From Physcomitrium patens (Eukaryota > Streptophyta > Bryopsida > Funariales > Funariaceae), in NCBI RefSeq assembly GCF_000002425.4, contig NC_037274.1, positions 14,423,517 to 14,487,516 of the forward strand: a stretch of DNA of 64,000 nucleotides, given 5' to 3'. Position numbers and translations under genes: made by a program. Every line of letters begins with the position of its first letter. The first letter of the stretch is position 1. Of the stretch, positions 1 to 64,000 are shown one piece after another. The notes under the pieces are model-generated. The model made no database searches. It was not told the DNA's origin and saw only the letters and a program-made list of their open reading frames with translations.

Positions 1-680
1 TTATTTTCCAACCCTACATGGAACAAGCCTAGTAAGTATATACTGGTGGAGACACCTAATATGCATGATGGGAGTGCAAGAAGACCACTTCGTTGTTTCC
101 GTTGCAGACAGGTTGGTCATTATGCTAGTGAATGTTTCAATCCCAAAGTAAGTGATGATTATGCGATAGTGTGTAGGAATTGTAAGTAGACAAGGCATAC
201 TAATCAGCAATATAATGCTCCATCCAATTTCAATAAATGGGATCAATAGATCCAAAGCCAAAGAAAAATTGAGGAAATAAATCAAGGTCCTCAAGATTCT
301 TCGGTAAATTGGATAAAATGAGTCCGAGCCATTCATACCACGAGTCGGCAAAAGGAAAAAGAACCAATTTAATATTCGAGTGAGTTTGATGTGAAGGGCC
401 AATTTGACCTAATTACAGGAACATCCAATTCAGGTCCTGGTATGGGCCTCTTACCCTGTATGAGACCTGACTTGGTTGTGCAACTCAATGAGGTTTTGAA
501 TATGGAGGCTTCAGTTCCATTTCAAGCTGTTTCGTTCTCTATGCCGATTTGGAAAAAATATCCTTTCCATAGAAAGATCCTCTTAGAGACAAGAATTCTG
601 AGGAAGCGCCGTCGATTATTCCAATTCGGAGTCCAGGGCGGAAGAAAAAGGGACCACACGGAGTTAAAAAAGAGGAGAGG
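1..680 (+). pseudogene. Athila-like gag segment carried inside the GyF 5' LTR
   Basis: Read on the + strand it gives a CCHC knuckle (CFRCRQVGHYASEC, about 97-138), a second knuckle-like stretch and the gag-protease linker. These are the same sequences as in Ath-1 (12,360-13,070, minus) and Ath-2 (40,500-41,225, minus). The same piece recurs in the GyF 3' LTR at 18,439-19,027 and 20,283-20,427. It is therefore part of the LTR and not an independent insertion here. It is a broken fossil with no open frame across its length. Confidence 0.8.
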
Positions 681-1568
681 ATAAGAACAGGGGCATTTGA
701 AGATCAGGATTTTGGGGGTCGAAGAGCTAACTTCAAGCTCCTTGGAAAGATGTAGAATTGGGTTTCATAGGTTTTGGGAGGACTTTTGCAATCGTTGCTG
801 AAAGTCAGTGTTTGTATTGGTGAATTGGATTTTTTTTGCAATAAAGTTAAGGTTGATACTCTCGACTATTTTGTGAAATTGGAGAAACTTCTACAATTGA
901 AATTTAGAGGTATCTAGAGGGTTGGATATGCCAAGTGCATGCAAAAAGTTGTGTTAATCTAACGGAATAGATAGAGGATATTTGACCATTAATGTAAAGA
1001 GATATCGGAAGTTAGCAGATTATGATTATTTAGGGTTTTTGTAATATCTGGAGATCTACTAGCTATAATAAGGTGACTTTTGGCGTGGTAAGTCGAGGAC
1101 TTCTAGGCGGCGGTCAAGATACATCAGTGTGGATTAACGACATTTTCTTGCTACTTGTAAGTTAGATTGGATTGAAACTTCTTGAGCATTTAGAAGGCTT
1201 GCAAAGATACTAGTGGTAGAAGTTTACAACCATTGGACGGTCATATTGAGAATTATAGCTTGCCGAAGCTTACTGTCTAGGATTAGGGTTAAAAATAAAA
1301 ATAAAAATAAAATAAAAATAAAATAAAATAAAATAAAAAAATAAAACTAACAAATAATAAAAGACTTGTGCTTATAATATCATGAAGTTATTAAAATAGT
1401 ATTTCTAAGTATTTTGTAATGGAATTAAGCTTTTACATTGAAATCCAAAATAGTTGTATTTAGATGGTTGAAATCCACTAGCCTACTTGGATACTTGCAA
1501 AACATTATTTTATCTTCCATAGTGAGACGCCAGGTGCATCCTCAAGCAAAATAGCAAGTAATATGATA
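1..1568 (+). repeat. GyF 5' LTR (truncated by window edge)
   Basis: Positions 1-1,568 align collinearly with 18,551-21,325 of the 3' LTR, apart from the solo LTR inserted in the latter and a deletion in the gag-like part. The first ~680 bases are a gag-derived segment from an Athila-like element. The rest is LTR proper, with an (AAAAT)n-type tract near 1,293-1,345. The end is placed at GTAATATGATA, opposite GTAATACGACA of the 3' LTR. The primer-binding region should start just after it (AGTGGTGAACTTGACG from about 1,571), but I cannot assign a tRNA. Confidence 0.8.
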
Positions 1569-1598
1569 TAAGTGGTGAACTTGACGTGAACCCTTGAA

Positions 1599-2790
1599 GT
1601 GGAAGGTATTGGATTTTGTTTATATTCATTTTATTTTATGGAGAACGAGAACAAAAATTTTGAAGGATCTTTGGGAGGAGCTTCAAATGGAGCTTCTGAT
1701 GGAGTCCTTCTAAAGAACAGGGTATGTACATGGATCCATCCATTACTAGTATGTTTCAAGCCTTATCATTATCTATGCAGCAACAGCAAAGCAATGATCA
1801 CAAAAAAGCTTTAGCAAATAAAGCTTTATAAGCAGTGGTCAATAAAATTGACCAGTTTGATGGAAGGGATATTTCAAAGTATTTAAGATGTTGTATTCAA
1901 GAAATGAAATTAAATCGGGTTTCTGAGAAGAAGATGGTTGAATTATTTAGACTAGCCACAATACCGGAGATAAGAGAACATATTACCTCAATTATAGAGC
2001 ATTATGAAAATTCATGGGAGATTTTTTTGCATGCATTAAAAGACAAATATTTCTTGGAGGACACTGATCGTGTTACTAAGAAAGTATTTCTAGAATGGAT
2101 TGAGCAGTCTAATAAGAATTTACAAGCAACAGAGCTACTAAGAGAATTTGAGAGGCAGTATTCTCAATTATCAAAGATAGAAAAATTGACATTAAAGCCA
2201 AACAAGGTTGAATTATTTCTTCAAGCTGCTGATGGAGAATTATAAGGGAAATTGGAGTTGCTTCTTGAAGACAAAAAAGAAGATGAAGGATTGACAACAA
2301 AGTGGAAAAATGTTGAAAATGCAGTGGATTTTCTTACAAAAAGAGAAAGGAGGAAGGATAGGAGTAATATTCCAAAAGCAATTTAAGCACCTAAAATTCT
2401 AGTACATACAATACGACCAATAATCCCTACTGTTCAACCTTCAACATCTTTATGAAAGAAACAAGACATGGAGATAGAAGAAATTATACGTGAAATGCGA
2501 GATCTTCAAATCAAATTGACAAGATTTGAAGAAAATACTTCTACAAATAATTTGAAGAATATTTCAAAATAAGGGTATGTACAAAGATATATCTGGTGTG
2601 ATGACATTTCACATACTAGAAAGGATTGTAGTGAATTTAATAATATGGTGCAGCAAGGAGTTATTTACTAGAAAGATGGAAAGATAGCATTAAAGGATAC
2701 AAAGGATCTCCTTCAAACTAATTTTGGCAAAGGAAGTATGAGAGCATTGATTCAAGATTATTTAAAAGAACATGAAATAGCAACATGAGA
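1599..2790 (+). pseudogene. GyF gag region
   Basis: An acidic N-terminal part rich in Gly/Ser/Asn is followed by a capsid-like helical region (QFDGRDISKYLRCC..., 1,835-2,245). This holds the segment LREFERQYSQLS typical of retrotransposon gag proteins. A CX2CX4HX4C zinc knuckle (CIWCDDISHTRKDC) lies near 2,590-2,632. Broken, with several interruptions. Confidence 0.75.
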
Positions 2791-3146
2791 GAGTACAAGT
2801 TATGGGACTAGAGTAGATGATGACTTTGGTGGAAGTATGGAAACTAGTAAATTCTGGACTTCTGTCATTTCTATAATACAAAAGAGGAAAATACCTTGGA
2901 AAGCGTTATTGAAGACTGCAACTACAATACGAGGTGCAATAAATTGGGAAGATCTTTTTGAGTCTCTTTCAATTCATGCATATATTTCTAAGAGCCAACA
3001 TAAAGCTTTGATGGAAGAAAAGAGACGAGAAAATCTTGATGATATAAGAGAAAGAAATTCTTCTAAGAAGTAGACTTGAAGAAACAAGGCTCGTGAGGCA
3101 ATTTCACAAGAATTGCCTATAAAAGATTCTTCAGCATCATTGGAAG

Positions 3147-3177
<31 letters not shown>

Positions 3178-3540
3178 CAAAAGATAAGGATAAATCAATT
3201 GCTTATAAGCTACTTTTTGATATTGAAGCGACAATAAATTTAAAAGGGTTGTTGGAAAAAGGTATATTAAATGCTAAGATAGAATTCACATTGAAAGAGA
3301 TTTTAGAAATTGCAAAGAAGGAATTTCATGATGTTATCATTGACAGCATTAAGCAAAAGAGGCAATTAATGGGCGAAGCTTGAATGAGTCATGCTATTGA
3401 TGCAAGATTATATAAAGATGAAAAAGAGGTTGATAATGGTTATAAGCAATCAAGAAAATAAAAGAATAGATATAATGATTGAGTATGTTTTGAAAATTAT
3501 AGTGATAAGGAAATCAAAGCTTCAAGCCATTATACTCAAA
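2791..3540 (+). pseudogene. GyF gag-protease linker, with long A-run
   Basis: This is charged, Lys/Glu-rich coding-like sequence between gag and protease (for example 2,837-3,073). I recognise no domain in it. A pure A-run of about 29 bases lies at 3,147-3,175. Broken fossil. Confidence 0.5.
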
Positions 3541-3960
3541 AATATTGGGCAAGGGCAACTATTGAAGTATTGATGAAAGTAGGAGATATAGAAGAACCAA
3601 TTGTTGCTTTAGTTGACCATGGTTCTGAAATAAATCTTATATCTAAGGATCTTTATAAGAAGCAAAAATAGCTAATTGATATGGTACATGGATGGGTAAT
3701 ACGAGCAGCTAATAACACATAAGGCGAATTATATAGAGCTTGTTTAAATGTCAAAATTTGGATTAGAGATGTTGCAACAGAACAACATTTCTTTGTTCAA
3801 GATATAAAGTCTTATCCATTCATTTTAGGATAACCTTATATTACGGCAATACGGATGGAAACAAAAGTACTTGACAATGGTTTTGCTTATATAAGGGTAT
3901 GTATTGAAGATGGAAGGAAAGTTGTATAATTTTTGATAATACCTCTTAATCATGAATGGA
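3540..3960 (+). pseudogene. GyF aspartic protease region
   Basis: The motif ALVDHGSEINLIS (near 3,605-3,645) has the Asp-x-Gly-Ser flap-and-core pattern of retropepsins. It is followed about 60 residues later by a hydrophobic stretch of the kind that precedes the protease C-terminus. It sits between gag and RT as in other Ty3/gypsy elements. Broken. Confidence 0.65.
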
Positions 3961-4132
3961 ATCAAGATAGCTTGAAGGAGAAACCATTGCCAAGGATTGT
4001 TGAAGGATTTAAGGATTTTGGAGAAGTACCACTATAAAGCGGGATTATAGAAGTACAAAAGATGAGATACTCTCGCAAGATGAAGGTGCCTTTGATGCAA
4101 GTTTTATTGGTATTTTTGAGAATAGAAATATT

Positions 4133-4917
4133 TTGTATAAAAAAATTTATGATTTTAAAAGAAAAGAAAGGAAAAGATTATATAATATTAAAAAGGAATT
4201 ACGCAAGTTAGGGACATTAGAAGATGATGAGAAGATTTTAGGTATTTATGAAGAAAATGGATTGGAGGTTTTTTTAGAATTAATTACATCTATTGGATTA
4301 GAGGATAATGATAAGATTGTGGAAATTCATTCAAGAGAGGTTTATTCTATACTTGAATCTTTTCAAGTATCAGAAGTTATTTTAAAGATAAAATATAAAA
4401 TAGTAGATAAAAAAATAAAATATGTTGTCAGACCTTTACCAAAAGATTCTAAGGAATAAATGGAAGAAGCATCAAAAGAAGAGAATTTAAGAGATCCAAA
4501 GAAGATTGGATATGAATTTACAAAGGAGACTTTTGAAGAATTGAAGATTGGATGTGATGGTTTCTTATTTCTTATAGAAATTGAATATTTTAAAAAAATG
4601 CTTGCAAAACGAGGTAAATTATTTGCCTTTAGATCTCATAAAATAGGATGTGTAGATCCTAATGTTGTTGCTCCTATGGTTATCTTTACAGTACCTCATG
4701 TGCCTTGGAACTTAAGGCCAATTTTCGTGCCGAAGGCACATTTACATAAATTAGTAGAATTACTGAAAGAAAAGATGCAAATGAAAGTTTTACAGCCTTC
4801 TTTTGCTCCATATTCTAGTCATTGGTTTACAGTGCCTAAGAAAAATGGATCGTTACGTTTTATTCAAGATATGCAGCCAATGAATGCAGTAACTATAAGA
4901 AATGTAGATATAGGATC
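4133..4917 (+). pseudogene. GyF RT region, upstream part (up to the Ath-1 insertion)
   Basis: The connection region is followed by the RT fingers: WNLRPIFVPKAHLHKL, then FTVPKKNGSLRFIQDMQPMN near 4,800-4,890. It stops exactly at the Ath-1 left LTR. The five bases before the insertion (GGATC, 4,913-4,917) are matched at 15,779-15,783 (GGACC), the expected target duplication with one difference. Broken fossil. Confidence 0.85.
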
Positions 4918-5684
4918 TGTAATTTTCATTTTATTTATTCTCCAAAATTTTTTCAGAATAAACCTATGTAGGAGAATTCAAACACATGGAAAGACTAAGT
5001 GCATGAGCTTTACTAGTTAGGATCACACAATTAACTGTATTCCAAACCACTAAAATACCAAGAAATATGGCAATGCTTCTTTCCAAGAATAATACTCCTT
5101 CATCAATTGATAACAATAGTGTGCAACCTTGCACTCTTAAAAGATTGCTCAAAACTCATAAATTCCATCCAACACTAAGAATAACAGACTTCACTCCAAC
5201 CAATCTAGATTTATAAATTTTTTGTAATCACAGACTTGCTTTGTCCAAAATACACACAACTCTCAATAAACAACAATCATAATCTTCCATCCATAATCAA
5301 TCTTCCAATAACTTCTCATATAATTCAATCACATAATACTCCAATTACATAATCAATAACTCATAAATCAATCTTTGATTTATTCTACAGACTCACTTCT
5401 TAGTATTCAAAAACTATCCATTATTCTTCAACAATAAAGAAAACAAAAAAAACAAAGAGGTAGCACCAAGCTTAACCTCGGCTCAAGACTATCACAGTTT
5501 GGCACCCCGAAAAACTTCTACAACTCCTATATAATTACTACTGATTTTCAGATTCTAACCGTAATCCTATAATAACCGCTTTTAATAATTGAATCAATCA
5601 TCCATCCTCCTAAACTGACTATTCTATGGACTATTAGTTTATTTTATCAATATCTTACAAAAACAAACTAATATCTATTCTATA
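4918..5684 (-). repeat. Ath-1 3' LTR
   Basis: This is 767 bases and matches 15,011-15,778 nearly base for base. On the minus strand it is preceded by a purine-rich tract (AGAAGTGGGAC, about 5,685-5,700), the expected polypurine tract. Confidence 0.92.
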
Positions 5685-7446
5685 TAGTCCCACTTCTATC
5701 TGTGTAGCATCCTCGCAAACACAGAATTGATTCCTATCTAAAAACTACTTAACAAAACTTCACAAAATTACTAATTCCTGTGGCCTTTCCAATTAATCAT
5801 TTGCTATATTATCGAATATAGGTTCTATTGATTTTGGTTCTAAATTCAAATTTTTCTCCTCTTCTAATCCGTCTATCGGCTCCTTTCTCAATTCATTTTA
5901 TAGATCTTCATTATACTCACCCAATTCACGGACTTAAGCCTCCAGTTTCAAGATCTGGACATCCCGAAGTTCCAATTGATGCTACTGCTGACTCATCCAT
6001 TCTAAAATATCTTTAATTGACACTTGTGACTAGCTTCTCATTGTTAACTCTTCTGTCAATTTCACCACCTTAGCTTGTAAAACTTCAATTTTGGACCTCA
6101 ACTTCTCCGTTTCGTATCTGAATTGGTCACTCAATGCCTCTTTCGCTTTCGTCAATAACTCTGCCTTGTCTCTTTCTGCTTGCAACTAGCATTTGAGTTT
6201 TTCCCGTTCCAAATCTCATGTCTTGCGATTCTGGATTAATTTGTCCTATTGTCTTTCCACAATCCGTAAGATGTGTTCTTTTTCTTTCGTCTAAGACTCA
6301 TATTGGTGAACCCATTTCCGCTCCAATACTAACTTGGATTCTCTAATTTCATTTATCGTCCATTCTTGTTCTTCAATTCTTTGGTTTTGCTCTGATATCA
6401 CATTCTTATTGTCCTCTAAATCTTGTTTGTTATTGCCCTGTACATCCAATGCTCGCACCATACAATGTATTTGTGAAATGTGCTTCAATAAAGCATTCTT
6501 AAGAGGTATTCCTTCGGACAATCGACCTTATAGAAATGCCAACTCATTAATATCCATCAAAATTGGGGTTTCATTCTCCTCCTCCACCGCTAAACAAATT
6601 AGAACCCGTTCTGATTCAATAATTGGAACGATCCCTTGTGCCACTGTACGACTTGACTTCCCATTTTCATATATTACATCCGTTGTATTGACATTCTATG
6701 CCAACGAATTTCGTTCTCTCTGCAGAGGCACTAGCATTGGTACAGGAATTTTCTCTACTAGCGGTGTTTGACACAATGTGTGCGCGATCACAACATACAC
6801 ATAATTGGAACAAAGCAAATAAGTAAATTTTTCCAATTTCCACTTAGCTCCTATCTCTATATGAATACGAGTAGCTACATACAGTGTCCAAGTGAACACC
6901 ATTCCTTCCAGTGTCACTACCGTTGCATACAATAATCGTTTAGACATATATGTGAGGTGCCAATACAATCCTAACTGCCTCACCACAAAACGGAACCATT
7001 CCACGAGTTTTGGTGAAATTACCTCAGTAGTGCATCAACCTTGGCTCCTCTCAAAGGCCGACATATCTCCCTTGAAATATCTTCCTAGACTGAAGTCGCT
7101 TGAGTCATCAACTCCTATCACAATTTCTCGAATGGAAAGATATAATACCTTTTCTAAGATTGTTCCATCAATCTCGATAATTCACCCTTGTACCACACTC
7201 GATCCATCCTCCAGGTTGTAGTTTGCAATATATTCCTCCATTAATGATATATTAATTGATGTTAAGCGATCTGACAGGTGGAAAAACTGAAAAAACTATA
7301 CATTCTGAAAGTCTTTTATTCTTTTTGACGTCCAACAGATATCCAACTTCATCGGTTCCATATTGGTAATGATTATCACAGAAGGTGGTTTTGATGCACA
7401 TCTAGCTCTCACGTTTCGGGCATTGTCCTCTTTGTCTATAGCTCGC
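5685..7446 (-). pseudogene. Ath-1 extra 3' reading-frame region (first part)
   Basis: Downstream of integrase the minus strand holds a Trp/Tyr-rich helical stretch (MEWFRFVVRQLGLYWH... at 6,696-7,004). It is followed by a Glu/Gln/Lys-rich coiled-coil-like region (6,291-6,521). Ath-2 has the same region at about 33,500-35,068 (MEWLRFVLRHLGLYRH...), so it is a family feature and not chance. Its layout resembles the additional 3' ORF of Athila/Tat elements, possibly of the putative plant transposon protein type (inference). Frames on the opposite strand here are antisense shadows. Broken. Confidence 0.65.
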
Positions 7447-8709
7447 TGTCATACTATAAATACTTACAGTATGTAAAAATTAGTTAAAACATATTATATG
7501 TTGATAAATATAGATGTGTGTTAGAGTGGCTAGTAGATTAAATTAAAAAGAGTTGGTATAAGAAACTTTACTTTGTTTCTTTATTTCTTTTGATTTTGAC
7601 ATTAATTTTATATATATATATATATATAGGACCTAAATGTTTAGTATGAAGCCTTGGGAGAAGGTAGAAGCCTAAAGATGAAGATTTCAACTAATAGAAG
7701 GTTAATTGGGAGGGGTGAAACCAAGGCATGGTTGGATGAAGGTAGAAACAAGGATCTTCATCCCCATTGGTCGAAATCCATGCCCAATGGGCTTTTAGGA
7801 GGCTGCCCGCGACCTTGATAAGGGTTTTGGCGACTTCAAAGAGGCCATTAGGAAATCGGAGGCAAGAGTTGTAAAGTTTAGGGTTTTGGCTACAATTTGT
7901 GTGCAAATTTTATAGGGTTTGGAGTTAAGGTGAATAAGTTATAGCCGTTTGAAGTTAAGGTATCAATTTGAGACCTACTGTTACTCTTTTGAGTTTAAGA
8001 GGAGTTTTACGGAAGCTTTTGGAGATCGGAAGGTGCGGCTGAAAGGGCAACTTCAAGACATACATCTTTTGCGAAGGAAATTTTGCATTTGGAGTTTATA
8101 TGAAGGAGTCATAGGGAGTTAAAGACAACGCATTCAAATCAAAGGAGTAAGTGAGTGGTTTTGTTCAAAGTAGTGTTAGGAGCCATAACTTGAGTTTTCG
8201 AACGAAATTTTGACTCAAACTTTGGGAGAATGTAAAAATTTGTGTTAAGAAGCTATCTATATAAGTTTCGTAGCATTTGGACTTATGGTTTGTGAGATAT
8301 GAAGAAAATTGCGCGCGGATATATAAAGATTAGGGTTTGAAGCGACTGTTAGGGTTTTGAAGATATCTCAAGATCCGCGACGAATTTGCGGTTGAAATTT
8401 GTTGTACAAGTCAATAACAAAATATTAGTACTTCATGTAAATTTCGATCTTGTTTGGACGGTTGGATCAAGAGTTATGAGGTGTTGAGGTTCGGGAGAAT
8501 CTCCATACAAGGATATACAAGGTTTTAGAGTACTTCTACCATATTTTGGGTGTTGTTGGTTATTTAAGATTTAAGTATTTGGTGTAATTGTCCCAAAAGG
8601 AGAATTTATATATATAAAATTAGGATTTCTTTATTTTAAGCTTGATTGAGCAATTAGTGACACCCAGAAGCCCAGCGCTTTCTTGAGGCAAAACCTCTCT
8701 ATCCCGACA
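7447..8709 (+). repeat. Solo LTR of the TGTC...GACA family, in Ath-1
   Basis: This 1,263-base insert starts TGTCATACTATAAATAC and ends CTCTATCCCGACA. It is flanked by the direct repeat TCGC (7,443-7,446 and 8,710-8,713). The uninterrupted counterpart is seen in Ath-2 near 35,105 (ATAGCTCTCTTTGCAC). It has no coding region. It is the same family, in opposite orientation, as 19,028-20,282 and resembles 47,439-48,687. It contains a (TA)n tract at 7,609-7,628. Most likely a solo LTR left by LTR-LTR recombination of a GyF-related element. Confidence 0.82.
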
Positions 8710-8713
8710 TCGC

Positions 8714-9060
8714 TTTGCACTTTCAATTGCCATCATGCTCCCTCTCTCAAACTCTTAACTGGAATTACTACGCTCGAAAACATAAGAAACACAAGAAATA
8801 GCAATCTCAGAAAACAACCAAGAACAACAACATACAATGACCTCTAACTGGTGTTCCACTTCTATTCTCTTACTACCGTTGATCATGACAACATGTTACC
8901 CATATTATCCATTTTTCACCTCCGTCCCATCTGACACATTAATAATTACTAACTATCTTTTCAGCCGCCTCTACACCCTAATGCAGTTATACCATACTTA
9001 GGTCTATCTTGTGTCCATTCGAAGTCACCCCTCCAAATAAATAAAAACCTGTCCCGGATT
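8714..9060 (-). other. Ath-1 internal sequence between solo LTR and integrase
   Basis: This non-coding-looking sequence corresponds to Ath-2 35,100-35,450. It separates the integrase C-terminus from the extra 3' region. No motif recognised. Confidence 0.6.
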
Positions 9061-9800
9061 TTATGTATTATATAATCGTAATCGATTCTCGTTAATGCAG
9101 GTACTAGAGCGATGGCCCCATGAAATCCTCCAATTGAATAGACTCATTGAAAAAACCTTCAATCACCCAATACGGCCCATGCCAGAAAACTTAAAATTTT
9201 TCCGAAAAATGATTTAATCGGCTATCATATAGTTGGTTTTTTGATGCTTAATCTCATATGTGTTCGTCAAGGCAGCTATGATAGCATTTAGGAAATGGGT
9301 GTCACGATCACTAACTGATTCCTTCGCATATCCAAATCGAGTTATAATATTCTCATACAGAAAAGTAGCCATCGTACTGGTATTATTATGGCAGGTAGCA
9401 ATAGCCTCTGCCCATTTTGTTATATAGTCCATGGCGACTAAAATATATTGCTTCTAGCCAGATTTTGATGCTAGTGCGATGGGACCGATAAAATTAATAC
9501 CCCATTTTTCAAGCGGTGCTTCTGCCAAGATTGGAACTAACAACATGGCAGAAGTATCCGTGGGTCGACCAATTCGTTGACAGGGATCACAATGACAAAC
9601 AAATTGGTGCGCATCAGTAAACATTGTAGGCCACCAATATCTGGCCATTAAAGCCTTGCGAGCAGTATTATCTCCTCCAAAATGACCACCACAACTATCC
9701 AAATGGTAACCTTTGAGGATCAATTGTACTTCACTTGGAAAGATAAAGCGGCATAAAATGCCATCTTTGCCTTGTTTATACAAAACATCGTGAATCATTG
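9061..9800 (-). pseudogene. Ath-1 integrase region
   Basis: Minus-strand sequence at 9,454-9,798 gives the HHCC-type zinc-binding part (HFGGDNTARKALMARYWW, then CHCDPCQRIG). At 9,214-9,432 it gives the catalytic core (MDYITKWAEA... RFGYAKESVSDRDTHF). Both are standard Ty3/gypsy integrase segments. Broken fossil. Confidence 0.85.
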
Positions 9801-10020
9801 TGTACGGGACACTCTTCAGAATAAGTCACTGCTTAAGCTTCTTGGTGAAAGTTGACAAAAAGATGTGGAAGGTCAGAAATTGAATGATTTCACTATACTC
9901 GAGAGAAATCACATCCACCACAAATAATTTGGTGTCGAAAAGAGCATCCGGGATAGGCTCGTTGCTGAGAATATTAGACTACTAGGATAAATGATCAACA
10001 TTGGCATATTTCTTCCCGGG

Positions 10021-10584
10021 TCATACGACAATCATAAAATTGAACTCTTGTAAGAGTAAGACCCATCGAGCAATACATCCACTCAATTGAGGCTTATTAA
10101 ACATGTATTTGAGGGCATCATGATCCACATAAAAAATAAATGGATACCCAAGAAAATAGTACCAAAATTTTTGAATTGAGTATATCATATCCAACGCTTC
10201 TTGATCAATAGTAGTGTAATTACGTTCGATAGCCACCAATTGCTGACTGACATAATAGATAGGATGATCCAGACCCTTGTCATCCTTCTGACTTAATACC
10301 AATCCAATAGCTACATTGGATGCATCAACGTATACATGAAAGGGCTCCGTCCAATGAGGAGCCACCAATATTGGTACAGAGACCAATTTTGACTTCAACG
10401 CTTTAAAGGCCATAGTACATTCCATGGTCCAGATGGGATTAGTCCCATCTGATGGAGGTTTCTTCAGTAAATTCGTTAAAGCTTGACAAATAACTACGAA
10501 CAAAAAAATGAATCTTTGATAATAATTAACATGGCCCACAAATCCACGAACACCGGAGACCGTCTCTAGTCTAGACAAGTTCAT
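10021..10584 (-). pseudogene. Ath-1 RNase H region
   Basis: The minus-strand frame reads FVGHVNYYQRFI (RT thumb), then PFHVYVDASNVAIGLVLSQK, ERNYTTIDQEALDMIYSIQK and YVDHDALKYM. These are the standard RT-RNase H blocks of Ty3/gypsy elements. Broken element. Confidence 0.9.
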
Positions 10585-11350
10585 TATATGCTATCCTTTA
10601 TCAAGATCCGTAGCAATACCACAGCTGGAGATGATATGTTTCAATAATTTACTGGACGGAATACCAAATTGACACTTCTCCGAGTTCAACGATATTCCAA
10701 ATTTAATGCACCGAGCCAAATATTTGCCCAGACAATTAAAATGATCTTATTTTGTACTGAATGGACAAAAGTCATCTAAAAAGATCTCCATAAACATCCG
10801 GAGATAGTCTTAGAAGGCCTGAAATGTGGCTCTCTAAAACATGGCTAGGATGTTACATAACCCAAAAGGTATCACGCGATAAGCAAATGTGTCCCAATCC
10901 GTAATAAAGGTCATCTTAAGCTAATCTTCCATTGCAATTTGAACTTGATTATATCTGAAAAATCCATCGAGGAATGAATAACATTCGTAATCGACTACAA
11001 TGTCCAATATACTATCTGTGAAAGACAATGGAAAGTAATCCTTCTTGGTGGCCACATTAAGTTTTCAGAAATTCTAACAAATGTGGATTTTTTCATTCTT
11101 TTTTGGTACCATGATGATTGGAGAAACCCACTCGCTATTCGATATCGGGTAAATAAAACCAACTACAAGAAGCTTGTCCAATTCCTCCTTCACCATGAGG
11201 GAATATTTAGGATTAAGGCGATGTCACCTTTGCAGTACCAGTTTAGCATTCTCTTCTAAAATGATACGACGCTCATAGACGTCAACGGAAATACCCTTTA
11301 AATTAGCATAAGTCCAAGCAAAAGCAGACTTATGATGCTAGAAAAATTTT
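10585..11350 (-). pseudogene. Ath-1 reverse transcriptase region
   Basis: On the minus strand the fingers (SPIIMVPKK-type, near 11,100) and the palm motif with adjacent aspartates (FLDDF-type, near 10,770) can be read. The matching region in Ath-2 is 37,489-38,590. Broken. Confidence 0.8.
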
Positions 11351-12462
11351 GTCTAATAAGTCAACTCCTGGTCCTTAATACCTTCGTAGACCTTAATTAT
11401 CCATGGCTCTACTGTGATCATCAAGTTAATAGTTTGACATAAAGGTGCAACGGTGATGTTTTGTTTCAACTCCCGCACTGATTGAAAATCAGTCGATAAG
11501 TCTGACATGTGCAAAGTACTGAATCTTATGTCCACGACACTAATATGGTGCACATCATACTTGGTCATTCAATCAATACTAATATAATCAGAGCTTTCCA
11601 AATCCGTCGGATATATTAAGTACTCCCCCAGACCTCCACATTGGTACACCACTCTAAGGTGTTGCGCTACGTCCGTAATCAGTATGACTACATTATCATC
11701 AGAGCTAAGCTCATCGTCCGACATCAATTCAGATGTTGGCAATTGAAACTCCCCGTGATAGTGTACTGGGTACATTTGTAATACCATTTTATCGCTGCCC
11801 TTGTCAATTATCAAAGTACCTCGACTCCAATTGTTCTTGGCCTTTGCTTGATAAAGCTAGGATCGTCCCAATAAAATTAGATATAATAAAGTCAAACGTT
11901 GTAGCCAAAAGATGATATAATCAATTGCATATGTAATACCAGCAATTATAGTTTGAACACTCCGTAAAATATCCATTGATTTAACCCGACTATGATCTGC
12001 CATTCGTAATACCAATGTTATAGATACTAAGTGTTCTAAATCTAAAGCATCTATTGTATCAGCATTCATTAAATTGACACTGGAACCACCATCCATCTGA
12101 ACACTAGAGATCATGACACCGTCAATTGAAACATCGATGGTTGGTGCACCTGGGTCAAGATTCAAATTGACTTCACAAACTTCCTTATTAAGTTGCCTAT
12201 GCCATGTTAACGATGAATTTAATGTAGAATGGCACTCTAATGCGACCGCTAGAAGTTGCTTCATAGAAATAGAAGGCCAAATAGCATCCAGATCCTTCAA
12301 TATGTCATAGGATTTCATATTTAGGATAATGCCCAATATCCTCTTTCTTTTCATTGGTTGAAATTTAACTCCTTGAGGTAAGATATTCTTCCGCCTTGGA
12401 CTCGAAATTGGAACAGCAGACAGATTTTTCTTGGAATTCATGCCTCTAAGAGGAACTTTCAA
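11351..12462 (-). pseudogene. Ath-1 protease and protease-RT linker
   Basis: Minus-strand sequence around 12,060-12,130 gives VQMDGGSSVNLMNADT, an Asp-Gly-Gly-Ser retropepsin-type motif. Hydrophobic strands and the linker toward RT (11,353-11,814) follow. Ath-2 has the same at 38,638-39,016. Broken. Confidence 0.75.
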
Positions 12463-14754
12463 CAGAAAGGGCGTTTTTCAGAACGGCATAGAAAACAAAA
12501 TAGCTTGAAATGGATCCGAAGCCTCCGTAATCAGTACCTCATTGGGTAGCCCAACCGAGTTAGGTCTCATATTGGGTAAGAGGCCCGTAACAGGACCTGG
12601 ATTGAATGTGCCCATAATTGGGTTACATTGGTCCTTCACTTCGGGATCACCCAAATGTTGAATTGGTCCTTTCTCTTTTTGCTAACTCTTGGTAAGAAAG
12701 GCTTGGATACATTCCACCCGATTTATTATAGAATCTTGAGGACCTTGATTTATTTCCTCAATTTTTCTTTGATTTTGGATCTGTTGATCTCGATTGTTGA
12801 AATTGAATGGAGTATTATATTGCTGATAAGTATGCCCCGACTACTTGTAATTCCCATAAATTGGTGCATAATCGTCACTAACTTTGGAATTGGAACATTC
12901 ACTAGCATAATGGCCAATCTGTCTACAACAAAAACAACAAAGTCGTCTTCTTGTACCTCCATCAGGCATATTGGATGTCTCTACTAGTATATACCTACTA
13001 GGCTTGTTCCATATAGGATTAGAAAATGATCCTAGTTGTCCCGTTGGAACGAAGGGAACTTGGTTTGATGACATCGATGGAGTATATTATTGATACGTCT
13101 ACTGCTCATTCTCGTACTTCTGGGGGTTTGATGCAGATCCTTAATTAAAATTGGAACTTTGAAAGTTATTGAATGCTCAATTTTGTCGATTAGATCAATT
13201 TCTATTCCATCCAAACGTATTTCTCGATTGAACTTGATTGACGTCCCAATGAGTTGGTGGGATCATGGTCTGGTTACTGAATTGTTGTTGCCTTTACAAA
13301 TTCCAACAATTAGCTGTTAAGTACTTTCCTCCGCAAAATGTACATTGACCCATCATTTATGAGGGTGAAGGGCATTCTGTTACCAAATGACCATGGCCCT
13401 TACAATTATTGCACCAAACATTGGTTCTAGTATTGGTAGGCTTTTGCCTCTTTTTCTTATCCTTGGCTATATTGACGGCCATTTCCTCCATTTTTTTCAT
13501 CAAGTTCAATAACAAGGCTTCATTGGAATCTTTTAGGGCTGGTATTATTGGTAACTCTGTCACAATTAACACTTATTGATACGGAAAATAGGGAGCATAC
13601 GATGTTGTCACATTCGATGGCATAGCTTGCAATGGAGTGATATTAATTGGCCCTTGAATATTGGCACTGGAATTGGACCTTGTATCTAAACTCCGTGGAT
13701 AAGCATCCACTAATCCGTTCTTAGTCAGATTTTGATAACTGCCTTGAACTGGAATAATCCTAGCTCCCGTAGTTAAAAACTGAGCATAATGGCATTCCTC
13801 CCAAACCTTGGCTCTATTAAGGGATGCAGACACCGTAACAGATTGAGCTTCCTTTACAAACATTTTTAACTCTGGTGGTTGCAAACCATTGATTGATATG
13901 GATAAGATAAATGCCTCCGACATTTGGTGATTCAGCCACTTATTAAGTATATCAGCTACCTGGCCATAATACAATTCCACCGTCTCTCCTAAGATCATTT
14001 TTTTGTTTATTAACCTCTCTCAAAGATGATCCACAAAACCTATTGGCCAAAAATGGATTAAAAATGTATTCTTCAATGCTTTCCAATTCGAAAATTGATT
14101 CACTGGTTGGCAGTTGTACCATTCAAATATCGTGTCTTTTAAGGTTGCCGGCAACCATCGTAATCAAATATCTTTGATTCTTCTATTATTGGCTATACAT
14201 GCTGTTAGAAATTGAGACAAATGTTGATCAAGATCCACACTCGAAAAACCCCTAAAAGTAGGTAATGGAGCCATTCTCGTTGTGCAATCGCTCACATCAC
14301 CCATTTGTACTACTATTGGAACCGCTAGACCAGCCGTCACCATTGAAGAGGACAATGTGCCCCTTAATCTCTTATTACAATTACCACTGTCTTTCTCAAT
14401 TATCTTTTTTAGACTTTTCAACCTCCTCAATTTACTATTATTATCCCTGAATAATTTTATTGGTTGAATTAGAGGTGAAAATGATGGATTTTGAAGTACG
14501 TTGAATTGATCCTTATTGGTAAGGAATTTATGCCATTCTATAGAACCAGTTTTTGCTATTGGAAAGGTACCCAATGGAGTACCTAATTCTTCTAGGTTTC
14601 CTCCACTTGCAATTAATGAGCTCAAGAGATATGCTGGGCTGTTGATAAAATTTTCTGCAAGTGCTCTTGGAAATTTTCTTAATGGTATATATGTCTGAAA
14701 TATTAGAAATCGATCAGCTTCTAGATATGCTCGGATATGCCGACAGACATGCAA
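12463..14754 (-). pseudogene. Ath-1 gag region
   Basis: The minus strand from 14,754 has an N-terminal helical part, then the capsid-like core (13,573-13,998: AFILSISINGLQPPELKMFV). Zinc knuckles follow at about 13,360-13,420 (CNNCKGHGHLVTEC), 13,300-13,345, 12,890-12,950 (CFCCRQIGHYASEC) and 12,830-12,870. Ath-2 41,000-42,826 is the better-preserved copy. Broken. Confidence 0.8.
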
Positions 14755-14990
14755 CTATGGCTTAATCCAACTTTATCAATCCTTCTTTTTTAACTTACAT
14801 TCTTACTCGTTTCGCAACGATTCTCTTACTTGCACTCTCTCTTATCTTTCTTTCGACTAGCTAAATTTCTTTATTGCAATATTGTCATTCTTAATAACCA
14901 TAATCTTTCATTATATAGTACTGAATTTGCTTCCTATTTCTCAGCTACTCATCTGGCAGTTAATTCCTAATACTCAATGCTATTGTCATT

Positions 14991-15010
14991 CCCTGGCAAT
15001 GGTGCCAAAA
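14991..15010 (-). promoter_or_regulatory. Ath-1 primer-binding site (tRNA-Asp type)
   Basis: Immediately inside the 5' LTR the minus strand reads TTTTGGCACCATTGCCAGGG. Plant tRNA-Asp ends ...CCCCGGCAACGGCGCCA, whose complement TGGCGCCGTTGCCGGGG is the classic Athila primer site. This is a diverged version of it. Confidence 0.75.
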
Positions 15011-15778
15011 TGCAATTGTCGTTTTACTTATTCTACAAATTCCTTTTAGAATAAATCTATATAAGAGAATTCAAACACATAGAAAGACTAAGCGCATGAG
15101 CTTTACTAGTTAGGATCACACAATTAACTGTATTCCAAACCACTAAAATACCAAGAAATACGACAATGCTTCTTTCCAAGAACAATACTCCTTCATCAAT
15201 TGATAACAATAGTATGCAACCCTGCACTCTTAAAAGACTGCTCAAAATTCATAAATTCCATCCAACACCAAGAATAACAGACTTCACTCCAACCAATCTG
15301 GATTCACAAAATTTTTGTAATCACAGACTTGCTTTGTCTAAAACACACACAACTCTCAATAAACAACAATCATAATCTTCCATCCATAATCAATCTTCCA
15401 ATAACTTCTCATATAATTCAATCACATAATATTCCAATTACATAATTAATAACTCATAAATCAATCTTTGATTTATTCCACAGACTCACTTCTTAGTATT
15501 CAAAAACTATCCATTACTCTTCAATAACAAAAAAAAACAAAAAAAACATAGAGGTAGCACCAAGCTTAACCTCGACTCATGACTATCACAGTCTGGCACC
15601 CCAAAAAACTTCTACAACTCTTATATAATTGCTACTAATTTCAAGATTCTAACCGTAATCCTATAATAACTACTTTTAATAATTGAATCAATCATCCCTC
15701 CTCCTAAACTGACTATTCTATGGACTATTAGTTTATTTTATCAATATCTTACAAAAACAAACTAATATCTATTCTACA
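15011..15778 (-). repeat. Ath-1 5' LTR
   Basis: 768 bases, partner of 4,918-5,684. It ends (plus-strand view) in ATATCTATTCTACA, and GyF resumes at once with GGACC. Confidence 0.92.
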
Positions 15779-16950
15779 GGACCTTTAGTAGATAAGTTTG
15801 TAGAAGCATTTGTGGGAAGGGCAATTTATTCAATAGGTGATTTATATTCGGATTATGATCAATTTCAACTTGCGCCTGGGAGTAGAGATCTAACAATAAT
15901 GAGAATGCCACTTGGATTACTTAAAATATGTACTCTCCCTGAGGGTGCTACTAACTCAGTTGCACATATGATAAATGGGATGAACAAGGTATTAAGAGAC
16001 TTTATTCCTGAAAAAACTATGCCTTTTTTAGATGATGTTCCTATCAAAGGATGTAAAGAAGGAGAAAAAGATGAAACTTTAGATGAGAGGGGGTGTTGCA
16101 AATATGTTGTTAATCATATACAAGATTATGAAAAGATTTTAATTCGACTTGAAGAGGTTCATCTTATACTTTTAGGAGCAAAATCTATATTTGGAGTATA
16201 AGAAGTTTTTATTGTTGAATATTTGTGTGGATTTTATCAGAGAAAGCCAGATCCAAGCAAAGTTGATGCAATTGGAAGAATGAAAGATTCATGTGACTCT
16301 TTAATGAAAGTACGCAGATTTTTAGGAGCTTGTGTATTTTATTGTATATAGATTCCTTATTATGTTCATGTAGTGGATCCATTGTATGAATTATTACATA
16401 ACGGTTATCGATTTAAGTGGAAAAGAAAGTATACTGAAGCAATGTAAAAGCTAAAGGTGTTATTGGTGACACCTCCAATTTTAAGAAAAATTGATTATGA
16501 CTATAATAGATAAATAATTCTTACTATGGATACTAGTCCTATTTCTATTAGATGGGTTGTGAGTCAAGATGATTCTAGTGGAAATAGATTTGCAGTTTGA
16601 TTTAGAGCTAAAGTTTTAAGTACTTGTCAACGTATATATTCTCAAATCAAAAGAGAACTTTGGAGAGTTGTTTCGGCTTTGAAAGCTGAAAAGGATTATT
16701 TGATTGGTGCAGCAATAGTAATTGAAACGGATTGCTTACTATTATTTAGAATATTCACTAATTATTCAATGCCAGATATTGCAATGTTGAGATGGATTGC
16801 TTATATTAAGTCATTAAATTCGGAATTTATGCATATTGCTGAAAAAAACAATTTAATAGTAGACATGCTATTTCAAGCAAGTTATGAAAGAGATGACAAA
16901 ATGGTTGAAGACATTGATGATGTTGGGTCAAAATTCTATTCAGTATCAAA
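15779..16950 (+). pseudogene. GyF RT (downstream part) and RNase H region
   Basis: After Ath-1, RT resumes with palm-type sequence (YSIGDLYSDYDQFQLAPGSR and MPFLDDVPIKG, 15,812-16,070, the latter the aspartate-pair motif). Thumb and an RNase H-like region follow (ILTMDTSPISIRWVVSQDD, about 16,515-16,580; ALKAEKDYLIGAAIVIETDC, 16,679-16,740). Broken fossil. Confidence 0.8.
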
Positions 16951-17029
16951 TCTTAACAAAGAAGACAAGCTATTTCTTGAAGAATTTTATGAACGAAAAT
17001 TACTGGATATTGGTTATTACATGAATATC

Positions 17030-18190
17030 TTGACTAAGCAAGAAAATTGATCTATAAAAAAATTTAAACAAATAAGAAAAAAAGCATATGGATTTTTGCT
17101 TCAAGAAGGATTCTTATGGAAGAGACCAAAGAAAGGAATTGGAATGCCACAAAGAGTGATAGGACTACTTTTGCTAAACTTAAGAAATAATATTGGTAGA
17201 AAAATATGTATCGAGATGTACTCTTATTTGTAGAATCATGTAAAATTTGTCAAGCGTATTCTAATATACGACATCAAGATGATCTTCATCTTATATATCC
17301 TCTAGCTATTCATTTTAAATGGGTTGTTGATTTTGGTTATTATGCTAATCGGGTTATGGTAAATGAGATATTTGGTCTTAGCTCGTGAAGATTTATCAAA
17401 TCAAGTAGAAGGAAGAGCATTGAGAACAAAAACTACGGAAGGAATTTGTAGATTTTTGCTTGAAGATGTTATTTGCCGCTACGGATGTGTAGGAAAAATC
17501 ATTGCAGATCATGGAGAATCAAATGCACTAGAAGCTCGTGAATTCTTTGAAAGATGTAGAATTAAACTATCATTGACTATTACTTATAATCCTGAAGGAA
17601 ATGTAAAAAGTGAACGTGGTCATCCATCGATTGTGAAAGCATTAGTTAAAGATTGTAATAGAAAGGTTAGAGAATGGCCACAACTTTTACCATTTGCATT
17701 ATGGGTTGATCGAACAACTCATAGCTGAGTAACGGGATATATGCCTATTAAGCTTATGAAAGGTCAAAAACCAATTATGCCAATTGAAGAAAAAGTATCT
17801 ACTTGGAGTATGCTACCATGGAAAGATGGATTGATAAGAGAAGAACTTCTAGCTATTAGAATTCAACAATTAGAGCAAAGATCAAAAGATCTGCAAATAG
17901 CATTAGAAAGGTTAAAAAGAGCGAGGTTACAAAATAGGACACAATTTGATAAGGAGCATCGATTGAGGCCTAAAGCAATTGAAGAAGGTGATTGGATTTT
18001 GGTCTATGATAGTAGGTTGGACAATCAACATAGTACTTTAAGGAAGTTTTCTAAACGATGGTTTGGACCATATGTAGTAACAACTATTCATGATAATGCA
18101 ACTTACTCATTGCGAGAGTTAGATGGAACAAGGTTAAAAATACCAATTGTAGGGAAGCGAATAAAAATATTTAAACAAAGTCATACATAA
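17030..18190 (+). pseudogene. GyF integrase region with GPY/F module
   Basis: A zinc-binding half-site (CKICQAYSNIRHQDD, about 17,230) is followed by a core with IIADHGESNALEAREF and TITYNPEGNVKSERGH (17,363-17,728). The C-terminal module KRWFGPYVVTTIHDNATYSL (about 18,055-18,115) has the GPY/F signature. No chromodomain follows. Broken. Confidence 0.85.
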
Positions 18191-18369
18191 ATAAATATAG
18201 AAGACCTTGGTAAAGACATAGATATTCTTCAACAAGAAGATGAATTTGACATGGATAGCAAAAATGATGAAGACGATTTGGACAAAGACTTGGAGAACGT
18301 ATTATGAATCAAACGACAATTAGGTTATTTAGTGCATACCAGAAGATGCACAGGTTCAGAGGGGTCGGA
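18191..18369 (+). other. GyF 3' tail and polypurine tract
   Basis: An acidic tail (Asp/Glu-rich, 18,225-18,300) ends the pol region. GAGGGGTCGGA (18,359-18,369) directly precedes the 3' LTR and fits a polypurine tract. Confidence 0.6.
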
Positions 18370-21325
18370 TGTCGTGTTGTAATACGATTATATGGTAAAA
18401 ATATAAATAAAAATGATATTATTAATATTTAGTCATTTTAGATGTTAGAAACAGTCGCCAATTCTAGTGCCAATATTCAAGATCAGTTAATGTCACCCCA
18501 TTGGCATCATCGAACTAAGTACCCTCCGTACCAACAAGAGAACCAAGATTATTTTCCAACCCTACATGAAACAAGCCTAGTAGGTATATACTCGTGGAGA
18601 TAGATTGATCATTATGCTAGTGAATGTTCCAATTCCAAAGCCAGTGATGATTATGTGCTAGTATGTAGGAATTGCAAGCAGACGAGGCTTACTTATCAGC
18701 AATATAATGCTCCATCCAATTTCAATAAATGGGATCAATAGATCCAAAGCCAAAGAAAAATTGAGGAGATAAATTAAGGTCCTTAAGATTCTCTGATAAA
18801 TCGGGTGGGATGAATTCGAGCCATTCTTACCAAGAGTTGGCAAAAAGAGAAAGGACCAATTCAATATTCGAATGAGTCTGATGTGAAGGGCCAATTTGAC
18901 CCAATTACGGGGACATCCAATCCAGGTCCTGATATAGGCCTCTTACCTTGTATGAGACCTAACTTGGTTGGACAACCCAATGAGGTTCTGAATATAGAGG
19001 CTTCGGTTCCATTTCAAGTTGTTCCGTTGTCGCGGTAGAGAGAGTTTGCCTCAAGTAAACCCTGGGCTTCTATCTTTCACTAATTATTCAATCAAGCTTG
19101 AAAATAAGGGAAGCCCTAAGTTTATATATAATTTTTCTCTTTTTGAGTAATTACACCAAATACACAATCCTCAAGTAACCCACAACTTCCAAAATATGAT
19201 AAAATCTTCTAAAATCTTGTTTATTCTTATGTGGAGATTTTTCCGAACTTAAAAACCTCATATCTCCTAATCCGACCGTCCAAAAAAACTCAAATTTTAC
19301 ATGAGGTACTGATGTATTCTTATTAACTTCTACAATAATTTTCAACCGCAAATTCGTTGCAGATCTTAAGATATCTTGAAAACCCTAACAATCACTTTAA
19401 ATCCTTGTCTTTATACATCTACGTGCAATTTTCTTCTTATCTCACAAAACATAAGCTCAAATGCCACGAAATTTGTATGTATAGCTTTTTAACACAAAAT
19501 TTTACATTCTCCAAAATGTTTGAGCCAAAAATTCGTCCGAAAACTCAAGTTATGGCTCCAACCATTATTACAAATAAACCAGCTTACTTACTGCTTTTGA
19601 TTTGGAGGTGCCGCCTTCAACTCCTTACAACTCCTTCATGTGAACTCCAAAAGCAATAATTCTTTCATAAAAGATGTAGGCCTTAAAATCGCCGTTCCAA
19701 TCGCATCTTCCGATTTTCAAAAGTTGCTGTAAAACTCCTCGTACTTTCAAAAGAGCAATAATATGTCTTAAATAAACACCTTAACTTCAAACGGCTATAA
19801 CTTCTTCACCCTAACTCCAAATCCTCTAATTATTGCACATAAATTATATCCCAAATCCTAAACTTTATAACCTTAGCTTGTTATCTCCAAATGCTCTCTT
19901 TGAAGTCGCCGAAACTCTTGTTAAGGTCGTGGCCAGCCTCCTCAAAGCACATTGAGAATGGTATTCGACCAATAGGGATGAAGTTCCCTATTCCTTGCCT
20001 TCATCCGACCATGCCTTACTTTCATCCCTCCCAATTAGCCTCCTATTAGTTTAGATTTTCATCCTTAGGTTTCCACCTTCTCTCAAGGCTTCATACTAAA
20101 CATTTAGGTCCTATATATATATTTTAATGTCAAAATCAAAAGAAGTAAAGAAACAAAGTAAAGTTTCTTATACCAACTCCTTTGAATTTAATCTACTAGC
20201 CACTCTAACACACATCTAGATTTATCAACATATAATATGTTTTAACTAATTTTTACATACTGTAAGCATTTACTGTACGACACCATTTTCTATGTCATTT
20301 CGGAAAAAACGTCCTTTCCGTGGAAAGATCCTCTTAGAGACAAGAATTTCGAGGAAGCACCGTTGATTATTCCAATTTGGAGTCCAGGGCGGGAGAAAAA
20401 GGGACCACACAGAGTTAAAAGAGAGGAGAGGATAAGAAAAGGGGCATTTGGAGATAAGGGTTTTGGGGATCGGAGAGCTAGCTTCAAGCTCCTTCGAAAG
20501 GTGTAGAATTAGATTTCATAGGGTTTGGGAGGACTTTTGCAATCGTTATTGAAAGTCAGTGTTTGTATTGGTGAATTGGATTTTTTTTGCAATAAAATTA
20601 AGGCTGATACTCTTGACTATTTTGTGAAATTAGAGAAACTTCTACAATTGAAATTTAGAGGTATCTAGAGGGTTGGGTATGCTGAGTGGATGCAAAAAGT
20701 TGTGTTAATCTAACGGAACAGATAGAGGATATTTGACCATTAATGTAAAGAGATATCGAAAGTTAGCAGATTAAGATTATTTAAGGTTTTTGTAATATCT
20801 GGAGATCTACCAGCTATAATAAGGTGACTTTTGGCGTGGTAAGTCGAGGACTTCTAGGCGGCGGTCAAGATACATCAGTGTGGATTAACGACATTTTCTT
20901 GCTACTTGTAAGTTAGATTGGATTGAAACTTCTTGAGCATTTAGAAGGCTTGCAAAGATACTAGTGGTAGAAGTTTACAACCATTGGACGGTCATATTGA
21001 GAATTATAGCTTGCCGAAGCTTACTGTCTAGGATTAGGGTTAAAAATAAAAATAAAAATAAAAATAAAATAAAAATAAAATAAAATAAAATAAAAAAATA
21101 AAACTAACAAATAATAAAAGACTTGTGCTTATAATATCATGAAGTTATTAAAATAGTATTTCTAAGTATTTTGTAATGGAATTAAGCTTTTACATTGAAA
21201 TCCAAAATAGTTGTATTTAGATGGTTGAAACCCACTAGCCTATCCGGATACTTGTAAAACATTATTTTATCTTCTACAGCTAGACGCCCAATGCGTTCTC
21301 AAACAAGATAGCACGTAATACGACA
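18370..21325 (+). repeat. GyF 3' LTR, with nested solo LTR
   Basis: It starts TGTCGTGTTGTAATACG and ends GCACGTAATACGACA, with short inverted ends. Without the nested solo LTR (19,028-20,282) it is about 1.7 kb. It holds the same Athila-like gag segment (18,439-19,027 and 20,283-20,427) as the 5' LTR. From 20,428 on it matches 680-1,568. The right flank is copia pol sequence of CopG. Confidence 0.82.
19028..20282 (-). repeat. Solo LTR of the TGTC...GACA family, in GyF 3' LTR
   Basis: 1,255 bases, reverse complement of the family seen at 7,447-8,709. The plus-strand view starts TGTCGCGGTAGAGAG and ends TACTGTACGACA. Flanks CCGT (19,024-19,027) and CCAT (20,283-20,286) are a 4-bp duplication with one difference. 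The uninterrupted site is visible in the 5' LTR near 525-545. It must postdate the last transposition of GyF, because the 5' LTR lacks it. Confidence 0.82.
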
Positions 21326-21509
21326 ACACAAAGAGGCATATTCCTCCTCAATAGCAGTTTTTTATTTTGACCAATCAGAGCGATACATTGCTTCCTTGAT
21401 GATTTGAGGTTCAAGATCATCTTCCTTGCAAGAAAAGGCTTCTATAATCATATGTGTAAATGATTCATCTACCATAAATAGATGGTCTGTCTTAATTATC
21501 ATCTATAGC

Positions 21510-23400
21510 TCAATACAAAATAGATAATTTTTTATTCAACTTGTTCTTATTCCTTCCAATTCCAAGATTATTTTTCACATGAATTGAAAATATATTATGC
21601 ATAGATATATCATCATGAATTGATGGTCCCGCAAGATGAGTGGCAATTTCTTGAGAAATAATACCAAGATTAATCAATATTTTAGCTTTCTTCTTACGTA
21701 GTTGCTTATCTAGTCGATAAATTCTTTTAGTTGTTGTTATTATAACTTGAGGTATTATAGTTAATAGCACTGCAATCTGAGCAGGTGCATTCTGAGCCTC
21801 ATTAATAGGAACTCTTGTAATTTTAGGTGCATCATTGAAGCCATTAGATATTTCATCTAGGATCCATTTTAGATGCAAAATCTTAGCAACTTCAGTTTCA
21901 GCCAAAGATGTCCTAGGATTGGGATTCATTGTAAATGTTTCCAATGCTCCAAATACAAGTACTTTATTTCTATATTTATTGGATACTCTTCTTTAAAGAG
22001 ATGGGAATACATTCTCTTCAAAACAGCAATTTTGCAAATGTGCACGTAATAATGTGCCAGTTGATGAATCAACAATATGAATAATGCTTGATGAATCAAA
22101 ACCAATATATATACCTTCTTATCTATGAGTTCCAATAGTACGCCATTGAAGTTCTAGTACTGAAATCTAAGCACGGCAATGAAATACTCGTAAGTAAAAT
22201 ATATTTGGAACACGACTCAAAATAAGCTCATGTGGTGAAACAATGTCAAGAAAAGAAGGGCAGAGGTATATTAATGATGCAGCATATAAAATTGCATGTC
22301 TCTACATAGATGCAAGTAAATTTGCATGAAGAAGGAGTGGCTAGGTAATGAATTGTATATGCTTTATAAATAACTCTGTAAGTCTATTTTGAGCATGTTC
22401 ATATCAAACACAATATGTCAAGTCAATTCTTGTTGCAGTATAATAGTCTTCAAAAGACTTTAATGCAAATTCTTTTGTATTATCCATATGCAATGTTTTT
22501 ATAGGATAATCAAGAAAATGTGCCTGAAAATAAATAAGTATAGATATAAGATTGGCAAATACCATGTTTTGACTTGATAATAATGAAACATATGATTGTT
22601 TACTTGATGCATCAACAAGGACCAAAAAATAACAAAATGGTTCCTATATTGGATTAATAAGTCCACAAATATCACCATGCAATCTTTCAAGCATTGGTGG
22701 TAATTCTTGTGGAAGTTTCCAAATTGAAGGCTGAATAATCATCTTACCTTACATGCATGCACAACATAATTCCATAGAGTCTACATCTGCAGGCTTTAAA
22801 TTGTGTCTAGTTATACATAGAATGATCTTTCTAAATAATGTAGATCTTGGATGTCCCAATTGTCCATGCTAAAGAGAAGCATGACTCTCTGTGATAGATG
22901 ATGGAAAATTAAATATAATGGGAGGCTAAATCGCAATTCGGTATGAACCATTTTCTATAGCAAAAGTTTTTTTAAGAACTTTATGGTTCTTCGCAAGAAC
23001 CAAAATCTCTTTTCTATTTAAAATAGTGGTCAAGAGGTGATAACCATTGATACACACATCTTGGTAGCTGATTAGACTTTGAGGTGCTCAAGATACAAAC
23101 ATCACATGTTTACATTTTATGATGGAATCCACAAGTAATTTTACCATCGTTGTACCTTCTTGGAAACAAAACTCATTACTTCAAGCCATGGTCATCATAT
23201 TTTTAGTTGGCCAAGTTTAAGATTTTTTAATAAAAAATCATATATCTCGTAAGATATTATGTATTGTTGTAGAAGTAATGAGCATATCATTTAGTTTATC
23301 ATTAGAGGTTTTGTCATTCATATAAACCTCTAAGTCATCAACACCAATTGAATCTATCGATGCATCGATGGTATGAACTTCACGAGCCTCAGCTCTTAGT
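21510..23400 (-). pseudogene. CopG protease-integrase and connection region
   Basis: Minus-strand pieces read QLGHPRSTLFRKII (GAG_pre-integrase, about 22,800-22,865), FLVLVDASSKQSYVSLL (core, near 22,600) and LHMDNTKEFALKSFEDYY (second catalytic block, 22,445-22,500). A long Asn/Lys-rich connection to RT follows at 21,510-21,944. All are standard Ty1/copia blocks. Broken. Confidence 0.8.
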
Positions 23401-23439
23401 TTCTTATTTTCTCAAAATATTTTAATAAAATATTTTGAA

Positions 23440-24317
23440 GTATGGCACATATATGCTAAATATCCAATCATTCAATATTTATGGCAAGAATGCATCTTTG
23501 ATTGTTGTTTTTTACTATAATTAATAATAAAATATTTATTCTTTCCATATGAATAGAAATGGTCATGACTTTGATTGCCTTGATGCTTATGAGCATATTT
23601 TTCATGTTTATATAATTTTTTCCTAGACTTTGAAATATTAAGTGCATGAAATTTTGGAACTGTAGTTCCAATAGGACGAGCTTCTATATTGCACAAGAGT
23701 AGCTTATTTTTCCTCTCTGCAAGAAGTAGATAGGACATGAGATCAAAATGACTCTAAAATTTCATGTTCATGTATTTTTGTGCAAGCACAACAAATACAG
23801 GAGGAAATGTAGAGAGAGCTTTCTCAATCATTTCTTCTTCAGAGATGCTTTGTCCACATAATCGTAATTGTGAGGCAATACTATACATTTCACTATTGAA
23901 AGCATTTAAATTTGGAAAATCCAAAATACGTAAATATGTCGAATCATGACATGCACATGGAAGGAAAATGGTCTTTTGATGATCAAACTTTGATTTAAGA
24001 TTCTTCCAAAGTTTTACAGGATCTTCCATTTTCAAATATTCATGTTGTAATGTAGGTACAAGATGATGATGAAGGAAAAGAAGTGCTTTCCAATGGATAG
24101 CATGAGGAATAGAAATACTTATTGTAGGAGATTCTTCAAACATAATAGCATCTGAGAGTTGTTCTGTAAATAAATTTGCTTTTGCCATTTTTGCCCATAA
24201 TAGATAATTATTTCTATCCACACTCAATGGTGGAAATAAAAGAGCTTGAAAATGTTGGGATGCATTGATAATAGTTAGAACCATAGTAGAAGTAGTTGAA
24301 GATGTTAAAGCATTCAT
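23440..24317 (-). pseudogene. CopG gag region
   Basis: The minus strand carries a UBN2-type copia gag: NYLLWAKMAKANL near the start, then KLWKNLKSKFDHQKT, ILDFPNLNAFNSEMY and SQLRLCGQSISEEEMIEKAL. A His/Lys-rich tail and a knuckle-like stretch follow near 23,470. The long open stretch to 24,455 upstream of the first gag Met is probably not gag. Broken. Confidence 0.8.
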
Positions 24318-24367
24318 TATAAATAAATCTGTAAAGGTTTTGGCCTCGCGAGGTCCTCGCTGATTAA

Positions 24368-24640
24368 CCAGCTTTGAAACCGACAATGGTGAAGCACTCG
24401 GCGGAGTTAGAAAGATCACGACCCAGAGAGCAAGAGCTTGAATTTCCCAAGTCAATGTTGACAGTTACCGCAGTACCACGAGGGACCAAGCAACCATGGC
24501 AAACAGCCGCCGTTGATGATGCCAGTTTCGAGGCGCTTGGGCCCCTTTGCCACGTAGTCACTGGTAATCAATCAATCGTCAATGTATGTGCCGCTGCAGC
24601 CCGATCTACTGCCAGGTAATGAACTGCAAACCCGGGATCA
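24368..24640. other. GC-rich coding-like stretch at the copia edge, unassigned
   Basis: Base composition changes sharply from AT-rich copia sequence to GC-rich at 24,368. Both strands have open frames (+ 24,374-24,619; - 24,364-24,561). The minus frame reads VPRGTAVTVNIDLGNSSS. I do not recognise a family. It could be a relic of a host exon, or sequence joined to the copia fossil when its 5' LTR was lost. It lies on the 3' side of the kelch gene. Confidence 0.3.
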
Positions 24641-25357
24641 TGTAGGGTGATTGCTCAACACATGTAAATGTTGGAAGTATTCAGTACGACAGAGAAGTGA
24701 AAGCATATTCCAGAACAATTCCCGAAAGTTTCTGTACCACCAGACTCGAAGCTTCACTCATTAGTTCCATTCAAGCCACTAATCACTGAATGCAATTTCT
24801 CTGTGTTTTTATCCTTTGTCCACAAGCAGGGAAAACCCATAAGTAACAAAACGCTGTGGCACATATGAACTTGGTGAGATTGCTGGCATCCAGAATACCT
24901 GCATTGTCGACTATGTGTCAATTTCTGGACGGATTAGACAACATTGCACTAAAATTTGCAACTTTAAATTCCAAAACACCAGTTCAACATGATTGGAAAC
25001 AATCGTTCTCTAGAAAGTTGGAAACTATTTCTCATTGTCACACCACAGAATTCTATCAAGTTAAAAAAAAATAAAAAATAAAAAATTACCAGGGATTTCT
25101 GGGCTTTCGTACCGCAACCCACGACGTAGTATATACAATCTGGCTATCCTACCTCCATAAAGCCTCATCTATCAACTACAAAAATGCTTTTGCACATATT
25201 GAAGACTGAATTCCGCAATATTTAGATTTAGACTAGAAGTGCGTAATCTAATGAAGGGGACCAAAATTAAAATCAAACTTTGCTGGGCACTTCCAAGTTT
25301 TCTCCGATTTCGGACACCAACAACGGAAAATGCTAGAATCAAACCGACTGTGTAAGA
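24641..25357. other. Intergenic / 3' flank of the F-box/kelch gene
   Basis: Moderately AT-rich sequence downstream of the kelch stop codon. It probably includes the 3' untranslated region on the minus strand. An A/T-rich tract lies at 25,064-25,087. I see no canonical AATAAA on the minus strand that I would commit to, and no other gene. Confidence 0.4.
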
Positions 25358-26996
25358 TCACAACCACGCGACACAGGAAGCAGAGATGGTGCCGCGGCTG
25401 CCACCCATGTCCGCTCCTGAATTCCACCTCAACGATAACGACTGCTTCTCGGCTGCAAGGTCACAAACCTCAACAGAGTTCAGTGCGGAGCAGTATCGGT
25501 GACGATTCTGCGAGTACTCTCGCGTGCCCCCGATGATGTATAGGTTGCTGCCCACACTCTCGCAGGCGAATCCAAACCTCGAGAAGGACCTTGCGTAAAC
25601 CTCCCCGCCGTTTATGTGTCCCAGCTGGCTCCAAGAGTTCAAAGTCTTATTGTATGCCATGACTCTTTTCTGGTGCACGCAGATGAGCTCACCGTTCACA
25701 ACTGCGCTGGGTTCCATTACCTTCTTGTCATCCATGTACATATTGGGCACGAAGCGCCATGTGTCAGTCTCGGCATCGTAGACCTCGGCGGAGCTCCTCT
25801 GGCTGTTGTTATAGTGATTCTTAACATACTCACCAGCGATAACCCAGAACTGCCCGTCGAGCGCAACTCCCTCGCAATTCGACCTCTGAACTGCCATGCT
25901 AGCTATTACCTTCCATGTATCGGTTTCTGGGTCGTAAACCTCAGCCGAGTCGAGGAATCGCGTGTTCCCTTGTCCGCCAGCGACATAGACTTTGCCACCT
26001 ATCATAGAGGATGCGAACCAGCTCCTAGGAGTGTTCATCTTTGCGCCTTTCCTCCACTTGTTGGTGAGTGCGTCGTAGATTATGACGTCGCTGCACACCA
26101 CTGATGTGGAATGTATGTTTGAAGCGGCATCACTCTTTGATCGACTTCCGCCTATAAGAAGCAATTTGTGGCCAAGAGCAACAGAGGCAAATCCTACCCA
26201 TTGTTGGCTTTCGGAACGCCTGGGAGTGGGAGGGAGCACGGACCACTTCGCAGCAATCGGATCGTATGCGCGAAATGGAGCTCCCTGGGGAAAATCTGGA
26301 AGCACGTATATCCACCCTTCAGCGACGTCCATCTGCAAAATCGCCTAGCACTTTAACTCAGCTTTATCATGACGCCACTCAACCAGAAAAGAGAAGCACT
26401 TAGCAATTAATTATAGGATGTCCATACTAAGTAAGTACGGAACAAATATATCCTCCAGACTATAGTAATTTGAGACAGCACTCTACTTCGTGAAAATTAA
26501 CATGTATGAAACTGATGCAGGGAATTGGTCAACAGGAAGAGAGGATTGATTGTGCTCGAACGCAGCCCGAGCCTGCAATATCCCCGTTCAATCAGGAATG
26601 TGATGGGTGATAGAGTGAAAGCGCTGATTTGAGTTTCAGAAATACCTTGCAGCGCAATGAAGCAATGTCCTGGTCCTCAGCCACCCGTCTCCACGATGAA
26701 CAAACCAATCGCGTCTTGGCCAAGCTTTGTCGAGGCAACTGCGCAAAAATTAGCTTCATAACGTCGTCTGGCAAGCTATGGATCAGAGGACTCTTATCCT
26801 CTACACCAGTTTTCTGAATCTGCGCAGCTCGGCATCCCCACCACTCAGACAACACTTCGTCAATCTCCTCCTCCACGATCTTCAAGCTGTACCCCTCCAC
26901 ATTCAACTTCTGATTGCCTATCATACCAAGACAAAGCTTTCCAGTCCTGAAGCTCTCAGGCAAACACCCCGTACTCAACCCGGTCGCTACACCCAT
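25358..26996 (-). CDS. F-box/kelch-repeat protein, two exons
   Basis: Exon 1 is 26,996-26,646 and exon 2 is 26,332-25,358, with a 313-base intron (GTATTT...TTTTGCAG, phase 0). Together they give 441 residues. Residues about 69-111 are an F-box (LIHSLPDDVMKLIFAQLPRQ, then TRLVCSSWRRVAED). From residue 118 a kelch propeller follows, with blades marked by GHKLLLIGG, GKVYVAGGQ, SAEVYDPETDTW, SAEVYDAETDTW and SNLYIIGG. Family knowledge: the F-box binds SKP1 in an SCF ubiquitin ligase and the kelch propeller binds the substrate. The target here is unknown. It resembles the Arabidopsis At1g16250/At1g67480 type. The ATG at 26,996 is the first in frame; upstream in-frame codons are GTG. The exons are GC-rich against AT-rich flanks and no defect is seen. 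A minus-strand ATTTAAAGGAG (about 27,124-27,134) is a possible TATA element. Confidence 0.9.
26333..26645 (-). other. Intron of the F-box/kelch gene
   Basis: On the minus strand it begins GTATTTCTGAAAC right after ...TCATTGCGCTGCAAG and ends GATTTTGCAG right before ATGGACGTCGCTG. It is 313 bases, AT-richer than the exons, phase 0, and separates the F-box from the kelch domain. Without splicing, the exon 1 frame stops soon after the donor. Confidence 0.85.
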
Positions 26997-27745
26997 GGCC
27001 ACCACGACAGGAAATTCAGACTCAACCTTCTAAATCCGATATACTGAAAACGCCCCCGCACTCTACAATTTTCATCCACAACAAAGTCTCAATTGGTACT
27101 CGATGGCGGTCTACGACGCCGCTCCTTTAAATGGATTTCAGCTCGATCTGTACTTCGTGGTCCTGAGCAAAGCAAATCGCTAGAGTCGTGCAGTGAGCGA
27201 GGCGGCGGAGCGAGCATTCAATCTCCGACAGCAGCGTCCGTTAAGAGCGAATGAGATCGACGTGTGATATGTTTATAAAAAGAATTGAGTGACGCCGAAA
27301 CCCGACGCCGCGCAAGCAAAAGTCCCCGGCGGCCACTGATTATCCAAAGAGGATGATCCTGGTCCAAGTAAGCTAAGGCATCTGTTCGTGGCTGGCGTCG
27401 AGGGCCTCCTCTTAAAGCAACGACCCAATTGTGATGGTAGGGCACACACGTGGTGAGCTCAGGGAAGGGCGAAAGCCGATCCACGCCAGCCTCTGCAGCG
27501 CCTGCGTCAGCAAGCGCTGCAGGTGGGTCCTTTTGCCACGCCCAATACCGGCGCGCACACACCGTGCACGCTGCTGCTTCGCGGCCAAGGGCAACAAATC
27601 TGTGAGCGTCGCGACTAGTGGCGATCGATGTGGCCACACGCATTCAGGCCTCGCAGACCTCGCCGGCCTGGATTCTGTGGCCCTTGCGGGCCATGTGCGC
27701 CATCTCCGCTTCCTCTATCACTTCCAAGCTTCGTGAGGGACCTGC
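26997..27745. promoter_or_regulatory. GC-rich 5' flank / putative promoter of the F-box/kelch gene
   Basis: The segment 27,180-27,740 is clearly more GC-rich and CpG-richer than anything outside the kelch exons. It has open frames on both strands with no recognisable domain (for example - 27,218-27,643), which I take as a by-product of GC content. A + strand TATAAAAA lies at 27,264-27,271 and a minus-strand ATTTAAA near 27,126-27,132. The region may serve a divergent transcript. Confidence 0.4.
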
Positions 27746-28446
27746 TTGCTTACTTCCTCACACGGCATCTCCTCCCCATTTCATCTGCCTCCTCTCTCTA
27801 TCACTCACTCATGTGATGCGCCTGGCCTCCGTTTCCAAGGATTTTAGGGTTTTGTGGTGGGGTGATGATTTCCTTTGTTCATTCATTTGGCATGCCTTGT
27901 GTTGAACCTTGTGTTTTTGTCCTTCGTCACGCACATGTGGGGTGATGGTGGTTTTGCGGGTTTCGATCAGATCTAGGATCTCCGTGTACGATTGTGGCAT
28001 GCATGATAAATACGTCACATTGTGTCAGATCTTTCATTTTGTCTTGTTTCTATTTAGCTTTTTGTTTTGATTTCCTCCTTGGGAACCGATTTGCACCGTG
28101 TCCGGCTTTTGAAACGTACTGTGTCATGCTTACAAGTCAAGTTTTGAATGTGTAGGTATTCAGATACCATTTGATGGTGGGTTTTGTTTTTCTCACAAAT
28201 TTGTAGAATGGCTTTGTATATTACTGATGAACATATTTGTTAAAGCAGCCCAGAACATTTAATAATTAATTGCTTTGATTATGCAATTCATGGGAGTGGT
28301 GTTACTGAAGTGAGGAGCTTTGAAACAACCCTTGTGTTGGTCTTTGCTGTGGAACGGAGAGTGAATTGCCACCTTGTTGTGACACCATCTTCACTACTTG
28401 CTGCTTACACCATCTTCACTACTTTCATTATTATGCTTGCAAAAAG

Positions 28447-28480
28447 AAACTGGTTTAAACCAAATAAATTAAACCAGTTT
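28447..28480. repeat. Perfect inverted repeat (hairpin)
   Basis: Arms AAACTGGTTTAA (28,447-28,458) and TTAAACCAGTTT (28,469-28,480) are separated by 10 bases. The left arm overlaps a 12-bp palindrome TGGTTTAAACCA (28,451-28,462). Function unknown. Confidence 0.6.
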
Positions 28481-29161
28481 TCATATGCAAAATTCTAATA
28501 CAAGATTATCTCACTAACTTTACATGTACACATATGCCCAACTTGAGTGTAAACAAATTAAAAAATGGAATACTAGGACAAAAATGTGAATGATACCAAA
28601 GAATTACATGTTGCAAAGAGAAAATTAAGTTTGTGTTACTAAACCTTTTCGGCTTTTAATTTTGGTTCAGTTTGTAGCAATGTGTGGATCTTCAAGTCTA
28701 ACAATTGTTGCACATAAAATTCACACAGTAATTTGAATTGGCTGCATATGTATGGCACTTAAAAGTAACCTCATTACACCAATGTGACACATACTTAAAA
28801 TTGTTTTAAATTTTTTATTTCTCATATCTAGAAAACTGAGCTTACATGGTTTTGAATTCTATAAATACAGGAGCATTGGTGGTTTGCATCTCTTTAGTAA
28901 ATATGTTTTAAGTACATTTTTAATTATCAAAATGAGGTAAAAATAGCTTTATACAAAAATAGCTTTATTTTTTACATGATATATTCCATTTTATAAAGCT
29001 ACAAAATGATTAGACATGGTAAATCATATGGAAATGTTATTAACAAAGACAATTAATTATAAGATATAATAATGTTTTATAAAATTATGAATTTTCTTAA
29101 TTTTGTATATTAATAATCAAGTGATTATCTGATTATATATAAATAATTTAAATGTGGTTAG

Positions 29162-29197
<36 letters not shown>
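29162..29197. repeat. (AT)n-(TG)n microsatellite
   Basis: About 13 AT units followed by about 5 TG units. Confidence 0.9.
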
Positions 29198-29487
29198 ACA
29201 AAAATTACAGTCAAATAGTTTAAAATGTACAGAAAGTTATTTTTGCAAACAATATTCATTCACATACTTTTTACTTTTTATTCCCTAAACTTTTGGCACT
29301 AATATTTAAAAAGTTTCCTGAACTTGGCAGCATGGCTATGTCTCTTCCCTAAATAAACAAGACCAAGTCACTTTCTAAAAATAAGAAGCTTCACAAAGAT
29401 GATGGAAAATAAATCCAAACCAAGTGAGGTGCATTCAGAGAGTAAACTTCATAAGATGACAACATTTTCGAATAAAATGTCGTTGAA

Positions 29488-29805
29488 TTAATCAGAATAA
29501 TCAATCCGCAGAAAGCCAGGCATGAAGAAGGGCCTACAGGGCTCAGTACCAACCCCTCTTCTGTTCATGACTGGTGTTGAAAGTGGCACACACTTGGGCA
29601 CCGACCACGTTTGAATTGCCCGCCTTGGAAGTCCCGGCCAATTGGATTGGAAGATCTGACGTGGCTGCTGGATCGGGAGTCCAGGTAGGATTACGGTAGC
29701 CACGCACGCCAGTGATGTAGCAGGGCTGCCCGGCTGAAAACAGTACCGAGAAATAAATAGGGCTTGGCCAATTTGCGCTGCCTCAGTGGGAACACTTGTT
29801 TCCAA
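29488..29805 (-). other. Isolated GC-richer open frame, unassigned
   Basis: A 105-codon open frame on the minus strand, Pro/Arg/Cys-containing (for example RGVGTEPCRPFFMPGFL), stands in very AT-rich DNA. I recognise no domain. It could be a small exon, a relic of a host gene fragment, or chance openness from higher GC. No start context or splice sites decide it. Confidence 0.25.
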
Positions 29806-32256
29806 GAGTATGTATTGTGGCCAATCCCATTTTATGTAATTCTGTTTTGATAATTAGGGTTGTTTGTTAATTGTCAAATCTAAGAACCATACATGAATGA
29901 TGACAAATAAACAAATTTTTTGCTTATGTTTATAAATATCATTATTATTTTTCATCATGTAATTTGATAGGTGATAATATTATAGTGTTTTTGATATTTA
30001 GAATACAATAGACAAGGGCACTCATCATTAGATGTTTTATCAAAGCTGCAATCAATTTTGCAACCAAGTTTAGGGTGAGTAGGTTTTTTCTTAAGAGGAA
30101 GTAGAGGACTATCTATCACTCCAAACTCTATGAGGTTGCTTCTTCAATAGATAATTCTAATACAAGAAATAAGTAGAGAAAAAAATATCATACAAATATA
30201 CCTATACATCTTGTACCACTACTTGCACCAATGATTAAAACGCTTTAGGCTTACATTATTGTGGCATGCATTGTCCTTTTGCTATGCTATGCAAGTCCAA
30301 TAATTAATACACTTAGTACTTGTATCAGATTATCTAAGTGAATTTGTATTTTTCTTTCTCTTGTATAATTTTTATTAAAGCTTGTGATTGTATTATTGTT
30401 ATCAAATTTAAGCTTATTGGTACCAAAAGTTCAAGCAATGTATCCAATACGATAGATTGATGTACAAAGTAAAGCTTGTGGCTAATCTTAGGCACAACAA
30501 TAAAAACAACCTACAACAACTAGGCTTGCATTGTCCTTTTGCTATTAAAGGATAGTATAAAATTATCAAAGCATGGATTCATGTCTATGATTAAGCTAAA
30601 GTGATTTCACCTAGATATCTACAATATAGATAAAGTAATTTCCATGATCTAGTCAAAGTGATTTTATCCTAATACCTACAATAAAGTCAATGTCCACAAT
30701 ATCCACAATATCCACAATCCAATCAATTCAAAGTGACTATAAGGTTTAAAATTAATATAATGAAATAATAAAAGAAGAGTGGTAGAGAATTGACAATCCT
30801 AATTTTCATCTTGTTTTTTATGCCTTTTTCATCTTAAATGCAAACTTCAAGTATAAGATAAAGCAAGATAAACCATTTCCAACATCTTTATGTAGAAATA
30901 AGACAATTGATGTTGAGTACAAGTAGCAAGAATTTTTTAATATGACATTTGACAATCAACTTATTTTATAGATTTCAAGATCTTTTCTAAGGCTCTAATT
31001 GTTGCTCTTGCTATCTATTATATCACATTATGTGCTTATTTAAAAGCATGCATTTGCACAGTCCTAAGTTCACTTGTCTTTTATATTCATAATCTTTAGC
31101 AATTGAGTGGTAATAGGATCTTGGCCTCATGCCATATTGAAAAATCATACAATACATGTGACAAACAACTTGATGCTTGGACAATCAACAAATTCAAGGA
31201 TAGAGTTTAGTAAGGTGTCCAAATGAAGTGAATTGCACCAACTCAAAAAATATATAAGAACTTCTTTTCTAAGAGATATTGAGGCATTGAATTTTATGTA
31301 GGTATGTACGGTGACAATGCATAAGATGTAGCTAATAGCAAGGCTTATCAAAATCAACGAAATACACAATGTTTTGAATATGCATAGCCACGTGAATAGA
31401 ATTAAGTATAGATATATATATATATATATAATATGGTTTGTATTTGCAATGGTCAATGCTCTAAAGCTTAAGCTTTTCACCAAATTTTTTATTTATTAAC
31501 ATAGCTCTTGACAAAGAAACTTATGGCTTTGTTAGAAGAAATGGCCTTTTCATTCAAAAAAAAAATTACTTGCAAAAACTAAATTTGTAGATTTGAAAGG
31601 CTTTATTTTAATTGTTTTAAGTCCTTTACAACTTAATCTTCTATTCTACTTTTAATCAAGATTATAATTAATATTAATTTGAGATATTAATCTTCTAAGA
31701 AATAGGCACATAAATATTATTTTTAATAGATATGTAGAATGTGGTTTTATTGGTCATTTACATAAAATGATGATTTAGTGATTATATTTTACTGACTTTT
31801 GGATCTTTGATTATAGATAGAAGTGAGAATCTAGCTCAAGATTGTAATGGATATGGACTTACTTCAAAAAACTTTGATTATAAAATCTAATATCCAACCT
31901 TAAAAGTTTTCTACTGAATCAATTATCTAATGAATCTTATTATTAATAGATAATTAGAGAACATAAAAAAGTCTAGTATTTGTATTTACTTTAGTATAAG
32001 AATATTTAAGGTTTGATTTGAATTATATTTAAATGAGGTTGCAACATATGTATAATAAATTCAAGTTAATTGGTAATGTAGTAGTAAAATATTATAAAAT
32101 ATAAACACCTAAAAGAAAGCAAGTATAGATTTTGTGTCCAATATCTTTGCAAATTTGCAATAATTTATATTTTCTCTTGTGCTTTTTTTTATTTTCAAAT
32201 TAGAAAAAAAGACATTATATAGAATATAGATTTGATCTATTTATTGTACTATAAAG
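29806..32256. other. AT-rich intergenic DNA, no gene recognised
   Basis: Long AT-rich stretch. The string GCATTGTCCTTTTGCTAT occurs twice (about 30,268 and 30,528), and there are short CCACAATAT repeats near 30,690-30,720 and a (TA)n tract at 31,411-31,430. The minus-strand open frame at 31,145-31,483 is low-complexity and spans the (TA)n tract, so I do not call it a gene. Confidence 0.5.
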
Positions 32257-32585
32257 TGTCACGGATATATACATTTACCTCAATAATTACTTATATGATT
32301 AGATAGAAATATATAAATATATATTAATTTTATAAAGTTTTTTAGATGCGATTTTGATTTTAGATGTGTTTGTAGATTGGAAACCTGGCCAACAAGTTAA
32401 CCATGTGTTGGTAGCTTGTGGAGTAAGTTAACTCCGTATAGTAGCTTGTAGAATAAGCTAACCATGTGGCATATATATAGATAACTTGCCTTGCAAGTTA
32501 AGACATGTGACTAACAAAGTCAACATGTTTTGGAGGTCCTATAGGACATCTCTATGTAGCTCCTAGTTAAGAGTATATATGAAAG
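32257..32585 (+). repeat. Sus-1 5' LTR, first part (up to Ath-2)
   Basis: It starts TGTCACGGATATATACAT and contains the family's repeated motif of paired AAGTTAAC / GTAGCTTGT units. It ends at the TATA box (GAGTATATAT, 32,571-32,580). The last five bases GAAAG (32,581-32,585) are matched by AAAAG at 43,903-43,907, the target duplication of Ath-2. Confidence 0.82.
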
Positions 32586-33376
32586 TGTGATTGCTCGTTT
32601 TACTTATTCCGGAAGAAACCTCCCAACATAAACTCATATAGGGGGATTCGAATACGAGGAATGACTAGTTGCTTAAGCGTTCACGTTAGGGTCACACAAT
32701 CAATTACCTCCTGAATGTATCGTCTCTATTTCCAATATCTGAACATACAAGGAAACTATAATCTCTTCCTTCACCTTATCGGTCTCTTCTTTATAGTAAT
32801 TCAGTCATACCAATAACTGCTATTTCCACCAATATATTCACCTTCATAATCTCCAACTGTAATACTACGCCTTCACAGCTTTCAGCATACAATTACCCTC
32901 GTTCCAATCACTAGAATTCCTCACACAGAATTTCCATTCACATTACAGTGTTTCATACAAACACAGACTCATTCTCTCTGCTGAACTACAATCAGATTTC
33001 AGAATTCAATCTTTCTTCTTCTCAAATAATACCAATCACATTTCCATTCCATAATTCACTTTACAATATTCAGAAACTTTCAATCCTCTTATTCAAAGAA
33101 AATAACAAACAAAAGAAAAGAGGTAGCACCAAGCTTACCCCGACTCACACTATCACAGCTATGGCCCTCAGCTCACAACTCTCACTGTCTGGCCCCCTAA
33201 TTAACTTCTACAACTTCTATATACTTTCCCCTGATTCTCCAGATTCTAACCGTAATTCTGTAATTAATCACTTTTAATAACTAAATCACTCATCCATCCT
33301 CCTGAATTTCCTATTATATGGACTATTAATATATTTTACCAATATCTTTCAAAAACGAATTAATATCTAATCTACA
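32586..33376 (-). repeat. Ath-2 3' LTR
   Basis: 791 bases, partner of 43,083-43,902. The purine tract AGGAGTGGAGCTA lies just inside it on the minus strand. Confidence 0.92.
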
Positions 33377-35068
33377 TAGCTCCACTCCTATCTGTGCAGC
33401 ATCCTCGCAAACACTCAATTAATACCTATCTAAAAATTATCTAACAAAACTCTATAAAAATTGCGATCCTTCTAACCTATCTAATTAATCAATTGTCACA
33501 GTATCTGTTATTGGTTCCACTGATTCTGGTTCCAGCTGCAAATCTTTGTCCTCCTCCAATCCTTCCATCGACTCTTGCCTCAACTGAACTCAAAGATCTT
33601 CATTATACTCGCCCAGTTCACAGACTTGAGCTTCCAATTTCAAGATCTAGGCATCTCTCAATTCCAACTGGCATTGAAAGTGACTCCTCTCTTCTGAAAC
33701 TTCGGGAACTGGCAACGTCATTACTTGTGCTTGATCAATATTAACTAAATCTCCTACCAATCTTATCACCTCGACGTTCAAGGCCTCAATTTTAGCCCTT
33801 AACTACCCCGTTTTAGATCTGTATTGGTCACTCAATACCAATTTTTTTTGCGCCAATAACTCAACCTTTTTTCGTTCCTTTACCAATTGATCCTTTACTT
33901 TTTCTAGTTCCAAAATTGAATTATTGCGAGCCCGGAATAGTTCTTCCCTGTGGGTCTCCACCATGCGTTCTCTTTCTTTGTCCCAAGCTTCCTATTGTTC
34001 CCCAATTTTTCGCTCCAATAGTAGCTTGGATTTCGTATTTGCCTGGATGATCCGTTCTTACTCTTTAATTCTTCGGGTCTGCTCCGATATCACCTTTTTG
34101 CTTGCCTCTAATTCTTATTTACCATTGCCCTCTACATCCAATGCTTGTACCATGCAATGTATTTATAAAATGTACTTCAATAGAGCATTTTTAAGATGTA
34201 CGCCTTTCGGTAGTTGGCCCTGTGGAAACGCTAACTGATTGATATCTAACAATGTCGAGACTTTATTCTCCTCTTCCACCACCAAACGAATTGGATCTGT
34301 TTCTAGTGCCACTAAACGACTGGATTCTCCAATTTCATGTATTACCTCCGTTGTATTGACATTCGGTGCCAACAAATTCCGTTCTCACTGCGGAGGCACT
34401 GGCACTGGTTCAGAACTTTTCTCTACTGGCGATGTTTGCCGCAATGTGTACGCAATCGCAGCATACACATAATTGAAACATAGCAACGCTGTAAACTTTC
34501 CTATTTTGCGCTTGGCTTCCATTTCTACATGAATACAGGTTGCTACATAAGCTGCCCAATTGAACACCATTCCTTCAAACGTCCCTACCGCTGCAAACAT
34601 GAACCATTTTGACATATATGTGTTGTGTCGATACAACCCTAGATGCCTCAACACGAAGCGCAACCATTCCATGAGCTCAGATATAATTGCCTCAACCGTC
34701 TGCCAATCTTGGTTCTTCTCAAACAATGACATGCCATCTTTGAAATAACTTCCTAGTCGGAAGTCACTGGACTCCTCAGCATCCACCGCAATCTCTCCAA
34801 CTGGAAAAAACAGTACTTTTTTGAGGATCTTCTCATCAATACTGATAACGCGCCCTTGTACTATGCTCGATCTATCCTGTGGGTCATAGTTTGCGATGTA
34901 TTCTTCCACTAATGCCATATTAATTGAAGGTAAACTATTTGATCTTCGCAAAATTGAAATATTTGTACATTTCAAAAATCTTGTATTCTCCTTGGCGTCC
35001 AACAAATCTCCAGCTTCATAGGCTCTATATTGGTAACGATTATTACGGATGGTGGTCCTAAATTGCAT
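33377..35068 (-). pseudogene. Ath-2 extra 3' reading-frame region
   Basis: The minus strand from 35,068 has a polar N-terminus, then a helical domain (LMEWLRFVLRHLGLYRH, GTFEGMVFNWAAYVATC, FTALLCFNYVYAAIAY; 34,385-34,700). A linker (34,163-34,375) and a Glu/Lys/Gln-rich coiled-coil-like tail (about 33,500-34,160) follow. It matches the region 5,685-7,300 of Ath-1. Its position after integrase resembles the extra ORF of Athila/Tat elements. The domain may belong with the putative plant transposon protein family (inference). Partly open, element broken. Confidence 0.65.
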
Positions 35069-35448
35069 TTAGCTTTCACATTTTGGCCACTTTCCTCTCT
35101 GTCCATAGCTCTCTTTGCACTCTCAATCGCCATGATGCACACTCTTTCAAGTTCTTACCGTCAATACTATCCTCCAGTACTCCAAAACACCCGAAATTGT
35201 AACACCGAAAAGAAACAATAACAAAATGCGACACCTGAGAATGACCGTAAATTGGTGCCCCAATCCTATTCTTTTACCTAGTGGTGATAACAACAACATG
35301 TTACCCCTAGTATCCGTTTCTCACCTCCATCCCATCTGATACATTAATAATTACTAACTATCCTTTCAGCTGCCTTTATATCCTAACGCACTTAATTAGG
35401 TCTATCTTAAGGACATTCGATGTGACCTCCTCAAACCCGTCTCGGGTT

Positions 35449-36700
35449 TTATGTATGATATAACCGTAATTGGTTCTCGTTAATGTGGGTACTGAAACAA
35501 TGACCCATGAAATCTTCCAATTGAACAGATCCATTGGAAAATCCTTCAATCATACGATATGGTCTATGCCAGCAAACTTGAAATTTGCCCGGAAAATGAT
35601 TAAACCTGCTATTATACAATAATACCAAATCATTAGGCATGAAATTCTTTAGACGCAGTTTACTATAATAGTAACTCTTCCACCATTTTTGAATTGCTTC
35701 CATGTTGAAGAGAGCTGTAGCCCATATTTCATCCAATTTGTCCAACTCTGCCAACCGATATTAGAGTGATTTCTTATCTCCAAGACGTTCATCCAATGCA
35801 ATGCAAAAACTGTGAACTTCCAATTCAATTGGTAATATTGTTTCTTGCCTGTACACCAATTCGAATGGTGTGGAATTGGTAGTCACTTTATATATAGTAC
35901 GATATGCCCACAATGCCGCAAACAATTTAGTATCCCAATCCGTTCTCGTGCCCAAAATTGTTTTGGTTATAATCTTACATAGAATACCATTGGTCTTTTT
36001 CGTCTGTCCATTGGCTCGAGGATGATATGGTGTTGTTTTCCTGTGCTTGATTTCGTATATGTTCGTCAAGGCTGCTATGGTAGCATTTATGAAATGGGTG
36101 CTGCGATCGCTAATCAATTCCTTCAGACACCCAAATCGAGTAATAATATTCTCGTATAAAAAAGTGGCCACTATACTGGCATTATTATTGTGGGTAGCAA
36201 TAGCCACCGCCCATTTGGTTACATAGTTCGTCGTGACTAAAATATATCACTTTTGTCGATGTCGCGATGCTGGTGCAATGGATCCAACAAAATCAATTTT
36301 CCATTTCTAAAATGGTGCCTGTGCCAAGATTGGTACTAACGGCATCGCTAAAGTACTCGTGGGTTGACCAATTCGTTGACAGGGATCACAACGACAAATA
36401 AATTGGTGTGCATCAGAAAACATTATGGGCCACCAATATCCGGCCATTAGAGCCTTGCGAGTAGTACTGTCTCCCGCAAAATATCCACCACAACTATTCA
36501 AATGACATCCCTCTAGTATCGATTGTACTTCACTAGGAAAGATGCAACAACGTAGAATTCCATCCCGGCCTTGCTTATACAAGGCGTCTCCCATCATCGT
36601 ATACGGTGCACTTTTTAAAATCAGTCGTTTCTTGAGTTTTTCACTATATGTAGGTGGAAATGTCTGAAATATCAGACATTGAATCAATTCACTACAGTCG
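35449..36700 (-). pseudogene. Ath-2 integrase region
   Basis: Minus strand: zinc-binding part (GGYFAGDSTTRKALMAGYWW, CRCDPCQRIG; about 36,370-36,490), catalytic core (ELISDRSTHF, PYHPRANGQTKKTNG; 35,761-36,207) and C-terminal module (35,449-35,754, ending in THINENQLRLYH). Broken element. Confidence 0.9.
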
Positions 36701-37488
36701 GTTGTAATCACTTCGACGGCAAATAACTGCGCATTAAGAAGTGCATCACTAATACGCTCATTACTCAAGATATTGGACAATTGGGACAAGTGATCCGCAT
36801 TAGCATGTTTCTTTCCTGGTCGTAAATTGATAGTAAAATTAAATTCTTGAAGTAATAACACCCATCGAGCAATGCGTCCACTCAATTGAGGCTTATTAAT
36901 CATGTATTTGAAGGCATCATGATCCACATAGAAGACAAAGGGATATCCAAGCAAATAGTGTCGAAATTTCTGAACTGAATATATCATATCCAACGCTTCT
37001 CGTTCAGTAGTAGTGTAATTACGTTCGGCAGCCACCAATTGTCGACTAGCATAATAGATAGGATGATCCAGATGCTGATCATCCTTCTGACTTAGCACCG
37101 ATCTAATAGCCACATTGGATGCATCAACATACACATGAAAGGGCTCGGTCCAATGAGGGGCCACCAATATTGGTGCAGAGACTAATTTTGACTTCAATGC
37201 TTCAAAGGCCATGGTACACTCCATGGTCCAGATGGAACTAGTCCCATCTAATGGAGGTTTCTTCAATAAGTTCGTTAAAGGTTGACAAGTAACTGTAAAT
37301 GACCGAATAAATCGTCGATAATAATTGACATGGCCGACAAACCTACGAACATCGGAGACCGTCTCTAGTCTGGGCAAGTTCATTATATGTGTCACTTTGT
37401 CCGGATCCGTAGCGATACCACGGCTAGAGACGATATGTTCCAATAATTTTCCTGATGGAATACCAAATTGACACTTATCCGAGTTCAA
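36700..37488 (-). pseudogene. Ath-2 RNase H region
   Basis: It is read in one frame with the start of integrase. It shows FVGHVNYYRRFI (thumb), PFHVYVDASNVAIRSVLSQK, ERNYTTTEREALDMIYSVQK and FYVDHDAFKYM, then RPGKKHANADHLSQL. Standard Ty3/gypsy RNase H. Confidence 0.92.
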
Positions 37489-38590
37489 CGATATCCCAAA
37501 CTTAGCGCACTAAGACAAGCATTTGTCAAGATAATTAAGATGATCTTGTTTTGTACTGAATGCACAGAAGTCATCTAAAAAGATCTCCATAAATAGCTGG
37601 AGATAGTCTTGGAAGGCCTGAGTCATCACTCTCTGAAACGTAGTTGGAACGTTACATAAACCAAAAGGCATCACGCGATAAGCAAATGTGCCCCAATCCG
37701 TAGTAAAGGTCGTCTTGAGCTAGTCTTCCGATGTAATTTGAACCTGATTATACCCGAAAAATCCATCTAGGAACGAATAACATTCATGACCTGCTAAAGC
37801 GTCCAATATACTATCCGTGAAGGGCAATGGGAAGTAATCTTTCTTGGTGGCCGCATTAAATTTTCGGAAATCTTAACAAATTCGGATTTTTCCATTCTTT
37901 TTTGGCACCATCACGATTGGAGAAACCCACTCACTATTTGGTACTGGGTAAATAAAACCAACGACAAGAAGCTTCTCCAATTCTCCCTTCACCATGAGGG
38001 AATATTTAGGATTGAGGCGATGTTGTCTCTGCTGTATCAGTTTAGCGTTCTCCTCTAAAATGATACGATGCTCACAGACTTCACCGGGAATACCTTTTAA
38101 ATCATCATAAGTCCAAGCAAAAGCGGATTTATGATGCAAGAAAAATTCGGTCCAACAGGTCAAATCTTGTTCCTTAAAACCTTCGTAGACTTTAATTGTC
38201 CGAGGTTCTACTGTGGTCACCAAGTTGATAGTTTGACATAAAGGTGCAACGACGATGTTCTGTTTCAACCCGCGCACTGGTTTAAAGTCAATCAATAAGT
38301 TTGACATGTATAAAGTATTGAATCTTGTGTACAGGGCACTAATATGGTGCACATCATACTTGGTCATCCAATCAGTACTAACATAATCCGAGTTTTTCGA
38401 GTCCGTCGGGTATATCAAGTACTCCCGCGGACCTCCACATTGGTACACCACTCCAGGGTGTAGTGTTGCCTCCATGGGCGCCTCCATAATTGGTGCTACT
38501 ACGTCGTCATTGGAGCTAAGCTCATCGTCCGACGTTAATTCAGATGCTAGCAATTGAGACTCCCCATGATAGTGTACTGGGTACATTTAT
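37489..38590 (-). pseudogene. Ath-2 reverse transcriptase region
   Basis: Minus strand: HRLNPKYSLMVKGELEKLL and WVSPIVMVPKKNGKIR (37,873-38,050), then the palm motif FLDDF (near 37,570). The upstream linker reaches into 38,586. Broken. Confidence 0.88.
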
Positions 38591-40860
38591 AACACCATTT
38601 TGTCTATGCCCTTGCCAATTGTCAAAGTACCTCGACCCTAATCGTTCTTGGCCTTTGCTTGATAAAGCCAAGGTTGTCCCAGTAAAATTCGATATAATAA
38701 AGTCGAACGTTGTAAATAAAAGACGATATAGTCGATTTCATATGCAATACCAGTAATCATAGTTTGAACACTCCGTAAGATACCTATTGGTTTAACTCGG
38801 CTATGATCTGCCATCCGTAATACCAATGTCGTGGATACTAAGTGTTCCAAATCTAAAGCATCCATTGTATCAGTATTCATTAAATTGACACTGGAACCAC
38901 CATCGACCTGAACATCCGAGATCATAATACCGTCAATCGAAACATCGATGGTTAGTGCACTTGGGTCAGGGTTCAAACTGATTTCACAAACTTCTTTATT
39001 ATAGTGCCTATGCCGTTGTCGTGTTGTGGTTCGGCTACTATATGAAAATAATATAATTATGTACTTAATATATAATTTATTAAGTAACATGGTAAGAGCC
39101 ATGTTAGTAGATTTTAGTTGGTTGTAGGATATAATTTGATTATTACTTTGAGAAGAGGTTGTTTAAAAAGATTACTATAGAATTTGTATAACTTTAATTT
39201 CTTTTTGATAGTGGCTTTTAAGATTGGTTTTGGTTGATAGTAACTTCTAAATATTTAGAGTCACCTTTGTTAGACATTGGTGACATTTGAAAATTTATTT
39301 TGGTTCTTTTATTTGGTGTTTAGAGCATACATTATATAAATCTTATAAGAAAAAGGATTGAAGAAGGATTTTGGTAGCAAAGGGAGGAATTAGGGCACCA
39401 ATATAGATGAATGGAGATGAAAAATAAAAAATCTCCATTCCTATTGGTCAAAAATCATGACCAATGGGCTTTGAGGAGGCTGCCTGAGGCCATATTAGGG
39501 ATTAGGGTTAGTTTCTCGAGGCCATTCGAGTTTTTGAGGCTAGGGTCAAAAGGTTTAGGTTTTTGGATATGGTTTTGGTGCAAAATTTGTGTCATTTGGG
39601 GTTTATATGAAGAAGTTATAGGCGCTCAAAGTTAAGGTGTAAGTTTTCGACGTACTGTCACTCTTTTGAGCATACCGCACGTGTACGGACGGAAAACGAG
39701 GATCGGTGACCGGATTTGAAGAGAATACTTTTTCGGCTACAGTTTGTGCATACTGTTTATCGAATTCCAAGCTTTTATGAAGGAGATATTGGCAGTTGAA
39801 GTCAGCGCTTGATATCTAAGGGTAGTAAGTAGCCCGAATTACTTGTGCTTGTGATTTGAGCTATATCTTAGAAAATTTGATGAGGTTTTAGCTCAAAATT
39901 TTCAAGATTGAGTGTAATCTTATTATAAAGCTTTCTATACAAGTTTTGTGTGATTTGAAGCTTGGGTTTAAGAGATATAAGGAAAATAGTTCTCGGGTGC
40001 TTGTAAGTTAGGGTTTTGTGCACCTGCTAGGGTTTCTAAGATGCCGAACGATCGGTGATAGATGTACAGTTCAATTTTTTTGTGATAAAAGTTAAGTATA
40101 GCATCTAGCTTATGTAGAAATTTGAAACAATGTGAATGGTTGGATTAGCTTTTATGAATTTTCAAAGTCTGATGTAAAAAGGTCCTTGGCGGGAAGAAAT
40201 ATATTTTGAAGAATTTTAAGATATTTTGAATTTTTATACAAACCAAGGAGTTTGTTTTTGGGAGCTAAGGCATTATATAAAAAAGAAACCTAAACTCTCT
40301 ACAGCTAGATACCCAGTGTATTCCTAGATAGAAAATCACGCCATATGACACTGTATTAACGATGAATTCAATGTAGAACGGCACTCTGGTGCGACCGCTA
40401 GAAGTTGCTTCATAGAAATAGAAGGCCGAATAGCGTCTAGATCCTTCAAAATATCATAGGATTCTATATTTAGGATAATTTCCAATGCCCTCTTTCTTTT
40501 CATTGGTTTGAGTTTAACTCCGTGAGGTAAGATATTCTTCCGCCTTGGACTCGGAATTAGAACAGCAGTCGGGGCTTCCTTAGAATTCCCGCCTCTGAGA
40601 AGATCTTTCAATGGATAGGACGTTTCTTGGAACTGCGTAGAGATCAGAACTGCTTGGAAAGAAACTGAAGCCTCCATAATTGGGACCTCATTGGGTTGTG
40701 CTACTGAGTCAGGTCTCATATTGGGTATGAAGCCCGTAACAAGACTTGGATTGGATGGTCCTTTAATTGGGTCAAATTGGTCTTTCGCTTTGAGATTACC
40801 TAAATGTTGAATTGGTCCTTTTTTTCTTTTGCTGACTCCGAGTAAAAACGGCTTGGACAC
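38591..40860 (-). pseudogene. Ath-2 protease and gag-protease linker, interrupted by a solo LTR
   Basis: Minus strand 38,638-39,012 holds VQVDGGSSVNLMNTDT, the retropepsin-type motif. The linker (SPRRKNILPHGVKLKPMKRK...) lies at 40,355-40,860. The solo LTR 39,017-40,350 sits between them. Broken. Confidence 0.8.
39017..40350 (+). repeat. Solo LTR of the TGTC...GACA family, in Ath-2
   Basis: 1,334 bases, TGTCGTGTTGTGGTTCGG to ACGCCATATGACA, flanked by CCGT (39,013-39,016) and CTGT (40,351-40,354). The uninterrupted site is seen in Ath-1 near 12,200 (TATGCCATGTTAACG). It is a sister subfamily of 7,447-8,709. The shared block includes ATTGGTC...CCAATGGGCTTTGAGGAGG. Its start and end resemble the GyF LTR. 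Confidence 0.82.
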
Positions 40861-42826
40861 ATTCTACCCAATTCATTGGAGAATCTTGAGGACCTCGATT
40901 TATCTCCTCAAATTTTCCTTGGCTTTGGATCTATTGATCCCGATTATTGACATTGAACGGAGCATTACATTGCTGATACGTATGCCCCGACTGCTTGTAA
41001 TTCCCACAAACAGGTGCATAATCGTCACTGGCTCTGGGATTGGGACATTCATTGGCATAATAATGAATCTGTCTACAATGGAAACAACGAAGTGATCTTC
41101 TTGCACCCCCATCAAGCATATTGGATACCTCCACCAGTATATACCTACTAGGCTTGTTCCATGTAGAGTTGGATAATGATTCTGGTTGTCCCATTAGTAT
41201 TGAGGGAACTTGGTTTGATGACATCGGTGGAGCATATTGCTGATACCTCTGCTACTCCTTACCATAGTTCTGGGGGTTCGATGTAGACCCCTGATTAAAA
41301 TTGGAACTTTGAAAGTTATTGAATGCTTGATTTAGTCGATTAAATCGATTTCTATTCCATCCAAACGTATTTCCCATTTGTACTTGATTGACGTCCCACT
41401 GGATTGGTGGGATCATGGTCTGATTACTAAATTGTTGTTGTTATCTTTATCAATTCCAACAATTTGCTATTAGGTGCTTTCCTCCGTAAAATGTACATCG
41501 ACCCATTATTTGTGAGGATGAGGGGCACTCTGTTACAGAATGACAGTGGCCCTTACAATTATTGCACCATACATTGGTCCTAGTATTAGTAGGCTTTTGC
41601 CTCTTCTCCTTATCTTTGGCCATATTGATGGCCATTTCTTCCATTTTTTTCATCAAATTTAATAACAAAGTTTCGTTGGAATCTTTTAGGACTGGCATTA
41701 TTGGTATTTCTGCCATAATTAATGCTTGTTGTTGATAAGGAAAATATGGAGCATATGCTGTTGTCACGTTCGGTGGTATAGCTTGCAATGGGGTGACATT
41801 AATTGGCCCCTGAATATTCGTATTGGAATTGGCCCCTGTTTCTAACATCCGTAGATAACTACCCACTGATTTGTTCCAAGTCAGATTTTGATATCTATCT
41901 TGAATTGGAATCATCGTGGCTCCCGCAGTTAAAAACTGATCATAATGGCATTCCTTCCAAACCTTGGCTCTATTAAAGGATGCAGTCACCATAACGGGTT
42001 GAGCTTCCTTTACAAACATTTTTAGCTCTGGTGGGTACAAACCATTGATTAATATGGATAAGATAAATACCTCCGACATTTGGTGATTCGGCCACTTACT
42101 GAGTATATCAGCCACTCGGCCATAGTACGATTCCACCGCCTCCCCTAGGATCATTTTGTTGTTTATTAACCTCTCTCGAAGGTGGTCCTCAAAACCAATT
42201 GGCCAATAATGAGATAAAAATGCATTCTTCAATGCTTCCCAATTCGAAAATTGATCCACTAGTTGGCGGTTGTACCATTCAAATGTCGTGACTTTTAAGG
42301 TCACTGGCAGCCATCTTAGTGGCGTGACACTAGTCATACGATTGCCTACTACACCCATTTGTATTACAATTGGAATGGCTGGTCCTCTTGACGCCATTGA
42401 ATTTCTTGTTTCGCTAAACTCCATTTTAAAATAATCTCTGCTTTTTCTTATTCTAATTTTTGAGCTCTCAGTGCTCCTCGATTTATTGTTATTTTTTACA
42501 ATTAGTTTTATTGGTTGAATTGCAGGTGAAAACATCGGATTTTGAAATACAATATAGTTATCTTTATTGGCGACCAATTTGTGCCAATCTGAAGAGCCAC
42601 TATTGCTCATTTCAGCAGTACCTTCTACTGAAAAAATACCCAATGGAGTACCAAATTCTTCTACGCCTCCTTCTCTTTCAATTAACGGCCTCAAGATTTC
42701 CACTGGAATATTAACAAAATTTCCTACGAGTGTTCTTGGCAGTTTTCTAATTGTACATACGATTGCAGAATTAACAGTCTGTCCGATTCTTGATATGTTT
42801 GGATGTGCCGACAAGCTTACAACCAT
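40861..42826 (-). pseudogene. Ath-2 gag region
   Basis: The minus strand from 42,826 has an N-terminal region and a capsid-like core (TFEWYNRQLVDQFSNWEALK, SILINGLYPPELKMFVKEAQ). It is followed by up to four CCHC-like knuckles: CNNCKGHCHSVTEC (about 41,530), one right after it near 41,470, CFHCRQIHYYANEC (about 41,060) and one near 41,000. This is the longest preserved gag in the window. Broken. Confidence 0.88.
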
Positions 42827-43062
42827 GGTTTAATCCAATTCTGTTGATGCTTTTTTTTAAGATTACGTTCTTGCTCCTCTCTAAGCAAGTTCCTTCCTTG
42901 CACTCTTCCCTGTCTTTTTCTCAACTGATTTATTTTCCTCGATGTAATGCTCTCATTTTTATTAACCATAATCTTGCTTCAAACACTACTGAAATCGTCT
43001 TCTATCGCCAATTTTCTCACATGTTTGGTAATTAATTCCTAACACTCAAAGCTATTATCACT

Positions 43063-43082
43063 CCCCGGCAGCAGCGCCAAAA
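43063..43082 (-). promoter_or_regulatory. Ath-2 primer-binding site (tRNA-Asp type)
   Basis: On the minus strand TTTTGGCGCTGCTGCCGGGG follows the 5' LTR directly. It matches the complement of the plant tRNA-Asp 3' end at nearly all positions. This is the typical Athila primer site. Confidence 0.85.
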
Positions 43083-43902
43083 TATGAAAGCTCGTTTTAC
43101 TTATTTCGGAAGAAACCTCCGAGCATAAATCCGTATAGGGGGATTCGAACACGGAAAATGACTAGTTGCTTAAGCGTTCACGTTAGGGTCACACAATCAA
43201 TTATCTCCTGAATGTATCATCTCTATTTCTAATATCTGAACACACAAGGAAACTATAATCTCCTTCTTCACCTTATCGGTCTCTTCCTTACAGTAATTCA
43301 GTCATACCAATAACTGCTATTTCTACCAATATATTCACCTTCATAATCTCCAACTGTAATACTATGCCCTCACAACTTTCAGCACACAATTATCCTCGTT
43401 CCAATCACTAGAATTCTTTACACAGAACTGCCATTTTTTATTACAATTTTTTACACAAACACAGACTCATTCTCTTTGCTGAACTACAATCAGATTTCAG
43501 CATTCAATCTTTCTTCTTCTCAAATAATACCAATCACATTTCCATTCCATAATTCACTTCACAATATTCAGAAACTTTCAATCCTCTTATTCAAAGAAAA
43601 TAACAAACAAAAGAAAAGAGGTAGCACCAAGCTTATCTCGGCTCACACTATCATAGCGATGGTCCTCGGCTCACAACTCTCACAGTCTGGCCCTCAGCTC
43701 ACAACTCTCACAGTTTGGCCCCCTAATTAACTTCTACAACTCCTATATACTTTCTCCTGATTCTCCAGATTCTAACCGTAATTCTGTAATTAGTCACTTT
43801 TAATAACTAAACCACTCATCCGTCCTCCTGAATTTTCTATTATATGGACTATTAATAGATTTTATGAATATCTTTCAAAAACGAATTAATATCTATTCTA
43901 CA
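43083..43902 (-). repeat. Ath-2 5' LTR
   Basis: 820 bases, partner of 32,586-33,376. It is longer mainly because a short unit (CTCAGCTCACAACTCTCACAG type, about 43,660-43,715) is repeated. Confidence 0.92.
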
Positions 43903-44155
43903 AAAAGCAAGAGTGAAGCCTTCTTTACTCTTGTCAATGCCATTGTTGTATTGTAATTGCTTATAGTATGTAAAAATTAGTTAAGACATTTTCGTTTTAA
44001 TCCTTAGTCTTGTTTCAAGACTTTTTAGTCTTTTTATTTTTAGCAATAGCCATTCTAATTAATATTATATTATCTTTTGAAAGACTTTTTAATTTTCTTC
44101 AATGACACAAGAATATATTGACGATTCTCTTTCTTTGAGATTCATGTCTTTGAAA
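43903..44155 (+). repeat. Sus-1 5' LTR, second part, with a 46-base foreign LTR stub
   Basis: It starts just downstream of the TATA box and contains the predicted transcript start ACTCTTGTCAAT (about 43,927-43,938). At 43,944-43,989 lies a 46-base remnant (TGTTGTATTGTAATTGC...) of the solo LTR that stands complete at 47,439 in the 3' LTR. The LTR end is placed before ATTTGATAAGAGT (44,156-44,168), the degraded self-priming site. Confidence 0.7.
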
Positions 44156-44345
44156 ATTTGATAAGAGTGCTAACATATTGTTTCTGTCTTGTTTAAGAAG
44201 TGAGTAGATTATCTCACTTCTATTATTGGATTTCAAAGGTTGTAGACTACTTACCTTTTAAACAAAAAAATCTTATTTTTTAACATTGATCTTTCTTTAA
44301 AGAGAGTGGATTATCCCTCTTTATAGAAATTTTTATTAAAGGTTA

Positions 44346-45448
44346 TGGATTTTTCTCCTCTAATTTAACTTTTTTGGATTTGTTTGAGCTGCCTATGGAA
44401 GGAAAGATTATGGATGCTACTCTTAGCAAAAGTGAGAATAGATTTACAACTATTGCAGATCTTCATGAGCTTGTCAATAATCTTAAAGTAGAAATCTCAT
44501 GTATTTTTAATGTGAATCATAGAAGTACTATGTCTGTGCCTATGGAAGAAATTTAGAGTCTATTGTAAGAAGTTGTGCAATTAGAAGAAGTAAGTAAATC
44601 GACTTCACAACCAAATCCTAGGAGTTTTGCTTCTATAAGTATGTCAGGAGCAAAGACTAGTATGCCTGAGAAGTTTGATGGAACAAGATCAAAATTTCAA
44701 GGATTTTTACAACAAGTTAAGCTTTATCTAAGATTGCACCCTTTCTAATACCCTCATGGATTTACTTAAGTTGGATTCATAGGTACACTTCTATCAAAAA
44801 GTGTTCTTTTTAGGTTTGCACTTTTAATGAAAAAAGATTCGTGACTCTTTTATAATTTGAATTCATTCCTAAAAGTGTTTATGCCATATATAGAGAACAT
44901 GATCAAGAACGAGTAGCACAAATCAAATATTTATCTTTATGATAAGGATCACAATCAACTACTATATATGCTGCTGAATTCCAAAACTTGGCTTGTGATG
45001 TAGACTAGAATGACAAAATACTTATCAATCAATTTTGATATGGATTGAAGGATAGTGTCAAAGAATTGTTATTAACAATGCTAAAAGCAAAATCTTTTAT
45101 ACAATTTATTGCTCAAGCCATTACATGCAATAATTAATTATTTGAAAGGCATCAAGAACAAAGACTTGGCTTATGAAGAACAAATGAAGTAATGGCAGTA
45201 ACTTCCAAGTTTTCTGAAATGTATTCATCAAGGTTGGAACCAATGTAAATTGATATGATACGTTTTAAACCTCTCACACAGCAGAAAAAGACTCAACGTT
45301 GCCAAGAGGGTTTGTATTTATATTATGGAGAAATTAAAGAGACTACTCAACATTGTCTAAAGAAGTAATGTAATTACAAAATGAGGAGTATAATTACCAA
45401 AGAAGATAATGTGTTAAAAAACAAGTTTTTCTAGCTACAATAAGAACC
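44346..45448 (+). pseudogene. Sus-1 gag region
   Basis: N-terminal part at 44,374-44,556, then capsid-like PEKFDGTRSKFQGFLQQVKL (about 44,665-44,730). A knuckle-bearing stretch (QEGLYLYYGEIKETTQHC-like) lies near 45,300-45,370. The same text is in Sus-2 and Sus-3. It resembles sushi/PEG10-type gag. Broken. Confidence 0.75.
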
Positions 45449-45811
45449 ATGCAGTTGGAATCATGTACAACACTTAATAAAGATTTTATTCTCTCCTCAA
45501 ATCCCTCACCTTGTTTTATAATAGATGCATGTTTAAGACCTAAAAATAAAAAAGTCTTTACCTTATTAGATTCAAGAGCCTCAGCGTGTTTAATAGATAA
45601 AGATTTTATCAAAAATCAAAAAATAATTTTAGTGAAGAAAACTAAATTTTTACATATAAAAGTCATAGATAGTCATTTATTGTCTTTTGGAAATGTTATC
45701 CATGAGACTCTTCCTTTAGATGTCATAATCAAAGATCAAAATAATATAGTAGTAATTAATATAATAAGATCTCCCTACAATTCGATTATTTTAGGATTGG
45801 AGAGAGCATTC
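45449..45811 (+). pseudogene. Sus-1 protease region
   Basis: FTLLDSRASACLIDKDFIK is followed by PLDVIIKDQNNIVV: a retropepsin-type fold after gag. Sus-2 has the same region at 55,878-56,250. Pol sequence stops abruptly after it. Broken. Confidence 0.65.
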
Positions 45812-46333
45812 TTTTGGCTATACTTTTAGCATACTATTTGATGGATTCCAAATTTGAATGAAGAAGATATTCAAGGTTGAAGTCAGTGCTTATAAATCTA
45901 AGAATAGTAAGTAGCTTGAATTATTAGTGGTTGTATTTTGAGCTTTATCTTGTACAATTTGGCAAAATTTTAGCTAAAAATTTCCAAAAATGTATATTTT
46001 CATATAATCAAATTTTTTACATAAGTTTTGTGACATTTTGATTTTGGATTTGTGAGATATAAAGAAAACAGTACTTAGGTGCTTATAAATTATGATTTTA
46101 GAGCATCTATTAGGATTTTTAAGATGCTTGTCAATTGGTAGTGAATTTATAGTTGAATTTTTGGATGAATTCTATAATATACGTGGATTTGACAAAATAT
46201 GATTAGATGAATCAAAAGATATGAATTTCTAAAGTTTAACAAGAAGAAATCTTTTGTGGAAATATTATATTTTGAAGGAATTTTATTATAACTTGAACAT
46301 TTTATACAAAATAAAGGAGTATTTTGGGAGCCA

Positions 46334-46386
<53 letters not shown>

Positions 46387-46741
46387 AAGATAGATGTATG
46401 GAGCTATGGTTGAATTTTTATATAAAGATGAGCTTTTGAAAGGAGATTGTGGATTTCTTTTGAAATTATTGAAAACCTAATCTATCAGCAAATGGATAGC
46501 TATAATTTGATATAGCCAAGAATGTTAGAATTTTTTTAGATATTTTAAAAAGCCTTATGTACAAACCTTCTTAAATATAAAAGGATTTATTAATACAATA
46601 TCTTTTTGATATTGTAATATTTATTTGTCTTCTATTTTTAAGGTTAAATAACTTATTGGAGCTTAGTCAATAAGTTGAAATTAAATTCTCTATAGCTAAA
46701 TATCCAATATATTCCCAGATAAAAAACTACACAATACAACA
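45811..46741 (+). repeat. 5'-truncated LTR of the TGTC...GACA family inside Sus-1
   Basis: It aligns with the 3' half of 39,017-40,350 (GAAGTCAGTGCTTATAAATC, TAGTAAGTAGCTTGAATTA) and ends ACACAATACAACA. It is enlarged by a (TA)n tract at 46,338-46,382. It has no 5' end and no target duplication. The join to the protease region at about 45,811 looks like a deletion or recombination junction. Confidence 0.7.
46338..46382. repeat. (TA)n microsatellite
   Basis: About 22 uninterrupted TA units. Confidence 0.95.
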
Positions 46742-47050
46742 ATGTATTTAATATCACAACCTTCGAAGAAACTTCTACTTTTTGGTGATTTTATTAGAAG
46801 TATGAACAACTCCTGATGGTGTTCCAAATATTTTATTTGAAAGAAGTTACAAAGGCCTTAACAACAACCAAATAATAGGGTGGTTTTCTTGCCTTGGTAT
46901 GAGATACTATCAATGGCTGAGAGGGCCTATCAACCATCTTCAAAGAGAGCAAAGATTAGAGTTTGTAGCAAATACAGTTTGTTGCATCTTAAACTTCCTT
47001 AACATATGAAGACCGCTCCTCGTGAAACTTGTCTCTAGAAAGGGGAGTAA
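46742..47050 (+). other. Sus-1 3' tail and polypurine tract
   Basis: A 3' tail with no domain recognised. It ends TCTCTAGAAAGGGGAGTAA directly before the LTR. Sus-2 ends similarly (CTAGAAGAGAGAGTAA, 59,420-59,435). Confidence 0.6.
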
Positions 47051-47438
47051 TGTCAGGGACATATACATTTACTTCAATAATTACTTATATTATTAGATAG
47101 AAATAGATAAATATAAATTAATTTCATAAAGTCTTTAGTGAAGCTTCTTAAAAGCTTCATAAATATGGTTTTGACTTTAGATGTGTTTGTAGGTTGGAAA
47201 CTTGGCCAATAAATTAATCACATATTGGTAGCTTGTGGAATAAGTTAATTTCCTATAATAGTTTGTTGAACAAGCTAACCATGTGGCGCATACATAGATA
47301 ACGTGCCTTATAAGTTAAGACATGTGGCTAACAAAGTCAACATGTTTTGGAGGTCTTATAGGACATTGCCATGTAGCTCCTAGTTAAGAGTATATATAGA
47401 AGCAAGAGTAAAGCCTTCTTCACTCTTGTCAATGCCAT
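47051..47438 (+). repeat. Sus-1 3' LTR (cut by a solo LTR)
   Basis: It starts TGTCAGGGACATATACAT and matches 32,257-32,585 then 43,903-43,943. It contains the TATA box and predicted transcript start. After AATGCCAT it is interrupted by 47,439-48,687 and does not resume. Confidence 0.82.
47391..47433 (+). promoter_or_regulatory. Sus-1 3' LTR TATA box and predicted transcript start
   Basis: TATATATA (47,391-47,398) stands 31 bases upstream of ACTCTTGTCAAT (47,422-47,433). The spacing is the same as in Sus-2 and Sus-3. Confidence 0.6.
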
Positions 47439-48687
47439 TGTCGTATTGTAATTGCTTATAGTATGTAAAAATTAGTTAGGACATATAATATGTTCATAAT
47501 TCTTGATGTATGTTAGAATAGTTAATAGATTAATTTAAAGAGAATGGATATAAAAAAAACTTTATTTTTAATTTTATCTATTTTTATTATAGCATTTAAA
47601 AACAAATTATAAGACCTAAATGTTTAGTATGAAGCTTTGAGAGGAGATTAGAGCCTAAAGAAGAATATCTTAACTAGTATGAGGCTTATTGGGAGGGATG
47701 AAAGTAAGATATGGATGGATGAATGCCAAGAATAGAAATCTTCATTCCTATTGGTCGAAGGCCATGCCCAATGGACTTCAAGGAGGCTGCCTAAGGCCTT
47801 ATTAGGGATTAGGGTTTTTCTTTTGAGGGCATTTGGAAATTGAAAGCCAGATTTGTGAGTTTTAGGATTTGGGATACAATTTTTGTGCAAAAATTAGACG
47901 ATTTGGAGTTAGGATGAAGAAGTTATAGACGTTTGAAGTTAAGGCGTTAATTTAAGATATACTATTTCTCTTTTGTAAATACAAGAATTTTTATGGCATT
48001 TTTTGAAGATCGGAAGGTGCGGTTAGAATGGCAATTTCAAGGCCTACATCTTTTATAAAAGAATTATTACTTTTGGAATTCATATAAAGGAGATATAAGG
48101 AGTTGAAGGCGATGCTTCCAAATCAAAGGCAATAAGTGAGCGGTTTTGTTCATAGTAATGATTAGGGCCATATCTTGAGTTTTTGGAAGAATTTTTAGCT
48201 CAAATCTTTTGGAGAAGGTATTTAAATGTGTTAAAAAACTATAAATATAAATTTTGTGGTATTTAAATTTTTAATTAGTGAGATATGAAGGAAATTGCAC
48301 ACGGGTAGATAAAAACTAGGATTTGAAGCTACTATTAGGATTTTCAAGATATCTCAAGATCTGCAACAAATTTGCAGTTGAAATTTGTTGTAAAAGTTGA
48401 TAAAAATTCATTAGTACTTCATGTAAAATTTGAGTATGTTTGGATGGTCGGATCAGGAGTTATGAAGTATTCAAGTTTGGAAATTTTTCTACATAAGGAT
48501 ATACAAGGATTTAGAAGATTTTATCATATTTTGGAGGTTGTTGGTTACTTGAGGCTTATGTATTTGGTTTAATTGCTCCAAAAAGAAAATTTTACATATA
48601 AATTTAGGGCTTTTCTTATTTTGATGGTTGATTGAGCAATTAGTGATAGCCAGGAGTCTAGTGCTTTCTTGAGGCAAACTCTCTTAA
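47439..48687 (+). repeat. Solo LTR of the TGTC...GACA family, in Sus-1 3' LTR
   Basis: It starts TGTCGTATTGTAATTGC and follows the 7,447-8,709 copy throughout (ATTGGTCGAAGGCCATGCCC, TGGTCGGATCAGGAGTTATG). It continues to GAGGCAAACTCTCTT, where similarity stops short of the usual GACA end. The right boundary is therefore approximate. Confidence 0.75.
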
Positions 48688-50689
48688 AAAAAATCAATAT
48701 TATGATAATATAATTTATATCTACTCAAAGTTATTTTATGCCTTCATTGATTTAATTGTATTTTTAAAATAATAAGATGTAAAATCTACATATTTTAAAA
48801 ATCTTTAGTCAAACTTTGACATACAACTTTAAAGTAAAATATTACCCTTTTGCATTTAATGTGGTCATGCATCTAAGGTAGAAAAAATCGTTTGTTGGAG
48901 ATTTTATAAATTATTCCTTATAATGAATCTAAGTTTTTTTGAAGATATGCAATAGTTTTATTAATAAGAACAAAAGAAAGTTGATATATAAATTCATCTA
49001 TTTCATTTCAAACTTCTCTTTTAAAGAAGAATTCATCACCTTGATCTATTTGGTAAAAAAATTGAATGAACTATATTTTACTTAAGATGGAAAATATTTC
49101 TTAGCCAATGTATTTTTTTGAATGTATCAAGTATAAAGAAATATCATGGATGTAAAAAAATTATCTTCAAGGCCATTTACTAGTATAAAGTTTATGCCAC
49201 CACCAATAGTAAAGGATCAAAGTTTTTTATATAATTAAATAAGTTCTATCTAAACCCAACAAAAGAAGTATTGGATTTTTTCTTAAAAAAATATAACCAC
49301 ATTTATGAAAAATATATTGAAACTTGTGATATCCAATACATATAATATGGATATTCTAAATCTATTTATTTTTTATAAGTAATCCATAACTATATTGTAC
49401 AAATATCTTTTTGTAAGTTATATACATCTAAGATGGACAATAAATAGAGAACTAACTTTATTTGTTCCATTGCATTTATATATGTATTAGTGTATAGTGC
49501 TAGAGAGATTCTTCATTAGCCAAATAATAATGAAGATCAATGTCACAAAAATATTGGTACTTATTATAAATAATGCACGCAGCTATATAGTTTGTAAGAT
49601 TTTTGTGGTACAATGCAATAACAATATTCTTTAGACCTACCTTTGCAGCAAGCATTTGAGTAATTTATGTCTTTTTTGTAAGTTGAAGGCAACAAATAAT
49701 GAAATGTCTTCCAAGCAATGCAAAAAGACTATGAATATAACTTCTAGTTTAAATTAATAAGTACCAATATTTATAAATATGTAAACAACATGCATATAAT
49801 TCAAATAAGCAACTTATTAACTACATAGTTGTCATGCAGTGACAAAATAAGTTAGTATTTTATTCATTGTAAGTACAAAATCTTTCATATTTAAAGACAA
49901 TCTGGTCCTTATCAAAGTGACGTCTATATATATCATAATCTTTGGCATAAAAAAATATATTTAAGCTTCTCTTCATATCTTTAAATATATCAAATGATTC
50001 TTCTAGTATAGAGTCTATTTTTAATATATTAAAAATTTTAAAATAGAATAATTTTAAAATTGCTAGTACTCATGTGTACACCATATGGCTAACTTTTACA
50101 TATACACCATATGGCTAAGATTCCAACCTACCATGAAATAAGACTAAATTATCTCTAAGATCTGAAATCTTTCCAATCCATAGCAATATAAATCCTATCA
50201 CAATATAAAATATTGTAGATTAGAACAAAATTGAATAAAAATAAATAACATAGAATATAAAATATATAACAAAGCAAAAGAAAATAGAATAATATTGAAC
50301 AAAAAAGTACAAAATCAAATTTTATTAGGAGAAAGAAACCAAAGCCATATGTAATTGGATATCCAAATGGCCCTAGCTAGTCATATTAAAACTTTGTCCA
50401 ATCATCTTGGAACTTTTTAAAATATTTTTAATCATAGGTTCTACGTAGATAATTGTCCTAAGCTCTTTTTAAAATATTCCATGGTAGATTCCATATAAAC
50501 CATTAATGTAGTCCTAATTCTAGAAACTTCTAGAAACTTTTCAAACGTGGCTCCAACTACCTATCTTTATGTGTTAATAATACAAATATCTTATCCATAT
50601 TCCATTTCAATTAATTTTCTTCTACTAATGTAAAGCGTCCTTATTTTGCTTGCAATGGTATCTCCAAATTATTTCTTAACAATAAGTGA
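48688..50689. other. AT-rich DNA, no gene recognised
   Basis: No open frame or domain that I can support. A duplicated unit (TACACCATATGGCTAA at about 50,087 and 50,107) is present. It lies downstream of the Chr-1 chromodomain on the minus strand, so part of it may be the Chr-1 3' untranslated region or LTR. I cannot find a matching LTR partner. Confidence 0.4.
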
Positions 50690-51055
50690 GGTTTTATGTA
50701 TGTTTTTATATTGTATCATGGATGGAATAACCTTTCCAAAGGAATTTGTATTAAAATTGTGGATGTCCATTGCCTCGACAAAAATAGTGATGTTTCAAAA
50801 TGATATCCACTTCATACTTTTATTGGTCATTAATCACAACCGATGGTGCTGGTGGTATTTGGTATTGATTCAAAAAGCACCTTCACTTGATAAAAAAATT
50901 CTTTGAATTAAAAAATATGGAAGTCCAGATGGATTTGAATATGTAGCAAAAGTTCAAGGTAGTATGCAACATCAGAAATCACTACAGAAATGCAAAAAGA
51001 TCTAAGCCAATAAAGTGCCAACTTACAAATTTGAATTGATGTAGTAAGTAGAAAG
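50690..51055 (-). pseudogene. Chr-1 integrase C-terminus and chromodomain
   Basis: On the minus strand a chromodomain can be read at about 50,697-50,820: KYEVDIILKHHYF, then FLWKGYSIHD, the usual aromatic and KGY landmarks. Upstream, at 50,880-51,050, are integrase C-terminal remnants. The + strand open frame at 50,646-50,906 is its antisense shadow. Broken. Confidence 0.6.
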
Positions 51056-51601
51056 TATCATGGATATATACATTTATCTCAATACTTATATGATTAGGTA
51101 GAAATAGATAAATGTAGATTAATTTCATAAATTCTTCTAAAGAAACTTCTTAAAAGCTTCATAGATATGGTTTTGACTTTAGTTGTATTTGTAGATTAGA
51201 AACTTGGACAACAAGTTAACCAAGTGTTGGTAGCTTATAGAACAAGTTAATTCTATGTAATAGTTTCTAGAACAAGCTAACTATGTATTACATACATAGA
51301 TAACTTGCCTTACAAATTAAGATATATGGCTAGCAAAGTCAACACATGTTGGAGGTCATATAGAATATCGCCACTTAGCTTCTAATTAGAGATTATATAT
51401 AGAGGCAAGACTAAAGCCTTCTCCACTCTTCTCAATGCCTTTCTAGTCCTTAGTTTTATTTCAAGACTTTCTACTCTTCTTGTTTTTGGCAATAGCTATT
51501 CTAGTTTAATAATGTATCACCTTTGAGTGACTTTTTAGTTTTTTTTAGAAATACAAGAGTGTATTGAAGATTTTCTTTTTTTGAGATTCAAATCTTTGAC
51601 A
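51056..51601 (+). repeat. Sus-2 5' LTR
   Basis: 546 bases, matches 59,436-59,986. TATATATA (51,394-51,401) stands 31 bases before ACTCTTCTCAAT (51,425-51,436). The LTR is followed by GTTTGACAAGAGT (51,602-51,614), which is largely complementary to that start. Confidence 0.85.
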
Positions 51602-51818
51602 GTTTGACAAGAGTGCTAATCTATTATTTCTGTCTTGTTTTAGAAGTGAGTGGATTATTCCACTTCCATTGTTGTATTTTAAAGGTTGTAGACTATTTAT
51701 TTTTAAACAAAAAAATCTTATTTTCTAACATTAATTTTTTTCTTAAAGAAAGTGGATTATCCTTCTTTGTGGAAATTTTTATTAGAGATTACAAATTACC
51801 CTTTTCTAATTTAACTTT

Positions 51819-52500
51819 TTGAATTTCTTTGAGTTATCTGTAGAAGGAAAGATTATAGATGCTACTCTCATCAGAAATAAGAATAGATTTGCAACTATTG
51901 CAGATCTTCATGAATTTTTCAATACTTTAAGAGTAGAAATTTCACATATTTCTAATGTAAATCATGGAGATACTATGCCTATGTCTATAGAAGAAGTTCA
52001 AAGTCTGCGGCAAAAAATTGTATAGTTGAAGGAAGCAAGTAGATCGACCTCACAACCAAATCCAAGGAATTTTGCTTCTACAAGTATGACAAAGACAAGG
52101 ATTAGTATACTTGAGAAGTTTGATGGAACAAGATCAAAATTTTGAGGATTTTTACAACAAGTCAAGCTCTATCTAAGGTTGCATCTTTTCCAATATTTCA
52201 ATGGATTTACTCAAGTCGGATTCATAGGCACATTTCTATTAAGAAGTGACCTCTCTTAGTTTCCATCTTTAATGAAAAAAGATTCAAGGCTCTTTTATGA
52301 TTTGAATTAATTCTTAGAAGTTTTTATGGCCACATTTGGAGAAAGTAATTAAGAAAGAATAGCAAAGACCAAACTCTTATCTTTATGGCAAAGATCATGG
52401 TCAGCCATCATATATGCAACTGAATTCCAAATCCTTGCTTGTAACATAGACTAGAATGGCAAAGCCCTTATCAATCAATTTCAATATGAATTGAAGGATA
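51819..52500 (+). pseudogene. Sus-2 gag region (first part)
   Basis: It matches Sus-1 gag, with LEKFDGTRSKF and a following capsid-like stretch. It is split by the Athila-type solo LTR and then by the 2.2-kb insert. Short gag pieces follow at 53,265-53,461 and 55,710-55,880, the latter with the knuckle. Broken. Confidence 0.75.
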
Positions 52501-52505
52501 ATATC

Positions 52506-53259
52506 TAAGATTGTCATTTTACTTATTTTATAATTTCTTCCAGAATAAACCTGTATAAGAAAATTCGAACACAGGAAAAAATTAAGTACATGAGTTTTAC
52601 TTGTTAGGGTCACACAATTAACCATATTTCAAACCATTAAAATACTAAAAAATATTATAATGCTTTCTTGTAATAACAATACTCCTTTATCAATTGATAA
52701 CAAGAGTGTGCAACCCTGCACTCTCAAAATACCGCTCAAAACACAATAATTTCCATCCAACACCAAGAATAACAGACTTCACTCCAACAATCTGAATTCA
52801 CATAATTTCTATAATCACAGACTTCCTCTGTCGAAATACACACAGCTCTCAATAAACAACAGTCATAATCTTCCAATAACTCCTCATATAATTCAATCAC
52901 TCAATACTCCAATTACATAATTAATAACTCATAAATCAATCTTTGATTTATTCTATAGACTCACTTCTCAGTATTCAAAAACTATCCATTATTCTTTAAC
53001 AACAAAGAAAACAAAGAAACAAAGAGACAAAGATGTAGCACCAAGCTTACCTCAGCTTATGACTATCACAGTCTGGCCTTCCAACAATCTTCTACAACTC
53101 CTATATAATTGCTCTTGATTTCCAGATTCTAACAGTAATCCCATAATTAATCACTTTTAATAACTAAATCAATCATCAGTCTTCCTGAACTAACTATTCT
53201 ATAGACTATTAGTCTATTTTACCAATATCTTACAGAAACGAACTAATATCTATTCTACA
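52506..53259 (-). repeat. Solo LTR of the Athila-like family, in Sus-2 gag
   Basis: 754 bases aligning along its whole length with the Ath-1 LTRs (for example AGTTTTACTTGTTAGGGTCACACAA, ending CTATTCTACA). Flanked by perfect ATATC duplications (52,501-52,505; 53,260-53,264). Sus-1 keeps the uninterrupted gag sequence at about 45,050. Confidence 0.93.
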
Positions 53260-53466
53260 ATATCAAAGACTTCTTACTAATAGTACTAAAAGTAGAATCT
53301 TTGAAGCAATTTATTGCTCAAGCCATTGCATGTGACAATCGATTATATAAAAGATGTAAAAACAAAGATTTGGCTGAAGAAGAACAAATCAAATAGTAAA
53401 AATAGCTCTTAAATTTTTAAAATTATATTCATCAAGACCTAAATCAATACAAATTGATATGATATG

Positions 53467-55704
53467 TGTGAACTCCAGATTATGTTCCAAGATTAAATTT
53501 TATATTTTTTCTTGTATTTTGTAGTAATTGAACAAGTTACATCATGATTTATACAAGTAAAATCTAATTTTATGGAATTTTGACGGTTAGAACCTTTGAT
53601 AGTATAAATCTTAACCTAATTCTTTAAATTGGATTAATTAGGACCAAAATCATAGACTTTAAAAAATTAGAATAATAAGTTAATTAGTTTTAGTAATTTA
53701 CAAATTATATTCATTGCTATAAGAATTGATTGAGAGCCTATGAATTCACTTACAATCATCTCATATGATTTAGAGTGAATTAAAATCATAAGCTTCTAAA
53801 AAGGATTCTAGAGAAAATTAGCAAATGCAATTTGAAGTTTTTCTCCTAATTCAACAAATTCAAGCAACAAAGTGGCTTTTCTAATTAATGGAAGCCTTCC
53901 AAATGCAATGGCGGCATTGGATTTGCCTCATGGAGTGAAGAAAACAAGATCAGTACCTCTCCACCAAATTACAAGTGGAGCCATAAAGATGTCATTTTTG
54001 AAGAAATTTTCAATAATTGCTAAAACTCTTGGAGGTAAAAAGTTCATAAAAATTGCATATGAATGTGGATTGGGATAGATGAGTAGTCAATCTCAGCATA
54101 AAAAGATGTTTTAAACACAATAGTGAAGTTAGATTTACAAAAAAAATGTTTTTTTGACCACTTATAAGAGCCATCAGTCTTAGTGACGGGATTAGCTCTT
54201 GAATGAATGAAGGCCATAGATCTACATTAGGAATCTTAGAGATCAAGGGTGGAGATGTGGCCACCCTCCCACAAGCCACCACTCAATAGTATAAGAGTGG
54301 CTTGGTTTTCCAAGCCCTCTCTTTCTCTTTTTTGATGAAGGACAAAGCCATGCCAAAACTTGGCCTAAAATCCTAATTCTAATTTCATTTTGGATCCTAA
54401 TGCTCATTGTGCACCTTGTGAATGTGTGAACATTGATTTTGTGTTGTGGGTGGTGCTTATTGTGGTTTAGAAGGCACTCCCTTAGAATTAGTGGTTTCCA
54501 AATACTTTCATAGTTAAATGAGTTTGAAGGGCCTCGGATTTTTCCCAATGAGTTTCTGGTCCTTTTAATTTTTTTACTGAATTTTTTTGAGCACATATCT
54601 CATACTGTCAGCTTTCCAACGAGCTTAGGCTTGCTCAATTTGGAGCTAAAACAAATGTTTTGAGAATTTTTGAGTGCGAGGGGATCGGCTGCCTTGGCAG
54701 TTTGGATCACCAGTCTTTGAAAAGACATTTCTCAGTGATTTTTGCTTAAAACATTCTGAAATTTTAAGAATAAGGGCACATACAAGTTTAGCTTCCAATA
54801 GCACAAATTGGATTACGTTTGAAGCAGATCCGAATTTTTGGTGCATTTTGGAGTGAAGGGTGGTAAGCTGCAATGGTGGTCTCGGTTATTCAACTTTGAA
54901 GGAGCATTGCGCATGCCTCAGGTATTGGATTGCCACACAGTTTCTTGGAGCAGGAGCATCTTCAAGTTAGGTTTCCAACCAAGCAAAATCCATCAGAATT
55001 GAAGCTGATACAAATGGTTGGCAAAATTTGGAGTAGAAAGGAGTTGCTGCCCTAAATTCTTGGTTGTTATCAAGGTGCCTTCTCTTCATCCCTCTTAGTT
55101 TTTATTTTCTCTTTTATTTTTACAGTAACTCGTTACTTCCATATGTAAACTTTGAACTTTAACTTTTACTTATTACTTTTAACTTTTATTTTTTACTTTT
55201 TACTTTTTACTCAATCAATAACTTTATTTTTTATTTTTTATTTGTTAAAACTTGAACTTTTAATTTTTACTTAAGTTTTTACTTTTACTATGGATTAATA
55301 ATAATGAATTAATTCATTACTCTTACCACCAATTATTTAAGAAGTAATAATTCATATATTAATAATAATAATAATAAAATAAAATAAAATAAAATAAAAA
55401 ATAAAAAATAAAATAAAAAATAAAATAAAAAACCTAATAAAAAAATTTTAAAAAAAAATTAAAACTAAATTATATAATTAGAATTAAAAGAAGAAATTTT
55501 TTTGCATAAAGTTTAATGAGTGAATTATCATTTTAAATGTGAATAATGATTGGAAGATTTTATTAATAATTTGGTATTTTAACAATAATAACTAATGATT
55601 GGATTAAAATTAAATAATGGCCTTATTTTTAAATTCACCTAATCAAGTCACTTTTTATGAATTAAAACAAACTTCCAACTAGTGGAGGTTTATTTGAGTT
55701 CACA
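53467..55704. mobile_element. 2.2-kb insert with inverted ends, probable solo LTR, in Sus-2 gag
   Basis: It starts TGTGAACTC and ends GAGTTCACA, a perfect 9-base inverted pair. ATATG lies on both sides (53,462-53,466; 55,705-55,709), and Sus-1 shows the uninterrupted gag text. No convincing coding region. It contains mixed sequence at 53,850-55,080 and a pyrimidine/AT-rich region with an (AAAAT)n tract at 55,365-55,450. The TG...CA ends and 5-bp duplication favour a long solo LTR. A non-autonomous DNA transposon is the alternative. Confidence 0.7.
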
Positions 55705-55877
55705 ATATGTTTTGAATCCCTGACTAAGTAAGAAAAGATTTAACGACATCAAGAAGGTTTATGCTTATATTCTAGAGAAGCTAAATATACTGCTCAACAT
55801 TGTTGAAAGAAACAATACAACTACAAAATGAGAAGCATGGTTGCCAAAGAAGACAATGTATCAAAAAATAAGTTTTT

Positions 55878-56250
55878 TTGGCTACAATTGGAACCGTGCA
55901 GCTAGAATCTTGTATAACTTCTAGTAAAGGTCATATTTTCTCATCATACGCTTCACCTTATTTTACAATAGAAGTTTATTTAGGATCAAAAAATCAAAAA
56001 GTCTTAGCTTTGTTAGATTTTAAAGCCTTAGCCTATTTTATAGATGAAGAATTTGTCAAAAAATAAGAGATATCATTAGTCAAGAAAACTAAGCGTGTAC
56101 ATATAAAAGTCATAGATGGTCATTCACTATCTTCTAAAGATATTACGTATAAGATTGTTTCTTTAGATGTAGCAATTAAGGATCATAATAGTATAGTAAT
56201 AGTTAATGTAATAAAATCTTTATTAAATCCAATTATTTTAAGACTATCTT
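55878..56250 (+). pseudogene. Sus-2 protease region
   Basis: YLGSKNQKVLALLDFKALAY and VSLDVAIKDHNS-type text matches Sus-1 45,449-45,811. Retropepsin-like position between gag and RT. Broken. Confidence 0.65.
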
Positions 56251-56539
56251 GATTAAAAAATATATAACCCTCTAATAAATTGGATTTCTAATAACCTTAA
56301 TTTTTCTGTTACTTTAATCCAAAATCTTGTTAATCAAGTAAAAATACATAAGTCTAGTACATCCAAATCCTTATTAGTAGGTACAAGAGCCTTCATGCAT
56401 GTCGCAAAAAAAAAATTATCTTTTGCCTTATATGCCATGCCCATTTCTAATAGCAAGAAGATGCTAAGTAGAATTCCTAGCTATTATCAAGATTTCTAGT
56501 ATGTTTTTGAATAGAAGAATCCAAATATTCTTTCAGAGC

Positions 56540-57250
56540 ATCATCCTTATCATTGTTCCATTAATCTTCATGAAGGAACTAAACCATCATTTGGAGCAAT
56601 CTATAGCCTATCACAAAATGAGTTGGTTGCATTCAAGGAATACATTGATGAAAATTTAGTTAAGAATTTCATACATCATTTTAAATCTCCAATCAAGGCT
56701 TCTATCTTATTTGTGAAGAGAAAAGATAAATCTCTATAGATGTATATAGAGTACCAAGGACTCAATAAAATCACCATCAAGAATAAATATCTTCTATTTT
56801 TAATTTTAAGATTTCTTGATTAAGTGAATCAAGCAAAGATCTATACAAAAATAGATCTACAAAGAGCATATAATTTGGTATATATTAAAGATGGAGATGA
56901 ATAGAAAAGTGTATTTCAAACCACGTATGGATATTTTGAATATGATGTTATGCCTTTTTGACTCACAAATACACCAGCTACTTTTTAATATCTAATGAAT
57001 GATATTTTTTTGTAAGTTTCTTAATGATTTTGTTATCTATTATTTGGAAGATATCTTAATCTACTCTAAAACTACAAAAGAATATGAAGTTCATGTTCAT
57101 TATGTATTACAAAAACTTAGAGATGCAGGATTATATACAAAGTTAGAAAAGTATATACTCTACATTACTCAAGTTAACTTCTTAGGATATATCATTTCCA
57201 ATAGAGAGCTAATAATGGATCCAAAGAAGGTCCAAACTATCATGGATTAG
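56540..57250 (+). pseudogene. Sus-2 reverse transcriptase region
   Basis: Fingers (AIYSLSQNELVAFKEYIDEN, ASILFVKRKDKSL) are followed by the palm (YTKIDLQRAYNLVYIKDGDE, VIYYLEDILIYSKT near 57,030-57,075) and NFLGYIISNRELIMDPKKVQ (57,177-57,235). The motif wording is that of sushi-type RT. Broken. Confidence 0.85.
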
Positions 57251-57830
57251 AAGATTTTAAAAATAAAAAAAAAAAAATATAATATTTTTTGGGCTTTGCT
57301 AATTACTATCAAAACTTCATCAAGAATCTTTCTCAAGTTGTAGTTGTATTTTCATGTTTGACTTATAAAGACAAATTTGAATAGAGTATAGAAGTCGAAG
57401 TATTATTTGATACTTTAAAAAAGAATTTACTTTGGCACGAATCTTATATCACGTTGACTTTTCAAAGGTATTTTTTATGGAAACAGATGCATTAGATTCT
57501 GTCTTGGATGCAGTATTATTACAAATAGGAGCAGATAATAAACTCCATTTAGTAGCTTTTCAATCTAAAAAAATTTTAGCAGTCAAGATTAATTATGAGA
57601 TCTACAACAAAGAACTCCTTATAATCATGGATTCATTCCAAGAATAGCATCATTATTTAGAAGGTACCTCAAGTCCAATCATTGTATATACAGATCATAA
57701 GAACCTCAAGTATTTCATGTCAACATGTATTTTAAATCATTACTAAGCTCATTGGAGCATATCTTTATCAAAATTTGATTTCAACATCACTTATTGATCC
57801 AAAAAATAATAAGATTTATCAAATGTCCTT
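57251..57830 (+). pseudogene. Sus-2 RNase H region
   Basis: FFMETDALDSVLDAVLLQIG and INYEIYNKELLIIMDSFQE, then HYLEGTSSPIIVYTDHKNLK and SLSKFDFNITY (57,432-57,790). This is the RNase H of Ty3/gypsy RT. Broken. Confidence 0.85.
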
Positions 57831-57938
57831 TCTAGACATTCTTATCTTATACCAAAAGAAAGAAATACATCTTTTGATTAATGAAGAATAATTTTTTTAA
57901 AAGCGGAAAATTTTCATCTTTGAGCTACAAAATCAACA

Positions 57939-58960
57939 TTGACTATTGATTCAATATTTGTCAAGCAAATTCAATTAAGCATGTCCTTTGATCGTCTTGT
58001 TCATGATATCAAGAATCTTTCTTCTAAGTCTCATGATATTTTGAAGTTCAAATTTAAAAATAATCTATTCTATTTCGAAAGATGCCTATATGTTCTAGAA
58101 GAAGAAGTACATTTACGTATTCTTCAAGCACATCACGAATTTTTAGCAGCAGGATATTTTGCATACAATAAGACTTTAGAACTTATATCTATACATTTTT
58201 GGTGGTTTTAAATGTAAAAGGTAGTAAAAGACTTTTTCCAATCTTATGACATTTATTCAAGATTAAAAACTCCTTGTCATCGATCCTATGGACTTTTTCA
58301 GCCATTGCCTATATTTGAACAACTATAACCTTTCATTTCTATGGATTTTATTATAGATCTTCTAAGTTCAAGTTCATATGACTCTATATTCAAAATCATA
58401 GATTGCTTCATCAAAATGGTACATTTTATACCATGTAAAAAATCTATTTCAAGTAATGAAATAAGATTTTCATTGATAATATCTATTGCTATCATGAAAT
58501 ATCAAAGGATATTATATTAGATAAAGAGAATCAATTTATATCAAGATTTTGGAAAATCCTATTCAAGATTCTAAAGGTGGATATAAAGCTCTCTTTGACT
58601 TTTTATCCTCAAATTGATGGGCAATTGAAACAGATGAATTAAGTTTTGGAGGAATATTTGAGGTATACCATCAACTATCATCAAGTTGATTGGATAATTT
58701 TTTTGCTATGGGCAGAGTTTGTATACAATAATTTGATATATTCTTCTATTCAATAAATATCTTTCTTTATCAATTATGGTTATCATCTACAACTTGATAC
58801 TTTTGACTTTTTAAAAGTTAACAATCCTAAGGCAGAAGATTAAGCAAATTATTTGTCAGAGCTGCATGAAACAATGAAAACATAATTAAAAGAAGCTCAA
58901 GGATGACAAAAGTCCAATGCAGATGTCTATTGTAAGAAGCAACCATAATTTAATTTGGGT
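57939..58960 (+). pseudogene. Sus-2 integrase region
   Basis: Zinc-binding part (LRILQAHHEFLAAGYFAYNK, about 58,110-58,165), core (FISMDFIIDLLSSSSYDSIF, KIIDCFIKMVHFIPCKK; about 58,330-58,440) and later blocks to about 58,960. Broken. Confidence 0.8.
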
Positions 58961-59146
58961 AACAAGCTATGGTTACTTTATCGTAATATTAGAACTACTT
59001 GCCTTTATAATAAGTTGGACTATTGTATGCTTGGACCTTTTTCTATTTGTAAAAAAATTAATCATGTTGTTTATTAATTATATCTACTAGAATCTATAAA
59101 GATCTACCTTATATTTCACATATCTTTTCTTTAGCCATATAAGACA

Positions 59147-59344
59147 GTGGATATTTTGGAAAGAAGACTAATGCCACATCCTCCTATAGAAGTAGATAGT
59201 GATCAAGACTTTGAGGTAGAAGAAATCTTAGATTCAAGATTAAAATATCTTGTTCATTGGCATGGATATGATATTCATGAATGTGCATGGGAATCAACAA
59301 AGAATCTTGCAAATACAACCAAGAAAATTGAGACCTTTTATTGA
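59147..59344 (+). pseudogene. Sus-2 chromodomain
   Basis: DFEVEEILDSRLKYLVHWHG, then YDIHECAWESTKNL: the chromodomain pattern with aromatic-cage positions, H-W-x-G-Y and W-E landmarks, at the C-terminus of integrase. In this family the domain is thought to guide integration to marked chromatin. Part of a broken element. Confidence 0.88.
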
Positions 59345-59435
59345 TGACATCCATCAGAATCAAGATGAAGACTTACAAGATCCATGAAAGATGATGATTG
59401 CTCCTCATCAAATTCATTCCTAGAAGAGAGAGTAA

Positions 59436-59986
59436 TATCACAAACATATATATTTATCCCAATACTTATTTATATGATTAAGTAGAAGTAAGTAAATATG
59501 GATTAAATTGGATTAAAGTCTTGTAGATGACCTTCTTAGAAGCTTCATAGATGTGATTTTGACTTTAGATGTGTTTGTAGGTTAAAAACTTAACCAACAA
59601 GTTAACCTCATATTGGTAGCTTGTGGAACAAGTTAATTCCGTGTAATAGCTTATAGAACAAACTAACTATGTAGCACATATATAAAGAACTTGCCTTACA
59701 AGTTAGAACATGTGGCTAGCAAAGTTAAGACATGTTGGAAGTCTTATAAAATATCGCTATGTAGCTCCTAGTTAGAGAGTATATATGGAGGCAACAATGA
59801 AGTCTTCTTCACTCTTCTCAATGTCTTTCTAGTCCTTAGTCTTATTTCAAGTCTTTCTAGTCTTCTTATTTTTGGCAATAGCCATTCTATTTTAATATTA
59901 TATTATATTTGAATGACTTTTTAGTTTTTTTTATAATACAAGAGTATATTGAGGATTTTTTTTCTTTGAGATTTATGTCCTTGATA
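59436..59986 (+). repeat. Sus-2 3' LTR
   Basis: 551 bases, partner of 51,056-51,601, preceded by the purine tract AGAAGAGAGAGTAA. It ends GTCCTTGATA directly before GAAAG. This end point fixes where the LTR stops in the whole family. Confidence 0.85.
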
Positions 59987-62251
59987 GAAAGTAATACTTG
60001 GTCACCCTTCTGAAAGGTCTTGTATTACCAATGGTTATTCATATATTATTTCTATCAATTTTGTGCAATAAAGAAGCAATATCATGTTTCTTATAAGGGT
60101 GTTATAAGCCATTATATAAACTCCTCCATTATTGGGTTGTTGATGTCAATGATATGATAGAAAGTTTTTAGCATAATTGAATGATGATTGATATTAAAAA
60201 ATAATTGATACTTGTTTGAGTACTATTATTATAAGTAAATTCCAAAGACATCAAATATTCATCCCAATTATTATGATAAACCACCAAAAATACTCGTAGC
60301 ATATTATTTAAGATTCAATTTGTATGTTTTTTTTGTCCATCTATTTGAAGATGGAAGGCTATGGATATGGCAAGTTATATGCATAGTAGCTTGAACAAAT
60401 TTTATTAGCAACTTTCTATAAAGCATGGATCTTGATTTAAAACAATGACACGATGTAGTCCATGGTGATGAAAGACAATATTAAAGAAGATTCATATAAA
60501 ATTTAAGACATTAATATTAAAACATACTATAGCCAAGTGAAATTACTTTAAGAGGCAGTCCACAAAGACAACAACAATGATATGATTGTGAGGCGTCTAT
60601 AAGAAATGCGTAATGAGATCTACAGTCACATGCTTCCAACATGCCATAGATAGTGGAATTGATAACAATAGTCGACAAGATGTTATATTATATGCTTTAT
60701 TACATTGGCGTGACTCATAGGAGAATACAAAAGCTCAAACATCAAGATCCAAACTTGCCCAAAATCAGGTCTTTGAGATCCATTCTAAAATCTTGTCACG
60801 CATAAGATGTCTGGATATTTAAATATCATGTCTCTCTTGAAATATTTACATCTAAAGTATAGTATTATCAAATACATAAATCTACTTTTTAAAATACTAT
60901 AATCCATCACTAAGGTAATAATCTTAATATTATACATCATCCATCTTTAGTTGATTAGTAATCATCTTGAAATAAGTATTCCAATGTATAGCTTCCTTTT
61001 ATTTTGCTCTTTTGATTAGGTTTGAAATAACACTATTAATGGTAGCAATTTCTACCTTATCCTTTGATATGGACTTTAAGTCTAATCTATGCAATAAGAT
61101 GTCCAATAGAGTATATTGTTGTCCTTACTTGTATTCAAGTTGAATGTCAAAGAGCTAAAATTATTTTTTCAACAATAATATTGTGATTTCATATTTTTTA
61201 TATGCAAATTGTGTAGCCAGGATCAATGGTCAGTCCAAATAATCATTGGCTTCCTCAACAGATAGTATTGCCACACCTTTGTCGCATGTATAATTGCTAG
61301 TTGTTCTTGATTACATACAAAGTAATTATACTCTACCTTTTTGAAGTTGCATGATTCATATGGTAAAGATTGAAGACTCTTATCAAAATCTTGTTGAACG
61401 ACTGCACTAATAGCAAAGTCAAAAGCATCAATATCAAGTATATAGGGAAGGTTGAAATCATATGATTGCAATATTGGAGCAATAATAAGTACTTCTTTCA
61501 ATTTATCAAAGATCTTTTTTTGCTCCAATTTTTATTCAAATAAAGTATCTTTTTCTAATAAGCTTGTTAATGAGAGAGCAATGTGTACAAATTGCCAAAA
61601 AAAAAGGCAATAATATCTAGTAAGGCCTAAGAATGAGTAAACTTTAGAAGCATCTTAGACGATTAGCCAATCTTCTACTACTTTTATTTTATCTTGCTCC
61701 ATGTACATGCATTTAAAGAACACAACATGCCTCAAAAAAATGACCTCCAATTTCTAGAGCTACAATTTGATTGCTTGTAATAAAAGCGATTATTTTATAA
61801 TTAATATAATACTTCTTATAGATGTTGTTCATGCTCCTCAAAAGTTTTATTATAAATTAAGATATCATTGATGAAGACAATTACATATATATCCAAAACG
61901 TCTTGAAATAATCTATTTATGTAATCCATAAAAGAAGTTGAAGCATTGGTGAGGCTAAAAGATAAAATAAGCTATTCAAAATCTCTACATCATGTATAAA
62001 AGGCCATCTTTTTTATATCCTCTTTTGCAATAGGTGTTTGTCAATAGCCACTTCAAAGATCTAATTTACTAAAGATGGTTACACCTCAAAGTTGATCAAG
62101 AAGATCATCCACGCATAAAAGTGGATATGTAATTTTAACAATCTATTTCTTGAGGACTAAATAATCGATACAAAGCCAAAGTCTACCATCCTTTTTGGAT
62201 GCAAAGAATACATATACTTTCTATGTTGACATGCTACCACAGACATACTCA
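59987..62251 (-). pseudogene. Chr-1 RT, RNase H and integrase region
   Basis: Minus strand: RT (KKDGRLWLCIDYLVLKK and palm text, 61,600-62,220), RNase H (61,223-61,528: LPYILDIDAFDFAISAVVQQ, NQEQLAIIHATKVWQYYLL) and integrase (about 60,250-60,480: NQDPCFIESC, AFHLQIDGQK, NNWDEYL). Order and wording are those of plant chromoviruses. Heavily broken. Confidence 0.82.
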
Positions 62252-62796
62252 TGTAAGCTAGTAATTACATATACAAATAAGTAGAAGTAAGTAAAAGTAA
62301 ATACAAGTAAGTTAATTCTATAGTATTTAATATAGAAGCTTCCTAGAAGCTTCATAGATGCTATTTTGACTTCATAGGTTTCTTTAATTGACTTTTTAGA
62401 TTAGAAACTTGGTCAACAAGTTGGCCATGTGCCACACATGTTGTTAGCTTGAAGATCAAGCTAACTATGTGGCCCACATGTAGAAAAACTTGCCTTATAA
62501 GTCAAGGCATGTGTCCTACAAAGTCAAAACATATTGGAAGTCCTATAGAACGTTGCTACATAGCCCCTAGTTAGATAGTATATATAGAAACAAGAGTGAA
62601 GCCTTCTTCACTCTTGTCAATTCCTTTCTTGCTTCCAGTCTAGTTTCAAGGGTCTCTAGTTTTCTTGTCTTTTGACAATAGCCATTCTAGTTTCTCTTTC
62701 AATATACATACTTGATTATTTATATTTTGTTACCTTTCTTTGAGTGAAGGCTCACTTGTCTGAATTACTTTTTTCATCGAGTTCTTGTCCTTGACA
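62252..62796 (+). repeat. Sus-3 5' LTR
   Basis: It matches the Sus-1 and Sus-2 LTRs (AGCTTCATAGATGCTATTTTGAC, paired CAAGTTGGCC/CAAGCTAAC units, TATA box, CTTCTTCACTCTTGTC). It ends CCTTGACA, the same point as the Sus-2 3' LTR end defined by its target duplication. Confidence 0.8.
62579..62622 (+). promoter_or_regulatory. Sus-3 TATA box and predicted transcript start
   Basis: TATATATA (62,579-62,586) is followed 31 bases from its first base by ACTCTTGTCAATT (62,610-62,622). This is a normal plant TATA-to-start distance. The 13 bases are the exact reverse complement of the site just after the LTR. Confidence 0.65.
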
Positions 62797-62809
62797 AATT
62801 GACAAGAGT
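62797..62809 (+). promoter_or_regulatory. Sus-3 self-priming site (reverse complement of own transcript start)
   Basis: AATTGACAAGAGT directly follows the LTR end CCTTGACA. It pairs perfectly with ACTCTTGTCAATT at 62,610-62,622. In Tf1 and sushi elements the mRNA 5' end folds back on such a site to prime reverse transcription. Confidence 0.65.
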
Positions 62810-63009
62810 ACACCTACAATATCAGAGCTTTGTCTAATCTTGATTAAGAGTGGATTGTCCTTTTTTCTTGATAAGATATAAGCATATTAGAAGTTGCGGA
62901 TTACCCTCTTCTAAACTGATATTGTCCTTAGTATTTTCTTTGTTCTGAAGTCCTCTCTTCTATTTGTCTTGAGCAATATTAGACATCTTCTCTTTTCTAA
63001 GTGTTATCA

Positions 63010-64000
63010 TGGCAGAACTTGTTGAAATAAAGAATGCAATGGCATAAATGCAAGAGCAATTGAAGGAGTTAATGCTTGCGATGCATCAACTCAGTTTACT
63101 ACCACAAAGAGCAACAAGATTGGTAGGAAGTGAAGATATAGAAATGATTGGAGCTGCTTCAACATCTCCACCAAACCATATCCTTTCTCATATGGTGGAA
63201 CGCCCTTCCAATGTTAAAGAACTAAGAATTGCCCTACTCGAGAAGTTTGATGGCATCAGATCCAAGTTTCGAGGATTTATCAATCAAGTAAAACTTGTGA
63301 TTGAACTTCAATCCCAAAGCTATCCAACTCTAGGATCGCAAGTTAGATTCATTGGTATGCTTCTTTTAGGTTCAATACTATCGTGGTTTTCATCTTTTCT
63401 TGAACGACAAGATCCAATATTAGATAATCTAGATACTTTTCTGGTGGAATTTTGATCTATGTATGAAGAACATGATGCAATTCATGTTGCAACCAATATG
63501 ATCCGTATTTTATGACAAGACAATCGATCAGTAACGTTGTACACTTCATAATTTTGACAACTTGCAACTGATATCAAGTGGAATGATGCTGCACTTATTA
63601 GCCAATTTCTCTACGGATTACAATATGAGGTAAAAAAATTAATGCTCAACTTACCTGATCCTCAAACATTGAGTCAAGCAATTGACTTTGCTGTGAAGTG
63701 CGACAATCGTCTTTTTGAATTTTGATCTGAGAACCGTACAAGTGGACCTCAACGTTATTATAATTCAATGGCAACACCAATACCTCTTCAACACATACAT
63801 TCAGAAGTAGAGGATATGCAAATTGATGCAGTACGTTTCAAACCTCTTACTGAGCGAGAAAAGACTCGTCGTCATCAAGAAGGATTATGTTTATATTATG
63901 GAGAACCAAAGCACACTGCTCAACATTGTCCAAAGAAATGACGCAATCACAAAATGAGGAGTATGGTTGTGAAAGAAGATAATATGTCGGAAAACAAGTT
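63010..64000 (+). pseudogene. Sus-3 gag region (5' part of element, runs off window)
   Basis: Starts MAELVEIKNAMA. A leucine-rich stretch is followed by LLEKFDGIRSKFRGFINQVK, LVIELQSQSYPTLGSQVRFI and SILSWFSSFLERQDPILDNL. Later come AIDFAVKCDNRLFE-type text and a knuckle (LYYGEPKHTAQHC, about 63,888-63,930). The order and wording closely follow sushi/PEG10-type gag (SYP, W-W/FLE, DNRL, CLYCG...GH...C). A few breaks. Confidence 0.82.

What the first reader, a model, noticed from the sequence alone, without database searches (positions are those of the whole stretch)
62252..62809. Self-priming signature in a plant LTR element (Sus-3)
Right after the LTR end lies AATTGACAAGAGT (62,797-62,809), the exact reverse complement of ACTCTTGTCAATT (62,610-62,622). 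The latter starts 31 bases downstream of a TATA box, where transcription should begin. A 13-base perfect match at exactly these two places is what Tf1 and sushi-type elements use to prime reverse transcription with their own mRNA 5' end. No tRNA primer site lies at the LTR end. Plant LTR elements are normally tRNA-primed. I do not know whether this has been reported for this plant lineage.
Basis: partly seen in the sequence, partly recalled or inferred. Interest (0 to 1): 0.88.

Follow-up and report, generated by a model that had tools for sequence, protein, structure and literature searches.

The report
Probably self-primed moss retrotransposon
A decayed jumping element in a moss carries, right after its terminal repeat, a short site that matches the predicted start of its own RNA, so its RNA could have primed its own copying; this priming mode has already been predicted for this group of moss elements.

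Summary
ACTCTTGTCAATT (62610-62622) and its exact reverse complement (62797-62809) are present; 0 of 2000 LTR shuffles gave such a match. The first lies 31 bases after the TATA box, as in 4 of 4 LTR copies keeping both motifs. A second, two-LTR element (51056-59986, target duplication GAAAG) fixes the LTR end. All three copies with a readable 5' LTR/internal junction show LTR end, two bases, then an 11-base site facing their predicted RNA start: 11 of 11 in Sus-3, 10 plus G-U in A, 10 of 11 in B. Tf1's published primer is also 11 bases. Pieces of RT, RNase H, integrase and chromodomain lie in B. No TGG lies within 40 bases of these three LTR ends. The host is Physcomitrium patens (kelch protein, 293/293 aligned residues identical). 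Self-priming was already predicted for most plant Tcn1 chromoviruses (mosses, clubmosses; PMC6317226, passages), so this is a decayed probable member of a known kind. No covariation was seen among three pairs, no RT tree was built, and RNA starts are unmapped.

The parts
62235..62796 (+). 5' LTR of the Sus-3 copy, about 562 bp (start judged from the alignment, TACCA where A3 has TGTCA; end TTGACA)
62579..62587 (+). TATA box TATATATAG, first T 31 bases upstream of the predicted RNA start
   Evidence: same spacing in 4 of 4 LTR pieces with both motifs
62590..62617 (+). perfect inverted repeat, 12-base arms and 4-base loop, spanning the predicted U3/R junction; its 3' arm overlaps the self-primer
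62610..62620 (+). predicted RNA 5' end / self-primer ACTCTTGTCAA (the complementary stretch runs to 62622 in this copy)
   Evidence: RNA start inferred, not mapped
62797..62798 (+). 2-base spacer AA between the LTR end and the 11-base site
   Evidence: GT in B, AT in A
62799..62809 (+). predicted self-primer binding site TTGACAAGAGT
   Evidence: pairs with 62610-62620 in predicted folds
63048..63455 (+). open piece of gag; DUF4939 and Ty3 capsid matches, both below the curated cut-off
51051..51055 (+). target-site duplication GAAAG, left, of element B
51056..51601 (+). 5' LTR of element B
51425..51435 (+). predicted self-primer of B, ACTCTTCTCAA
51604..51614 (+). site of B, TTGACAAGAGT, after the 2-base spacer GT
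56999..57250 (+). reverse transcriptase piece of B (PF00078, above cut-off)
57411..57647 (+). RNase H piece of B (PF17919, PF17917, above cut-off)
57924..58211 (+). integrase zinc-binding piece of B (PF17921, at cut-off)
59135..59344 (+). chromodomain of B (PF00385, above cut-off), just before the 3' LTR
59436..59986 (+). 3' LTR of element B (ends TTGATA)
59987..59991 (+). target-site duplication GAAAG, right, of element B
43905..44155 (+). truncated LTR piece A5 (ends TTTGAAA); primer motif 43927-43937
44158..44168 (+). site of A, TTGATAAGAGT, after the 2-base spacer AT
47054..47440 (+). interrupted LTR piece A3 (starts TGTCAGGG); primer motif 47422-47434
32250..32581 (+). LTR fragment of the same family, cut off before the primer motif

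Best explanation
Sus-3 is a decayed copy of a chromodomain Ty3-type retrotransposon of the moss Physcomitrium patens that primed reverse transcription with its own RNA, as Tf1 does. RNA synthesis would start at A62610 (inferred from the TATA spacing). The first 11 bases, ACTCTTGTCAA, fold back on TTGACAAGAGT, which begins 2 bases past the 5' LTR (complementarity shown; pairing predicted). The RNA would be cut after base 11 by RNase H and the 11-mer would prime minus-strand DNA, which copies the 2-base spacer and then U5 (inferred from Tf1). The gag and pol frames of the copies here are broken into pieces, so they are relics.
For: Sus-3: 13-base exact match, 0 of 2000 shuffles. TATA-to-motif distance 31 in 4 of 4 LTR pieces. 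LTR end fixed by the GAAAG duplication of element B. Site 2 bases past the LTR end in 3 of 3 copies with a readable junction. Primer-site stem in the minimum-energy fold of 3 of 3 leaders; pairing probability above 0.9 at 10 of 13 (Sus-3), 7 of 11 (B) and 9 of 11 (A) positions. No TGG in the first 40 bases in 3 of 3. RT, RNase H, integrase and chromodomain pieces in B. Papers, passages only: Tf1 primer of 11 bases cut between bases 11 and 12, and fungal Tcn1 proposed to self-prime (PMC7175516); self-priming predicted for most plant Tcn1 elements (PMC6317226).
Against: B has a C-C mismatch at primer base 7, carried by both its LTRs, so it probably predates insertion; A has a G-U there; no compensatory change in three pairs. 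The exact-match test on B alone is not significant (7 bases, 837 of 2000 shuffles as good); it was not run on A. A B leader starting one base later and ending at 51645 did not pair the two sites (z +0.93, 164 of 200 shuffles as stable). The Sus-3 leader is only modestly stable (z -1.83, 9 of 200). Tf1-like side duplexes were not significant in 6 of 6 tests (27 to 245 of 500 shuffles as good). Conservation of the R start among Sus-3, B5 and B3 is high but not outstanding (5 windows better, 32 tied, of 513). A Met-tRNA-like stretch starts 20 bases past the Sus-3 LTR end. RNA starts are not mapped.
Confidence: 0.87

Rival explanations
1. The element is tRNA-primed by initiator Met tRNA: the true site is CAATATCAGAGC (62817-62828), a decayed TGGTATCAGAGC (plant sequence recalled, from no call), and the LTR ends near 62816.
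For: 9 of 12 bases match in Sus-3; 0.012 such sites expected per scan of 34 starts.
Against: The target duplication of element B puts the LTR end 20 bases earlier. B's best match there is 7 of 12 and A's is 8 of 12, both elsewhere. The CCA complement TGG is missing in 3 of 3.
Confidence: 0.05
2. The complementary stretches are real and selected, but serve another RNA or DNA function (leader folding, packaging, promoter dyad), and priming uses an unknown primer.
For: The motif also pairs with an arm just upstream in U3 (12-base perfect inverted repeat in Sus-3). Neither a tRNA nor a self-priming site was found in Selaginella SM-Tcn1 (PMC2864245, passages).
Against: Position right after the LTR, length of 11, and coincidence with the predicted RNA start are what Tf1-type priming requires.
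Confidence: 0.06
3. Chance complementarity in AT-rich DNA.
For: The exact match in B alone is unremarkable (7 bases).
Against: 0 of 2000 shuffles for Sus-3; same place in 3 of 3 junctions and fixed TATA spacing in 4 of 4, though these copies share descent and are not independent.
Confidence: 0.02

Closest known systems
Plant Tcn1 chromoviruses (Novikova 2010, Neumann 2019)
   Same: Moss host in which Tcn1-like elements are described; chromodomain; no tRNA site at the LTR; self-priming predicted for most members (passages)
   Different: Identity with a named P. patens family (PpatensLTR, RLG1) was not tested; SM-Tcn1 of Selaginella was reported to show neither kind of priming site
Tf1 of Schizosaccharomyces pombe and the Tf1/sushi group
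   Same: First 11 bases of the RNA complementary to a site downstream of the 5' LTR; chromodomain (passages)
   Different: Side duplexes of the pretzel structure not supported here; moss host; one mismatch in one of three copies
TAR lineage Ty1/copia of plants (Houba, Osr-1)
   Same: Self-priming predicted in plants (passages)
   Different: Ty1/copia; the element here has a chromodomain and Ty3-like RT

Membership tests
Ty3 chromovirus | RT, RNase H, integrase, then chromodomain before the 3' LTR | tested here: met
   Pieces of B match PF00078, PF17919, PF17921 (at cut-off) and PF00385 in that order
Tf1/sushi group (plant Tcn1) | RNA 5' end complementary to a site next to the 5' LTR | tested here: met
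   11 of 11 in Sus-3, 10 + G-U in A, 10 of 11 in B; the RNA start is inferred from TATA spacing
Tf1/sushi group (plant Tcn1) | no tRNA-complementary site at the LTR end | tested here: met
   No TGG in 40 bases in 3 of 3 copies; only TGG and the recalled Met complement were tested, not a tRNA set
Tf1/sushi group (plant Tcn1) | group I chromodomain with aromatic cage | tested here: inconclusive
   Aligns with a CDY chromodomain with F, W and Y at what I recall as the cage positions; no retrotransposon chromodomain was compared
Tf1/sushi group (plant Tcn1) | RT tree placement with Tf1/sushi/Tcn1 | not tested
   No named reference set; the RT piece found 8 relatives, none with a named organism; 2 of 3 solved chains found are Ty3 by name or polyprotein title (7q5b Ty3-G; 4ol8 named only RT/RNase H, Ty3 by recall)
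Tf1/sushi group (plant Tcn1) | pretzel RNA with two side duplexes | tested here: inconclusive
   6 tests, 27 to 245 of 500 mononucleotide shuffles as good
Tf1/sushi group (plant Tcn1) | primer cut from the RNA 5' end by RNase H | not testable with these tools
   needs biochemistry
tRNA-Met-primed plant element | TGGTATCAGAGC (recalled) abutting the LTR | tested here: not met
   Best match 9 of 12, starting 20 bases past the LTR end, in 1 of 3 copies

The most novel reading that the evidence does not exclude
The self-primer has two partners. In the 3' end of the RNA, where U3 is transcribed, a perfect 12-base hairpin (62590-62617) would lock the 3' copy of the primer sequence, so that only the 5' copy can reach the binding site. 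Since the first DNA strand would lack the complement of the first 11 bases, the hairpin need not block strand transfer. A built-in switch of this kind would be a new detail of self-primed elements. It is perfect only in Sus-3, has one mismatch in A3 and is largely lost in B.
Probability: 0.12. Interest if true: 0.5.

Novelty: new member of a known kind. Interest (0 to 1): 0.25.

Why it matters
It gives a base-level case of probable self-priming in a moss chromovirus, where one survey predicts the mechanism for most Tcn1 elements and an earlier study found no such site in Selaginella SM-Tcn1. The shared mechanism bears on whether these elements came to plants from fungi. It does not reveal a new mechanism.

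Tried and rejected
Rejected: the initiator-Met site at 62817-62828 (wrong place relative to the LTR end fixed by the target duplication, not found in the other two copies). Rejected: chance for the 13-mer pair.

Tried without gain: Tf1-like side duplexes; gag against solved structures, 0 hits at E 0.1; RNase H piece likewise, 0 hits at E 0.01; RT relatives, 8 proteins without a named organism; gag relatives, 3 proteins, one named; viral contigs with the RNase H piece, 15 pattern matches, none confirmed. Scans with a 17-base stretch of the LTR gave 5 viral-contig and 20 genome-contig stretches; I took these for chance from the record names and titles and did not analyse them.

Covariation among many genomic copies could not be tested: the genome search did not complete.

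From the alignment I first thought that the two LTR pieces of element A share an insertion after the primer motif. The window self-comparison shows that a separate repeat begins at 47439, so I make no claim from it. That A5 and A3 belong to one element is likewise assumed, not shown.

Full report
WHAT IS THERE. With one mismatch allowed, ACTCTTGTCAATT has 5 matches in the window against 0.16 expected: the given pair, two starts of other LTR pieces (43927, 47422) and one unfollowed match at 2514 on the minus strand. The 20 bases after the Sus-3 LTR end share a 13-base exact reverse-complement match with their LTR, reached in 0 of 2000 dinucleotide shuffles (longest 12). For element B the longest exact match is 7, reached by 837 of 2000; A was not put to this test.

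COPIES. BLAST of 61952-63200 against the window, and an alignment, give six LTR pieces: Sus-3 (62235-62796), B5 (51056-51601), B3 (59436-59986), A3 (47054-47440), A5 (43905-44155) and a fragment at 32250-32581. Five of six carry the primer motif: ACTCTTGTCAA in Sus-3, A3 and A5, ACTCTTCTCAA in B5 and B3; the sixth is cut off before it. Four of six keep TATA and motif, and in all four the distance is 31 bases. B5 and B3 agree at 453 of 545 aligned bases (83.1%), so the insertion is old; Sus-3 agrees with B5 at 73.7% and with B3 at 74.5%.

WHERE THE LTR ENDS. B5 and B3 flank one element: GAAAG precedes 51056 and follows 59986. B5 ends TTGACA and B3 TTGATA; by alignment Sus-3 ends TTGACA at 62796 and A5 ends TTTGAAA at 44155. 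Three pieces keep the 5' LTR/internal junction. Each reads LTR end, two bases, then an 11-base site: AA-TTGACAAGAGT (Sus-3), GT-TTGACAAGAGT (B), AT-TTGATAAGAGT (A). Against the copy's own predicted RNA start the pairing is 11 of 11 in Sus-3 (13 of 13 with the spacer), 10 Watson-Crick plus one G-U in A, and 10 of 11 in B. The departures in A and B both concern primer base 7 and are not compensatory, so covariation is not shown. B's variant is in both its LTRs and probably predates insertion.

FOLDING. In folds that begin at the predicted RNA start, the primer-site stem has pairing probabilities of 0.45-0.98 in Sus-3, 0.67-0.99 in A, and 0.74-0.97 apart from the mismatched base in B, and the stem is in the minimum-energy fold of all three. 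The tool fold of Sus-3 contains it (z -1.83, 9 of 200 shuffles as stable). A tool fold of B from 51426 to 51645, one base short at the 5' end, does not (z +0.93, 164 of 200). Side duplexes like those of the Tf1 pretzel gave 27, 224, 83, 59, 177 and 245 of 500 shuffles as good.

tRNA ALTERNATIVE. No TGG occurs in the 40 bases after the LTR end in 3 of 3 copies. Sus-3 has CAATATCAGAGC starting 20 bases past the LTR end, 9 of 12 to the recalled plant initiator-Met complement, with 0.012 expected per scan; B and A reach 7 and 8 elsewhere. No full set of moss tRNAs was tested. It is kept as a weak rival.

WHAT THE ELEMENT IS. Ten open pieces were sent to Pfam. In B, separate pieces match RT, RNase H and chromodomain families above the cut-off and integrase zinc-binding at the cut-off, in chromovirus order. 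The gag piece of Sus-3 matches DUF4939 (24 bits, cut-off 29) and Ty3 capsid (13, cut-off 29.1) below the cut-offs. Four of ten (51810, 45410, 56515, 58890) gave nothing; the tenth is the host kelch protein. The frames are broken into short pieces. The RT piece finds Ty3 among solved structures. I built no RT tree, for want of named references, so the Tcn1 placement is inferred from host, chromodomain and priming.

HOST. The kelch protein at 25361-26344 is identical over 293 of 293 aligned residues to a Physcomitrium patens protein; the last 35 of the 328 query residues lie outside that alignment. The next named relatives are from the mosses Ceratodon and Sphagnum.

COMPARISON WITH PRINT. All papers were seen as passages found by term, none in full; no supplement was seen. 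PMC6317226: 12% of the plant elements analysed were predicted to self-prime; most Tcn1 elements lack a tRNA site and are predicted to self-prime, unlike all other plant chromoviruses; plant Tcn1 is found in moss and clubmoss. PMC2864245: P. patens elements group with Tcn1; neither kind of site found in SM-Tcn1. PMC3350952: group I chromodomains in plants tied to Tcn1-like and some other non-seed-plant elements. PMC7175516: 11-base Tf1 primer; fungal Tcn1 proposed to self-prime. PMC10085805: the pretzel. PMC4600332: Tj1 proposed to self-prime. PMC7466625: RLG1 is the abundant chromodomain family of this moss; the word priming does not occur in its main text. PMC3601003, PMC4659654 and PMC2206039 added nothing used here. 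In the listings and passages (open-licence papers only) I saw no base-level description of this site; a further search failed twice.

EXTRA FEATURE. A perfect 12-base inverted repeat with a 4-base loop, 62590-62617, spans the predicted U3/R junction. It is one of two places in the window with arms of 10 or more, loop 3-8 and at least 3 G+C in the 10-base arm. A3 folds the same hairpin with one mismatch; in B3 a 5-pair remnant is left and in B5 none; A5 was not folded there. Its role is speculative.

Noticed in passing
62443-62465: A second perfect inverted repeat (10-base arms, 3-base loop) lies in U3 of the Sus-3 LTR.
   Followed up: no
32582-33376 and 43079-43902: Two copies of one repeat, 89% identical, each abut a Sus LTR fragment near the same point between TATA and the primer motif; at 47439 another repeat begins right after the primer motif of A3. 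The LTR promoter may be a favoured insertion point, or one event was duplicated.
   Followed up: partly
9232-14162 and 36032-42318: Two long repeat copies, 82-84% identical over the matched stretches, whose minus-strand open frames look Ty3-like by eye (no family search made).
   Followed up: no
25358-27029, minus strand: F-box/kelch-repeat host gene, identical to a P. patens protein over 293 residues; the minus-strand frame at 26592-27029 may be its 5' part.
   Followed up: partly
protein P0094 (hit to the gag piece 63048-63452): A 94-residue protein filed under the bacterium Kitasatospora herbaricolor is 70% identical over 60% of this moss gag piece; it may be contamination of that assembly.
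   Followed up: no
2514-2526, minus strand: AATCTTGTCAATT, one mismatch from the primer motif, outside the LTR pieces described.
   Followed up: no
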